DNA from: Paramacrobiotus metropolitanus
Lineage: Eukaryota > Tardigrada > Eutardigrada > Parachela > Macrobiotidae
Length of the DNA stretch: 64,000 bases
NCBI RefSeq assembly: GCF_019649055.1
Contig: NW_026570237.1
Coordinates: 496,001 to 560,000, forward strand
Direction of reading: 5' to 3'
Shown: in pieces, positions 1 through 64,000 of the stretch
How positions within the stretch are numbered: position 1 is the stretch's first letter
Layout of the letters: each line of letters begins with the position of its first letter
Program-made: the position numbers and the translations under genes
Notes under the pieces: model-generated
The model's input: only the letters and a program-made list of their open reading frames with translations
Database searches by the model: none
What the model was told of the DNA's origin: nothing

Positions 1-79
1 ATCGTCGTTCCGATGGATCCTCCCTCCCAGTTCCTAGAGAAACTTGATGCATACGAGTTAGCATTTTTGGAGGGAACAA

Positions 80-430
80 ATATGGGACAATGTCGAAACG
101 CCTGCCGAATTTTCTGCCGACTAAATTTTTGTGTGGTCAAAATGCGGGCTGTATTTCCTGCCGGCATAATTTCCGTGGTCAAAAGGCTGCCCCAGTCCGG
201 GCCAGTCGCACCCGGACAATTGGGAGTGTGACATTTCGCCGCACTCAAACTCGACGCGCGACTGTTCACCGCGAAGACCTTTCGTCTCCGGACAATCGGA
301 CGCTGGGACACTTTGGTTTGGGACATTATGCTTTGAAACATTTTACCTTCGGACATTTCGACGCAAGACGTCTGGTCGCGGACATTTCGTCTAGGTACTT
401 TTCGAACGATGCGACTAATCGCCGCAAAAT
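80..430 (+). repeat. Degenerate ~20-bp tandem array, left arm
   Basis: Imperfect copies of a unit close to GGACATTTCGTCGCA recur roughly every 20 bases, most clearly at 225-405. Reverse complements of the same unit are found at 1115-1262, so the two blocks form the arms of an inverted repeat about 1.2 kb across. This resembles the subterminal repeats of fold-back or MITE-like DNA elements. No open frame here looks protein-like. Confidence 0.5.
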
Positions 431-454
431 AATTCACCGCGCTTAATTCTCACT

Positions 455-705
455 AGCTTTTCAATTCTTTTAGGCTTGTTCTTAGTTTTTCTTAGGTTCT
501 CTTAGTCTTTCTTAAACTTTCTTAGGTCTTCTTATGCTTTCATAGATTTTCTTAGGTTTCAGAGATTTTCTTACATTTCTTAAGTTTCTTAGGTTTCTTA
601 GGTTAATCTTAGGTTATTCTTAGGTTATTCTTAGGTTTCTGAGGTTTCTCAAGTCTTTTTAGGTTTCTTAGGATTCTCAGGATTCTTAGGTTTCGTAAGT
701 TCCTT
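455..705 (+). repeat. Degenerate TTCTTAGGTT minisatellite
   Basis: Short units built around CTTAGGTTT recur every 9-11 bases with many substitutions. The core TTAGG resembles the arthropod telomere hexamer family, but the unit length is wrong and the array is heavily diverged, so it is treated as an interstitial minisatellite. Confidence 0.55.
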
Positions 706-811
706 GGGCTTTTTTGATTGTTCCTTTGTTTTTGTTTTTCAGTTTTTCCTTTTCTGACTCTTTTATTTAGCGTAGTAAAATACATATTCACGTATTCAGG
801 TATTCAAGTAG

Positions 812-855
812 TTTTCACGTCGGAACTACGTATTCACGTAGTTCCGACGTGAAAA
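812..855. repeat. Perfect 20-bp inverted repeat
   Basis: Bases 812-831 are exactly complementary to 836-855, leaving a 4-base loop. The hairpin sits in the centre of the unit bounded by the inverted tandem arrays. From 856 to 1090 nothing else is recognised. Confidence 0.75.
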
Positions 856-1114
856 GCAGTTACATTGTGATAATGTCTTCAATTTCAATTTGTAGTTAAT
901 AACTCGCTTGTTTCCGGGGGCAGGGTTGCGTTTACTGCACTTTGCGGCTTTTCATTGAGCATCCAACATCTGGCGCGCACCGCATCTCAGTAGGGAACAA
1001 TTAGCGTTATCTTTTAAACCCTGCCGTTAACGAGTAGTATAGACCAAATAATGTAAAATTTTGACCAAAAGGTCACCCCAACGATTTAGCTAGGGTGTGT
1101 GCATGCGTAAATCC

Positions 1115-1262
1115 GTTATAGTCGAAATGTCGCTTCGCCGAGATATCCTTGCGACGAAATTTCCTTGCGTCGAAGTGGCCATGCGACGGAAAGTCGCGCG
1201 GCGTAATGTCCTACCGACGAAATGTCCTGAGACGAAACGTCGCGCCAACAGTCAGATATGGC
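1115..1262 (-). repeat. Degenerate ~20-bp tandem array, right arm
   Basis: Units such as GACGAAATGTCC are the reverse complement of the array at 80-430. The array ends close to the truncated 3' end of the piggyBac transposase relic on the minus strand. Confidence 0.5.
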
Positions 1263-1294
1263 CCAGGAATATACGAGTTTCGTTAATTTGGAAC

Positions 1295-2754
1295 TCACAA
1301 GTTTAACATCTCTCGAACATGTGCCAACTTGTTATCAATTTCGCGAAGCCGGCGAGAGGGATTGTCGGCAAAGCGGAGAACACTACCTATCCTAGCAAAG
1401 CGGTCGCGTGACATGATAACGCTGTACAAGGGTCTACCTTTAGCTCGCTCTACAAACATTTGATCGGTTTACGGCACTCATGATATACTCCTTCAAGAAT
1501 AAGAATGCCCAGAAAAGCATCCAGCTCTGTAGAGTCTAGGGGATTCCATAGAGCGCCAAGTTTCTTCAATCCTTTTGCGATAGCGTGAATCATAACGACG
1601 GCTTTGATTTCTCGATTAAAAAAACTTTGAACACGTCTGTAAATTCCTTCAAGATATCGCAGACATAGTCCCGCATAGAGCCCGGCACGAGCCGAGCAGC
1701 TCGGCTCGGCTCGCGAGCGCTCGGTGCTCGCGAGCACTTCGAGCGAGCAGGCGCTGTTTTGCAAATTTATGAACGAGCCGAGCAACAGGAAAAAAATATG
1801 CGAGCGAGCCGAGCGAGCGGGATCGCCGGGTACGAGCGATCACGAGCTTACAGGCTGACTTTATGCGAACTGAAAGAGTTTCCTGCGTAAAAATTTGCTT
1901 GACCAAGCTGAAAAGTGTCGTAAATCACCGTCACCTTCGCGCTTCGCGCGAATAGTTTACTAAATTTTTCCTTGACATGTTGGACTCGGGAGTCGGGACT
2001 AAGTAACGATAATCCGTAACCAACAAAGACATTATTGAACCGGTTTCTTAATTACTTTGTTGCTTGGTAAACATTTTACACATTTTTATTGCATTTCAAA
2101 ATACACAAGAAAACGGGAATCAGTTCAAATTGCAGAAAGCTATCAGCGAAGAAACGAAGAAAAATTGAACTGCCGATGTGGAAGAGAAGTTATTTTAGAT
2201 ATCCTTTTCTGACTAAGTTTTGCTTTTTGGTGAGACTAAAATTTTGGAATACCTAATTCGCGCAAAAAAATTTGAAACGTTAAATTCGGTCCGTTGCCGA
2301 GCGAGCCGATTTGCAAAAATAAGAATACGATCGAGTCGAGCGAGCGACAGCAAGGTAAAATTGAAAAACGAGCGAGCGGCGGTTCGGCCGCGAGCGAGCT
2401 GAACGAGCGGAAAGTTTTGGCAAGTGAAAACAAGCGAGCCGAGCAGCCCTTTTGCTGCTCGTGCCGGGCTCTAGTCCCGCACTCTTGGATCTCCTTTCGT
2501 TTAGTTAGCCGCCCTAGTTTTTCCAGTATCTTTTGCAGCAGTTGACCACTCCATCCCATTTTTTTTGCGTGGAATATGTAAGGGTAAAGAGTCGGCTAAT
2601 CTTTCTATTCTGTATCGGGCTGGTAGTCAAATTCTTCGAGTTCTGCACCAGATTTGCTGCTCTCTGTGTCGACACATTCGCTATCAGAGGAGTATTCATC
2701 GCTATCCAAATATAGCTTTTCGGCAGGAAATTTATCTGATAATTTCTTGGGCAT
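1295..2754 (-). pseudogene. piggyBac-family transposase fragment, interrupted
   Basis: Read on the minus strand from an ATG at 2754, an acidic N-terminus rich in Asp, Ser and Glu is followed by a WST...GKTRAAN-like segment typical of the start of piggyBac transposases. After a break the frame resumes below 1675 with the ELDAFLGILILEGVY block. It continues through GRPLYSVIMSRDRF and SVLRFADNPSRR to a stop at 1295. These match the conserved core of the DDE_Tnp_1_7 family (established knowledge). A hAT-like element (1676-2473) splits the gene, further frame breaks lie in the N-terminal part, and the catalytic Asp region beyond 1295 is missing. The copy cannot encode an active transposase. Confidence 0.75.
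1676..2473. mobile_element. Non-autonomous hAT-like element (MITE), 798 bp
   Basis: The 17-bp ends TAGAGCCCGGCACGAGC (1676-1692) and its exact complement (2457-2473) are terminal inverted repeats that begin with the hAT-type YARNG pattern. They are flanked by an exact 8-bp direct repeat GTCCCGCA at 1668-1675 and 2474-2481, the target-site length of hAT elements. Both subterminal regions are packed with GAGCGAGC and CGAGCCGAGC units, which probably serve as transposase binding sites. There is no transposase frame inside. The element has inserted into the piggyBac relic. Confidence 0.9.
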
Positions 2755-3134
2755 CGCGGGAAATAGTTGATAATGAAAAAGGTGTGTGAAAACCAGAAAA
2801 CCTTCCACAAATAAATTGCACTACCAAAGCAACACTTGCAGTTTCGAATTGAGTTTTGGTTTTAGTGCGTAGCCCATCGTGTTCACTGTTGCGTCGACGC
2901 TTTTGGAGATTGATGCAGGTTTTGTGCGAAGACTGCTTCCGGAAGTCTTCGCGAAAAGATATGAAAGAAAAAGATATGATACTATGAAATTAGCCGATGT
3001 TAGAAATTCCAGAATTAACACCAAAATAATTATTCAAAAACTAAATCCAAAATATCCTGGATATTTTCAAGTGCTTCCTTCTTTTTGCTTCTTTTTGCGC
3101 TTCAGTTGACTGCGAGTTTAAACCTGTCTAGTGC

Positions 3135-3542
3135 TCAAGGACGTTTCCATTTCCGTCGCGGGTTCACATCCAATTGGCGCAAAATCACTGTTCCGCTGTT
3201 CTTTACTGACCCCGTCAGTGTTTCCGCCGTCGCTGACTGCACCACGTTTTGCCGTACGTCGCAGTCTTCTGTCATCCTGATCATCGCAAGTCTTTCGACG
3301 CTGCGGTTCTGCTCCGGTTGATATCGCCGATGCTCCACCGGTCTCCAGTATTGTAGAGTCACTTCTGTGCTCCGTTGTGCCATTCGTTCATCTTCATGCG
3401 CAAGGTAGGATTGCTGTGTCGTAATCGACCTCCCGTCTGTAAAGTAGCCTTCAAAGTACCTGAATAATTGCTTTGATTCCCCTGACGTCGACTCAACAAA
3501 AAAGATTATCCTACTTTGGAAATTGATCTCCTCTTCTGTTTC
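3135..3542 (-). CDS. Hypothetical open frame of 135 codons
   Basis: The minus-strand frame is open from 3542 to a stop at 3135-3137, with the only early ATG at 3383. The product would be hydrophilic and charged, with Arg-, Gln- and Thr-rich stretches and a basic end. I do not recognise a family. No start codon lies near the 5' limit, so it may be an exon or the tail of a decayed gene. A splice-donor-like CAGGTAAGA lies just upstream on the same strand. It could also be chance. Confidence 0.3.
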   Translation of the reverse strand, partial: ETEEEINFQSRIIFFVESTSGESKQLFRYFEGYFTDGRSITTQQSYLAHEDERMAQRSTEVTLQYWRPVEHRRYQPEQNRSVERLAMIRMTEDCDVRQNVVQSATAETLTGSVKNSGTVILRQLDVNPRRKWKRP

Positions 3543-6500
3543 TTACCTGTACTTGTGTTTTAGCAGTTTTTCCAACACTGCTGGTCACATGTCATTATTA
3601 TCAAGCCTTCGAAAAATTCGGGTCGTCTCCAGCCAACTGGCTTGAACTTTAAACAGCCACTTTTAACAGATGACTAGCCGCTACTCTAATTTGCAGTCGT
3701 CTTATCCTGCGTAAACATAGGGTCAACATAATAATTTTCGGTTTATTACATGTCAAACCTAGTGCCCTACCGCGAACTTAACCGCACCCAAAACCCGTCA
3801 CCTTACATAAGATGCAAGTCTGTCGGCATCGGCACCAGAATGGTTGATCCAGTCACTGTGCACAAGCTTATAGGTATTAAGACTCTTTCAAAATTTTTAA
3901 AATGTCTTTTAAGTTTCGCTTAAATAACGGTTTTATAAACAATTAACAACAAGTCTGCTAGGAGGAATTCAGTATTATTTACTTAGCAGCTGTCATAAGA
4001 ATTTTGTCGTATCGAAATGGTTGCAGGTAGCATCGACTTACTACACTATACAGCACGCTGCGCGTGAGGGAGCACGGCAAGCCGTTGATGCGGCTGTTAT
4101 TAATTTTTTTCTACCGTGAAGAGGGCTGGTTTTACCAATGAATCGCGAGCTGTGACAAAATGGGTTACCAAGTGACGAAAAGCTATCGAACCGCAATCTG
4201 CGGCAAAATAGCTAACCAGCTACCTTGCCGCTCGAACTGCGGCAAAATAGCCTATGGCTACCGAGCCGCAGCGTGCGGCAAAATAGCCAACCAGCTATAG
4301 TGCCGCATATTATTCTTACTGCGGCAAAATAGCCTTAGCCTTAAATTTTTGTTAAATGCGTTCTAAAACTATTTCATAAAGTTTTGCTTGACAGATTCTG
4401 CATCTAAATGTAGAGAAAAAATTCAGTATGTTTTTCTTTCTACATGACAGTTCAATCTCCTGAAAAACGTTAAAAAAGAAACATCGATTACACCTATAGA
4501 GTCCCCTCATCTGAAATATTTTGTGCACAGTGCATTACAATGCCGCATGCACGAGGGTATTGCTCATTCTATGCTAAGTCTACGGGCACACAAAAACAGA
4601 TTTTATATGTTTATGGCGGCCTATGTTCTAACTTATTTGGTATCAAATACCGCATTGATTTTTTCTGCATCTTTTTGTATTTTGGTTGAATAGCTATATT
4701 CCGAAATACACGAGTAATGAGCGTCTGAAACTAGAATAATTTCATAAAGTGTGTTTGATTTATTTTCAAGCACCGGCAAACCTGAGGTTGTTGCCCGCGC
4801 TGCACGAAGCGGGCATGGTTATCACATATTCTCGCTGGTATTTTTGTCTATCAGCTACGCTTAGCGTGTCCTCGTATTCAATATCTGATCATGCTTAGAC
4901 CAGGTAAACTTGGAACCCTAAAATAATACTCTTTTGAAGTTCTAGAAATAGCAACCGAACCCTGGAAAACTAATTAAAAAATGTTATCTTATTAGCAACC
5001 CCACTGGAAAAATATTGTGCTTGCCAGTGTTGTGGATGTCGCCCGATCACGACGTTTGGATGGCCTACATCCCACCAAGCATACTAAAGGCGCAAATATG
5101 TTGCGCGAGAACCCTAACTTTATCCTAAATACTACACTTATTTGTTGGGAACATTCCCATAGTGCTACTAATTCTAAAATTATCTTGTCCCTCCCAGAAA
5201 GAGCCTATTTGCACCACTGCACTGGCCTAGCATGATGAAAGTGATCTGAAAAACCATGTTGAACATCAGCAAATTTTTAATAGTAAAAACCATTGGCCAG
5301 GTAATCCCGACGCCGTCCGAATTTATCGTGAACATAGGCGAACTCTGCGCCGTCGCTGTACATAATAATATCTATCATTTTATGCAGTAAGGGCTACTTC
5401 TGTGGGATGTCCGGATATGTCCGGATACTGGACGGCATTTAAGCCTCAGTTTCGTTATGTCAATCATTATCAAGGCCTATTCGACCAGTGATACTCTGAT
5501 ACTCCGATTGGATCGAAATTAACGCTGGAACGACACAACAATGTGTATGTTGGATTTGGATCGACGCAGCAATGCGTCTGTTATGGAGGATGGAATATTG
5601 GATTCTTTTAGAATTTTTCCTTTTTATTTCGATGTAACTTGACTAAAATATAGATGTGATTTTCTAGATTTCTTTTGATTTGGATGGATCCTCGTGGAAC
5701 CTTGGAATCGCGCCCCGTGGCACGTTAGATCCGCGAGCGCTGTGCTCAGGGATGTGAGTGTGGTTTTCGCTTGGATTCAGCCCTGGTTTGATACGACAAG
5801 CTGAATCATCGATCGCTTTTGCTTTTGGCGGAGTCGAACCTGTCCGTCTACGACAGAACCGATCAGTCGAGCAGTTGTTGGAGCGCACGGTACTCGGATA
5901 TTCCTCGTCACCGTTTCGCCGATAATTCCTCATTCGTGCCCTTTATGTCGCGCCTTTTAGATTGCGCCCTGCAAGGGCATATTTCTGTTCTTGTTAGATG
6001 TGTTCTCTTTCAGAAATCTACGATTAATTTTATTAAAGATTATTTGTCGAGGCGTATTGTCTGTCGTCGCGTTTCTGTGTATGGCAGGCAGCTTGCTATC
6101 ACCGACACGGGAGTGGCAGCTGTCTAAAGTACCAGTGTTAAACTAGACTCAGTGTTAAAAAATGCAAAAGCTTCCTTTAACTTGCCGTATACGGTGAGTA
6201 ATTTTCGGCGTTTTATGTGCTGCTAAACGTAAAATAGGATACAGTTTACCAGTACTAATTCTTTTGTTGTAATTCATAATGATTTTTAAGTTGCAGAATT
6301 TAGGTGTTTATTTATCCAATTTTACGTAGTTATGTACAGGTACGCTCGAACTGGGATCACTTTTCATTGATTTGTTGATGTTGTTTTTCTGACGCTGCCA
6401 ATTCTGGATGCAGTATCAAACTCGCTGCTGGTACTAACAAGTGAGTAACGATGGTTTGCTTTGTTGATTTCTACAGACTGTCGGTTTTCCAAATCGGAGT

Positions 6501-7304
6501 TTGAACCGGAACTTCCGTGATCTGAAGCACATCGAGTTTCGGACAACGCAAGGCTCGTTTTTGAATAAATAAATTTTCATTGCGACAGGCGTGAGTTGTT
6601 GGATTATGTTCTACACCCGCTGTCTGATCCTGCCCTGGCCATGTTGTTTTTGTTACGTACATGATGGTGATCATAATATTACTTTCAATGTAGAGACTAT
6701 CAATGATTGGAAGAAAAATGACCCGTCACAAAGAGGTATAACCTGTATGTAAGAAGCATCCTACAATTCCATCCATATCAATGTGCAGGTGATCTGTTCT
6801 GGTTTACGGACCGGTTGTCGGCGACAACAACATCAATGGCAAAAATTTTCATCACTATTCCTAGTACCCGGATGACGCTCTGATTTACGATCAACAGACT
6901 AGCGCCCACGTAATATTAATTTTTATGTCTCCGTTAAGCAAGCAGCGCCAGTTAGCAGCGCCACACTGAATAAACAAAATCTAAGCAACTATTGAATTGC
7001 ATGCGTGGGTTGCACGAGGATTTAATCGATTGTGAGTGGTAGCAACGGTAACTTTATATAGCAACTTTCTTTCAATTTGAGTTATTTTGTCGACAAGGAG
7101 TCATTTATTTAAATTACAAACTCAGAGTGATCTGAAGTAGTATAAGTTTAACCGCAATTAGTATTTGCTCAACCCTTCAACATATAATATATACTGAAAT
7201 GACTGTGCTGTACCCAATAAAAAACCTAACAAGAAAAAATCTTGTTACATTTTAACGGCTTATCAAGTCGACAAGCAGGCTGAGACTGAAAAAAAGCAAG
7301 TAAT
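3543..7304. other. Intergenic, AT-rich, no convincing gene
   Basis: Apart from the repeat at 4180-4335, several frames of about 70-100 codons exist, for example at 5664-5933 minus and 5819-6127 plus. None has recognisable motifs, a paralogue in the window or consistent composition. The stretch ends at the target site of the LTR element. Confidence 0.5.
4180..4335 (+). repeat. Short tandem repeat with core TGCGGCAAAATAGC
   Basis: The core occurs four times, near 4199, 4238, 4275 and 4320, spaced about 37-45 bases. The intervening sequence includes a repeated AACCAGCTA segment. It looks like an imperfect tandem duplication with no coding potential. Confidence 0.65.
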
Positions 7305-7308
7305 GTAA
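7305..7308. repeat. Target-site duplication GTAA, left copy
   Basis: GTAA directly precedes the 5' LTR and is repeated directly after the 3' LTR at 19342-19345. A 4-bp duplication is usual for Ty3-type integrases (family knowledge). It shows the element inserted as a whole. Confidence 0.85.
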
Positions 7309-7677
7309 TGTGAGGCGATGGCTCCCTTGCGTCCACCTGCGTGACGCTACTGGCGCTACAGGAGTGCTTCGTTGCACTACTCCGTGGGGAATTGCCGTCT
7401 GTGACGCAGCGCTTCTCTGATTGGTCGGCTACTGCCGTTCATTGTGTTCACTGCTGCGCAGTGTATTAGAGTTGTCGAGAGCAGGTGGAATTTGGCTCTC
7501 TAAGTGTATTGAACGTCAGTGTGTTTTGGTTCTCGATCGGAGACGCTAATAAATTGTATAACGTAGTCTGGATATCGTGCGTTGCGCATTTCGTCCCTTG
7601 TACGACACGTTCTACATTCTACGGAGTCCTGTCAGTCTGGGCTTCCGTCCTGGACTCTTTCACAGTCCACGGTTATA
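7309..7677 (+). repeat. 5' LTR, 369 bp
   Basis: It begins TGTGAGG and ends GGTTATA, so the termini are TG...TA rather than TG...CA. It matches the 3' LTR at every base except 7502 (A here, G at 19166). An inverted CCAAT box (ATTGG) is at 7420-7424 and a poly(A) signal AATAAA is at 7548-7553. No strong TATA box is evident, so the promoter may be TATA-less. Confidence 0.95.
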
Positions 7678-7688
7678 TGGTAGCAGAG
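7678..7688 (+). promoter_or_regulatory. Primer-binding site for initiator-Met tRNA
   Basis: TGGTAGCAGAG starts at the first base after the 5' LTR. It is complementary to the 3' CCA plus the acceptor end of the common metazoan initiator-Met tRNA, whose acceptor strand starts AGCAGAG (recalled from established tRNA sequences). The 11-nt match supports ordinary tRNA-primed reverse transcription even though the element encodes no RT. Confidence 0.8.
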
Positions 7689-7886
7689 CCGTGAACAGAC
7701 GGTTTCTGAGTTTTTCACCCGTTGGCGAACGGCCACGATCATCTGTTTGGCGAACGGCCATATTGATCTGGATCATCTTGATTTCATTGATCTCATTTCA
7801 CCAGTAAGGCACTGGTTTTCCTCATCTGAAGCAAGGCGCGCTCATCGATCGGATTGCCAGCATCAGCGGCTGCACTGACTAGAGAG

Positions 7887-7963
7887 TCTCCTGTAGGAGA
7901 ACTCGTCGTGCACTTCCAATTAGACGGCAGAAGGCTGCGGTGCAAGAACTCTCCTGTCGGAGA
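7887..7963 (+). repeat. Paired leader hairpins
   Basis: TCTCCTGTAGGAGA (7887-7900) and TCTCCTGTCGGAGA (7950-7963) are two near-identical self-complementary hairpins, each followed by ACT, spaced 63 bases apart in the untranslated leader. Their position between primer site and gag fits a dimerisation or packaging role. That role is inference from position only. Confidence 0.55.
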
Positions 7964-8493
7964 ACTTGTACTGTTTCCTCTGCTAGGCAGCGGGCACCTC
8001 TTGTTGGGGTCAAGGCTGTCGGGCACAAGAGCCGAGAAGCCACGAGTTGGCAGCACCGAATGAGGTGCCAAGATATCAGTTAAACGCGCTCCACCAAATT
8101 GGCTGTAGAGCGACCTGCTGATAGGCCTGACAAGCCCAGCAGAAGGCAGACTAGGTCGGACAGGAAGGCGCCACAACCGTGCGGAATACGGCTGCGCGGG
8201 ATCGGAGTTGGAGAAGATCATCTGGATCATCTTCATCATCTGGATCAGCTTTTTGCGGGATCGGAACGGTAGACAGGTAAAAACCGTTATTAATTATTGG
8301 ATTGGTCGAGGCGTAGAAAGCGCAATTTTTATTGGTCCGTATTGAGCTGAGCTAGACGTAGGCGTAGCTTCTGCACACGACACGCAAGTCTGGCCGTCGA
8401 TCTGTGACGTCAGGCCGGTCAGAAAATTTTAACGGGCACATGTGATTGGTCAGTTAAACAGGTTCTGATTGGTCAAAATTTTTAACGGTAAAA

Positions 8494-8846
8494 TCGATCT
8501 AAAACGATCTCCTACCGATCGCCCAGCAGTGAAAACGATTTTTTTTCATCGGAAACGATCTAAACTTAACTAAAGGAAGTTGGTTTTAATTGAATCGAAG
8601 TGACCAAAAAGTGACCATCTCGGAGATCGATCATCTCGAGATCGTCAGTGATCTTGACATCAGTTTAGATCGATCTAAAACGATCTCGCAACGATCTTTT
8701 ATAAGTTAAAAACGATCTCTTCTCATCGTAAACGATCTAATTTCAGTCAAAGGAAGCTGTTTTCAATCGAACTGAGTTGACCGAAAAGTGACCATCTCGG
8801 AGATCGATCATCTCGAGATCATCAGTGACCTTTGAGATCAGATCAG
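8494..8846 (+). repeat. Leader tandem duplication, ~177-bp unit
   Basis: Two imperfect copies start with CGATCTAAAACGATCT (8495 and 8671). Both end in a palindromic block around CTCGGAGATCGATCATCTCG, offset by 176-177 bases. Seven copies of AACGATCT occur between 8480 and 8910. The rest of the leader (7678-9113) has no gene on the plus strand. An antisense open frame at 7793-8239 is probably accidental. Confidence 0.75.
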
Positions 8847-9113
8847 AGAGTGACCTTTACAGATGAGCTGAGATCATCTATTTCAACCGAATACGAACTC
8901 TAAAACGATCTTTCCAGACGTTTTATTGATATTAGCAGTTGAACGAGATCATTTTGAGGCAAACCTCTCGATCTTTTTATCGAAAAAGTGACCTTTAAAA
9001 TCGAACTCGATCAAAGTAGATCAGCTAAAAAGTGATCTCAGGGACTTAAACCGATCTCATAATAACGTGTGTGTGAGCAAAACCAACAGGTGCGTCACAG
9101 TTATCCGATCACA

Positions 9114-9842
9114 ATGGACAAAGAAACAATCGAACCGACATCTAACAGTAGTCAGGGGAGCCGTAGCTCTCACGGGTCACAGCAAGGTGCACATAACCCG
9201 TACAAGAAAGACTTGTACCCGTACTCGCGTCCAGTAGGACATGATCGAAATACTCGAGCACCAAAAGTCCCTGTGAAGAAGGATTCACGTGGGTCGGACG
9301 CAACGTACCAGAAGGCACTCGAAGCAGTGTCAGCTCAGGAGAGCTCAAGCGACGACCTGAAACGATCTCCCGCGCCTGCGGCGGGAAGTAGCGAGGTGAA
9401 CCAGGAGGTCACCAAAGAAGGAACGAAATCGGAAAAAGTCGCGGAGATGGATCAGACATCGCAAAAGGATATATCAGACCAGGATAAGAAGGAGAACCTG
9501 GTCAAAACCGATCTCACGGAGCAGCCAAAGATCACATCAGATGATCTAAATGAACTCAGGCTAGACGATCTCACACTTGGAGATGAAACTGGAACCGAGG
9601 ATCTCTTCATGAGTCCGATGGCATCTGATGAGATGATGTCTAATCGCGGAAATGAAGAATCGTACTTCACTGAGGATGAGATGACATTGAATATGTCATT
9701 CAAAACCGCAATGAAGGAAGCTGATCGAGCTCAGGGATTGACACCTTTTGAGGACATCCCCGAGAGTCTGATCGAAAGGAATCAGACAGGAAGATCGTCA
9801 ACGTACGATCTCCATCTCCGAACAGCCCTACCTCAAACTTGA
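9114..9842 (+). CDS. gag: Gag N-terminal extension ORF
   Basis: The ATG at 9114 has a good context (CACAATGG). The frame is also open upstream to 9069 without an ATG. The product (about 242 residues) is low complexity, Ser- and Thr-rich at the start and strongly acidic later, with no recognised domain. It overlaps the next frame, which is open from 9752, and that frame lies at -1. The sequence near the overlap end reads like ordinary protein in the downstream frame from about 9800. This suggests that the two frames make one Gag, joined by recoding or separated by a one-base deletion in this copy or assembly. I see no standard slippery heptamer in the overlap. A splice-donor-like CAGGTGCGT lies just before the ATG. 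Confidence 0.6.
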   Translation: MDKETIEPTSNSSQGSRSSHGSQQGAHNPYKKDLYPYSRPVGHDRNTRAPKVPVKKDSRGSDATYQKALEAVSAQESSSDDLKRSPAPAAGSSEVNQEVTKEGTKSEKVAEMDQTSQKDISDQDKKENLVKTDLTEQPKITSDDLNELRLDDLTLGDETGTEDLFMSPMASDEMMSNRGNEESYFTEDEMTLNMSFKTAMKEADRAQGLTPFEDIPESLIERNQTGRSSTYDLHLRTALPQT

Positions 9843-12748
9843 AACGACGAGTCCGAGAGCTGGAAACCTTATTGGAAGAAAAAGAGGCCCAGGTTATCAA
9901 GAAAAAACAGGAATATCGAACTCAACTGGGATCTCTGCAGTCGCGCATCTATGACTTGGAACAGCAACAAGGTGCTCTTGAGAGCTCAGCAGATGAATGG
10001 AAAGTTCGATATGAACGACAAAAACAGATCGCTGAAGAATCGATAAAAGTCGCTGATGACAGAGAGATGGAAGGCTACATAGCCGTAAATGAACTTAACG
10101 AGAGCATGTCCGAAGAGACAGCTGAAAGGTCACGGCACATAGCCGAATTGAAGGATCAGTGCGATGAACTTCGCAAAAAGGCAGATGAAGCTGAAGCGAA
10201 GCGAGACGAATACGCAACCAAATTAACGGAAGCAACCAAACGATTAACAGCGGTGAATAAGGATATATTTAAGCTCAGAGAGGACCTGAAGCTGAAAGAT
10301 GGGAATATTCAAACTCTCCAAAGGGAATCGGAAGATCACCAGAAACGAGCTGATGATGCTCTTAAAGTGGCACAAGACCTGAGAGAGCTCCTGGCTACTG
10401 AAGGGGGACGACTTAAAGATGAAATCAGGCAAGTCACTGAGGAGAACGCACAGCTCAAAGAAGCTATTCAGAAAGCGGCCGAATGGGGCCAAAGATGGGA
10501 AGATGAAGCACGACGACTAGATACGAAGGTGACAAAAGTCGAAGTGGAAAGCAAAGAACATCAGAAAAAAATCCGTGAGCTGACAGATGAGAACATAAAG
10601 CTCAATACGGAGATAGTTGATATGACACAAACAGTGATGACACACCAAGATGAAGTTACTCAATCGAGAACTCATCTGAAATCCGCAGCTGATGCATATG
10701 CGCAACTGGAGCAGCAAATGAACCAGTTGATTGAGCAGATCCAACAGAGGGAAACAGATGAAAAGGAGTTAAACGCGGAGACGATTCAGCGGCAGAATTT
10801 CGCCCATATGCTCAAGCAGGAGCGAGATCAGCTGCAAACGGAAAACGAGCAGCTTAACATCAGAATTAAACGTCTCGAAGATGAGAACAAGGGCCTAAAA
10901 GTGACAAATAAACACAGGGAAGAGCTAATTCTGCAAGCAGGAAGTGCAAAGAGAGATGCTGCCGACACACCCCCGCCCAGCTATAGTAAGGCACAAGAAG
11001 CGGGCGGGAGCTTCCACTTTGAGATGCCGCTACGAACGGGTGGCGGCACAGGAAGCTTCAAAGCGGAAAAGGATGGGGAAACTTCGGATAATAGGAATCC
11101 GTCGGGTAGTCACCAACCGCACATGAGCTCAGGTGACCCTTCACAGTTCCAACGGCCCATTGAAACAGCAGTCAAGGACGGCGCAAATCAAGATGCACGT
11201 TCCCCGCGGCACGAACATGACGGAAGATACTCCCGCGAATATCAGAACGAACGTAATCAACGGGATGATCGAAATGAAAATCGAGGACAACGGGAATTTA
11301 ACAGATCCATCAGGAACATGGGCCGTAAAACCGATCTTACGACCTTTGATGGTAACCGAGATGCGGTAGGCGGATGGATCCGGCTGGTTAAAGAAACACA
11401 GCGAACATATGATTTAACTGATGATCAGATACTCATCGATATCGCCAGCGCCGTCAGAGGACCAGCAAAGATCTGGTTCGACGGTGAAAGAGACATCGAA
11501 GAGGCCGAAGAGGAAGTCTATACAGTAACGGAATGGTTAAACAAATTCAGAGATGAATTTGGAGATCGAAACGAGGAAGTCCTTGGTTTACGCGAAGCCA
11601 TGAACAGGAAATTCAGACCTGGAAAAGAGACGCTTGAGCAGTTTTACCAAGCGATCATGAAGTTCAAAGCTAAGAAAGCTATCACCGAAATGCAAGCGGT
11701 TGCATTCCTTATCGATGGATGCAGAATTGATAACGATCTCTATAAGGCGCTGAAAACGAAGGGGTTCAGAACGCCAACAGAGATCAAGGACTTCTTCCGA
11801 TCTTGGGCAGCTGGCGAGGATAAATACAAGGTGGTCGAAGGTCAACGTAATCAACCGGATTACGTGACCATCCGCTCGGGACAGGTTGAGATGGCACAGA
11901 GGCAATACGCAGCCACACCGTCCCCAGTGGACTATCAGATGAGATCACCATCTCCAACTCATAAGGAGATGACTTTCATCGACAGTCAAACTGGACAACC
12001 GATCTCATATGCCATGGTCGCCGCGATACAAGCGCAGGCGCAGGCAAGGCCAATGGCCCCGGCAAATGTTATGCCGAGTCCCCTGAAGGGAGGGGTGCCC
12101 CAACAACAAGGAAGGTCCAACTATGGGAATGGAAACGGAAATTGGAATGGTGGCCAACGAAACGGCAACTTTAACCGAAATCAGGGGCAGGGCAACTATC
12201 AGCCCAATAACCGACAAGGAAATTATCAACAGAACCGCGGTAACTATCAGCAGCCGCAGGGATCTCGAACAGAATGGAAATTCGGCCAAATTGACGGATG
12301 GATCGCCCAGGGCGTGCAGCTGTGCCAGAATTGTGGATTCGGTAACCACGATGCACAGAACTGCATGTTCGCTGGTATGCCACCAAACCGGAACCCGAAC
12401 TTGTTTGCCACCCGAGAGTGGGAACGGCTGCGAGCCCAAGGCGGCTGGCGCCAGGCAGTAGCGAACGGCTACGACCTGGTCGCGAGATGGGCTGCGTTCA
12501 AGCAGGGGAACGGCGGCGGCGGCCAGGGCAACGGAAATGGTGGCGGCGGCGGATATAATGGCGGAGGAAGAGGTGGCTTCCGCGGAAGAGGTCGCGGCAA
12601 CGGACGCGGCGGATACGGAAATCGGAACGGCGGCGGCAACGGACGCGCCGATAATAACGACGGCGGCGGCGCGAACGGCGCTGGCCAGAGAAATGAACAA
12701 GTCCAGCAACAGCAGGCGCTGGATCAGGGAAACGGCCAAGATCAGTAG
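9839..12748 (+). CDS. gag: Gag: coiled coil, capsid-like domain, CCHC knuckle
   Basis: The 969-codon frame has no ATG near its 5' end (the first is at 10067), consistent with entry from the preceding frame. Residues 1-365 are Glu/Lys/Gln-rich heptad-type coiled coil. Residues about 495-690 (nt 11320-11900) resemble a retrotransposon Gag capsid segment, including W-I-R-L-V-K and a SWAAGEDKY end. A Gln/Asn-rich linker leads to one CX2CX4HX4C knuckle at 12323-12364. The tail is Gly/Asn/Arg-rich with RGG repeats, a nucleic-acid-binding signature. The TAG stop at 12746 lies inside the frameshift pseudoknot. The product should form the particle and bind RNA. The coiled coil is far longer than in usual Ty3 Gags. 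Confidence 0.85.
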   Translation: MKRRVRELETLLEEKEAQVIKKKQEYRTQLGSLQSRIYDLEQQQGALESSADEWKVRYERQKQIAEESIKVADDREMEGYIAVNELNESMSEETAERSRHIAELKDQCDELRKKADEAEAKRDEYATKLTEATKRLTAVNKDIFKLREDLKLKDGNIQTLQRESEDHQKRADDALKVAQDLRELLATEGGRLKDEIRQVTEENAQLKEAIQKAAEWGQRWEDEARRLDTKVTKVEVESKEHQKKIRELTDENIKLNTEIVDMTQTVMTHQDEVTQSRTHLKSAADAYAQLEQQMNQLIEQIQQRETDEKELNAETIQRQNFAHMLKQERDQLQTENEQLNIRIKRLEDENKGLKVTNKHREELILQAGSAKRDAADTPPPSYSKAQEAGGSFHFEMPLRTGGGTGSFKAEKDGETSDNRNPSGSHQPHMSSGDPSQFQRPIETAVKDGANQDARSPRHEHDGRYSREYQNERNQRDDRNENRGQREFNRSIRNMGRKTDLTTFDGNRDAVGGWIRLVKETQRTYDLTDDQILIDIASAVRGPAKIWFDGERDIEEAEEEVYTVTEWLNKFRDEFGDRNEEVLGLREAMNRKFRPGKETLEQFYQAIMKFKAKKAITEMQAVAFLIDGCRIDNDLYKALKTKGFRTPTEIKDFFRSWAAGEDKYKVVEGQRNQPDYVTIRSGQVEMAQRQYAATPSPVDYQMRSPSPTHKEMTFIDSQTGQPISYAMVAAIQAQAQARPMAPANVMPSPLKGGVPQQQGRSNYGNGNGNWNGGQRNGNFNRNQGQGNYQPNNRQGNYQQNRGNYQQPQGSRTEWKFGQIDGWIAQGVQLCQNCGFGNHDAQNCMFAGMPPNRNPNLFATREWERLRAQGGWRQAVANGYDLVARWAAFKQGNGGGGQGNGNGGGGGYNGGGRGGFRGRGRGNGRGGYGNRNGGGNGRADNNDGGGANGAGQRNEQVQQQQALDQGNGQDQ

Positions 12749-12790
12749 GTGCCGGTGAGCCTACTGATCCTCCGCAACCGAAACCACCGG
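12727..12790 (+). promoter_or_regulatory. -1 ribosomal frameshift signal with pseudoknot
   Basis: GGGAAAC at 12727-12733 lies in the Gag frame as G GGA AAC, a canonical slippery heptamer. After a 6-nt spacer, 12740-12749 pairs perfectly with 12760-12769 (10 bp). The loop bases 12752-12757 (CCGGTG) pair with 12785-12790 (CACCGG) to give an H-type pseudoknot. The Gag stop lies within stem 1. A -1 slip enters the open frame that continues to 13758. Slippery site, spacing and structure all match known gag-pro signals. Confidence 0.9.
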
Positions 12791-13758
12791 ATAAAGGAGG
12801 AACGCAGAATCGGACTGCAAAAGAGATGGCTAATAAGATGCCATCGTTAGTGGGCAAAGTACCACAGCCACAGAATCGGACTGTAGGCGAGACGGCTAAT
12901 AAGATGCCGTCATATCAGCTGAAAGAGATGGTTCATAAGATGCCATCACAAGTGGACAAAAGGCCACTTCCGCAGAATGTTACTGCGAAGTCACCACAGA
13001 ATGGTACTGTGAGTGAAATGGCTCAAAAGATGCCATCACAGGTGCAGAAAGGACCACCTGCGCAGAATGGTACTGCAAAACAGCAGAATAGTACTGCTGA
13101 TGATCAGCTGACAAATAAAGGAAAATGTAGTGCCGAAAAGCTAAAAGAACGGCGCGCTCAACGTAACGAGATCATTCGAAAGGCGAACTTGAAGAAGAAA
13201 CTGGAAGAAAAAGAGACGAATGATCAGCACTCCAGATTCCGAGAGTTTCTACGTAATCAAAACGCAGAGAAGGAGATGAAAACGAAGTTTGGGAATTGTC
13301 CGGAAGATGAAGATGATACGGCACTAAAACAAAAGTGGTTAGAACAGAACGCCACAGTGGGCAGCAAAGATGAAAAACCACTTCCTATAAGGAAAGCACC
13401 AGTGGGAGATCGTGGAGCAAGTGCTAACGCTAAAAGCGATGATAAAAAGATCGTCGCAAATGGTCAGGAAAAGGAACTGACGCTGCGAAAGGTGCAGCTT
13501 AAAGAGAGCGAACGAGCACAACAGATCTCCGATGACTCACTGGATGATGCACTTACGCTGCAGCGGAAACAGATTTGGCAAAAGCGGTACATCAACCTAA
13601 TGAAGATCGCGGCAGGTGGATACCCGTATCGCCGAAAGGATCTCAGAAAGCGAGAATGTCGAGTGCAGAATACTGGGACATGCAGCAGCTGCGAACTGAA
13701 TTTCAGAGAAAACGTCTTGATGAGTTGGTTACCGGGAAACCAGCTCAAGGGTCAATGA
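12730..13758 (+). CDS. Frameshift-encoded Lys/Pro/Gln-rich spacer protein
   Basis: This frame is open from 12697 and is reached by the -1 signal at 12727; its first ATG is at 12826. The N-terminal half contains four degenerate repeats of the form NKMPS..K.P.PQN.T (nt about 12826-13090). The second half is charged and helical with KKKLEEKE-like stretches. No protease, dUTPase or RT motif is present. A second GGGAAAC in this frame (13734-13740) lies 18 bases before its stop. The region just upstream looks protein-like in the next frame as well, so the handover point is uncertain. It probably forms the front of a Gag-Pol-type polyprotein. Confidence 0.65.
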   Translation, partial: KRPRSVGAGEPTDPPQPKPPDKGGTQNRTAKEMANKMPSLVGKVPQPQNRTVGETANKMPSYQLKEMVHKMPSQVDKRPLPQNVTAKSPQNGTVSEMAQKMPSQVQKGPPAQNGTAKQQNSTADDQLTNKGKCSAEKLKERRAQRNEIIRKANLKKKLEEKETNDQHSRFREFLRNQNAEKEMKTKFGNCPEDEDDTALKQKWLEQNATVGSKDEKPLPIRKAPVGDRGASANAKSDDKKIVANGQEKELTLRKVQLKESERAQQISDDSLDDALTLQRKQIWQKRYINLMKIAAGGYPYRRKDLRKRECRVQNTGTCSSCELNFRENVLMSWLPGNQLKGQ

Positions 13759-16700
13759 ACCCTGTCCCAGTGTTCAACGAGATGGAGTATAAGAAGACAC
13801 TCGTTGACCAAAACCGAAATGCTCCTCCAGCTGATAAACCGCCGAATTATGGAGAAAAAGTTCCGTTACAAAAGTTGCCAAGTGGCGGATTCGCTATCAA
13901 ACCGACTGAAAGGTCACGGGACTTTACCGAAGCATTGCAGAAAGATCCCAATGACAAGTCACCAGTTCGAACAGATGGGATGTCTTCACAAACCGATCCG
14001 ACGAAAACGAACAATGAGGTATCGGCGAAAGTGATCGACTGGATGACCCAAAACGGATATGAGATGGTCACATATGAAAGATCACCAGATCAACCGGACA
14101 GCGAAGAAGATGAGCTAAAACGAGTTGACCAGATCACAGATGAGATCGTTGAGCATCTGCGTGACAAATCAGATGATGTCACATTGCATCAGACCATCTC
14201 TGAGGTGATCAAAGATCACTCAGAAGTTGCGAAGGGGCAACCGAATGAAACCGAAAAGATCATCAACGATGAAAAAGCTGCAAAGAAAAAGGGGTGTGAG
14301 ATGGGAAAAAGCTCAAAAGATGGAAAGAAGAGACAATTTTACGACATTCGAACTGATGTCCCACATAGGATCGATCATCTGAGTTCGATACTGAGGAAGA
14401 ACAACACCTTAGCGAAGGGGCAGGTGCATTCTTCAGCAGTTGATATGGATCCGGGATCTGTATCGCTCATCCCAGTCAAGTGTACTGTTCGTACGCTTAA
14501 AGTGCAAAATGGATCGAAACATAACTTGCCGAAAAGGATCGAAGCGTATACACATGAGGTGAAAATCGGCGACATAAAGGTCTTAGCGATGTTGGATACT
14601 GGTGCAGAAACATCGTTAATCAGCCGACCGTTTTGCGAAAAGAACGGACTTCACGTCTTACCGCTCCCACCAGATCGATTGGTGAGGATTAATGGAATTA
14701 GCGGCACATCAGGCTTCAACGTGACGCATTATTGCGTAGCACCAGTGACATTGCGGAAACGAACCAGTCAACACTCCTTCTATGTACGACCTAAAACGGA
14801 TGATTTACAAGTTCTACTGGGACATGATTTTCTGGCGACAAAGTTCGTCCTGATCGATAATCATGGGGAGGAGGAAGTTGAAGATGAGCCGAAATCAGCT
14901 GTCAAAGTACAAGCTGGAAAGGTCACTGGACTTGGAGCAGCTATATCGGATCTCAAGGCTAGCCCAGTACCAGAGGCACCGGGAAAGCAGATGATGAACC
15001 AACGAAGGGGAGGTTCACCTGCTCAGCTGTCGATAATTGAACAGATGGCAGCCATCCAAAAAGAGATCGCGACCCGATTGGGGAGGTCATCAGTTAAACC
15101 GAAAGAACGGGCAAACGTCGTTCTCCCAGTACCAGAGGCACAGGGAACGACGAAAGATGACCAAAAAGTAGCGGATAAAGACGTTATCCCAGTACCAGAG
15201 GCACTGGGAATGAACGATGAAACGCCGTTAACAATGGAGCAGATCGCAGCCATACAAAAGGAAGCAGCTGCTGAATCGAAACGATCTCTTGTACCGGGAA
15301 TGGAGTGGGCAAAGTCTATCCCAGTACCAGAGGCACTGGGAATAAAAGTCGCCAAAGTATGGGACGACAAGAAGTTTGAAAAGGAATTAGACGCTCCAAA
15401 AAAGATGACACAAGATGAACAGATACTCTTAAGCGAGATACGAGATGGAGCGATTGAACAGCTGAGAGATCATCGAACCGAAAAACAACCGGAGATCATC
15501 GAAATCTCATCTGACGAGATCAAACGGACATCGAATCATGGGTTTTCGAATAAGGAAATCGACGACACCAGTAACCCGTTCGCTTGCCTCGATAAAATGA
15601 CACTGGAAGAACGTATTAGCAGTTGTCATCACGGTTACAATGAGAACCCGTGTCGAGTGCAACCTCAAGGGAGATGTGAGGAATGTCGTCGAGATGCTTG
15701 TCAGGATGACCTCAGGGATTGGTCAAGCTGCAATGCGGCAATCGAAGAGATGAAAAACCATGTCCAAAAAGAAGTTAAAAGTATTAGCAGGACAAACTCA
15801 ATGTGGAATCAGCACATCGAGCGCTACCATTGGCAGCGATATAAGGAATGGCTATCTTGCGTTCGGAACTTCATCTTAACAAGGGGAAGATCCTTACTTC
15901 ATTGGGATAACACGGTCGATAGCTCGATTGCGAACTTAGGGAGATCAGACCCGAAAGTTGCAGCTCGAAATAAGCAGCTGAAAGATCCTCACCTTGCAAT
16001 GATCATCGATGAACTCGAACATTTAGCAGACGCCCAAACGAGATCGAAGTTCGAAGTTCATTACCAGTTGTGGAATGGAATTTTGTACCGAATAAAAGAT
16101 AACAAAGGGAGATTAGAAAGGTCATACGTCGTACCACTGTCGATGAGACGAGCGATTATCCATGCGCTGCATGATGAGAAATCAGCAGGTCATCTTGGAT
16201 ATGAAAAGACGCTAGCAGCGATAAGACTGCGCTACTATTGGGACAGAATGAGTACGGACGTCAAGAATTATATACTCGCATGTCAAGGATGTCAGTTCAC
16301 TAAGACACCAAGGAAATGTCCACCTGGAAAACTGCAAGAGATCAAAGTGGGACGTCCTTTCTTCCGAGTATACGCCGATCTGAAAGGACCTTTATTACCG
16401 ACGAAGAAACGTGGATATAAGTATATTGCGGTGTTCATCGATCAGCTGACGAAATATGTGATAGCAGTACCGATGAAAACGGCGACAGCGAAGGAATTTG
16501 CCAAAGTCTTCGTAAAACATGTGATATTGGTACATGGAGCACCGCATATCTTACATACGGATCGCGGAAGGCACTTCACAGCGGAAGTCTTATCGAAAGT
16601 CACCAACGTGTTCAAAATCAAACACACGTTCGGAACAGCATACCACCCTGAAGGCCAAAGCCAAGTGGAACGGCAGATGCAGATCATCGGAGATGGTCTT

Positions 16701-17384
16701 GCACAGTATATGAAGGCGGGAAACGAACGAAAATTTAACAAGTACCTGCCGTATGTGGTCTCAGGCATGAATAGAGTGGTACATTCCACAACCGGTTATT
16801 CAGCATACTACATGCTACATGGAAGAGAGATTACCATGCCGGAGGATGTGGTGACAAAAACGAACTTACCAGATGATTATGGTACTCCAGACGAATGGGT
16901 GGAGACCATGAAAAAGAATCTGACATTCGCTGAAGAAGTTGCCAGATGCAATATAAAGGACGCATACGAAAAGAACGCCGAGATTTATAACAAGAAGAAA
17001 TCGGAACCGAACTTCAAAATCGGCGACTTCGTACTTATCCGACTCCCCAAAGATACGAAACAAGGGAAAAAGGAAGTTCAATCGGATTTCAAGAAGAAGT
17101 ACGATAAGGTGTGGAAAATTCTCAGCTTTCCGCGACCGAATGAGGTCGAAGTCATCGAAATGAATCCGATAAAGGAAGCCGACTTGAAAGTCGTTTCCAT
17201 CGATCGACTAAAACCATGGCATCCTCCATTGACGGAAGAATTAGAGGCCGGTCAGGATACAACGGTATCAGAGCGCGTTTTTCCCAAACCACGCAACGCT
17301 ACCAAGATAAATGAAAGGACTACTGAAACAGAGCACGCTTCTCCCAAATCACTCTGCTACATGGAGAAGAAGGTGATGAGGTAG
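13548..17384 (+). CDS. pol: Aspartic protease-integrase polyprotein lacking RT/RNase H
   Basis: The frame is open from 13548 and lies at -1 to the preceding one. The protease has LDTGAETSLIS with the catalytic Asp codon at 14595, and LLGHDFL about 80 residues later. Next comes a linker with four near-identical PVPEALG-type repeats (14963, 15124, 15188, 15321) and a Cys cluster (CHHGY...C...CEEC...C, about 15630-15690). The segment that normally joins RNase H to integrase is conserved. The integrase has an HHCC zinc site (His 16161/16170/16191, Cys 16281/16290) and catalytic Asp 16377, Asp 16560 and Glu 16668. The last two are 35 residues apart (DD35E). A KIGDFVLIRLP segment starts the C-terminal DNA-binding domain. 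A normal Ty3 pol carries about 500 residues of RT/RNase H between protease and integrase; none is seen here. Confidence 0.9.
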   Translation, partial: CTYAAAETDLAKAVHQPNEDRGRWIPVSPKGSQKARMSSAEYWDMQQLRTEFQRKRLDELVTGKPAQGSMNPVPVFNEMEYKKTLVDQNRNAPPADKPPNYGEKVPLQKLPSGGFAIKPTERSRDFTEALQKDPNDKSPVRTDGMSSQTDPTKTNNEVSAKVIDWMTQNGYEMVTYERSPDQPDSEEDELKRVDQITDEIVEHLRDKSDDVTLHQTISEVIKDHSEVAKGQPNETEKIINDEKAAKKKGCEMGKSSKDGKKRQFYDIRTDVPHRIDHLSSILRKNNTLAKGQVHSSAVDMDPGSVSLIPVKCTVRTLKVQNGSKHNLPKRIEAYTHEVKIGDIKVLAMLDTGAETSLISRPFCEKNGLHVLPLPPDRLVRINGISGTSGFNVTHYCVAPVTLRKRTSQHSFYVRPKTDDLQVLLGHDFLATKFVLIDNHGEEEVEDEPKSAVKVQAGKVTGLGAAISDLKASPVPEAPGKQMMNQRRGGSPAQLSIIEQMAAIQKEIATRLGRSSVKPKERANVVLPVPEAQGTTKDDQKVADKDVIPVPEALGMNDETPLTMEQIAAIQKEAAAESKRSLVPGMEWAKSIPVPEALGIKVAKVWDDKKFEKELDAPKKMTQDEQILLSEIRDGAIEQLRDHRTEKQPEIIEISSDEIKRTSNHGFSNKEIDDTSNPFACLDKMTLEERISSCHHGYNENPCRVQPQGRCEECRRDACQDDLRDWSSCNAAIEEMKNHVQKEVKSISRTNSMWNQHIERYHWQRYKEWLSCVRNFILTRGRSLLHWDNTVDSSIANLGRSDPKVAARNKQLKDPHLAMIIDELEHLADAQTRSKFEVHYQLWNGILYRIKDNKGRLERSYVVPLSMRRAIIHALHDEKSAGHLGYEKTLAAIRLRYYWDRMSTDVKNYILACQGCQFTKTPRKCPPGKLQEIKVGRPFFRVYADLKGPLLPTKKRGYKYIAVFIDQLTKYVIAVPMKTATAKEFAKVFVKHVILVHGAPHILHTDRGRHFTAEVLSKVTNVFKIKHTFGTAYHPEGQSQVERQMQIIGDGLAQYMKAGNERKFNKYLPYVVSGMNRVVHSTTGYSAYYMLHGREITMPEDVVTKTNLPDDYGTPDEWVETMKKNLTFAEEVARCNIKDAYEKNAEIYNKKKSEPNFKIGDFVLIRLPKDTKQGKKEVQSDFKKKYDKVWKILSFPRPNEVEVIEMNPIKEADLKVVSIDRLKPWHPPLTEELEAGQDTTVSERVFPKPRNATKINERTTETEHASPKSLCYMEKKVMR
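13734..13763 (+). promoter_or_regulatory. Candidate second -1 frameshift site
   Basis: GGGAAAC at 13734-13740 is again in the correct phase (G GGA AAC) of the upstream frame. A short 5-bp stem (13748-13752 with 13759-13763) follows 7 nt later, with a possible weak pseudoknot to 13801-13806. The structure is much weaker than the first signal. The alternative is a one-base deletion upstream that split one long frame. Confidence 0.5.
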
Positions 17385-17455
17385 CAAACCGTCATTTGGA
17401 ACAGAGTCCCAAACTACGCTCAACGCTATCCGGATCAGCGGAAGACGTAACGGAG

Positions 17456-17896
17456 ATGAAGAAAAAGAAACGAGGAAGATCGAAGAGACAGGATAAGGAC
17501 TTCGAAACGGCAGTCACTATCAAGTTGAGTGAACGGGCCGGGGATTTAACAGCAGCAGACGGAGTAACAGAGCGAGCTCCGCAAAAAGACTCCAATCGAT
17601 ACGCTGGGTCTTTTTCCGAACCACGCACTGCTACCGATCAGTCGAAAGGGACTGAACCAACAGAGCATGAGATGAAAAGCTCTGGTAGGCAACAGCAGCT
17701 TGAAGCAGTGAAAGCAACAGCTGCACAGCTGGCAAACGACATTGCCGCTGCTATTGAGCAAAGGAAGGTCAAAAAGACAAAGTCAAAACCCACTCCTACG
17801 GAATTCCTAACGCGACAAGGAGCTGATGAAGATGCCGCCGATACGGGACTCCTTGATCGGATAACTAAAGGACGCAAATACACAAAACAAGATTAG
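17456..17896 (+). CDS. Accessory ORF with basic nuclear-type motif
   Basis: The first ATG is at 17456; the frame is open from 17327 and overlaps the end of the integrase frame at -1. The product starts with a very basic run (KKKKRGRSKRQ), then is Ser/Thr/Glu-rich with an Ala/Gln helix and a Lys-rich segment. Parts of its DNA (17608-17680) repeat the coding sequence of the integrase C-terminal tail (17277-17353), so the region grew by internal duplication. There is no env-like signal peptide or membrane segment. It could be made by splicing, reinitiation or frameshift. Confidence 0.5.
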   Translation: MKKKKRGRSKRQDKDFETAVTIKLSERAGDLTAADGVTERAPQKDSNRYAGSFSEPRTATDQSKGTEPTEHEMKSSGRQQQLEAVKATAAQLANDIAAAIEQRKVKKTKSKPTPTEFLTRQGADEDAADTGLLDRITKGRKYTKQD

Positions 17897-17959
17897 TGGG
17901 CGTTATGACATTACGAGCAGGAGTTGAGAAGGAGTAAAAGTTGACAACAGACATCGCTG

Positions 17960-18247
17960 TTGCCACCATCGAAATTAGCTAAGACTAGCGGCGGCAGGTC
18001 AAAAACCGATGTAACTTCCCAAGAAGAAGGTGTAATTGTGGAAGAAAAATCGAAAGATGATGAGACGGACTCGGCTCCCACCCAGAGAAGTGAACCGAAA
18101 TGGACGAAGTCATCATCAAGTTCAATTCCGAAGCTTTCAATTGATGAAAAGGAATCTGCTACGAACCCGACCGATTCGGCAGACAATTCAGATACTGGGA
18201 AAAAGTCAAGAGATCGAGAACGATCCCTATATATCGACTCATCTTAG
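17960..18247 (+). CDS. Low-complexity Ser/Asp/Lys-rich accessory frame
   Basis: This 95-codon frame has no ATG (first possible start TTG at 17960). It lies in the same phase as the accessory frame that stops at 17896, after intervening stops. The composition (Ser, Asp, Glu, Lys) resembles the N-terminal Gag extension. It may be an exon, a decayed tail or chance; no family is recognised. Confidence 0.3.
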   Translation: MPPSKLAKTSGGRSKTDVTSQEEGVIVEEKSKDDETDSAPTQRSEPKWTKSSSSSIPKLSIDEKESATNPTDSADNSDTGKKSRDRERSLYIDSS

Positions 18248-18322
18248 TCAAGAGTAGCTACGGTATACTTGGCCGGCTCTCTAAATAAGGTCGAAAGATG
18301 GATTGTGCGACGCAATGAACTT

Positions 18323-18501
18323 TACCAGGGAGGCAAGCTGAGATGAGCTTGAAAGCCGATGAAAAATGGCTAAGTTCCTCCATGACTTATGCTGAATTAA
18401 CTGTACCAGATGATGTCGCACATCCACGATCAGAAAAATGATCTTACCAGGGAGGAAGCGAACTAACTTCGCTTATCTATATGATGTCCCTCCATGACTT
18501 A
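18323..18501 (+). repeat. Two related stem-loop units in the 3' untranslated region
   Basis: Units 18323-18389 and 18445-18501 both start TTACCAGGGAGG and end CTCCATGACTTA. Each contains an internal hairpin in different sequence: AAGCT/AGCTT at 18335-18350, and AAGCGAA/TTCGCTT at 18456-18474. Conserved ends with covarying stems suggest an RNA element such as an export or packaging signal (inference). The rest of 18248-18972 holds no gene, and no clear polypurine tract precedes the 3' LTR. Confidence 0.55.
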
Positions 18502-18972
18502 ACCGGATCTCGTTATGAAGTCGTACAATTGATACGCAACTATTCCAAAGCTGAAGCAGTATTCCTAAGACGTACATTCGATACGCACCTTATTCCTACA
18601 AGCGGATGTGATGAAAGTCGCACGAAGCTGCGCATGATGCTCAAGCGGAGCAAAGTTGCTCAAGATGGAGCGGAATGGGCCAAAGATGCGGTAAACGGTG
18701 GACAGGACCTGTGAACTATGCCAGTCAATGGAGGATCCTAGTCTACAGGTTTCATTTAACCACCTTTGTTGATCTGTTTTTAACTGTTGATCTGTTTAAA
18801 TGGACTAGTATTTTTCTACAGATCTCTTTAATTCACATTGTGCATTTGGAATCATGTGATAAGAAGGAATAAGAGATTTGATGTTTTTTTACGAGAGCGC
18901 GCACAGACCACCGATCGGAGCGGAATGGAATGGATCGAGCTTCGACGGAGCTCAGCCTCCCACCCAGAGGCA

Positions 18973-19341
18973 TGTGAGGCGATGGCTCCCTTGCGTCCAC
19001 CTGCGTGACGCTACTGGCGCTACAGGAGTGCTTCGTTGCACTACTCCGTGGGGAATTGCCGTCTGTGACGCAGCGCTTCTCTGATTGGTCGGCTACTGCC
19101 GTTCATTGTGTTCACTGCTGCGCAGTGTATTAGAGTTGTCGAGAGCAGGTGGAATTTGGCTCTCTGAGTGTATTGAACGTCAGTGTGTTTTGGTTCTCGA
19201 TCGGAGACGCTAATAAATTGTATAACGTAGTCTGGATATCGTGCGTTGCGCATTTCGTCCCTTGTACGACACGTTCTACATTCTACGGAGTCCTGTCAGT
19301 CTGGGCTTCCGTCCTGGACTCTTTCACAGTCCACGGTTATA
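18973..19341 (+). repeat. 3' LTR, 369 bp
   Basis: It is identical to the 5' LTR except at 19166. The poly(A) signal AATAAA is at 19212-19217. The sequence before it (CCACCCAGAGGCA) is only weakly purine-rich, unusual for a plus-strand primer. The GTAA duplication follows at 19342-19345. Confidence 0.95.
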
Positions 19342-19453
19342 GTAAGATCCTGCGCCAAAATAATTCATGTGTGCTGACCTAGTATATAGTAACTAAGGCT
19401 GATGGCAGAGAAACCAGGACAAAGATCTGCTGAAGTCAGCTAGACAAAGAGTT

Positions 19454-19606
19454 CAACAAACGGCTAGTGGAAGTTTCAAAGAAACGGCCGTCACTGAGCG
19501 CGGATGCGGTCTAGTCAAGGATGGCACACTCGTCAGTATTGAACATGCACAGCTCACATCCGTGTTGACGTTTTCCGTTGGCTTGATCTCAAAATTCAGG
19601 TTTTAA
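19454..19606 (+). pseudogene. Fragment of an unidentified gene family (copy 1)
   Basis: A 50-codon frame includes the pattern FKETAVTERGCGLVKDGTLV. A related frame near 49842-49952 has FGEN..TEMTESGCSFVGEDTL. In both places the similarity continues downstream in another phase (WLDLK versus WLRLKSEP), so both are decayed copies of one family. The function is unknown. Confidence 0.4.
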
Positions 19607-22600
19607 ATTGCCGGTAACGCTGATCGAATTTCTGCCAATAATTCTGTGAGTCCTAAAATGCATATCAGTGATAATTTTTTTCTTTTTCACTCAGATCCCG
19701 TCGTTTTCTTATGGGGGGAAGTCTGTAGTAGTTCTTTGCTAGTCTTTTATTAGAGTTGCGGTCCATTTGCAACATGTGGAACCACAACAAGGTTCTCGGC
19801 AGCTACTATTCTGCTATTCCATACTTGAAACTGGCTGCACAGTAATATTATCTGGTTTATGCATTTCGGATTTGCCACTGGGAGTGCGAAGGTAAGTTTG
19901 GTAATTCGGTCTCGAACGGTCGGTCTATTTTATCAGGTCGGTCACACCACTATAATAAATTTTTGCTCATACCGCTACCATAAATGTATCCCAGCAGTTA
20001 CAATGTAGGACTAAATTGTCAAATAACCCCATACCCAGCATTCTGTACGGACGCAGTGAAATGCACTTGTACGAACCGGTTATTTTGAATTCAGTCGTAC
20101 CGTTCACTGCGCTGCACGCATGCTGAATGGGTATAATTATGTTGGGCTTGCGACCATTTCGTCCTAAACTGTAATATAAAATTCAAATTTTGGCGTTGCG
20201 GTAGCCAAATAGAACCTGACCGAGTTGGCACTTGACTCCGGCTTGTCATTGTTTTCGTAGCCTCTGATAAGATTGCAGTGTCTACATTTTTAGATGGCAC
20301 TAACGGGCAGAAATCCTTGAAATCATTCCCACTAATTGTCGGTTTTTTTGATTTTGGTAAAGCTGGCGCTTAGTCCGGCAGGTCAATGGGTTTCCTCCTT
20401 CGGCTATGTTTATCGCTTGACATCATGAGTTAACAAAAATTGTAATCGGTTGTGAATTATTGAAAAATTCAAAAAAGTCCCTAATGGTGGGTGAGTGTCG
20501 GGGTAATGATTACGAATGGCATTCAATATGATGCTGTGATGTTCCGCCAGTGAGGCTGGTGGCACATTTCAGCTCCTATAAAAAAACAGTTGGCTTCCAA
20601 ATCTGCAGAAACAGTGTTACGGATGAACGGGGAGATCACTCGCCTTTGACGCGGCTTGATCCTAGTCGCCTCTTGGAATGCAAATGAATTTCAGGGCCTT
20701 CCGCTGCATTATAGCGCTGTTTTGGAAGACATTGCAGCTGATCTTCACTTGGGAAACAGGTTGCAGATATCTTTAAAATTTTTGGAAATACAAACGGTTC
20801 ATCCTGTCTACAAGTGTCATCAAGGAATCAGTAAGCTTGTTACCGGCAGCATCACGGGACGAAACATACGAAACGAATACTCTGCCTCGTAGCCCCGAAG
20901 GAAGATAATGATAGACCAAATCTTTCTGGTTACTGTTCTGGGGAACTTGACTGTGCTAGAAATTAGCTTGAACTCGCCGTAGTTACTGGCTCGAACTCGT
21001 TCTTCTCCTGTGTTCTTACGAAAGTTTTGTATACCGGCAGAGTGCATACATCCCTTTGTAGGAGATGCCTTTGTTGAGAACCTGAGATGTTTGAACAAGT
21101 GTCTTTTACTCGCTTTTCAGGTACTTTAAAAATAATCGAACACCATTAGTGCTCGCGCTAGGATTATGCCATTGTGTGCCTGGTGCTGATAAAGATACTA
21201 GGTGGATTTCGTTTTACTAACATCACTGTAGTTAGTTCCTGTATACCCAAGGAGCTTCAGAAGCAGCAGTATGTTTATTTCTTAAAACCACAAGATGAAG
21301 CACGGTAATCATTTACAGTTTGATATCAGTAGTTATATAAAGTGTTAAAAGGAAAAAATGCTCGCGCAAGACTGACAGGGGTCGGCTGTCCGGATTGCAG
21401 TGCGTCAGTTTTCCACCTCTGAACAATGTGCGAAATCAGTTTGGACACCGAAAAGCTAAAAAGGTCGGCGAGAGTGAAAAAACTGGTAGACCGCCGGGAG
21501 GGCGCTTGATCTGGACCGCATGTCGAAACCCAATCCAAGTAATCCTAATCTGATCGGCCTCAGTAGAAACACTGGTTTTGATATTCTAAACAGCAAGACA
21601 TTACTGGATTCAGCTCGAAATCGAAAAGGGGAAGCTGTCGGTAACATAATGTCTGATATTCAAATTGGGCGGGCCAGAGAGCGCCGGAAATTTGGGATTA
21701 CTACGTAAACTCTCACGAAAATGGACGCTAATACACCCTTGTGTTTAAAACTAGAATCTGTCCAAGTTTCTTCGATGCCTACACAAACAGCAAACAAATC
21801 CGCGAAATATGTTTCGAATAATCCAAATGGAAAAAACGTTGAACGTCTGAAGTTCCAGGAACACGAGAAGAATTGATTGACATAGCAGACAGCTCTGCGT
21901 AACTGGGTTCTACAGTTTTAACTGCAGCAGGAGCATGCAGCTGATTTAAACTGGCTTGTTGACAACTCCACACGTAGTCTATTTAGAGAACCAAAGGTTA
22001 TATTAAACAGTGCGACTGTCCCAAGTGTCCCGTCGTTATCACATTCCAACCCCCCTCGCTACGGCCCTGTACATTACCCATCTTATTCCGAAAACCTATT
22101 GAATTTGGTTCTAAAGGCCGACCACACAGCTCTGGCTTTGTTTTGAAAACTGCCGGAAGCTGCGACTTCAGTTATATCACACTGCCTGCAGCTAGCCCAA
22201 ACAATCTAGTTTTGAATGACGGGTTTCTTACGCGTGCAGGAATGACCAAAGGCGGAAATTGATGGCATTTATTTTTGAAGGTTCCTGTTAGCTTGGCTAA
22301 CTAGTCACGTTTAATTTCGCCTAAGGTGGAACTAAATTTATAACTTGAACGATCTAAAGATAAGTTTGCCTTGCTTTGCCCTCGAGCGCCGGTTGCTTTA
22401 AGACTTGTGATTAAGATTGGAACAACAATGTGTTGCTTATTAAGAAGAAGACTAGTGAAGTCCACCCTTGTATAGACGGCGCAAGTTGGCGTGACCAAAA
22501 AAGTTTGCTTTTCCCATACTGAATGCTCATAGTTACTAAATGTTTTTTCAAGTAAGATCTTCACTTTCCCAGATTTTGCAAGTGGATAGTTGCAAATAGA

Positions 22601-22856
22601 ACTGCGGTACTCGTCGAGAGACAGAACTGCCGCTATCAGCGGCTGGGCTTTTGTCTATCCCGTGCTTCCTATACCTTTGCCGAATTCAGATCGACATTCT
22701 GCGAGAACATAGGAACTGAAATTATTTAAAGAAATGCCCGCGGGTGCTCCGCGGTGGACTGCAGCAACGGTAACGGTCGGCGGATATCAACACATTCCTT
22801 TCGTCGGATGCCGCATATGAAACAGCGTTACATTTACCCGCAGCAGTGTTGAAGGC
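19607..22856. other. Intergenic, no convincing gene
   Basis: The stretch is AT-rich. A plus-strand peptide frame at 21520-21708 (62 codons, starting MSKPNPSNPNLIG) has plausible composition but no recognised domain or promoter. Other frames look accidental. No repeats or RNA genes were seen. Confidence 0.4.
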
Positions 22857-23231
22857 TCAAGATAATGCTGATCGGTGATGCTCAACAATAGCGGTAACTG
22901 TCGCATCATTAGCTGGCAGACTGTCCGGTTCTATGTCCGAGTGAGTGTGTGGTCCGTCAATCTGATCCCCTGTATCACCGCAACCACCGTGGAAAGATAA
23001 AATGCTTCTATCCCAGCGACTTAACAGCCAACTGCTCAGTTGCTCTTCAGCGTCTAGGACCCTTTTTATGAATTTTCTGCTGACTAAAGTATTGAGATAC
23101 TCACATATCCTATTATATCTTGCATGATGAACGTTGATATCCCCGAAAGGCAAAAGATCGCGCACTCCCACATTACAGGTAAAGCAGTAAAGTTGGCCAG
23201 CACCGCAACAGTAAAACCGTGCCTCGGCCAT
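22857..23231 (-). pseudogene. BIR-domain (IAP-like) gene fragment
   Basis: The frame from 23231 down begins in the middle of a baculoviral IAP repeat. Cys16, Cys19, His36 and Cys43 fit CX2CX16HX6C exactly, with CFTC, RDLLPFGD and CEYL blocks in the usual places. The upstream part of a BIR (R..F..WP) is not in this frame. A TWP triplet lies just upstream in another phase (around 23247), suggesting a frameshift or an intron. About 80 residues follow the domain without a RING finger. BIR proteins bind caspases or other partners and are common in insects and in large DNA viruses. Neighbouring minus-strand relics point to a viral rather than host origin (inference). Confidence 0.65.
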
Positions 23232-23553
23232 CTGATAGATATCCTGGCCAGGTAAGAGGTTCAGATTACAAAAAGGGTCTCGATTTGCTTATTCACATCG
23301 ACCACTGGGTGACAAAACGATCACTTCGTCCTGGTGGTCAAGACAAGCGTGTGTAAAAGTTGGTTCCAAATCTATGGGTTCAACCCTTCGTGACAAACGT
23401 TAGATATAATTTGGCGTAGCGATGGTGATTAAAACTAGACGATCGTCCTGAAGATCGTCCAGTCAGTGAAAGATTCAAATGCCATTCTTTTGGAAGATGT
23501 TGAGTTCTCGCTATCCGTTCTGGAAATTCTTTTCCTGTATTTTGCAATTTCGC

Positions 23554-24253
23554 ATACGAGGAGGGGGTAAATACACGGGATAGACAGAAAAAACGGCAAT
23601 AATAAGGGATAACCATTCACGTGTTGTGCAAAACGGCCAGCCACCAATAGAAGGCAGTTCAGTGACACAGTGCAGAACAGCCGTTGAGACTCCAGTCTCG
23701 AGCTGTTTCTCCGTAGACTTCTATGTTAAACTCAACCACCTTCATCTTGCACATTTCAGAACCAATCCGCACAATCGATAGCTCAAAAGAACAAGAAAAA
23801 ATTTACAAGATTTTTGATACCAAATAACTCGCCACTTATTAAAACTGAGGCAAGATTGAGCCATTTGAGTTTCTCGTAGACTAAGCATAGGAAATTGGAT
23901 GGTTTGCTTTCACGGAGCTCCTATGCTTTGTCTATGGGAAACTTAAGTGGCTCTTACTTGTCTTGTTTCTCATAGATCACGGCTTGCGTGGTATCGAAAA
24001 TCTTGTTAATTATTTCTTGTTCTTTTAAGATACAGATTGCACGGTTTGATTCTGAAATGTCCAAGACGCAGGTGTTTGAGTATAACATAGGAGTCTACGG
24101 AGAAGGCAGCTCGGGTCTCAAAGCCTGAATTTTGTGTAGTGTCGCTGGACTGCCTTCCCATGGTGGCTGGCCATGCTGCACAACACGTGAATGGTTATCC
24201 CTTATTATTGCCGTTTTTTCTGTCTATCCCGTGTATTTACCCCCTCCTCGTAT
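23554..24253. repeat. 700-bp fold-back inverted repeat
   Basis: The two halves of this segment are reverse complements around 23903. The outermost 77 bp (23554-23630 and 24177-24253) are identical; the inner roughly 270 bp per arm are about 80% alike with small indels. No obvious target duplication flanks it. Each arm can encode a hydrophobic peptide containing NGYPLLLPFF in outward orientation, which may be coincidence. It could be a fold-back transposon, a hairpin-RNA locus or the product of an inverted duplication. Confidence 0.85.
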
Positions 24254-25030
24254 AAATTTTGTGGTTTCGAACTCGAATATTGCCATACGGGTCAATTAAA
24301 CCTTCGTGGTTAGCAACATCTGGTTCAGCATTAATTGTTTGGCGAGACAATTTTCCGTGTTGGTTAATCTTGGGCTACCGCTATTTTAGCCTCACTTGCC
24401 CGCTTCAGTGAACCGTCCCATGGGCACAGATATTTCGCACAGCCTCCGCAAAGCTGCCACACTCCTGGATGCACGACCAGCCATGCTCCATCACCTACTC
24501 GAAATACGGGCGGTAGCTTGCGCGCGGGAGAATGGCGGCAACTGCGCTGCGGGAGAGATAGCGTGATTGGCAGGCATGGCGGAGCGCGGGACAGAGGACG
24601 GGATGCCGGGACGGCTGTGTCTGGACGTCCAAAGTCTGCAGTATTGAGATTCCTAAAAAGTTGAAGCTGCCAGAGAGCAAGCAAAAGGTCAAATGATTGT
24701 GATGAACTATTTTGCCGTGGCTAGGATTGCTGTTTCAACTGTTAGCCATACCAATGTCTTTTTTGCATTTCCGCGCAATTCCTCTGATGTGGCTAAAATC
24801 TTAATGCCTGAAAAGCCATCGGCAAAAGCGTTTCTCGAAATTCGTTTTTTTTTGCATAACTGCGCAATTTTTCCGCCACTCCTGTAATGTGCAATAAATC
24901 TGAGCGCCTGAATACAGTAATCAGCGTTTCTAACAAAATCTGTAATAACGTTGATCGTTAAACGGTAATTGTTTTAGCAAACGGCGTTAACCGTTAGCGT
25001 GGGAACATATCGAGAAACAAGACATCCGTT
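24254..25030. other. Intergenic with a ~120-bp imperfect tandem duplication
   Basis: Bases about 24757-24935 contain two diverged copies of a unit with GCATTTCCGCGCAATT-like and GCCTGAA...CGTTTCT parts. A minus-strand frame at 24364-24684 is not recognised. No supported gene. Confidence 0.4.
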
Positions 25031-25353
25031 TCGCCAATGTGAGCATCTGCTTTTTGCGGCTTACAGGACTACCTGTTACTCAGTCAAGTTAATTATGCTG
25101 GCGATGATGAAACCACCATCATCGGCTTACCACTCAAAACGAGCGCAGAACCTCTGGCTACAAGACCCAACCAATCTATTCGTTCCGTTATGGATCTTTT
25201 CGGCCAGCTCGCGGCTGTTGCTGCGGAAGGAGAAAGCCAGTCGATATAAAGCGGAATCGAGGCAACAGACTCGAAATCGATCGTCCTGGAAGTTAACCTC
25301 CCGACCTTTTCCTATGATTGGAGAAATACAATCTTCACAGCCATTGGCTGTGC
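25031..25353 (+). pseudogene. Decayed unidentified coding segment
   Basis: One plus-strand phase reads as ordinary protein from about 25031 to 25353 (for example DDETTIIGLPLKTSAEP, later VLEVNLPTFSYDWRN). A single TAA near 25248 interrupts it. A donor-like GGTAAGAATAA follows at the end. No family is recognised. It faces the minus-strand genes downstream. Confidence 0.35.
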
Positions 25354-25820
25354 GGTAAGAATAATATTAATAATCATCACATGCCGCTGTGTTGGGGTTC
25401 GTATATGCATTGCGGCAATGGTCTCGCTAAGACGACTGCCTCAGTACGTGCAGACACCGGTTGACGACCCGGAAGTTGCCACAGGCATATATACGGGCAA
25501 GATACGTCGATCGGCATCGCAGCCGAATGTCTGATTTTCTCCTAACCAACCGTATACTCAGCCCCTTGCCAATTAGAACTCGGAAATCCCGACGATGCCT
25601 AACGATATGACCCGCCGCCAGGCATCCTAAACAGCTATATTACTCTCATTACTTCATAACTCATTTTGCTGTAGATCTGCCTGTACGAAAATGTGCGCCA
25701 AAGAAAGTTACTGGCCTTCATTACAGCTTATCACCCGACATTGAACTTCTTGTTAAAGCCGCAGCAATATTGGCGCCGTACCAGCGCGATCCGTTCCAAC
25801 AGATCTCGAACTGGCGCTGC

Positions 25821-26183
25821 TTAATCTTTTAATCGCTCACCTTGATAAATTGCGCACCAGCAAGCTTCGATTTGATGAAAGCAAATATTCCATATATGAC
25901 CAGCTCTATGCATCGACCCTGAAACTGTCACCCTGTGTGCTTGAGATCCGGACACGGGCATCAGTTCCCTCATGTAATCGATATTAATCAGCAGTTCGCG
26001 CTTGATTCGGGCATCCGTGCTTGAGCGCAGACTTCCAGAAGTTCAGCTGGTGTTTTTCGGCTCTAATTCCTTCAGCCGCTCCAGCATAGCGTCGATAATC
26101 AGCTCAACGCCCTCTCTGATATAGCCGACGCTGGCGATAGCCGTCTTGTGCTCATTATTAACACCACTGTCGTTGTCCTTCAT
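25821..26183 (-). pseudogene. 120-codon unidentified gene with one internal TGA
   Basis: An ATG at 26183 opens a frame that reads as a soluble helical protein (for example LIIDAMLERLKELEP, later RELLINIDYMREL) to a TAA at 25821-25823. It is interrupted only by a TGA at 26045-26043. There are no frameshifts. It lies about 100 bp downstream of the minus-strand relic at 26290-26940 and was probably co-oriented with it in one gene cluster. The function is unknown. The lone TGA may be a nonsense mutation or readthrough. Confidence 0.45.
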
Positions 26184-26289
26184 CAAATCGCCTATCTGCA
26201 CGTCTGCAAACCAATGTAATCATTTTAAAATGCCACGAGTAGAAGTTACTGAATTTGCCGATGTCATACGCCGACATAATTTCGCTAAG

Positions 26290-26940
26290 TTATTGTCTTT
26301 GCATTCCGAAGATACTGTACTTACTCAGTAAGCGTGCCAGAGAATCGGCCAGACGGCAGCCTCGGATTCTACGAAGCCACAAATCGATGCATGCATGAAT
26401 GTAGAGGTTTCCGCACACCATCAGCACTTGCTCTTTCTCCACCAATCGCTGTAGAGCTCGGGGGAAAATCTCCTCGAAGTCTTCCAGATCCAAGGTGAAA
26501 GTGCCGTGAATCCACTGCAGTATTTCTTGGGAGTGCATTTCTTGGCGACTGAGTGCATAGCGTACGTGTTGATATGTAATCTACCGTACGTGTTGATAAA
26601 TTTCTCCTTGCGGTTGTCGAAAACGTCCTCTGCAACCTCCAAAGCAAAGCGCCCGTCCCGTATCATTTTTTTTAACAAAATCCCGCTGCGAATGCTGTCC
26701 TCTAGGAAGACCTGCAGTCGCTGCGGGAATTTGGTGCGGACCTCCTCCAGGTATTTTTGGATTGACTAGAATCCGGTGGTCCACGTAGAATCCGGTGATG
26801 TCCGCTTCCAAGATACACGGGCGAGCTGCGATGTGCATGGCCGCTCGCCGACGACTTACTATGGTTTCGCCATCTGTCAACGCAGCAGCCAGGGCATACC
26901 GAGCAGACTCTTGTGTCCGTTGCTTCCAGTAAACGCATGG
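26290..26940 (-). pseudogene. Family-W gene, decayed copy
   Basis: Minus-strand coding is spread over three phases with at least three frame breaks. Blocks DITGFYVDHRIL, then SGILLKKMIRDGRFALEV, then ALQRLVEKEQVLMVCGNLYI align with the better gene at 60223-60879 (DSGFYVDVDYL, SGFLRKRV, CFLEV, LLEIGCLTSIGGDKFV). A short local duplication of ATCAACACGTACG near 26570-26600 accompanies one frame break. Alternating helices ending in a Gly-Gly turn could be winged-helix-like, but this is only an impression. The family is unrecognised. Confidence 0.5.
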
Positions 26941-26983
26941 GCCACTGGATCCAATTCGTCTGATGGCTCTTTTGACATGATCA

Positions 26984-28436
26984 AATCAGTAAGAAAAATG
27001 CAAATAAAAACAAAAGAAAAGCAGATCCACCACCAAAAGAGGAATAGAAATAGCGTTGGGCTCTTCTGTGTTATGGATGTGAAAGTTGAAAATTTTTAGT
27101 TTCGCTGTGCGGCTATCTGTCGCCTGTCAGCCGCCTGTGTGCAGCAGTCTATACGGAAACTTCTTTGGAACCGGTGGGCGGTGGCGGACTCAAGATCAGA
27201 ATGAAGAAGCTGGTGGTCCTGCAGTAGCGGGAATAAAGCTTAAAATAGAAAAATGTTCTTTGGGCTATTTTAATTTAAGCTTTTTGGTTAATGAAATTTC
27301 CGGAGACGGTAGTAAACTAAATGCGGATAGAGTGAGAACTATTAGGAATTGCAGATTCCCAACAAAGTTTGGAAACTAAAAACCTTGTAAAGCTTTTTAG
27401 GTTTAACTATTTACTACCGGAGATTCATACAAGATTATTCTACTATTGTTGATTCGTTAATGCGACTTCTCAGGTGGAGGAGATGCAACGTTATAGAACC
27501 GTTTTTTCAGAGAACGATTGACTCGTCTGCATTGCCCGACATCATTTTCAGCCTGCTCGTTGCGCGGAACTTGAAGCTTTTACAATAGGTTACTACCACA
27601 GAATCTGTTGTTGATCAGCATTCTACGGTGAGTTCACCTGAGATTAAACTCGCAAGCCCACCAGAGGGAAGTACCAATGAAGCCAGCATCCCGCTAAAGC
27701 ATTGGGTAATATCAGAAATGAACACTGGACTGCTCCCGTTTCTGCGTCATGACGTTGGTGTCACTTACCATAGGGGTAACCAAAATAATCGATCGCCCGA
27801 AAGGTTATCCGTGTGAATCCCGGCAAATGGTGTCCATGCACGTACAAAGCAGCAGATAGCATACGGTATGGCTCCCGACGCCTACATTCCGTTACCCTAG
27901 GCTCTACAAACGTTTTTCGGATCTGCTTAATTCGCGAGGAAGCTCTGTATTTTTTTGGAAAGGGTTACTACAAACTTGAACTGATTAATGACTTTCATAC
28001 TGTCAAAAAAAGTGATAAAAGTATTGATAACCCTAGCAGCGTCTGGGTGTTGCAAATGCAGAGCCTCGTAAATGGCACGAGCTATCAGTAGTTATTGGGA
28101 CTATTGGGCGAAGCTGAAGAGCAGCGAAGCTGAAGAGCAGGTCCGTACAGGCTGGGGGTGCGCATTTTTGTGGGGAGCCAAAAGCACATCTCGGCGCTGT
28201 GTACGTGAGTGTAACGCAGGGTATGCGGCTGAGTGTGACGCAGAATGTGACACGCCGCAGCGCATTTGATCGTAACGAGGAAATGCGAGATTCATGACTA
28301 CGTTGTACGGTTACGTGTCAAGATACGAAAAGCGCCGCACGACGTCATTTTTTTTAATCAGCAAGAATTCCCAGCTCAGCAAAATAACATGCGATTCTAT
28401 GCTTACATAAAGTAATACAAGTAACGATAAGTCATC
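26984..28436. other. Intergenic, no convincing gene
   Basis: Several plus-strand frames of 60-100 codons (27086-27379, 27628-27816, 27813-28091) have no recognisable motifs. A near-duplicate GCGAAGCTGAAGAGCAG lies at 28110-28140. Nothing else is supported. Confidence 0.35.
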
Positions 28437-28811
28437 TTAGTAATAGAACAGAACACGCTTTTTGAATTTATCCAAAGCAATATAAACGAAACTGTCACCC
28501 TTTGTTTTCAAGGCAAATTGACAATACGGTGCAATACTAGCTTGCTCTTCCCATACGTCATCATCTGGGTGCCAGGCCTCTACGACCTGGCCGCATGCGA
28601 AGCATTCCACCCGGTCGTTAGGCCCAAGAAAGAAGAATCCCGCCACCGCCATGTCCTGCTCGCGCTGAAAGAGGTTCTTGGGCCATGCAGTGAAGGTTGC
28701 CAGCCGGACATCGTAATCGGCCATGCTGGGTTTCTTGGGCTGGAGCGGATCAGCATTACGAAAGGTACTGTACGGTCCACAAACGTCTTCTCCGAAATGT
28801 TGATTTGTCAA
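28437..28811 (-). CDS. BIR-domain protein with substituted zinc ligand
   Basis: This 124-codon frame holds a full single BIR domain: R36, the TAWP motif at 41-44, AGFFFLGPNDRVECFAC, DDDVWEEQ and APYCQF. Zinc ligands would be Cys70, Cys73, residue 90 and Cys97 with exact BIR spacing, but residue 90 is Gln where the family has His. The C-terminus is short, with no RING. The size fits survivin-like or virus-type single-BIR proteins, which regulate cell division or apoptosis. Loss of the His ligand should weaken zinc binding, so it is either decaying or divergent. It lies at the downstream end of a minus-strand cluster with Cys-rich and TBP-like genes. Confidence 0.7.
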   Translation of the reverse strand: MTNQHFGEDVCGPYSTFRNADPLQPKKPSMADYDVRLATFTAWPKNLFQREQDMAVAGFFFLGPNDRVECFACGQVVEAWHPDDDVWEEQASIAPYCQFALKTKGDSFVYIALDKFKKRVLFYY

Positions 28812-29112
28812 CTTCTACTGCCGCAGACGCATTCTTGGAAGGAGAGTAAAAGCATACGTAGCCGCACCGTGGGCAGCGATGAGTGGGATCCACGATTCCT
28901 TGGCGACTGGCGCATGACGGCCGGTATCTTAAGGCTATTGCACCTCGGACCCGATCGCATTTGCCTCCACAGTCCATGCACACTGCAGCAGCTGACTTTG
29001 GTCCGTCCAATTTAGTTCCGGGTAATGTAATTGGTGGGTTGCTGCAACCCGTGGTCGATGTCGCCAGCGGACTTTCCACCGAGAAAGTTGACCTTTCCGC
29101 TGTAAAACACAA
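28756..29112 (-). pseudogene. Cys-rich (zinc-ribbon-like) coding segment
   Basis: The frame contains CMDCGGKC and, some 40 residues later, HRCPRCGYVCFYSP, which could form a zinc ribbon of the sort found in transcription factors. It overlaps the starts of the BIR gene below and the TBP-like gene above in different phases, so its true limits are unclear. I cannot assign a family. TFIIB- or TFIIS-like ribbons are possible but not shown. Confidence 0.35.
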
Positions 29113-29526
29113 CAGCTGTACATGTACCTAATCGCGCAAATAAACCAAGAAACCGCGTTGGCGAATGATTACTACGTGGTATTCTGTACGCTAAATCTAA
29201 TAAATCAAAATGACCAAAATCGTAAGTCGCTACCATATTGACAATATAAAGGTCGGTAACCGTTACACTATAACTAAGGCGCTATAAACTTTGCGCAAAA
29301 TGCTTAACTAAGTTCTCTACTTCGGTAACGTACGAGCTCCATTTACTGTTATTTTACCGTTACAATACAACTGACGTTGAGCTTTGAAAGGTTTGAAAGT
29401 TCGCCATAGCAAACCAGAAAACTTACGGGGGTCGTAGTGCACCATCGGAAATTTGTCTTCGATCAAATTAAGGTCCAACTGGCAGTTCAAATTCGCAGTG
29501 GCTACGATGTTGTTCACGGTAGACAT
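29012..29526 (-). pseudogene. TATA-binding-protein-like gene, decayed
   Basis: Two adjacent minus-strand frames carry the two pseudo-symmetric halves of a TBP core. The first (29526-29317) has NNIVATANLNCQLDLNLI, YDPRKFSGLLWR and a NGKITVNGAR strand, matching the TBP pattern IV.T.NL.C.LDL, Y.P..F and SGK...TGAK. The second (29236-29012) has NMVATYDFGHFDLLDL, then AVVFYSGKVNFLGGKSAGDI, the usual second-half pattern. About 80 bp between them lies out of frame. It is divergent from animal TBPs, and the N-terminal half lacks the helix region. TBP-like genes occur in some large DNA viruses, which fits the BIR genes nearby (inference). Confidence 0.6.
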
Positions 29527-30178
29527 ACTCCAAAAACAACGGCCTCATTCCGCGTTGTTTGGTTTAACGTGCACAAAGATTTAAAAGTCGGGCAGCCAAG
29601 GTCGTCCAGATTATTAACGGCAGGCACGTACTTTTCAAAAAGCCGACACTCCTCCAGCCCCTTGGAATAAAATGCACAGACCACAGGCCGCAGGCTTATA
29701 CGGTCAAAAATCTGTACGAAGGCGTCAGCCACTTGGTTCCACAAAAGGTCACCAACAGTATTCCACACCAAACCGTGGGAATGTCGGGCTTGGTGATGTG
29801 AAAGCTTACTGTGCAATGCTGCGAACGTTGCAAAGTAAAACAGGATTTTCCAGAGATTCCACGGGAACGAACAGAAAAAGCTAGTTTTTTGACGTACCTT
29901 TGTTTATTGATAATAAACCAGTCAGCATCTAGAACAACTTTAACCGCCATGGCTACAACATGGAAACTAATTTTCACCCTTTGCTAGTCAGTGGTTAGCT
30001 GGCCATAGAAAACGTTGATTGTGGCTTTCCTGCAGCACATTTTCATTTTGTGAGGCTGCAACCACACATCGTCACTACCGTGCTGCACCAAAGGCACGAA
30101 CCTATAAATGGGCCGCACATTTACTTTTTTGTGCTTTAAGAAGAGCTCATACTGATGATTGTGCTCTGTAAACCACAC
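29514..30178 (-). pseudogene. Unidentified gene, broken into three phases
   Basis: Three successive minus-strand frames read as one protein: 30178-29984, then 29977-29696 with VVLDADWFIINKQRYVKKLAF, then 29816-29514 with YSKGLEECRLFEKYVP and NLDDLGCPTFKSL. The last pattern (KG.E....L...NLDDLGCP..K) recalls an uncharacterised family often met in arthropod genomes; this is memory only and unverified. At least two frame breaks make this copy non-functional. It directly precedes the TBP-like relic on the same strand. Confidence 0.4.
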
Positions 30179-30780
30179 AATCGCCGCCAGTTGTTATAAC
30201 TTTCAAAAGTTCAGCTGCAGCATTTGTTGTCAGACATCGTTTGTAATCGTTTTCTTGTGCAGCTAACTACTCCTTTCTTTAAACATGGAAGTCTTCCTAT
30301 CCTCCTTTCTCGGCACTGATACCAAGGGCACTACTGCGGATGTTCCCGCTCCCATTGTGCGACAGGATGCCATTCATCCGAAACGCAAGAGTCCATTGTA
30401 ATGCATATTCCTCGTTGTAACTTACTGATAACCGGCCTTATGCAGCGAATTTTGTAATGACAAAAGGGATAAGTCCAAATAGGCGGCGGGCCGACATGGC
30501 TGCATTAGCTCTTTAGTCTCTGCACTTCATCAATCGTCCTGGGCCCCTGATCCAGCTTAGGAATTGTAATAGCACTTACGCTGAATCATGTCGTACTCAT
30601 GATTTTTAGCTGCTCTTCGACTCGCTCTTCGGTTCATAAACTCGCTAATGCGTTTTGATGACTGACATAAGCATGAGTTTGGCACGTGCAAAATCCTTAA
30701 GGCATTCACCTGCTCTTGGTAATTGAAGACTTTCCTTTCGGCATTTTGTCGTTGTCAAATCACCGCCATCACGGGTTATT
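30179..30780. other. Intergenic, nothing recognised
   Basis: No frame longer than a few dozen codons with protein-like composition was seen, and no repeats stand out. Confidence 0.4.
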
Positions 30781-31728
30781 CTATATTTTCAATATATGAT
30801 CGGTTGTTTCTACCAGTGGTGAAGTCGAAAATACACAAGTCGATAATTTATACGCACCGCGATCGAAAGTGATCAATACGGAAACATGGCCGTATTCGTT
30901 GTGCGTTGGTGTTTGAATGGTCTTGAGCGGGATGACTGCGGGACGACGAACAAAGTTGAATCCAGCGGCCACCGCACAATTTTCTTGGCCGGTCCTGATA
31001 GTCAATTCAGAAGTTGTCACCTGGGACTTTGTACTGGCGACAGTGGAAAATCTTCGCATTTAGAATGTTTTCAGCGCCGAAATCGCTCCAATAACCTTAT
31101 CATGGAGCTCAGCGACAACGGGGCTCCAGGATACTACGGCTGTATGTCCCGTTTATTTTAAATGCGCCCCAATCTGGTGAAGCTCTCCGTGGCAGGCAAT
31201 TGGTTCGGCGAGAAGCTTTCGTTCCTACCGCCAATGGACTTGCAAAACCGGAAACCTTTTTGGGAACCCAGTGTGGGAGCGCTACCGGCACGATAAGCGC
31301 CACAGCTTTTATTATTGAATTTTTTTGTATACGTTTGGAATCGTACAGTGTTGATCTGCGAACAGATTTCTACCACGACAGGCCGGGGTATTCCGGTGGA
31401 AAGTCCTTGTTGCGGATATCACCACAAACGCCGTTTTAATTCCTGGTTACCGTAATTTTGCGATATCTGCAATAAAGCGTAAGGTCCACACCTTCACTTC
31501 TTTCGCATGTAAAGCAACAATGCACATAATGCGAGTCAGAACATCTTGGGCCTGAACCAACACATCCATCCTCATCAAAAAATTGTCTCGTAAGAAGAAT
31601 GCCGACATAAGCAGCAAACATTGGCGTGTTTTAGTCCACTCCTGACCAAACAGTCGAACTCGGAAGCGTACCTCTCCAGACATCTGTGGCCACATGCCAC
31701 CAGTTGGAAAACAGAAACTTTCTTTCAA
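30781..31728 (-). pseudogene. Minus-strand coding remains, unidentified
   Basis: Three blocks read as protein on the minus strand: 31728-31436 (RMDVLVQAQDVLTRIMCIVA), a mixed-phase block at 31376-31109 (AALIVPVALPHWVPKKVSGF) and 31059-30781 (GHVSVLITFDRGAYKLST). Phases differ between blocks, so this is one or two decayed genes. The strand and neighbours match the BIR/TBP cluster. No family is recognised. Confidence 0.35.
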
Positions 31729-31821
31729 GTTGACTTCGGAACCGAACTTTTTTTTTCGCGCTAAAATATTGCTGAAAACGTATCATCATCCGACGACGAT
31801 GAAATAGACGACGACCACATC

Positions 31822-32271
31822 ATGGTCTCTTATGGGCGGTATATATCAATAAGCTATCACTTACGGATACGCGACCTACCAGTTTCCAAACACGGACACG
31901 ATTACAAATGCCACTGCGGTCGAATCGAAACGGGCGCAGAGCGAATAATGAAACATGCTTTCTTTAAGCATGTTCTGAAATCAGTCCTAAACGGCAACGA
32001 AGATGGTCCGTATCACCGGGTTAAATATCGCCGGCCTATGGCCACTGAGCGCATTACGAGGATTCCAAAGCGTACAACAACTAATGACCGTAACTCGACA
32101 CATAAGCAACCGGAAATTTCGCAAGAAGCTATGTTACCATCAGGACACGATGCGGAAAAACCATCAGCGACCACCACACCGGCCAACCAAACAGGTGGAA
32201 CACATGGGCATTCGGGTTTAGACGATTCGATCATTCTGGTTTCTCACCGTATCCAGGAGGGTTACAATTAA
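31822..32271 (+). CDS. Intact 149-codon hypothetical protein
   Basis: The ATG at 31822 opens an uninterrupted frame to the TAA at 32271; the frame also extends upstream through an acidic SSSDDDEIDDD stretch without an ATG. The N-terminal half has a short HDYKCHCGRIETGAERIMKH segment with two Cys and several His that might bind zinc. The second half is hydrophilic, Thr/Pro/Ser-rich and probably disordered. It is the only unbroken larger frame between the two virus-like regions. The function is unknown. Confidence 0.5.
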   Translation: MVSYGRYISISYHLRIRDLPVSKHGHDYKCHCGRIETGAERIMKHAFFKHVLKSVLNGNEDGPYHRVKYRRPMATERITRIPKRTTTNDRNSTHKQPEISQEAMLPSGHDAEKPSATTTPANQTGGTHGHSGLDDSIILVSHRIQEGYN

Positions 32272-32480
32272 ACTAATTTAAAAGTCAACAAATTTTTTGT
32301 ATTTTGCAGTTATGTGAATTTGTCCAGTTTTTTCCTCAGGACGTTTTAGGCATTTTTTCGGCTTACACTGTATCTTTTTTCTTCTTTCCTATTCTGTCTT
32401 TTCCTGTCTTTCTTTTTCTTCTTATACACGCAAGTTTGTCTTTTTCTTTTTTACGTTTACTTTATGTCTCGAAGAGGGCA

Positions 32481-32570
32481 GTCTGTAGGGTTTTACCCTA
32501 CAGACGTGCGTATGCGCACCCCATCAATACCGCGCCGGGGATGCATGATCCCGGCGTGCGCAGTGAATGT
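32481..32570. repeat. Cluster of three perfect hairpins
   Basis: An 11-bp stem with a 3-base loop (32481-32505) is followed by GTGCG/CGCAC at 32506-32519. A GC-rich stem follows with CGCCGGG pairing to CCCGGCG (about 32541-32566). Then GACGTCAATGGACGTC appears at 32580-32595. The cluster directly precedes the MITE and may be part of another fold-back element. Confidence 0.6.
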
Positions 32571-32608
32571 TTCCCCGCTGACGTCAATGGACGTCATAAT
32601 CAACACTT

Positions 32609-32828
32609 ACTGTAGAGTAACCCTGCACTTGACAGCTTTTTTTACAGCTCAAAGAGACGTACGTTGTACGAGCACATTCACCATTCACACATGCTGCCTG
32701 TGACTAGGCAGGCAGCACATGTGAGCGCAGCTAAGTCGGCTCTGAGCCAGCTGAACGTTTGCCAGTACTACAGTGCCGTACAGCTCATATCGTACGCAAA
32801 AGCTGTCAAGTGCAGGGTTATTCTACAG
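32609..32828. mobile_element. 220-bp MITE with ~30-bp inverted ends
   Basis: CTGTAGAGTAACCCTGCACT at the left end recurs as its complement at the right end with one mismatch, and the match extends to about 31 bp including an A/T run. The interior is itself partly palindromic, around 32693-32723. CACTT at 32604-32608 and 32829-32833 is a possible 5-bp target duplication. No coding capacity. The superfamily is undetermined. Confidence 0.65.
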
Positions 32829-32833
32829 CACTT

Positions 32834-33348
32834 CACCCTCAGATGGAGTAAGAAGATACAAAGGGTAAAATACTAAACTGTAAACGATTGTCGAAAACTG
32901 ACAGTTTGTCATACGTACATTGTCAATGTGGTTTGGTGTAAAGTGACGGTAATATGACTTAAACTGAGCGCCCTCTACCAGCCCCCTTCGCTGCGCCGCC
33001 TCGCCAGGGCTGAGCAAAAGCATCTGGTGGTAGGCCAGACGACTTTAGCATTTCCTTCAGAGTTCTTCCTTCCGGCGAAAGATTTTCCAGCACCTAATCG
33101 TGCCTCTCTTGCTGCTGGTCGATCATGTCGCTCTATTTCTTCACCTCGGGAATACCGTGCAGAGTGCCGTCAGCAGTCACCATAACGAGTTCAGGGCTGT
33201 AACGTTCAAACGTCTGCTTCATAAAGTGCGCCAAACCCTCACGCTTCAGCTGATGAAAGTGCTCATTATGAAAGCGCTCATCCGCTCAAAGCGGTTTTGT
33301 CCTCCCATTGCGCCGGGAACTGCCAACTCAGTTTTATCTTTGGATTGT
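32834..33348. other. Intergenic flank of a retroelement relic
   Basis: Minus-strand stretches at about 33000-33300 (for example VTADGTLHGIPEV) read as protein and may be the continuation of the RT relic next door. Phases change and no domain can be named. Confidence 0.35.
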
Positions 33349-33680
33349 TCAGCCAGTGGAGTTTGATATAATCCACTTGCTAAAATCTGAACCGCTAAAA
33401 ACCCTGCCGCCATCGAACCTATCCAGGAGATTTTGTGCCCTAGATATAGGGAATACAAAGGTTACTGTGATGTCAATTGCTTTTTCCAGTCTATGCACAT
33501 GCCGATGACCCCAGTCTTCTTCTTGACGAACACTATACAATGTATTAGTGTAATTAATCCCTTCATCGCTGTATGGAACATGGATTGGGTATTGCGCCAG
33601 TGCAGATCGAGGACAGCGCTCGCAGTACGTTGATTTAAAGGCCACAATGAAGTTTTCGTCTGTGATTTGAAATCGATCAT
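33349..33680 (-). pseudogene. Ty3-type reverse transcriptase fragment
   Basis: Two overlapping minus-strand frames show the N-terminal RT blocks VKKKTGVIGMCIDWKK, then FPISRAQNLLDRFDGG, then VFSGSDFSKW. These correspond to the family pattern of V.KKDG..R.C.DYR.LN, PIPRIDDLLD.LGGA and FS.LD...GY. A frame break lies between them, and the fingers-palm region with YxDD is missing. It is a dead fragment unrelated by position to the RT-less LTR element. Confidence 0.55.
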
Positions 33681-34102
33681 TTCAATATTCCAGCAGGAAA
33701 TTCGTTAACACATAATTCAACAAGAACAAGCTGATAAACCGTTGCAAATTTTGCTCACAAAATTCGATCTAAAAAATGTGATAATAAATATACCTCGTGA
33801 TCCAGTGCTATTATTTTAAACTTTCGATGTCGTACCCATGGCCCAACTGCAAATGCTGAACCACATGTTCGCGTTTTCCAATCGATGTGCAATTCCCGCA
33901 AACGCAAGGATATGGAAGTGGGAACATTCTTGTTCGTGTTTCGTTTTATGAATTACAAGGAAATGCGCTTCGCACCCAAAATCGTTTTACCGGCACGGCA
34001 ACAATACTATCTCAGATAATTTGTCGAGTGCCATATTTTTAGAAACCACTACAGCATTATTTTTTATTTGTTAGTTAGCACTTACATCCTTGAACCTTTA
34101 TT

Positions 34103-34390
34103 TCAGAATACCGCACGAAACGTTGCACTAACGACACGCAAATTGTATAACCGCAAAAATGTACTAACGTACCTGATGGAGTTTGGCACTCGGCACACAT
34201 GCCCTTTAGACTTAGAGTCTACGAGTTGCAAAATTAATGTCCGTTCTTGCACTATAAACAGATTACCAACATATGCGCTGATAAAGCAAAGAATTAGTGG
34301 TGTCTCGGTCGAAAATCTGCTGAAACCCGACATGGAACATTAACAGAGCAGTCGATAAGGAAGCAAACGCGTTCAACATGGTAGACATTA
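34103..34390 (-). pseudogene. Family-W gene, N-terminal remnant
   Basis: Minus-strand sequence from about 34390 reads MLNAFASLSTAL, then HVGFQQIFDRDTT, closely matching the start of the gene at 60879 (MLNAITSLSTAP, HVGIEQIFNRDTT). After that the phase is lost. It lies divergently next to the acidic gene copy at 35.0 kb, the same arrangement as at 60.9/61.5 kb. Confidence 0.6.
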
Positions 34391-34494
34391 AGGAAAATTA
34401 TAGGTGACATTTCAGGGAAATAAATGTTTTGTGAAAATAAAATATTGGCGAAAAAGCGCATCAAGAAACCCAACTAAAATTTTTAGAATCGGAA

Positions 34495-34720
34495 AATATC
34501 TTATATAGGCTTTTGAGAAGTGAATTGTACCGAAACTTTGTCCTCGCGTGTACCGCCCAATAGGCAGTGCGCCTCTGCGATATGCAGTACGGTAGTACTT
34601 CGCACGTGTTGTACGGCTTAGTACTTTAGCGCGTATTTCTGCACAATGTTGTAAAATTCTTCTAATATAATTTCTTCCTAATTCCCAAAGGGAATTAGGA
34701 AGCCAGATTCTCAGATTAAA
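34495..34720. promoter_or_regulatory. Divergent promoter region, decayed copy
   Basis: Sequence between the two divergent relics matches 60980-61200: TATAGGCTT (34505), then TAGTACTTTAGCGCGTATTT near 34620-34640. A perfect 13-bp palindrome with a 3-base spacer (34674-34702) is present here but not in the other copy. Confidence 0.5.
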
Positions 34721-35020
34721 TCACCACATGATCTCTTCTTATTGGCACAACATGCGCCCAAACGATGGCTTTTCACTAAAAGCGGAAATAACTTTCAATT
34801 TACTGTAAATCAAAGTTTTATTTTGATTGTGCAATTGCGGCGTAATTTGTAATGCATTGCTAACCTTCGTGATACAGAGATTACGTTTGTAGAGCGTGTT
34901 TTGAGTCCGATGACAGAGAAGATTTGTTGGAATTTTGAATTCAAAGACACCAAGTGTGTTGTGGTTTTACTTCGGCAGATCAGTGTAATTATTTGTATTG
35001 TTTTCTGATCGTGAATTTTT

Positions 35021-35717
35021 GTGAACATAGCTCCAAATGTTCCTAAACGTCTTCGGGAGCGTAAGAAGGGTGAATCTTCGAGTTGTCATAGTAATTCCAT
35101 CAGTGGCAGTGGTTCGAGTGCTAATTTTGCGGATGAGTCAGAAGTCTCCTTTATCTCCGCGTCCAGTATCCCTAGCAATGAGTCTCACTTTGGAAACGCA
35201 TGGTTTATTAGCGGAAGTTGATCCTCATGCTGTGGACTATATTGTCAGCCCTGATCAGGAAATTAGTGGTCAGCGTGATGTGGCTGAATTTATAAGTGTG
35301 CACAGTGGTAGTACCAGTGCGAGACTCAGTAATTCGGCTGAGATGCTAGATTGCTATCAGGAGAATGGTCAGCGCTACAAAGTCATCTCCACGACAGACA
35401 CAGGAAGTTTCACCACTTTGGAATCCACGGCAGGTGACTGGTATGATGATGATGAAGAAGACAAGTTCGCATCTTGTTCTACTGATCTGTTACCGAATGC
35501 AGTAAAGAGACTAGCAGCAGTTCCGGATGTTCATGTAGAACTTGAAACGGATAAGAGCTCAGAATTCAAAGAACAGCCTATGGTTTATCGAGATAAATCG
35601 CCTGCTAAGCGCGACAAAAAAGTTTATATTGTCCTACATCCAGGAACCGGACTGTTTCTTAATAGCAAGTTATATACTTTCCGCATCAAGGAGGGAATGC
35701 GTTTCGCCACCGGGTGA
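35021..35717 (+). pseudogene. Acidic family-A gene, decayed copy
   Basis: Coding runs in two phases. The first (to about 35175) covers the N-terminus with NFADESEVSFISASSIPSNE. The second (from about 35175) covers DPHAVDYIV, RYKVISTTDT and VLHPGTGLFLNSKLY. It is clearly paralogous to the gene at 61500-62500. The start codon position is ATA (35027) where the intact gene has ATG. A small indel shifts the frame near 35180, and the C-terminal third with the basic tail is missing. Confidence 0.7.
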
Positions 35718-38082
35718 TCACATTTACTCCATTTTCCTTTTCGTGTTCTAGACGAATGCTCTTGGTGCGTGCGCGTCCCAGGGTTCTCCTATATGTAAAA
35801 CACAGTTGCCATTGCCCAGACTGTACCGAAACAGATTTTTAGTCACCAGATTTCCATCGAACCTCACTTTAGCGCTGATGCGTTGTTAATAGAAGCTCCT
35901 ATTTCCTCATCAAACATGACCTTTCGGAGTGAAGCCTTTCGTTCGTTGCCACGCTACTGACTACCCAGTCAATCAGTTTCTAGCCCAGCCGTTACAACAA
36001 TTCCTTATCAACAGTTTTGGATAAAGCAACAACGCGTTCGACCGCATCGAAAGCCGTCTTCTTGGCAAGCCTCCTGGCATGCAAAACATCTTTTTCTTGC
36101 GATAGCTCTACTGCGTTTAGTTATTAGACAGTTGCGTTTTTAGACAATCCTTTGTGCTCATAAAAATCTTTTCTGAGAAGGCACAGCTATACTTTTTAGT
36201 TACGGTATTGAAGGCAATAACGATTTAGAAATATGATCACTGGTCCAGTTAATGCAAAATGGCTGCGAGTAACTTTGTCACCGACTGTTTCAGGAAGATG
36301 ACTTTGCTGCGTAGCTAGCAGAAATAAGAATTTGGCAACTTAGTTTTTTTAGCCTAGATCTGCTTTAAGGAGAATATTTCGTTTTCTTTTTAATATTTAT
36401 AAACTTCACTGTTTTTAGCACGGCAAGCGGAATAACTGCATACGCGCTGTGCTTGCTCTATGCTGATTTATCCAACAATTTTGCGCTACAAGCGATTTCG
36501 AAAAAAAACCGTGTGATCCAAAATACCAAATTCCTAAGAGCAATTATTTAAGAGAACTGCTAATTTTCCCGTTTATATTGAAATTTTATTTTATTCCATT
36601 ATTTAGCGTGGGTAGGGCTTTGCCAACACAGTTAGGACGAGGGGCACCGTAGTATGTATTTTGTGATTTTGTAATAGACCGTTCGTTTGTGTTGGTTGCT
36701 GCATGCTAGAAATTACGGTATAATTTTCTCAGACGATGTTATCGCGAACCATATGGTTGTGATAAAAGACAGCGGCTGTTGTTCAGAGCCTGGAAGGGCT
36801 CCCTGCGGACCTTTTCGCGAGGCGATTTTAGCAAACGTTAACATCTTTGGATAATTTTGGAAAGGTAATGGGTACCAATTTTGCTGGAACTTGAGTTTGA
36901 ATGAAAAGTTCGATCCTACCTCCGGCAGAGTTGTGCGTTTTCCTCTTGTAACAGGTACCAGTGCATTAATTATCCAAAACCGGTCCATACTCAGGATAGC
37001 AGTAAGTTTACGATTACCCCAGGCATTTTTTGTCTGTCATATGGCTTATAATCATAATCAAAATACCGTGGTGGCAAAGGCAGATCCATGATTTCTTTAA
37101 ACAAAACAGAATCGGGTTTTAAAAAAACCACATTTTCTCAACCAGTTACGAAGTTTCCGTGCGAAACCGAAAAAAGTGAGAGGCCAGGGACGTTTACGTG
37201 TTTTCACCGCATAATAGAACGGCTGGGTGCACCTTCCGGGATCGTATCTGGCGGTTTGCGGCATCATACGAGGGCAGTTGAATTGTTTCATCACGCAACG
37301 ATATAAGCGACGTCATTGGGTGGTTGCCATTGCAACCCGAACGATTTTTAGGGGATTCCAGGGGCAACTTAAAGAAACCATGGGCCAATCTACTTACTGA
37401 AACGACTTAAAGACGACTTAAAGCCATACGACTGAAAGAAATATCGTTCGGCTGTGGAGACATCGAGCTACCGCATCCGTTTGCGTTCGTCAAAATGAGA
37501 TGGGGTTACCACAGTCCCTTGGAATATTGTGAACCAAAGATACAAGCTACTCTCCAAAACTTGTTGAAAATCGAAGTCGAGATGCTAGAAACTAAAGCTC
37601 GAGGAGCGATAACTGTAATGACAGCCTTAATCTGCAGTGAAATAACACTTGCACTGGCCCAGCTCCGGATGATTCTGGAGGGCCATGTGTGCGACTCATA
37701 CATTTCTCTGAATATGCCTATGGGTTGTTTACAGCTGTTAAGTATACCTTTCTGCCAAAAGTCGTCGTAGAAAACTCGCAAGAGTTTTGGTGCTCCACGT
37801 ACAAACAATGCGCTGACGCCACCAAAGCCATCTATAGTACTTATGACTGAAAAAAACCGCGGTACTAGCAATACAGTACAAGCCTGATAAAGTTATGAAT
37901 AAGACAATAAGGCGTAAAAAAACTTCAGAGTACCCATCTGAACGATTACATACACAGTCACCAGATCGTCACCAAACAGTTAGATCGTGTTTAAATAAGA
38001 CATCATGGATTTGGATGACCTTTTATTAGATCCTGCACGCCGGGAAGTGAAAAACTAAAAATAAGTTCTATTAGCTGCAGTA
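35718..38082. other. Intergenic, no convincing gene
   Basis: Frames of 60-120 codons at 36713-36988, 37088-37306 and 37506-37871 lack motifs and paralogues. Composition is AT-rich throughout. Nothing supported. Confidence 0.4.
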
Positions 38083-38570
38083 CTTAGGACAGGTGGCTAG
38101 GTATGAAGCTTCCGGTCCTAGCTGCCAAGCCATAAAGTACCCGAGAGCTAAACTGAAAGGTATTTGCAACCCATGGATATATCAGGTCCGTTTCCGAGAG
38201 TCCACATTAACCTTGCCGGGTCGTTCTCCATAACAAAGCGCCGGAATAAATATCTTGTATTAGCCATCAAGCAAATGATTAAATTTGTTATGTTGCGAGC
38301 TATACCATCAGCCACCGCGGCTAATGTGGCTCAATTGTAAGTTGAAAGAATATTATTATTACATGGCGCTGTGCGAGAAATAGTAACGCCCACCGTCAGA
38401 GTAATGGGTTAGCAGAGCGCACTATTAAAACCCTTAAGCAGATCTTTTCTGGTTATGTAATACTAATAAAAAAAACTGGGATAGTTTTGTGGCCCCAATA
38501 GAGTATCTCATGAGTACTACTCGAAATGAAACTAAAAAGTATATGCTTTTGGAGTTTGTTTACGGGCGAT
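38083..38570 (+). pseudogene. Ty3-type integrase fragment
   Basis: Plus-strand coding in several phases gives CQAIKYPRAKLK, then RNKYLVLAIKQMIKFVM with AIPSATAANVAQL, then HGAVREIVTP. After a deletion come NGLAERTIKTLKQIFSGY and FVYGR. These are successive blocks of a Ty3 integrase core. The segment with the second catalytic Asp (TDRG) is gone and several frame breaks occur. It is a dead copy and differs clearly from the integrase at 16.2-17 kb. Confidence 0.65.
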
Positions 38571-39656
38571 GTCAATGGCACTCTTTTTTCCCAACGAAAT
38601 GTGATTCCACAATTTGACATCAGAGCCAAAGTCCTGGATTTTGCAGTCGCGATATGCAAAAGCAAAGAACAAGATTGAGAGGCCTGCTACAGTAGAGAGG
38701 CATACGAATTGATGGTTGATTTTATTACAGGACTGCCTTCAAATTTGCCCTTTTATGATGCACTGTTAACCGCAAGCAACTCAAGCGGGTTATTTTAACT
38801 GACGACGACCTAACGAAACTCCAGTCTACCCATGACGAGCTTTGTAGTGATCCCGCGTTTCTGAAGTTCCAACAAAGTGGGGTGTTCATGTACAGCGAGC
38901 GCGTCTTCGAAGGTAAACGCGGACCGAATCCTAGACCAGCAGCGGACGTTGGGTCGCAGTCACGGAGTACTCTACCATGTGCACGCTGCACAGCCATAAC
39001 GCCCCCAAACAGAATGACCAAAACAGTACGCTTATCCGTATTCCCGTTCCCAGCCACCCTGAAAATCTCTAGGTCCGTCACTTCACATCTTTTAACTGCG
39101 CCGTCGATATTCGCAGGTTCAATTTCCCAGCTTGCTCTCTTTCCACTGTCTTGATTTCGTTTCACGTTCCGAGAGAAGGACAGAATCATTGCCTGGCAAC
39201 AGGTCGTCACATCAAATAGCTGTATCGAGGTAACGGAGTCGCGAAATGTGAAGCAGGATAGCGCATACGACACCTACCCGCCTTTTCCAAATGTCAGGCC
39301 TTGGTAGAGTGGTGCCTGATAGCACACCAGGCGACGATCGATCGTAAAACCAAAGTTGTCTGGCACATGTGGTATGTGAGGGCTTCTGCGGTGGTGGATC
39401 TCACTCATCAGGGTGATCGGCCGTTTATCCTCTCAAAAGGACAAATGCTCTTCCCACTAAGAGTCACAGTACGGAAAATTTCTGCGCAGCATTTCCATAT
39501 AGCAGATTCAGTTGACTCGCATTGACGCGCCTTCTACTGTATCAGCACGAAGAATATCGTGGACCAATAAAAAAAAGCATTCCTCCGCCACGGGTTTCGT
39601 TTTTATTTTGCATCATGTGGTGAATCGCAAAATATAAAGACTAGACTAATTTTTTG
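38571..39656. other. Probable retroelement-derived non-coding sequence
   Basis: A minus-strand frame of 182 codons (38725-39273) is the longest here, but its composition is not protein-like and it may be antisense to a decayed plus-strand gene. No named domain. Confidence 0.3.
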
Positions 39657-40109
39657 CGACATTTTTCTTTACAATATGGCAAAATTTTCGTGCCTTCTTT
39701 GGAAGTATTCAGAGAATATGCTCACTGGACCAACGGGTGGGATCATTACGTATTGTTCTTACATTTCAGCATGGTATCAGAGTCGACCCTTCTTATCGAA
39801 GATGCAGACATGGTGTCCATCAACTAATGTATTTCTTGTGTCGATGGTGACTGGCTGAAGCTTTGGTTTGACTGGCCGTCGCACACTGTTCCGCTTCTAC
39901 GCCAAGTTGGTCTGGAGGAATATTTGAAGCGAAATCTCTAGAGTAAGGCGACGCTCAAGGAGTTTATAAACGCGCGTGACAAAGAGCAATTCCTGGATGC
40001 TGCTGCTGTGGAGAAGGTAATCGGTGGTTCTGCAACCCAAGCTTTCCAAGGACAAGGATACGTGATTGTTACGGTGCCACGGACGCCTATGGAAGTGATA
40101 AATCAATAG
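39657..40109 (+). pseudogene. 150-codon unidentified gene with two nonsense codons
   Basis: One phase reads through as protein without frameshifts from 39657 to a TAG at 40107. It has internal TAA and TAG codons. Recognisable blocks are DGDWLKLWFDWPSHTVPLL and VGLEEYLKRNL followed by SKATLKEFINARDKEQFL. I do not recognise the family. Clean frame with point stops suggests moderate age. Confidence 0.4.
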
Positions 40110-43100
40110 GAGTCCGTGCATAATGCCACGAACGTCGGTACGGAAAAACGACAGAATGACATTTTGCCAACCGCTGAAGTAACACCCGAATAGGAGGGAG
40201 GGATTCCGATTGCCACGAATAATTTGCAAGTGTCAGAGCGATGGTCGGCTGCGGAGATGATCGTATTGAAACAACTGGACGTACATATTTTTTTCTTCTC
40301 CGCATTATCCTGATAGCAAAATGCTGACTTATTATCGGCTTGCTTACTGTGGAGGTGTGGCTGCACCGGGGTTCTACGAAAAATTAAGATAATTTCCTGT
40401 GTTGCTTTGCCTGAGGAGTATGCGATCTGTCCCGTAATATACCGGCAAGTTGCTCTTCAATACCACTAGGAAACTGGTCGAAAAATAGCGACAGAGTTTA
40501 TGTATCGCATTTTAAACATATTCAGACCTTCGTGACAGACTATGCATACGTCATTGAAAATTGTGACTTGTGTAGAGGTGGTGGCGATATAGCGACGAAT
40601 CTTCATGCGACGCTCCAGTGGCAGTTTGGTCAATCAGGAGATGTTTGACATGTGTAACCGACCAAAACGTCCGCGTTGCTAAAGGAATTTAAATAGCTTG
40701 CACTAATGCTCCGAGCAACACTTTGAGATAATTCAAGTGCTGCTTCGTAATCGTATGAAAACCCCAGATTGTCAAATGAAATTCATGCCCGTTAATAAAA
40801 TTTTCGTGCTCATCTGTTTTTAAAATTTAATTCAATCTGCTTGCAAACATCGACCTGTTTCTACCTACTTCGACGCCTCCGAGAACGCAATCCTGGCTTC
40901 CAGCCAGCTTCGTTATTCGTTATCTCAGGATCTTAAAATTAATGTTTTTTTTAATTCGGTTATTCACTATTGTGATCCGGAAATGCAAACATTCGGTTAC
41001 CTTTTCCGTTTCGCTGCGCCCTATTGACCCTTCGGCTCCGGAGTTTTTTAGGGCTTTCCGCTCACTAGTAACTAGATAACAGTACTCAGAGGTGAACAGC
41101 TATTTCTGACTTGCTTTGCCACTCTTGTGCTTATTACACTTCTTAAAAAAATTTCCTAACTTATTTTATTTATCTTTGTATCAGCCAGCTGCCATGTGGC
41201 AGCTGTTATGCAAGTATACCTCAATTGTATTCAGGTGGTACTTCTGCTTTTACTTCCGGCGCGGCCAACGGAGCGATTAAACCGGATTGATTTTCCTGGA
41301 TTAACGCAATCGGCGCTTAGTCACAACTTGAAATTCCGTTGAGGGATTGATCAGTATTTTTAGAAATATCTTTCCCATTCTCTGTAACTTTTGATTCATG
41401 ACCCACAGGATTCCGGTGCCTTTTAGCAGACATTTTGCCTTCCCCTGATAACCATTTCTGCAGTGTTTCAAACCATATGATTGTACCATATGTGATTCTG
41501 CCCCGCGAAAAGGCATATCACTCAATCGCTTAAGGCAAAATTTTGAGATACCTCTTCAGGTACTAAGGATATTTTGTTTTTTTTTTGTTTATCGGGTCTT
41601 CATAAACGGACGAAGTATCCATAGGCTGTGCTGGATGCCAACCAGCGCCTCCTATAGCAACGCGCACTTCATCGCTGCTTGACATTCCAGCAATCTTTCG
41701 GCGTTTTTGTGAAGATTTTTTGCCTAAAGCTGAATAAGTAAAACAGCTGCGCGCCTACAGTGCATTAACATATAAATAATATCGCTTAATAGCAAAGATG
41801 AAAAAATAAAGAGAATTAAAATGGTAAATAAAGAAAATAATGAGGAAGATGATTTGGAGGAAAATTAGGAGGATGATAATAAAATAGGCCTAAATATTTC
41901 CGTATAAAGGTTTGAAAAACCAGGTTCAAAATATAAGGCATATCGTTTAACAGCAAAGATGTAAAAATTTGTTTCTCCTAAATCCACAGAGGAAGCGTCA
42001 TGTGATTTCATTGTAAAACGAAACGTTGACAGTATTGCCATTTTTGCTTTTCAATTATACCTTCCGGTGAGTTTGACAGTTGCTTCTCTTGAGCTCCATC
42101 CATCGGCGAAGTGCGTGAAGTGCCATCACTCGATACCACTGCCCATCGGAATCGAGTCTACATTTCCAGGTAAATCTTTCAACTTTCCCCTTTACTTGCG
42201 ATTCAATATCCACGCGAGCCTGGTGCTTTCTGAAACCCCTTTTGCTTACTTCGGTCAACTATTTACCGTGTATTACGGATTTCGGAAGAAGTCCACAGAG
42301 AATGCATCAGATCACATGAGAATAACACAATGTTATAACTCACCTGCCGGTAATACCGATTGTAATACCTTACCTTACCAATATGCTAAAGTAATACCAA
42401 AGTAATATCGAAATACTGCCAATGGAATACCTTACATTCAGATAGTAATACTTTACCTTCCGGCGCGACCAACGGAGCGCTAACATCGGTTTGGTTCTGC
42501 TTTGTTATCGCAACCGTGGTAATGCCAAATACGCTGCCGCATAAGAGCTACAGACTGGCTCTTTTTTCCATATGCCGCTGCCGGCTTGTCTTTATCTGGA
42601 AGGATATAGAGACATTCAGTGACTACGATATACAGGCAATCAGTAGGATTCCCCGCCCAGGTACCGTATCGTAGCGCCCGTGTGTGTTTTGCTGCCAAGA
42701 CGTATACGGAAATCACTGGTCTGTATGTATTAAACTTTAATGCAGAGTTGTTAGTGACTAGAGAGGTAGAAGTCGATACAAGTCAAGAGAACAAGATTAA
42801 CTCTTTAAGCTATCATGCAAGTATATTTATATCTTTCCGGCGGTAGCGGCGGCGGCGGTAGGGTTTTTGGGAGATATCGGGGGTCGGTACTTTTCCGTCA
42901 GCGGCATACTGATGTATGGTATACAGCGGCGTAATGTTGTGTACAATGTGGCGCAATGTGTAGCAGTAGTGTTGTACGGTATACAGCGACGTACAGCGGC
43001 GTAATGTGTAACACGCACCCCGGGCACGATGTCATGATGTTAAGCTCCTTCAAGCCGAATCCCTCCACCGTTCTCCAACCGGCATCCGCGAACCCCCGCC

Positions 43101-44209
43101 TCGTCGAGGTTGAGGAAGCCCATCTTCATACTGTTCTGATCTATGTTCCTTTAACCAAATGATGTATGCGCCTCTTTTCATTGAACACACGTCCACGCCC
43201 TAAACTGCTGGCGAATTCTCCATATCTCTCAAGCTGCCCAACATGGCTTTAAGCTGCACGACAATCTATTTCCCTTGCGATAGCCCTAATGCCTTCATCG
43301 TTTGGTCATTCTGGGCACACCACGGCCCTTGTCATTAGATATAAGGTCACTTAAGTCAGCAGTCCGACATTTGCGCAACTCCATGAAACAAGATTAGGTA
43401 CACTTGAAGATTCCGAATAGAATGCGTATTTCGAACCAACGCGCTCGAAGTTTTATGCCAACGACTTATTGCTTTCTTTTTCCACGGAAATAAATGCGGT
43501 AAAATTTAAAGACCGTGTTTTTTGGCTCTGATTCCTGATATTTCGCGATATATTCTAACAAATTCGAGAAAGCAAAATCTTCCCCAGTTATGTTACACCG
43601 AGTTGGTTGCGTAAACTCGAAATCAACTGATATCATCCGGAAATTAACCTGATATCATTAAACGTTTTGCCGCGAAATATATACCAGCATTTTTTGAAAC
43701 ACTTTTGATTTATACGAGGATTTTTCCTCGTGTTTCATTGTGTAATTTTTTTTGGCTGCTCAGACATCTGATAGCGCATCCCTAACTAGATGCTCTGACA
43801 GATTTAAACTAGATTTTACCGCGCGGTGATTATCCGGATATCCAAAGGAGAAAGCCGAAATAATTCACGCGCTAACATCTTGAAGTTTCTCATATATTCC
43901 CATTTGGATACACTCGGGTGATGTCGGGGGTTCATAATATACAATGATACGGGAAAACGGGTTAACGTAACGCCGCTTCGGTTTGAACGCTCAGTGTAAG
44001 CACAACTGTCAGCGCATTTTGGTAAAACCGTTTCCACAGAATGGCAAGCCAACGTACGACCGCATATGGGCAAATTCAACAAGATCCTCCTTACGCATGA
44101 GAAAAAGATCTTTTCATGGTGCCTTTTTGCTCTTACAAACCTGTGTTATTTCATGTCTTGAATTCTGTTGTCTTGGTGATTTTTAAAATATCTGAATATC
44201 TCTAGCCCA
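40110..44209. other. Intergenic with scattered repeats, no gene
   Basis: Direct repeats near 41247-41290 and 42450-42490 share CTTCCGGCGCG.CCAACGGAGCG. A purine-rich tract lies at 41820-41945. No open frame is convincing. Confidence 0.4.
42913..43012 (+). repeat. Minisatellite with GGTATACAGCGGCGTAATGT unit
   Basis: The unit and partial variants (GTACAGCGGCGTAATGTG, GTGGCGCAATGTG) repeat four or five times within 100 bp. Non-coding. Confidence 0.6.
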
Positions 44210-44377
44210 TGGACTCGGAGACTCGGGGCCGTAATTTTCAGGATAGTGTGGCATCTTCTAACGCCGAGTTCAACATTGCTGATCTAATTTTGCGTGATGC
44301 TGGTGTGTTGCCTGAAGTACGGGAAGGATTCATGAATTGCGGAATTTTTATTAAGAGCCGAATCAAGAGTGACTAGG
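44210..44377 (+). pseudogene. Short 55-codon frame, possible gene start
   Basis: The ATG at 44210 begins a protein-like frame (MDSETRGRNF, later FNIADLILRDAGVLPEVREG) that stops at 44375. A second protein-like phase follows (SREIFSEELVFPVADMVEIS), suggesting a decayed longer gene. No family recognised. Confidence 0.3.
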
Positions 44378-45886
44378 TGGTCCAGACTTATGAATGCCGA
44401 TTCACGTGAGATATTCTCGGAAGAACTAGTGTTTCCAGTAGCAGACATGGTCGAGATATCCGGTAACGCCGGTGGGTTGGTGGAAGTATGGTCCTCTCCG
44501 GGATGAGCGATTTAACAACAACCCATCCAAGACTTTCTGCTGGTCGCACACATCCCGGACTGAAGCATTCGCCGGCAAGAATATAAATTTAAGGTTGATC
44601 GTTTCGAAGTCCTGCAATTAAGCGCCGAAACGATTTTAGCTTTATAGTCGGCACTGTATTTCATGGACATCAGTGGATCATACCGGGCGCCTGAATTGAA
44701 CGGAACAAATAGCAGCATATGAATTATCCCGTCGCCAATGGGTGCGTTTTACCGCGTTTCCTCGCAGTCCATCACAACTGGAAGCGGTAGCACAGCGCAG
44801 AATTAGGCAGGAAATTCCGTCAGATCGTCAGCCCAACACATACGCCGGAACGTCGACCTCCTGGTCCGCCAGATAATCGACCAAAAAATCTGGGTCAAAA
44901 ATAGACATCTCCTCTAATACTCATAAATTAAACCGAATAATACATTCATATTTTAGGCATCTCAAGTGGTTCCACTGTGCGTTCTCGCTGAAACAGACAG
45001 ATGCCTGGGCGAAGACCCAAAAGAGGGTTCAACTGGGGCACGAAGTTACTTCGCTGGCACTGGTTAGAACACAGAATAACCTGGCGTGAGGAATTACCTG
45101 GCGTGAGGAATTGTGCTCCATGAATTACCTGTTCCAAGTTCCAATTGTTCCAAGTTCCAAGTGTCCCATGTGTCCCAGTTCCAAGTGTAAATTATTATTC
45201 AAGCAACCTATAATTAATTATGTAATGACATCCAACTCGAGCAAATCGGGTTCATCAACGTGCAATAATTATAACGATAGTTGACTATACTCTAAGCATA
45301 TAATCTTTTTAATTGACTTATATTTTTTTCTGTTCAAATGCTAGGTATAGCTACGTCCCTTTGTGTCATATTAGTATCCGTAGTACATAGCACATACTCT
45401 GTACATACATAGCACGAAACCTCATACTAATCCTTCTGAAAACTCTCTAATGAACGTAAGTGGCTCTCAGAATGAACGAACGCTGCCAAATCGCGGCCAT
45501 ATTACATAAGTACCTGAAGGACATTACAGTCTCAAGCAACTTATTTACATAACAAAAACATTGTAGAAGTAAAACTTCGTTATGTCATATGTCATATGTT
45601 TGTTCGTTCGACAAAACAGTTCTTATTAGTTAACTATGTCATGAGTCAGCGCGTTCCATAATCAGTTATCTAATTTTACTACATAGTTACCAAAAGTTAT
45701 GCAACAACTTTTTCGTTGGCACTTGTTCGGTCCCTTGCAACTTGAATTATGCCAGTGAACACCAAACGAGTGTCAATCGACGCGGTAGTCCATATAAAAC
45801 ATTATGGCTTTGCCAATTTGAAAACTTTTTTTTATTAGTGCAAGAATTGCTAATGCCAACTTAGTTGATTAGACCTTTTCACAATC
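44378..45886. other. Intergenic, upstream of the knuckle gene
   Basis: Apart from short decayed coding near 44390-44500, no gene is seen. A possible TATA element (CATATAAAAC) lies near 45793, about 95 bp before the ATG at 45887. Tandem TTCCAAGT units occur at 45130-45190. Confidence 0.4.
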
Positions 45887-46375
45887 ATGACTCATTGCTT
45901 TAACTTCGGTCGGTGGGGCCATCGCTGTGCAGATTGCCCATTCCCACCTTGCTGCTTTAACTGTCACAGCGCAGGGCACATAGCTCAGGAATGTGACCTC
46001 GATCCTCAAGAATACGATAACAACGATCATGACAATACAGAGAAGTGCGAGAATTGTTTAAATTGTGGTGGTTGGGGACACCATTTTGCGGTCTGTCCAT
46101 CTCCCCGCACCTGCTTCAGTTGTCACAACAAAGGTCTTGAAGCAAGCCAGTGTACTATCCATCCCAGTAAATACGTTACGTATGAATACGATGATGAGGG
46201 AGACAAGTACGATAGCCAAGACAGTGAGCCAATTTATGGATCTGATCACTGCTATTTTTGCCCCAATTGCAAAAAGCCCAGCCTGGAAATCTCAGATGCA
46301 TGCTATGAGGAAATTCGATGTAAGCGCTGTCAATTTTATGCACATGATTCGAGCCTATGCGAATGTACACAGTAA
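45887..46375 (+). CDS. Five-unit CCHC zinc-knuckle protein
   Basis: An intact 162-codon frame starts with MTHCFNFGRWGH. Five knuckle-like units follow CX2CX4HX4C. Unit 1 has Phe for the second Cys, unit 2 (CFNCHSAGHIAQEC) and unit 3 (CLNCGGWGHHFAVC) are intact, unit 4 has Leu for His, and unit 5 (CKRCQFYAHDSSLC) is intact. Extra Cys pairs (CENC, CYFCPNC) lie between units, with acidic Asp/Asn-rich linkers. Such arrays bind single-stranded nucleic acid, as in CNBP-type proteins and Gag nucleocapsids. There is no adjoining gag or LTR, so a cellular or domesticated gene is possible. This is the best preserved single gene in the 36-58 kb part. Confidence 0.75.
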   Translation: MTHCFNFGRWGHRCADCPFPPCCFNCHSAGHIAQECDLDPQEYDNNDHDNTEKCENCLNCGGWGHHFAVCPSPRTCFSCHNKGLEASQCTIHPSKYVTYEYDDEGDKYDSQDSEPIYGSDHCYFCPNCKKPSLEISDACYEEIRCKRCQFYAHDSSLCECTQ

Positions 46376-49300
46376 TTGCACACAATGGTAAGTCGGACTA
46401 GTGCCTCTGGTAATACTATTTTTGAAAAATGTTTAAAAGAAAAATCAAATCGTAATTCCGCAGTATTTAATTTGAAGCAACACACTCGATAAAAATATAA
46501 AAAATGCGATACATTATGTTTTATTTTGATTAAAAGATCCAAATGATAGTTAAACTTATTGTGATATTTTTTTTCCCGTGCCGTTTATTACATTGCAGCC
46601 AAAAGATCGCATTAGCGACAGATTTTATCTCATTTAGTAAAAATCGCATTGGGGACACAGACGCTAACCAACTTACGTGAAAACTGGGACTAAATTACGG
46701 AGTAATATATTCCCTTGCACAACTCCACAGTATAGATTTACAGACATACATTTACCTAGACTGGTTTCTTCACAAAAACAATTTGCTCCGATAAATTTTT
46801 CCCTTCAACGAATACTATTATAATAACACCATAATATAAACAGAAAGAAAGCCATCCTAAAATTTGTCGTATATTGATGTCAACAAACAGATTACAGTGG
46901 TGACGTTGTTTTACCGTATGATTCCCGAGGGCGATACCAAGATGCTAGGGCTGCTGCGTGCTATGGCCAGCAGCAGCAATAGCGTTTTTTTGCTTAACAG
47001 GTCCGTGAATGTGGCGCTACTTAGCTTAGCCTGGCTACCTCGGTATATCGACCTACGATATGGTTCATAATATATTTTGCTCCAACAAATATTGTTTCCA
47101 GGGTGGTAAAGGCAAGAACGAATGCGCGGATCGCTGTTCCTTGGTGGCGTGCTGCTTGTCGACGAAGGCGAATATAGTTGGCCACGCCATCGCGTTTGTT
47201 CTAGTGTGCTAGTAAAAGTTCCGTCCGTTGTTACCGGACACAACATCTTCGCGTTCCGAAACCCGTGAAGTAGATAGCTGGCAGTCTACTGGTGCAGCTC
47301 GTGAGCGAGTTACTCTGAAAGTGACAAGATCTGCTGCCGATCTGAGATGATATCCCACTATATGATCGCTCGATCTCTCCGCTAGAGCCGTCTAGCCAGA
47401 TCCTATTTCCTGATCGGTCCGGCATTTCTAGAAACAAACAGCCAATTACCTTTGTCTTATGGGCATCGCTGCAATTCCAGTAGCCATGCAAATCCTTGAG
47501 CGCTGGCTCTAGAACGCGAAAGCACAAGCGGCTAACAAAAAGTAGCTGCTGCGTAACTGCGCAAACTTTGCAGATCCATACTTGTCCAACACAATATCTC
47601 CCCAAAATTATTCTTGAAATGACACAGAGAGATCTGAACCGTCAGGCTCGTCGGCTGTATCGCAAAAAGTGCAACTATATATATATCAACGCCCAGATAC
47701 GGGAAAAGATCCAAAGGAACTTGAATTTGCCCAGCTAAAGCACTCATAATCTCACAGAAGCCCTTCCTTCGATACTTTCTTTAAGGCCTAGCACTTTCAC
47801 ATCCTTGGCCTGCCGTGTACGCATCATGACTGGCGAGATAAAAGCACGATAGGACGCCATTTCAAAACCTGAGAAATCGAGTTAAACTTTTTGATTTTAA
47901 AAATGGGCGCAAGCAAAATTCACGACTCTGCTCGCTTCAAAGGATATCGGATAGGGGTGTAGAAATAGCCTAAATAGACTGTTGAGATAGCCTGGATTGC
48001 CATATCTAATGAGTTTTGGCAATTGACTAAATAAAAAAATTTAAAGGCTGCAACGCCTGGGGGTCAAAGGTTAATCCCGCCCGGTGTGCGCATATATAAA
48101 GGTCAAAGATCACCAAGCTGGTGGCAATATGTAAGTGCATACTTGCGGTACATACCATCTGTACATACGTATTGCATTGTATTTTAAACCGGAATCTGGT
48201 GTCAGTTAACAAATCTCACACGTCCTCAATGGGCTGCACTCAGGACTGGTAACAGAATTTACATTACAGCAAGTTATCGAGCATAGTGTTCGCCTGCTCA
48301 GTCTCACGGTCTTACTGTCGTAGATATTTTTTTACTGCACATTTGCATTTTGTTATTGCTTCGCCCTCACCCGTAGGTTAATCTGACGAATACTCCGAAG
48401 ACCAGACTGGCAAAATAAACAGGATAAATTGAGCAGCAACAAGATGCAACTGAAAATTCGAGTCAACCGTTTCCAAAACAACCGCATCCCATACTGGCAA
48501 CGCCAACCGCCGCGAGGCGGTTTTGCGTTTGAAGTTCAAATTCGTGGTGGTGATCGGATGTTGTGGGGTGGCTCGCGCGGCATGCATATATTATCCGTCT
48601 TTAATTTACCGCCGTGGGCAGCATCTAGTAGACCAAAAGCATTCCATGCATCATTGATGATAATCCTCACTTCTCGATCCTATTTACTGAACTTATTTGT
48701 GCATGATTCAACTTTCTATTTTCCGTTTTGCGAGATTAAGTTTTGTTGTAGTTAAAAGTCTTCAATTTTTAGACTGGCACTCGATTGGGCACACACACGA
48801 TTGCAGACATGCTGCATACTGAATTGGTGATGAGCGGATGCTCACGTTCGACGTTCAGGCTGTTAGCCATCAGTCCATTCTGGTCTGCTTACTACGCATT
48901 GTCGGTGTATTATTTCCTGAGAGTTCGTCCGCTGAGTCCGAAGCATGTAGTGTGCCGGTAACAGAAATACAACAGTACCACAATCCCGTCTGTAGCACAC
49001 AGAATGGTACTGTATTTGAGTATGTTGGAGAGCAGGGAACGGAAAGCGGCTGTTAACCTTCGATCGTATTTGCGCTATATGTTGTTATCGACGGGCTCAA
49101 TTGTGCATTAGCCTGGCATCGATTTTTTTGGCCTTTTGTCGTATGCGCAGTCGGCTCTTTTGTTGTTTTGGAAATAACAACGCTAGGTGGGAAACTGAGT
49201 GGCGTTATAATATTATATCTGTTAATGAAATAATATGAAAAGAAAGCACATCGGTCCGTTATCCAAGAAAAAGTTCTGCCGGTTTTTAGTCAGGATTCAG

Positions 49301-49841
49301 GATGTTTCAGTCATGGAAATGGGCTAAACAGCCAATATGAGGTTAGAATCGGGCGGGGGGTGAAACATGGCAATGGCATGACAGGCAATAAAACCCACAG
49401 CCTTTGGATATTAGCTAGCGATAAATGGTGGCAGATAAAAGAATCCATGTGGCACTGTTCCTCCACAAATCCGCCGACATAGACTGATTGGCGATCATGC
49501 AACAAAAGTGCATAGCGCTGAATTACCTGTTGTAGTAGATCAGGTGTGAAGTGTAAATATGCAAGTACTGCGCAAATAAGTTTTCATATAAAGGTCATAT
49601 TGTTTAAATACCAGAATTCGCTGCATTTGCACTTGCAGGCAGCTGCAGCTGACTAGAAGTGATTTTCTCAATAAATGTCTGCATTAACACGTAGGATTAT
49701 GAAAAGTGCACTGGACTTCATTTACGTGCAGCTGGGGTACACAAAAGCTTTTACCCAGGAACTAGAAGCAAGGCATGCAGAGAAGCAAGGCATGCAGAGC
49801 ATAGTCACTAGGCAATCAGAGAAACGGACCTCCTCAATAGA
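46376..49841. other. Intergenic, no supported gene
   Basis: Minus-strand frames at 46911-47246 and 47231-47605 are the longest and overlap in different phases, but show no named motif. The frame at 48429-48755 lacks motifs too. AT-rich overall. Confidence 0.35.
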
Positions 49842-49952
49842 CTAGGAAATTTCGGAGAAAATTACCAAACTGAGATGACTGAAAGCGGATGCAGTTTTGT
49901 CGGTGAAGACACACTTACTGGTATCAATGCGAACAGCTTTCATCAGCGTTGA
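49842..49952 (+). pseudogene. Fragment of an unidentified gene family (copy 2)
   Basis: Reads LGNFGENYQTEMTESGCSFV and on to a TGA at 49950, related to 19454-19606. The downstream similarity (DWLNWLRLKSEPL) continues in another phase. Both copies are dead; their separation of about 30 kb shows the family is dispersed. Confidence 0.4.
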
Positions 49953-51168
49953 CTGGCTCAATTGGCTTCGTCTTAAGAGTGAACCTCTGCGTGACATGCA
50001 AACTGATTACAGGCAGAAATTTTGAACCTGTAATATTAGCACCCACTTTTCTTATCCAGGGAAATACGGTCCTTTTTTTAACTTTTATTGACGACGTGTG
50101 ACTCGCTTTTCCGGTTTCCGATTTCATCTGCATGGGTGATAGATGGAGTCGAATGGTAGTTGGTAAGTTCTAGAGATCCACATTAGTTTTTTATATGTTA
50201 ACAATTTGCATAAGAACGCCGAAAGGTAATTTCCGAACCTGAGAAAATACGGAGGTCTGACCCGGCAGCTGCGCCAATGTGACCTCTTCGTAAGTACATG
50301 GTTACTTCCGAGGTCACGGTTCGTAGTCATCTTTCCCCCACGGTAGGCGTTTCTTTGAATTGCCCGAAACTTTCGTTTTTGATCATCTTCTCGCCATTAC
50401 GTAATAATCGTTCGTCTTCAACATGGAAAAACCCTGTGCGTGTGTCCTCCTAACAAATCCTCATTTGTCCTCAACAAAAAATTTCCCGAAATTTTGCCTT
50501 ATTACAGCTTCCGACTATCGCCGATTATCCATTTGACTTCTAACAGGTTGTTTCAGAAGGGCTAATTGGCTGCGTAGCTATTCCGCGAGCTCATTCACGC
50601 GGAAATCGCTTTTTTCTGCTCAGTTAGTCTCAACGCTTAAATCTCTTCTGGCAGCTCCTCCTGTCCTTCGTGAACGGTTGAGAACACTTCGTTGGCGGAA
50701 ACGTTATTGCTGTAGCCCATTCTGCAAATTGCTGATGCTGTCTGTGATGCCAAACGGTGTGAAATGAAGAAGTGAAATTTTGTATGCACGTCAAACTACC
50801 ATCTCCATCCTTGCAAAGTCGGAATATCGCGGACACGATGGAATGTTGTATTCCACCATGTTTATGGTTTTGATAGTCGTTAGAACGTTCATATTTGACT
50901 TCAAATTGACAAGAAGCAACATTTCTATATGAAAAAGTAGAAAAAACTAAATGTATGTAGGCAATCTGTTTATTGGGCGCTTCAATGTTAAGCAGTATGC
51001 GATCGATGTTGACGCAACGTTTTAAAATTTCGAGGCTTGCAAACGGCAGCAGGTCGCAGATGGAAAAAATTTCTCACAAATCCTGGCTGACTTTTTAAAC
51101 CAAACTGAAAATCGTCTGCATCTCACCGTTATAACAAGGTTATAACAGAATCTGACCATAGTTCCGAA
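49953..51168. other. Intergenic, nothing recognised
   Basis: Short minus-strand frames (49924-50133, 50124-50330, 50630-50836) have no motifs. No repeats noted. Confidence 0.35.
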
Positions 51169-52850
51169 ATGTTTTTCCCAACTGAATATCAGAAAAAAGA
51201 TATAAGCAGCCCAGAATTCTGGAATAAAATTTATTTTGGAAAGCAGTTGACAGATGACGAAAAAAATAATTTTATTGAAGTTCTCAAAAAGTGTCCTAGT
51301 GTTTTACCGATAGGTGATGATACATTAGGATCATGCACTTTGAATGTTTTTCATGAAATCGATACAAGCGACCATGCTCCTATTTGTTGTCTGTTAAGAG
51401 GGTAGTCAGTGGGAACTGAAGGAAATTACAAGTCAAGTGAAGGAAGGACAGCTTCAAAAAGGCGTCGTCGAGCCGAGCGACTCTGAATGGTCGTCTAATA
51501 TTGTTCTCGTTGCCACGAAAATCCTGGCGGGCCAGACACCGTCATGGAGGCTAGCTAAAAATTACAAACCGCTGAACGCTTTAACTAAATTTTGTAAAAA
51601 TCCAGTCCTAAATCTCTTAGTTTTATTGGATCATTTAGGCGGACGTGCACTGTTTAAACGACTAGACCTATCGGCTGGGACTGGAATATTTTTGTTCACC
51701 CGCGAGATAGACCCAAGACTGCATTTAGACTACCAGGACCCGAGGGCGGAGTGTTTCAGTTCAAAAGATTACCCTTTGGTCTCCAAGGTGGACCGGGTAC
51801 TTTAACTATGGGGGTGAATGTTATTTTCGCGGATATAGCGCTTAAATTTGTTTTACCCTATTCTGATGACTTTACTGTCTATGACGCCTGTATGTAGGAT
51901 CATCCGTTTACATTTTGGAGAGGTGGTTAGCCGCATAGCGGCAGCTAAGCCATAAACTAAAACTGTGCAAATATGCAACTGCACAGATAAAATAATTTTT
52001 TCGGGATATTTAGTTTCCAAAGAGTCCAAATCCAGACAGAGTGAAGACTAATTCAAAAAACGGTACCTCCAAATACTGTGACGAGGCTTAAAAGTTTTTG
52101 TGTTCAACTGGATATTCTCGAAAATTCTGTGCAGCCGTTGATTCCATATTCTACGCTCATGAACCTGTCAGTCTGATCACAGTGCTACATAATGTATCGT
52201 TCTCCTATGCATATCTAATGTGCTCTTGTATTCGCTACATCATCTATCGTTCTAACTACGATATATCCGCGCGAACATGTGTTCATAATGAAGCTTACGA
52301 AAAGCCCCGTTACAATTCATAAAAGATTATACCACAATAGTAGATCCGCTAAATCAGCCCACCTGCAAGGATAGAAATTTCTTATGGGCCGCAAGCCACC
52401 ATATCGCTTTCGACACATTAAAGGACAGTCTTGTGAACTGTCCGATCTTATTATTTTTCGACAATAAATTACCTCCAGAATTGCACACGGATGCGAGCGT
52501 GTCGGTTTAGAAGCGGTACTGGTACAAGTGCAAAAAGGCGATTCACATGTGATTGCGTATGCTAGCAGATCGCTATCAAAGTATGAACGTAACTACGGTG
52601 CCACGCTCCTGGAACTGCTAGCGGTAATATACGGAATTGAAAAGTTCCATTCCTATTTACCAGGAGGGTGACCTTTTAAAGTAATTACCGACTGCTCGGC
52701 AGTAGGTTATTTTTTTAAAGGAAAGGATGTAAACCCTAGGTTAACGAGATGGTTACTAAGATTACATCCGTATAACTTTGAAACAGTGTATAGAAAAGGC
52801 TCAAAAAATATGATCACCGATTGCATTTCCATATCAAGTACATATTGCTG
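51169..52850 (+). pseudogene. Ty3-type pol relic A (RT and RNase H)
   Basis: Plus-strand coding gives FHEIDTSDHAPICC (the usual pre-RT block), then KGVVEPSDSEWSSNIVLV, then KRLDLSAG. A YSDD active-site box lies near 51860. After a gap comes the RNase H region with VIAYASRSLSKYERNY (about 52550-52600), FKVITDCSAVGYFF and RLTRWLLRLHPYNF. Several frame breaks and internal deletions make it inactive. This is the RT/RNase H pair that the 12-kb LTR element lacks. Divergence and decay argue that this copy is not its helper. Confidence 0.75.
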
Positions 52851-53426
52851 ATCGCGATCCAGGGGAATGGGGTCAGATGTAGGCTGCGCATTAAGGACGC
52901 TGTCGAAATCAAAATCGAAAAATGGTGGAAACTCAAACTGAAAAAAAAATTATCAATTCTAACAACAAGATGCAAAATGAATGCTAGTAACAAGATTTGG
53001 TAACTGATTCTTAAAGTGATGTATGGTAAGAGCTGAATAGCGCTAGCTTCACCCCCTTGCCTGCTCTGCTACTGTCTGGTTACGTCACATTGGTAACGAG
53101 TGAAGTTCAAATTTAAAAGAGCGGGATCACCATCACGGCAATTTTAATGGCGGAGTACACGTACTAACACTCCTTGAAATCTGATGAAAATTTGTGGTTT
53201 CACTAATAATTATTAGCAACGCTTACTTCATAATTAATTCGCGCATGTTGTTTTAAAGCTGTTGGTTCGAAAACATTCTTGAATTGTATCGACTGTCTTA
53301 CGAGAATCCAGTATATGCTTTTTCTGAATAACTACAGACGCATACCGTACAAAACAAACTGACCCGCCGTTCTCCCGCTGGAAGTATCTCCTTCTAACTT
53401 TTTGAAACAAAACAATCAAGTCTAGC

Positions 53427-54385
53427 TTGCCAATCTGGTACGGTGAAAACCTTTCGTTAACTAAAGCAATAAAAACAACAACACCAGACGTTATTTTGGT
53501 GTACATAGGGCAACCAAAACAACGAAACACTGAGGTTCCAAAGCTGTACAAAAACAAATTGTACCCGCGTCCCGTATCCATTCACGCCGATCGTCTCACT
53601 TCTTTCCGCGACGACTACGACCAGTATTCACACGTTGTCCAACACGCTGACCTTGTCCTTTGCCCAGCTCTTCGTCGTCCCACCCATTCGATTCGTCTTA
53701 CCCGGCGGCTTCATCAGCTGACTGACGGCGCAACCACTCAACCTTCCACTTATTATCCGGGTGCAACCAAACGTGACGAAATTATCAGAGAATCCACTCC
53801 TCCCTAGTCATTTTCAGTTGTTTTATTTGCAGAAAAAGGACAAAACTGAAAAGCCACGTTTCTGTGTTGATTCTCGTGGGTTAAATGCTTTGACAAACCG
53901 GCCCATGTGACCACTCCCACGTGTGGAGGATGCCGTAACTAGCTTTGGTCAGTCACAATATTTCTCGTCTCCGGATTTCAAGCGGTTTCTGGCAAATTCC
54001 GTTAGCCGAATCTGCCATACCGAAATGCAGTTTCGTTACCATGGATGGTCAATTTGAGTTTGTCAGAATGCCGTTCGGCCTTAGCGGCGCAACGGCTACA
54101 TTTCAGAAAGCAATCGATTCCATCTTATCACACCTAAAATTTCGAGGTGTGATCTGTTACATCGACGACGTGCTCGTCGGTGGGGTGAATTCTGATGAAC
54201 ATATATCCCTACTAGATCAAGTCTTAAGTGCTGTTGCAAAAGCTGGATTTATAATCAGTGCAAAGAAATGTGAAATTGGAATTACTGAAATGAAATTTCT
54301 TGATTTTATTTTGACCAAATCCGGAATGAAACCAGACCCTAGAAGACACAAAAAATACTGTACTTTTATGTGTTATCTTCGATAA
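53427..54385 (+). pseudogene. Ty3-type pol relic B (RT)
   Basis: The upstream part (53427-53807) ends with KRDEIIREST, the block preceding RT. KKDKTEKPRFCVDSRGLNAL follows near 53830-53890 in another phase. A long clean frame (53945-54385) then carries GFWQIPLAESA, FVRMPFGLSGATATFQKAID, the active-site CYIDDVLVGG near 54160 and AKKCEIGITEMKFLDFI. Three phases and internal stops show it is dead, though the palm domain is well preserved. RNase H and integrase do not follow. Confidence 0.75.
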
Positions 54386-55669
54386 TGGCTGGATTGTTTA
54401 CTAAGGGCACTGTCCGAGATAAAATTGCACTGATTCGATTGACTTGGTTCGTCTTCGACTGCTGTTTTGGAATCATACTGCGCCGTTTAAATCAGGTGTA
54501 ACTGAACAAAGCGCAGGCAGAGTTCTTAAATGCCAGCCAAAGGTATCCTATAAGCTTATTTTGAAAATAGACCACGAGCCGCCAGCAGCAATTTCGGCGT
54601 CCCAGAAATCATTAAAATATCACATAAACTTTGCCGATGAATCTTTCAAGCGAAAGTATGGACAAACTTCGTCAACCAGTCGGCCAACACGCAGACATGC
54701 TTACTGCTTTGATGGCTAGTTGGTTAGGGTCCTAACAATCCTATGTACACTGGGCTTTTCCCCCCAGACGCCCAGTGTCGTTGATTCCACAGCCTGAACT
54801 GATGGCCAGTTATTACGAAACGGGATCGATAATTGCGTCAAATTGCGGAGCAATACCGAATTGCCTAGTTGAAAGAATTTTTGCTCGCGCACAAGTCACC
54901 TTTCCAAAAATGCCAGACAAAACGTATACAGCCAGGACAAACTTGTGCAAAAAAACCCGATGGCACAGCACCCTTCGGTGACGATTCTGGTGAGCCTTTG
55001 TGATGTACGGCGACGAATGGGTACGGGTACACATTTGGACTATTTGTGCGCATAATAAGAATGGAAAACGGCCTCGTTAGCGTACTTCGACTTCTAATAA
55101 ATGTTGTGATATCTTTGCGGGTAATTGTTTGCAGTACTACGCATCCGTTATTTGCCACCATGCGAAATTTTTCACCTCCCCGAAATAGAGCCCACTCTAG
55201 CGCAACCTTGTCCAAGTGAGTGTCGTCGGCGGCTAAACTTTTTCAGTCAAAATTGTTTTAATAAAACGTACAAGGCAACAGCACACTGAAGTATTTAGGA
55301 TTAAAGTTTTTGTCTGGATGCATTCCAGTTTGAATCAGGATAATGGTGCCAACACCAATTTGCCATCAAAGTCTACGGGCTGCTGAAGATCCCTTCTTTT
55401 TTCCTTCTCTACTATTCCGCTAGTAGCAAGTGACTCTGTTATCAGCCAAATCACGATCGGGTTTGGCCTGCACTCCCGTATAAGGTTGGACGCGTTCCAA
55501 GAGACTCAAGTGTCATTTTTTCAAAAAAACATCCGATATACGAGTGCAGGATAGATCGCGAGAAAGGAGTTAGTTTAGTTATCACTTTTCCTGTAACCTT
55601 GACGAGAGCCTCCACACGATCTAAATACTCGACCGAAATGATGGACTTGAGGTATTAAGGCATACTATC
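54386..55669. other. Intergenic after pol relic B
   Basis: Short frames at 54444-54719 and 54775-54981 may be remnants of the same retroelement but show no named domain. The rest is non-coding. Confidence 0.35.
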
Positions 55670-56345
55670 AGGTACGGGCGGTACACTTGGAATCTGCCAA
55701 CAACCCAGCTAGAACTTTCCACAGTTGGATTCAATGCGTATTCGCTAATCGGTATTTTAAATTCGGAATGCTCTGAAGGAAGAATGTTTTTAAAATCGTG
55801 TCAGCATACAATATTGGTGCATGGTAAAACGCAAGTAAGATAAATAAAAACTCGAGCGATAATAGAAGTGATTCAAATACTTCGAAGACATTCAGACGCA
55901 TCAAACATGATCTCGTAGCTTGCTTTTTGGATCCTTTGCTGCGCCGCGAGGCTTCGGAGATTTAACATTCGTTGTCGGCCCATCTGCAGTTAGCAGAAAA
56001 CGGGCGTGCGGTACAGGCGCCACAGTTGGTATTTGCCAAATACTACAGCTGGATTCTGTCACACTTGGATTCGGTGCGTATTCGCCATTTGGTATTTCAT
56101 ATTCCGGATGTTATGGAGAATGTTTTTAAAATGTTGTGAACATACAATATTGGTGCATGTTAAAATGCAAGTAAGATAAAAAAAAACTCGAGAGATAATA
56201 AAATTCTAATATTATGAGAATATGCAAATTGCATTACACATGATCTAGTAGCTGACCTATCGGATCCATAACAGCGCGGCAAGGTTTGGTAGGTTTAACA
56301 CTCGTCGCCAGTCCATCTGCAGCTATCAGAAAATAAACTGGCCAT
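55670..56345 (+). repeat. Tandem duplication, ~340-bp unit
   Basis: Two copies, roughly 75-80% alike, meet near 56007. Shared blocks include GCGTATTCGC, GAATGTTTTTAAAAT, CATACAATATTGGTGCATG and AAACTCGAG.GATAATA at matching offsets. No open frame persists in both. It may be part of an LTR or satellite. Confidence 0.75.
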
Positions 56346-58635
56346 TATTATCAGAACTTCTGAAATGCATGCGTCGGTTTTCTCGATTGGTATGGCATCG
56401 TAATAATATCACTAAAAACTTTGGTAGAAAAAGACATCAAAATTTTGTTACACAGAACCTTAGGCACTGTGATTTGCACACCGCGTGTGCACTCTGATGC
56501 CAAACGCTGTACTTTCGCAAATCCTATTAAAAAAACCGAAGTTGTAAACCTAATGCTATCGACACCTTGAAAACGAAAACTTTCATTTAATTGACACCGA
56601 GTCGCATCCACTTCCCGAAATTGTGTTACTGTTATCACTTTCGTTTCCTTACTCTTTATTTTTTAAATTGTAACTGTCGTGCAATAAAGAAAAGGATAAA
56701 ATAAAGACGTTGTGTGCGATGGAAATATGCACTTCCCAAACCACGACCAGTCGGGGAATAGAGCGACTCTTAATCTCAACTTCTTATGTATTTCATGGAG
56801 CGAAAGTTCAAGGATGTTGATGTACAAGTATGAGATGATATGCAAGGATGAAGAAGAGGATCCGGAACTCGAAAGCCTGCTGAAAGAGAAGACACGAAAG
56901 GAAACACAAGGAATGCGAGAAGTTATACGTTACCTGTCCGACGCTAGATGGTAGCTGAAGCGTATGAGTAAAACGAATCCATCAACCTGGCGCTACAGGG
57001 CATGAAGATCGAAGAGACCGAAAGGTCACGGCAAACAAGTGGGATCAAGTGGGTAGCCTGTTACGTCACGAGACTATCCGAAGATGATAATGCACGTCGA
57101 CGAAGTAGAGGAATGACCCTGACGATAGGTGAAAGGTCACCCAGAGGTCAGTTTGAACAGCCTCACTTGGAAAGAGAAGACCAGAGCAAAAGCCTGAAGT
57201 TAATCAGATCGAGTAACAAGACTCTACTTTTGTTGGGATTACAACTCTTGACATTTGTGTGGGCGACGAGCGCCTTATATAGCCGTGGGCACCGCAAGTG
57301 CTGGCTCTTCGTACGCGCAGGTACGGGTCTGAGAACAATAGGGATTTAGAATCTAACCAATAAGAGACATCTAAGGACACGTGGACTAATCACACCGCTG
57401 CATCACTACACGTGGACTAATGAGAACATCAGGTCAACTAATACACTAGAACAATAGGTTGAGCTACGTCATCGGAGCGCGGTCACGTCGAAATGGCAAG
57501 TCGCGGTCAAAGTTCTCTGCTGGGGATTTCTGAGAAGTCGAAGTAGAGACTCGGGGTCAGGACTCGCGTAGAAGATGTAGTAAAGCCTAAGCCTTAGTTG
57601 TAAGGGTAGAAGTAGTAAAGTAGTACCGATGTGTACTAAGGGACGCCAGTACACGTCACCCCCGCAAACGAGATTTCTCTGGATCGTAGTGGAACAAAAG
57701 TGAAGCTCTGCGGAACGACGTGGAACGAAGAGGAAGGAACATAGGGACATAGGAAAAAGTAACATCTGCTCCATCCGCATAGTGCATGCAACATCTAGCA
57801 TTATCGCCAAATTCCATCCCGACTATCCGGTGCCATCAAAAGTAAGTAACATCGCTCGGTCCGGTAAGTTGTTAGTGAGTTTGAGTGTTATAAGTCATCG
57901 GATCCTGGAGCGTAACTGGCAATCCGGAAGTCCAAGGAAGTGGAAAGGCGGAGAGCAGGAACGTCCATGAGATCCAAGGTGTTATCGTATTCAAAAAGAT
58001 ATTGAAAAATGTGTTGTTTATAGCATTAAGTGCTTTAAGACTGATCAATTAGATGTTATTCCGTATTATCCGACTGGCAACAGCACGAAAGTATTCGTCT
58101 ACTAAAACCACTGCACTACGAACAACTAATAAAAATTAAAGGATTAAAAGACTGGCTGCAACAAGGAAAGTTATATCTGTACTAAGTCATGAAACGTGGT
58201 AGGAAGCGAACCATCAGACATTATACTACGAAAGCTAGTTAAAAAGGAAAAAGCTAGAAATCCTACTGCACTGATAAGAAAGACTAAGTTCAGACGATAC
58301 GCAATGCAAAACGCTTAGACTGACAACACACTACAGGAATTAACAAAAACTGAAAACTCTAAAGTTGCTGACTCTGATAAAGTGTAAGATCTGTGCATCA
58401 TTCTATTCTACAAAGCACTCTACAACGCACTATGCTGGAATGGGAACTGAGACACTACAATACGACTGTTAACAAAAATACAAACTCTACTGCACATGCT
58501 GCGAAAGCTTATCTGCTAATTCAATGCTGTCTGTACGTGAAAGCAGAGCTGTAATCAGTGAGATTTTCAGTGGCAGATACTTGATTTGATAGCGGCGTTT
58601 GAATTATTCTTATTTGTTGAGAATTTTGTATTATC
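56346..58635. other. Probable LTR-element end plus intergenic DNA
   Basis: Bases about 56840-57050 can read as Glu/Arg-rich coil including EETERSRQ, like EETAERSRH in the 12-kb element Gag. An LTR-like stretch follows with TGTTACGTCACG at about 57060, TATATAG at 57276, and a direct repeat ACACGTGGACTAAT at 57377 and 57408. Ends and target duplication could not be fixed. From 57970 to 58635 only AT-rich DNA precedes the next gene. Confidence 0.35.
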
Positions 58636-58980
58636 ATGTCAAAGCGTGGTGAAATTATTAAGCAGCACAGCGGTGCTCGAGCTTTGTTGTTTCCTGTGAA
58701 TGCATTGGATGATCGCGTGAAAATGGCAGACAGTGTGAGAGAGCGTGTGATGGAAGATCTCTCTTCCAAGGTTCTCGATTGGCATGTGAAAGACGACTTG
58801 AAGAACGAACCTAATGCGGCGAAAGCGGTGGAGAAAGCGAATGTTGAGACTCCAGTGCAGTCTCGTGAAGTTCCGAAAGAAGCAGAGAAGACGATGACCA
58901 GTGGGTCTCAGCAGTCAGCTATGAGTAAGGAAGAAGCGGACAAGGAGTTCTTTCGCAAGTATTATCTTTCGCAAGTTTAG
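58636..58980 (+). CDS. Small charged hypothetical protein
   Basis: The ATG at 58636 starts an intact 114-codon frame ending TAG. The first 60 residues are mixed and helical (VKMADSVRERVMEDLSSKVL). The middle is Glu/Lys/Ala/Pro-rich and probably disordered, and it ends with EFFRKYYLSQV. There is no signal peptide or membrane segment. It is the first gene of the compact unit continuing to the window end and shares its GCGGAA/GCAGT-rich codon style. No family recognised. Confidence 0.6.
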   Translation: MSKRGEIIKQHSGARALLFPVNALDDRVKMADSVRERVMEDLSSKVLDWHVKDDLKNEPNAAKAVEKANVETPVQSREVPKEAEKTMTSGSQQSAMSKEEADKEFFRKYYLSQV

Positions 58981-59584
58981 GGCGTAATCTTTTACGGCAT
59001 TTTTCGTGGAAATTCGTAGTAGTGCAGCGGGTCCATTGATTAGCATATGTTAAGCTAAGTCAGATTTTAAACGGCTTTACTTCCGTAGCACGTGTTCGAT
59101 TCCCCTTAAGGGCGAACTTTCTGCAAAACTTTGGTTTTATTTTTGTGTTTCCGGTATTCAGTTTAGTATTTATGGCGAAACTATGTGTGAAATGTTGAAG
59201 CTCGTGTTTGTGGTATTTATGCGGATAGGTTTTCCATACTTCGTATTACTCAGTGTATTATTAGCGACCTTAGCAGTAGCAATATTGTCAGCAGTTTAAC
59301 TTCGCATTTTTATTTAACTTCGCAAAACACGGAATCCTTCCTTCGTATTGAACATTGCGGCAGTTTCAGAGTACGCCAGAAAAATAAAATCAAAATAGAA
59401 CTTTTCACCAGTGTTCATCGTAGTTGAACAGTATTCACTCGGTAATTTGTGCAGAATATACAGAATAAAATTGCAAAAGGCGATCTGAATAAAATTGAAC
59501 GCAAATATACAAGACGTAAGAGAAAAGATAAAAGAAATAAAATCAATACAGCAATATAGCAGACACGGTAAAAGATTTCGTAAT
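58981..59584. other. Spacer, no gene
   Basis: Convergent intergenic region between the plus-strand gene and the minus-strand gene. A pol III promoter-like pair of boxes occurs at 59020-59030 and 59093-59103 but no tRNA folds. Several AATAAA-type signals lie at 59380-59550. Confidence 0.4.
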
Positions 59585-59974
59585 TCAGTTCTTCTTGAAA
59601 CGCTTGGCAGCAGGAGTTTTCAAATGCAGAGATCCATCAGGTTTACGTGAGAAAACCATAGCAACCGATTTTGGCATATCTCCACGTGTTTCAGTTCCTG
59701 GTGCGTTAGGACGCTCAGCAATCACGGTAGTTGGATCGCGCAGCAGAGATAGCGTGTCCTCAGCAGTTTCGGTTTTCGGCAGTAGCGGAATAGGATTTGC
59801 GGCCAAGAGTCCACACAGAGGCATCGGTCCGTGCATCGCAGCAGCATCGATTTTCATGGCAGTTTGACGCAGAATACTTTGTGCCTCAGTTCCGAGATAG
59901 GGAATTCGTACTTCGATAGTAGTTCCTTCGCGAGCACAGCGATCACAGCCACGATTATGCTCTTGAACCAGCAT
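59585..59974 (-). CDS. Hypothetical protein with CDRC motif and basic tail
   Basis: The ATG at 59974 opens an intact 129-codon frame ending TGA at 59585. It begins with HNRGCDRCAREG, one Cys pair that may be half of a metal site, followed by a helical Ala/Met-rich middle and a Pro/Thr/Glu-rich stretch. It ends in LKTPAAKRFKKN, a nuclear-localisation-like tail. It lies downstream of the family-W gene on the same strand, about 250 bp apart. No family recognised. Confidence 0.6.
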   Translation of the reverse strand: MLVQEHNRGCDRCAREGTTIEVRIPYLGTEAQSILRQTAMKIDAAAMHGPMPLCGLLAANPIPLLPKTETAEDTLSLLRDPTTVIAERPNAPGTETRGDMPKSVAMVFSRKPDGSLHLKTPAAKRFKKN

Positions 59975-60222
59975 TCCTGTAATGATAGTAAATCAGTAGG
60001 GAAATTTATACAGAAATTGTAGTCGTAAAATTCAGTATTAATAGTCAGAAACTGCAGATAATTAGCGGAAATATATAGCAATTAATTTTGTAAATATTTA
60101 GGCGGAAATGAAAAGTATGCAGGTTTGTTGTGGTAATTAGTAGGGAAGTACTCGCAGTAAATTATAGGTAATTATGCAGTAAATATTTAAACGGAAATAT
60201 AGAGATATAGTATGCGGTGAAA

Positions 60223-60879
60223 TTAGCTGTGTTTGATCTTACCGACTCCTCGAGCTAATTCGTCCGACAGTCCCTGAGTTCGTCGATCATTCATTTCGCG
60301 GTATACAATCGCACTCACGAACTTGTCTCCTCCGATAGACGTTAGGCATCCAATCTCCAGTAAGAAGTTTCTTTCCTTGTGGTGGTACTTGATCCAGTTG
60401 TGTAAGCAGACAGTGTATGTTGTTCGGATGACGCGTTGAATTTCGAATTTCGTCATTGCGTATCCTCCTTCCTCCAGCACAGTCAGAATAGCGTTTCGCA
60501 GTTGCAGTCGCGTGGTAATTTCCTCGTTGCGATCTCGCTGAATTCGTGACGATACTTCCAGGAAACAACGTCATTCTTTCACTCTTTTGCGTAGGAACCC
60601 AGAAGTTACAGCAGTCTCGATGTACTTGTCGATGTTCAGCATGGTAAATTCATGATGTGCGTTGTTCAGTGTAGCCTTTAGATAATCAACATCCACGTAA
60701 AATCCAGAATCGGTATGATATCCAATGATAGTTCGGACGGCGAACTGAAAAGCTTCGTACAGTCGCATTTTTCGCGTGTAAAAACTCGTAGTGTCACGAT
60801 TGAAAATTTGTTCGATACCAACATGCAGTCCAGCAGGAGCAGTGGATAAGGAAGTAATAGCGTTTAGCATAGCGGACAT
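60223..60879 (-). CDS. Family-W gene, with in-frame TGA
   Basis: From the ATG at 60879 the frame runs 102 codons to a TGA (60573-60571). It then continues in the same phase for another 115 codons to a TAA at 60223, with protein-like sequence on both sides. Alignment with the 26-kb copy spans the TGA, which sits where that copy has Gly. Conserved blocks are HVGIEQIFNRDTT, DSGFYVDVDYL, SGFLRKRV and LLEIGCLTSIGGDKF. The product is soluble and helical, with a possible DNA-binding winged-helix shape (weak inference). The TGA is either a nonsense mutation or programmed readthrough. It is divergently arranged with the acidic gene at 61.5 kb. Confidence 0.6.
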
Positions 60880-60979
60880 TTCAGTAATTATAGGTCACGC
60901 TTCAAGGAAAATATAACGTCTCAGTAATTCTGGTAGGAAAACGTATGAGGAAACAGAACTGAAAATTTTTCGGAAGCGG

Positions 60980-61200
60980 TGATGACTTTTATAGGCTTAT
61001 AGCAGGAAATCGTGCAGTTGTTTGTGTGTATGTGTGTATCGCCCTTGTATGGCAGTGTGTCAGTGCAACCCGTAGTACGTATGTTCTTCTCATGTATTGT
61101 ACGCCTCAGTACTTTAGCGCGTATTTCGGTGCGGATGTACAGTTTTCTTCTCTGAATTATGGAATTGTTAGTTTGTGCGGTCAGATTTTCAGATTATCAG
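60980..61200. promoter_or_regulatory. Divergent promoter region
   Basis: Between the family-W and acidic genes lie TTTTATAGGCTTATAG (60989-61004) and CAGTACTTTAGCGCGTATTT (61107-61126). Both are conserved in the decayed copy at 34.5 kb, which supports a functional role shared by the family. Confidence 0.5.
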
Positions 61201-61499
61201 ATTTTAAATAGTAGGATATCTTTTTCCTTATTGCACGACTTGCGCCCTATCGTGGTTCAATATGCGGAAATAACCTTCAGTCTGTGGAAAAGTCAATTTT
61301 ACAGTAGATTTTCGGTGTAATCAGTAGCGTATGGTTAACCTTCGTGGTATGGCAGTTACGTATGGCAGTGTGCTGAGCGCGATGACAGTGCAGATTTGTT
61401 GCGGTCTCTGAATTCAAGAGATACCGACAGTGTTGTGATTTCGTCAGAGCAGTGAACTCTTTTGTTGTGGTTTTTCGATTTTTGATATTTTCGGTAATC

Positions 61500-62500
61500 A
61501 TGCCTCCTAAAGCGATTAAGCGTAAGCAGGAAAAGAGCTCTTCTCCTTTTCTTCTTCTTTCAGTAATAGCAGTTCGAGTAGTAGTGTTAACTTTGCTGAT
61601 GAATCGGAAGTGTCCTTCATTTCGATCTCCAGTATTCCTTCGAATGAGTCAGATGTGACGGAAACTCAGAGATTTTTGGCAGATGTTGATCCTTACGCAG
61701 TTGATTACATTGTGAGAGAACCTGATCCTGAAATTGGTAATCGCAGTGACGTAGCAGATGTTGAGAGTGCGCACAGCGGCAACTCCAGTGCAGGTCTCGA
61801 GAAATCAGCGGAAATGTTTGATTGTTTTCAAGAAGACGGGAAACGTTATAAAGTGATCTCTACGACTGATACTGAGAGTTTTACGACCTTGATGTCTACT
61901 CCCAGCGAAACGTATGATGATGAAGATGAATGTGCGTCGTGTTCAACTGGTCCTTTACCTAACACAGCGGAGAGATTAGCTGATTTGGCGGATGTGAATG
62001 TTGAAGTAGAGTCAGATCGCAGTTCGGACTTTGAAGAGCAACCCATGGTGTATCACGAGAAAACTCCTCCGAAACGTGATGGCAAAGGTAACATAGTCCT
62101 TCATCCTGGAACTCGTTTGTTTTTGAATGGCAAGTTGTACCATGCCGGAAAACTTATCAGTGTGAAGAAGTTTAACCATTTTGTGCGTAATATGTCCAGA
62201 GAGCGGAATCGATATCTTAAAACCCAGTATTTATTTGCTCATCCTGATTCGATTGAGAGTCTAAACTTGATTGCGCAGTTGCATCGGAAAAATGACAGCG
62301 TCGTCGACTTCCCCACGCGGATGTTGTTCAATGGCGGGTTATTGCATACGCAGCATGTTGATAAACCTTCCCCAGCAGCAGTGCGGAAGAGGCAGCGGGA
62401 AATGAGTCCTGAAATTGTTGAAATTCCTTCAGTTGTGTTGTCGCGTGAATCTTCTCCTGAAATCCCTGTTCAGTCTCGTAAGAAGCGACGAACTTTTTGA
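61500..62500 (+). CDS. Acidic family-A protein with basic C-terminal tail
   Basis: The ATG at 61500 matches the family N-terminus, but the long frame (61526-62500) lies at -1. The shift falls somewhere in 61526-61658, probably near the TTCTCCTTTTCTTCTTC tract. The main frame carries NFADESEVSFISISSIPSNE, DPYAVDYIV, RYKVISTTDTESFTTL, then a basic/aromatic block (KKFNHFVRNMSRERNRYL). It ends with SRKKRRTF, a nuclear-localisation-type tail. The first 170 residues are very acidic and Ser-rich, as in activation domains or charged chaperones. The paralogue at 35.0 kb reads through the N-terminus without this shift. The function is unknown. Confidence 0.65.
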
Positions 62501-62939
62501 TCTTTTGTTGTCAGTTCGTATTTGTTGTGTTTTTACTTGGAATGGTGTGTAGTATTACGGTAACTACGCGGAAATTGTCTTTTGTTATCTGCAGTCGTTG
62601 TACGGAATGGTAGTATTTTTGTGGCAGTATTTTTCGCGGTACTTTTTTCTAGTTTTTACCTTCGTTGTACAGATCGGTATTGTTGTGGTATTTTGGTACA
62701 GTGACGTATTTCACTTTTTATTCGTTGATCAGTGTAATCTGTGTGATGCAAGTACGAATTGCGGATGTGTGGTTGTTCAGTCATTAAAATTCGTGAGCGT
62801 GTTAGCGCTAATGCGGTTGGAGTTTCGCAGTCAGAATTCAGTGTGTGGTTTGAGAACTTTGAATTCGCTTTTCATTTTTATTTGGAGATTTTATTGCGAC
62901 CTTTTTCATTTATTTCCTGGTCATTTTTGCTTGGTAGTT

Positions 62940-63863
62940 ATGGATCTTAATGCAGCTTTTAATTACATGGTAGATGCTTTGTGAAGTAACGGTCATCAGT
63001 ATGGTAATCGCGGAAATTATCGTGGTCGTGGTAATAATCGGCGTATGAATTACTATCGTCCTTATTCTCGTGGTGGTTATCGTGGAAGAGGTTATAACGG
63101 ATATCAGAATAATGCTCAGCAGTGGCAGCGCAATCCTCAGTATCCTTTGGCAAATAATGGCGGAATCGGTGTTAACGGTGTTCAGTTGGTCGTACCGGAG
63201 AATGTACCTATTGTTGGAGCGGTTATGCCTGTTGTGAATAACCCTGGTTGGCAAGCTAAGAACGCGGAAGTTGTCCAGCAGAACAAGGCGTCTTTGCAGT
63301 TGAATCAGCCTGTGGTGAATGAGGAAATGGATATTAACGAAGAGAACATCGTTCCTCAGCAGCAAGGTCAGAATGTCGGTAATGCTAACGGTGTTGTTGG
63401 TGTGAACGATCAGAATCCTGTGGCGGTTGGCAATGTGGTGAATCCTGAAGTTGTAGCTCAAGCGGTAAATAATGTCCAGAATGCGATGAATGGCGGAAAT
63501 GTTGCGGCAGAACCTTCTCAGAATGCTGTGGTGAATGAACCTTCAGTTGTGGTTCCTGGTATTGCGTATGTTCCTATGAATGGTGACGGAAGACCTCAAT
63601 ATCCTTCAATCAATCCCTCGGATATTTTTCAGCGTAACGCAGATGAAGAACGTCGTAAACAGTCAGCAGAGCGAGCTCGTATGGCGGCGGATGCTAAACG
63701 TAATGATTTGTCCGGTCTACAGTCTCGTTCTTCATATCCAGATGTGCAGCGCAGTCGTCTTCGCGTCCAGTCATCTGATAACCTTGTCGCCCCTGATCCT
63801 AGAGCTCATCGTCGTAATAATTCTGTGGATAATTCTTTGCAGTCAGCCTGTAAACCTCAGTGA
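62940..63863 (+). CDS. RGG/Asn/Gln-rich protein with in-frame TGA near start
   Basis: The ATG at 62940 gives MDLNAAFNYMVDAL and then a TGA at 62982. The same phase continues with YGNRGNYRGRGNNRR and an ATG at 63045, running to TGA TGA at 63861. The N-terminal part is Arg/Gly/Tyr/Asn-rich like RNA-binding RGG domains, the middle is Asn/Gln/Val-rich, and the last 80 residues are Arg/Ser-rich and charged. Without readthrough the protein would start at 63045 (272 residues). It resembles nucleocapsid-type or phase-separating proteins only in composition. The window ends soon after, so the unit is probably incomplete. Confidence 0.6.
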
Positions 63864-64000
63864 TGATGTCATGGTTTGTAACTTTGTGCGTTGGCATTTT
63901 TGTCATGATTTTACGGTATATTGTGAATTTCTTTTCGCGTTTCTATGTTCTCAATTTTTTGCTGTATATACGTTCGCGAAAGTCAGTCAAGTTCTCAGTT

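What the first reader, a model, noticed from the sequence alone, without database searches (positions are those of the whole stretch)
60223..62500. Mobile or viral gene pair present at two loci with the same divergent layout
The family-W gene (minus) and acidic family-A gene (plus) with their shared promoter occur at 60.2-62.5 kb and as a decayed set at 34.1-35.7 kb. Protein blocks, promoter motifs and order are conserved. Neither family is recognised. This is a multi-gene transposing or endogenised unit extending from about 58.6 kb past the window end.
Basis: seen in the sequence. Interest (0 to 1): 0.7.

Follow-up and report, generated by a model that had tools for sequence, protein, structure and literature searches.

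The report
Accessory gene pair of giant retrotransposon
The two back-to-back genes are accessory genes of a very large, recently mobile retrovirus-like jumping element in an animal genome, probably a tardigrade; many copies seem to have lost their own copying enzyme yet keep these extra genes, which hints that the genes do something the element needs.

Summary
In detail: genes B (-) and C (+) lie head to head at 60223-62500, and a broken 65% identical relic with the same layout lies at 34266-35714. The pair is one part of a 26.8 kb LTR element (window 56675 to C17:579451) with LTRs 0 mismatches in 984 and a 4-bp target duplication. The block recurs at 17 loci at 89% or more, window included, and 10 older loci. 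The family is Ty3/Gypsy-like: the C80 copy has protease, RT, RNase H and integrase. The window copy has none of RT, RNase H or integrase core; 13 of 19 loci carry a different cassette there and 3 a close RT block, so movement in trans is inferred. In 15 of 16 countable copies A and B are antisense to gag; the window copy has the block inverted. Genes A-F show purifying selection. B has an antisense homologue in a cousin subfamily. No viral relative was found. Closest known: plant Retand and Grande elements. A new variant of a known kind; functions of A-F are inferred only.

The parts
56671..56674 (.). left copy of the 4-bp target-site duplication TAAC; the right copy follows the other LTR at C17:579452
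56675..57658 (-). LTR (3' LTR in element sense, which is the minus strand); partner at C17:578467-579451
   Evidence: 0 mismatches in 984 aligned, 1 gap
57659..58551 (.). region X next to the 3' LTR, shared with cousins C34 and C13
58558..58832 (.). 275-bp stretch repeated inverted at C17:562120-562394, left end of the inverted block
58636..58980 (+). possible small gene (114 aa); selection test significant against C80 only
59585..59974 (-). gene A, 129 aa, open in 5 of 5 copies read; antisense to gag in the usual arrangement
60223..60879 (-). gene B, cut by one in-frame stop in this copy; uninterrupted in 4 of 4 other copies read; antisense to gag in the usual arrangement
60880..61499 (.). 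620 bp between the starts of B and C, possible two-way promoter (inferred)
61500..62500 (+). gene C, frame broken in the serine-rich start; acidic middle, basic end
62940..63863 (+). gene D, RGG-rich, early stop in this copy
34266..35714 (.). old broken relic of the pair: B piece (-) 34266-34397, C pieces (+) 35015-35218 and 35031-35714

Best explanation
The gene pair is the accessory module of a giant Ty3/Gypsy-like LTR retrotransposon family. Shown: long terminal repeats, target duplications, gag and protease matches, RT, RNase H and integrase in the C80 copy, and a block of extra genes between pol and the 3' LTR, in which A and B are antisense to gag and C and D sense. Shown for the two such copies read (C17, C86b): the RT-RNase H-integrase part is absent and a cassette with genes E, F and a pol-derived protein stands there; the same cassette is found by DNA match at 11 further places. 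Inferred: these copies are copied and integrated in trans by enzymes of RT-bearing relatives, while gag and the accessory proteins serve the element's own RNA or expression. Inferred: B and C act in the nucleus as regulators of element transcription or RNA export, expressed from the 620 bp between them, and D binds RNA. The window copy is a very recent insertion whose A-D block is inverted and whose B, C, D and gag-pol frames are interrupted.
For: TG..CA ends with duplications TAAC (C17), GTTA (C86b), CTAC (C13). LTR mismatches: C17 0/984, C76 0/979, C46 0/981, C192 1/981, C86b 3/985, C91 4/976, besides 1-13 gap columns. C80: RVT_1 1.4e-33, RNase H 9.1e-18, H2C2 9.9e-19, rve 4.4e-8, protease 1.4e-7; Ty3 Gag-Pol 7q5b E 3.2e-60. 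Window copy: gag 0.0014, protease 1.1e-4, H2C2 0.001, no RVT or rve hit. Cassette at 13 places counting partial ones; RT block at 91% or more at C80, C292, C347. dN/dS in close copies: A 0-0.16, B 0.05-0.24, C 0.23-0.37, D 0.09-0.15; between C17 and C86b E 0.32, F 0.10, gag 0.17-0.25, pol-derived parts 0.09-0.29. B homologue antisense in C34: 26% over 173 aa, E 9e-19.
Against: No transcript data. No fold confirmed: B piece mean pLDDT 63, no PDB match at E <= 0.001 among 23; C mean pLDDT 39. No Pfam family over its cut-off for A to F. Gag and protease of the window copy are under their Pfam cut-offs. RT absence was read directly only in C17 and C86b; for the other cassette copies it rests, which scored 40 of 93 candidates. 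Copies share ancestry, so dN/dS rows are not independent, and frames that are probably no genes also reached p below 0.01 in 3 rows. If the host is as inferred the assembly is Nanopore-based, so stops, frame breaks and the inversion may be errors.
Confidence: 0.75

Rival explanations
1. The pair is a remnant of a DNA virus or other virus that was captured by the host or by the element.
For: B and C have no recognised cellular family, as is common for viral genes.
Against: The pair lies between pol and LTR of an LTR element in every copy whose surroundings were read; no relative of B or C confirmed in viral contigs (close relatives only).
Confidence: 0.06
2. Copies without RT are dead offshoots; the low dN/dS in A-D was inherited from RT-bearing source copies, and nothing acts in cis.
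For: RT-bearing copies with the same A-D block exist, and every comparison includes shared ancestry.
Against: E, F and the pol-derived part, whose block was not found in C80, show low dN/dS between C17 and C86b; the cassette differs by up to about 21% between copies and is at 13 of 19 loci; LTR pairs of C17, C76 and C46 have 0 mismatches.
Confidence: 0.25
3. A and B are chance open frames on the antisense strand and not genes.
For: No domain match, no transcript evidence; frames opposite real genes can show low dN/dS by codon phase (59541-59864 opposite A).
Against: A has 14 synonymous and 0 other changes between C17 and C86b, p 5e-9; B keeps 26% identity over 173 aa in C34 on the same antisense side.
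Confidence: 0.05
4. The inversion of the A-D block in the window copy is an assembly error and not a real rearrangement.
For: 1 of 16 countable copies; foldback of LTR pieces at one end; the likely assembly is from Nanopore reads.
Against: The contig reads through without N in L005 and L006 and the element ends keep a clean target duplication.
Confidence: 0.4

Closest known systems
Plant Retand, Grande and RIRE2 LTR elements with antisense extra ORFs between pol and 3' LTR (PMC11963269, PMC7264820; passages seen)
   Same: Gypsy type, long pol-3'LTR region, antisense gene there, some copies non-autonomous, suggested nuclear or DNA-binding regulator
   Different: Animal host; two antisense genes with sense partners; no TRP28 hit in A or B; longer pol-3'LTR region
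Burro giant Gypsy-like elements of planarians (PMC6431247; passages seen)
   Same: Animal Gypsy-like element with an internal region up to 25 kb and extra domains
   Different: Burro carries the extra domains mostly inside one huge polyprotein; here separate genes on both strands, and RT is absent from the copies C17 and C86b
Bdelloid rotifer LTR retrotransposons with captured ORF3 (PMC5408684; passages seen)
   Same: Small invertebrate host, family-specific extra ORFs, modular exchange, a non-autonomous family reported
   Different: Their ORF3s include enzymes and envelope-like proteins; here no known family was hit and the pair is divergent
Non-autonomous LTR elements that keep gag (TR-GAG; search listing only, otherwise recalled)
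   Same: Keep LTRs and gag, lack RT
   Different: Here protease, a pol-derived protein and further genes also show purifying selection

Membership tests
Ty3/Gypsy LTR retrotransposon (family level) | direct LTRs with TG..CA ends | tested here: met
Ty3/Gypsy LTR retrotransposon (family level) | short target-site duplication | tested here: met
   C17 TAAC, C86b GTTA, C13 CTAC; 3 of 3 copies examined
Ty3/Gypsy LTR retrotransposon (family level) | pol order PR-RT-RNase H-IN | tested here: met
   C80 copy; RT, RNase H and integrase order also in the C13 cousin
Ty3/Gypsy LTR retrotransposon (family level) | RT closest to Ty3 | tested here: met
   named Ty3 Gag-Pol chain 7q5b E 3.2e-60, second in the list after 4ol8 (2.6e-61, Ty3 RT by recall); solved structures only, no RT tree built
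Ty3/Gypsy LTR retrotransposon (family level) | gag of the Retrotrans_gag type | tested here: inconclusive
   PF03732 E 0.0014, 19.3 bits, under its cut-off 24.1, in C17; not listed for the C80 gag frame
Ty3/Gypsy LTR retrotransposon (family level) | tRNA primer-binding site next to the 5' LTR | tested here: inconclusive
   same stretch beside the LTR in C17 and C86b; its likeness to a lysine tRNA is recalled, not tested
Autonomous Ty3/Gypsy element (window copy) | own reverse transcriptase | tested here: not met
   no RVT hit at E <= 1 in the five gag-pol side ORFs scanned; close RT block not found on C17:552675-579451
Non-autonomous gag-keeping LTR element | LTRs and gag kept, RT lost, more than one copy | tested here: met
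   read in C17 and C86b; cassette at 13 places
Retand-type element | antisense ORF with TRP28 domain (PF04195) | tested here: not met
   no such hit in A, the B pieces or the C86b B frame
Retrovirus | envelope gene | tested here: inconclusive
   no envelope family among the ORFs scanned; a fast-evolving one could be missed, and transmembrane segments were not predicted

The most novel reading that the evidence does not exclude
A long-lived satellite-like retroelement lineage: it gave up RT, RNase H and integrase, stayed at about 26 kb, and survives by keeping gag, a pol-derived protein and six or more accessory genes on both strands under selection, so that these genes act in cis for the parasite, perhaps winning packaging or integration over the RT-bearing relatives whose enzymes it borrows.
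Probability: 0.35. Interest if true: 0.65.

Novelty: new variant of a known kind. Interest (0 to 1): 0.42.

Why it matters
In the papers seen, antisense accessory genes of LTR elements come mainly from plants, with a fungal case named. Here an animal element carries two antisense genes under purifying selection next to sense partners. Many copies lack RT while their extra genes look constrained, which makes it testable which retroelement proteins must be made in cis and which can be borrowed.

Tried and rejected
Host: the nematode leader, TTAGGN arrays and GATGGGTTTT arrays gave 0 matches each; these only narrow the host. 'The family has no RT': my first reading, dropped after one search placed RT hits inside C80, C292, C347, C12 and C177 and one search confirmed RT in C80. 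DNA virus remains: no support. Gene C homologue in C34: L019:3566-4084 gave E 0.32 and L019:6083-7318 gave E 0.028, neither accepted; a shared short motif that I noted was by eye only and is not claimed. DNA-binding fold for B: the helix and strand order of the model could fit a winged helix, but Foldseek found nothing at E <= 0.001, so it stays a guess. The model of C was useless. PDB sequence search: B piece one chance match at E 0.66, C none. A second RT-less family in the window: the 7308-19341 element proved to be a deletion copy.

Full report
What is there. The finding spans two divergent genes. B runs on the minus strand (60879 to 60223) and C on the plus strand (61500 to 62500), with 620 bp between their starts. 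Gene A (59974 to 59585, minus) and gene D (62940 to 63863, plus) flank them. A second pair at 34266-35714 has the same layout, at 65% DNA identity over 1426 columns. It is an old relic: 32 residues of B align, and C is split over two frames.

Copies. The window is G000:C17:496001-560000. The finding block gave 30 rows: 15 near-full loci at 89-100% identity (window included), partial ones on C491 and C347, and 10 diverged loci at 64-80%. Five of those 10 lie on C17 between 325 and 532 kb. Two further copies (C109; C76 near 52 kb) were seen only through the D region. That makes 19 loci of the close family. The tool says that such counts are lower bounds.

The element. Window 56675-57658 has a direct copy at C17:578467-579451 with 0 mismatches in 984 aligned positions and one gap. 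The ends read TG..CA, and TAAC flanks both sides. The C86b copy (416265-442046) has 3 mismatches in 985 and the duplication GTTA. LTR pairs on C76 and C46 have 0 mismatches, C192 has 1 and C91 has 4, besides gap columns. The family moved recently; no rate was at hand to turn this into years. Element sense is the minus strand. From the right-hand LTR follow a gag frame, an RGG-rich stretch with a protease match, and a pol-derived stretch with an H2C2 match; the gag and protease scores lie under Pfam's cut-offs. In the window copy this frame is cut by three in-frame stops (coordinates).

RT and the two types. Pfam found no RT or integrase core in the window copy. The RVT_1 search scored 150 of 1955 candidates in the genome; some hits lay at places that fit family copies, among them C80, C292 and C347. 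Of these only C80 was read: it has protease, RT, RNase H, H2C2 and rve, and a named Ty3 chain is among its two best solved relatives. Where C80 has this part, C17 and C86b hold a different stretch with genes E, F and a second pol-derived part. By DNA match the cassette is, wholly or in part, at C17, C86 twice, C76 twice, C46, C50, C101, C91, C93, C2, C68 and C491: 13 of the 19 loci. The close RT block (91% or more) is at C80, C292 and C347: 3 of 19; cousins at 81-82% are C12, C98, C13, C182, C177, C22 and C55 (40 of 93 candidates scored). C192 (a 206-base scrap of the cassette), C100 and C109 stay unassigned. So the cassette type is the larger group, and it includes the C17, C76 and C46 copies whose LTRs have no mismatch. 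Copying in trans by RT-bearing relatives is the plain inference; it was not observed.

Inversion. In 15 of 15 other copies where both the LTR-X part and the finding or D block were located, the two point opposite ways; in C17 they point the same way. C292, C100 and C347 could not be counted. Piecewise comparison with C86b shows C17:554558-561153 inverted, a 275-bp stretch present in both orientations at its two ends, and a foldback of two LTR pieces (461 and 490 bp) at the right end. In the usual arrangement, therefore, C and D are sense to gag, and A and B antisense. The cause is unknown; an assembly error is possible.

State of the genes. A is open in 5 of 5 copies read (window, C86b, C292, C101, C80). 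B has one in-frame stop in the window and is open in the 4 others. C is open across its start region only in C86b (1 of 5). D has an early stop in the window. Intact copies exist; no mend is described.

Selection. For close copies, dN/dS against C86b was A 0-0.16, B 0.05-0.24, C 0.23-0.37; D against the window 0.09-0.15 (many rows with older relics are saturated). Between C17 and C86b (44 rows): A 14 synonymous and 0 other changes (p 5e-9), B 0.09 and 0.20, C 0.37 (p 0.017), F 0.10, E 0.32, gag 0.17 and 0.25, pol-derived parts 0.09-0.29; two rows that pair different repeats of the pol-derived part (29% and 36% identity) gave 0.54 and 0.40. Frames of no known gene ranged from 0.19 to 4.5 or gave no estimate. 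Among them, over both comparisons, p below 0.01 came in 4 rows: 59541-59864, opposite A, twice; L006:4898-5203, opposite gag, once; and 58621-58977 against C80 (0.22, p 1.4e-3), which was not significant against C86b and may be a further small gene. This shows the limit of the test. C17 against C80 gave 35 rows, with low values again for the genes that both have (A 0.06, B 0.17, C 0.23, D 0.09, gag 0.22). Copies share ancestry, so rows are not independent.

Cousins. C34 shares part of the LTR and X and carries a B homologue on the antisense strand, 26% over 173 residues, E 9e-19. A C homologue there was not confirmed. The C13 cousin (18.9 kb, duplication CTAC, LTRs 0 mismatches in 931) has RT, RNase H and integrase and lacks the stretch with the pair. 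Two relics (L013, L017) have C and B on one strand.

Function. No family over its cut-off and no fold was found for A to F. By eye, C is acidic and serine-rich with a basic end and D is RGG-rich; nuclear regulation and RNA binding are inferences from that. Plant elements with antisense genes in the same place are also suspected to make regulators (passages of PMC11963269 and PMC7264820). Nothing was seen that shows the host using these genes; this was not tested.

Host. RPL3 is metazoan-like; its best solved chains 6xu6 and 4v6w are Drosophila ribosomes by recall. Assembly size 169,799,020 and contig C1 of 4,484,719 resemble the table for the tardigrade Paramacrobiotus sp. TYO in PMC8277472 (170,483,395; longest 4,484,941; GC 43.46%; passages seen); the contig number differs (533 against 684). 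The window's own GC is 0.41-0.52 in 2-kb steps. This is a match of statistics, not of sequence.

Print status. A search for tardigrade with LTR retrotransposon found 18 papers, 12 listed. Of these, passages of PMC11071193 were seen: it treats two other tardigrades and does not name Paramacrobiotus. The listings showed no title on this element; the library lacks most subscription papers, so this does not prove that it is unpublished.

Verdict. The pair is real and is the accessory module of a giant, recently mobile Ty3/Gypsy-like family whose larger group of copies seems to lack RT: a new variant of a known kind.

Noticed in passing
window 7308-19341: Second young LTR element (LTRs 370 bp, 1 mismatch) with protease, H2C2 and integrase core but no RT hit; in several other copies the two halves of its pol lie about 3 kb apart, so this copy seems to have an internal deletion.
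   Followed up: partly
G000:C17:325287-531674: Five of ten diverged loci of the pair cluster in about 206 kb of one contig; possible graveyard or small-RNA locus.
   Followed up: no
L005:1151-2119: Foldback of two LTR pieces (461 and 490 bp, 99.3-99.6% like the element's own LTRs) with an 18-bp spacer at the inversion end.
   Followed up: partly
L013:1184-2141 and L017:1081-1914: Relics with C and B homologues on the same strand instead of divergent.
   Followed up: no
G000:C13:640823-641305, C78:477360-477842, C76:464689-465171: RT hits inside open frames of more than 3,500 aa elsewhere in the genome, so other giant pol frames exist in this host.
   Followed up: no
L030:3305-4411 and L030:5556-6374: Two more ORFs (369 and 273 aa) between integrase and the accessory block in the RT-bearing C80 copy, without a Pfam family over cut-off.
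   Followed up: no
window 58636-58980: 114-aa open frame next to region X with low dN/dS against C80 but not against C86b; possible further gene.
   Followed up: no
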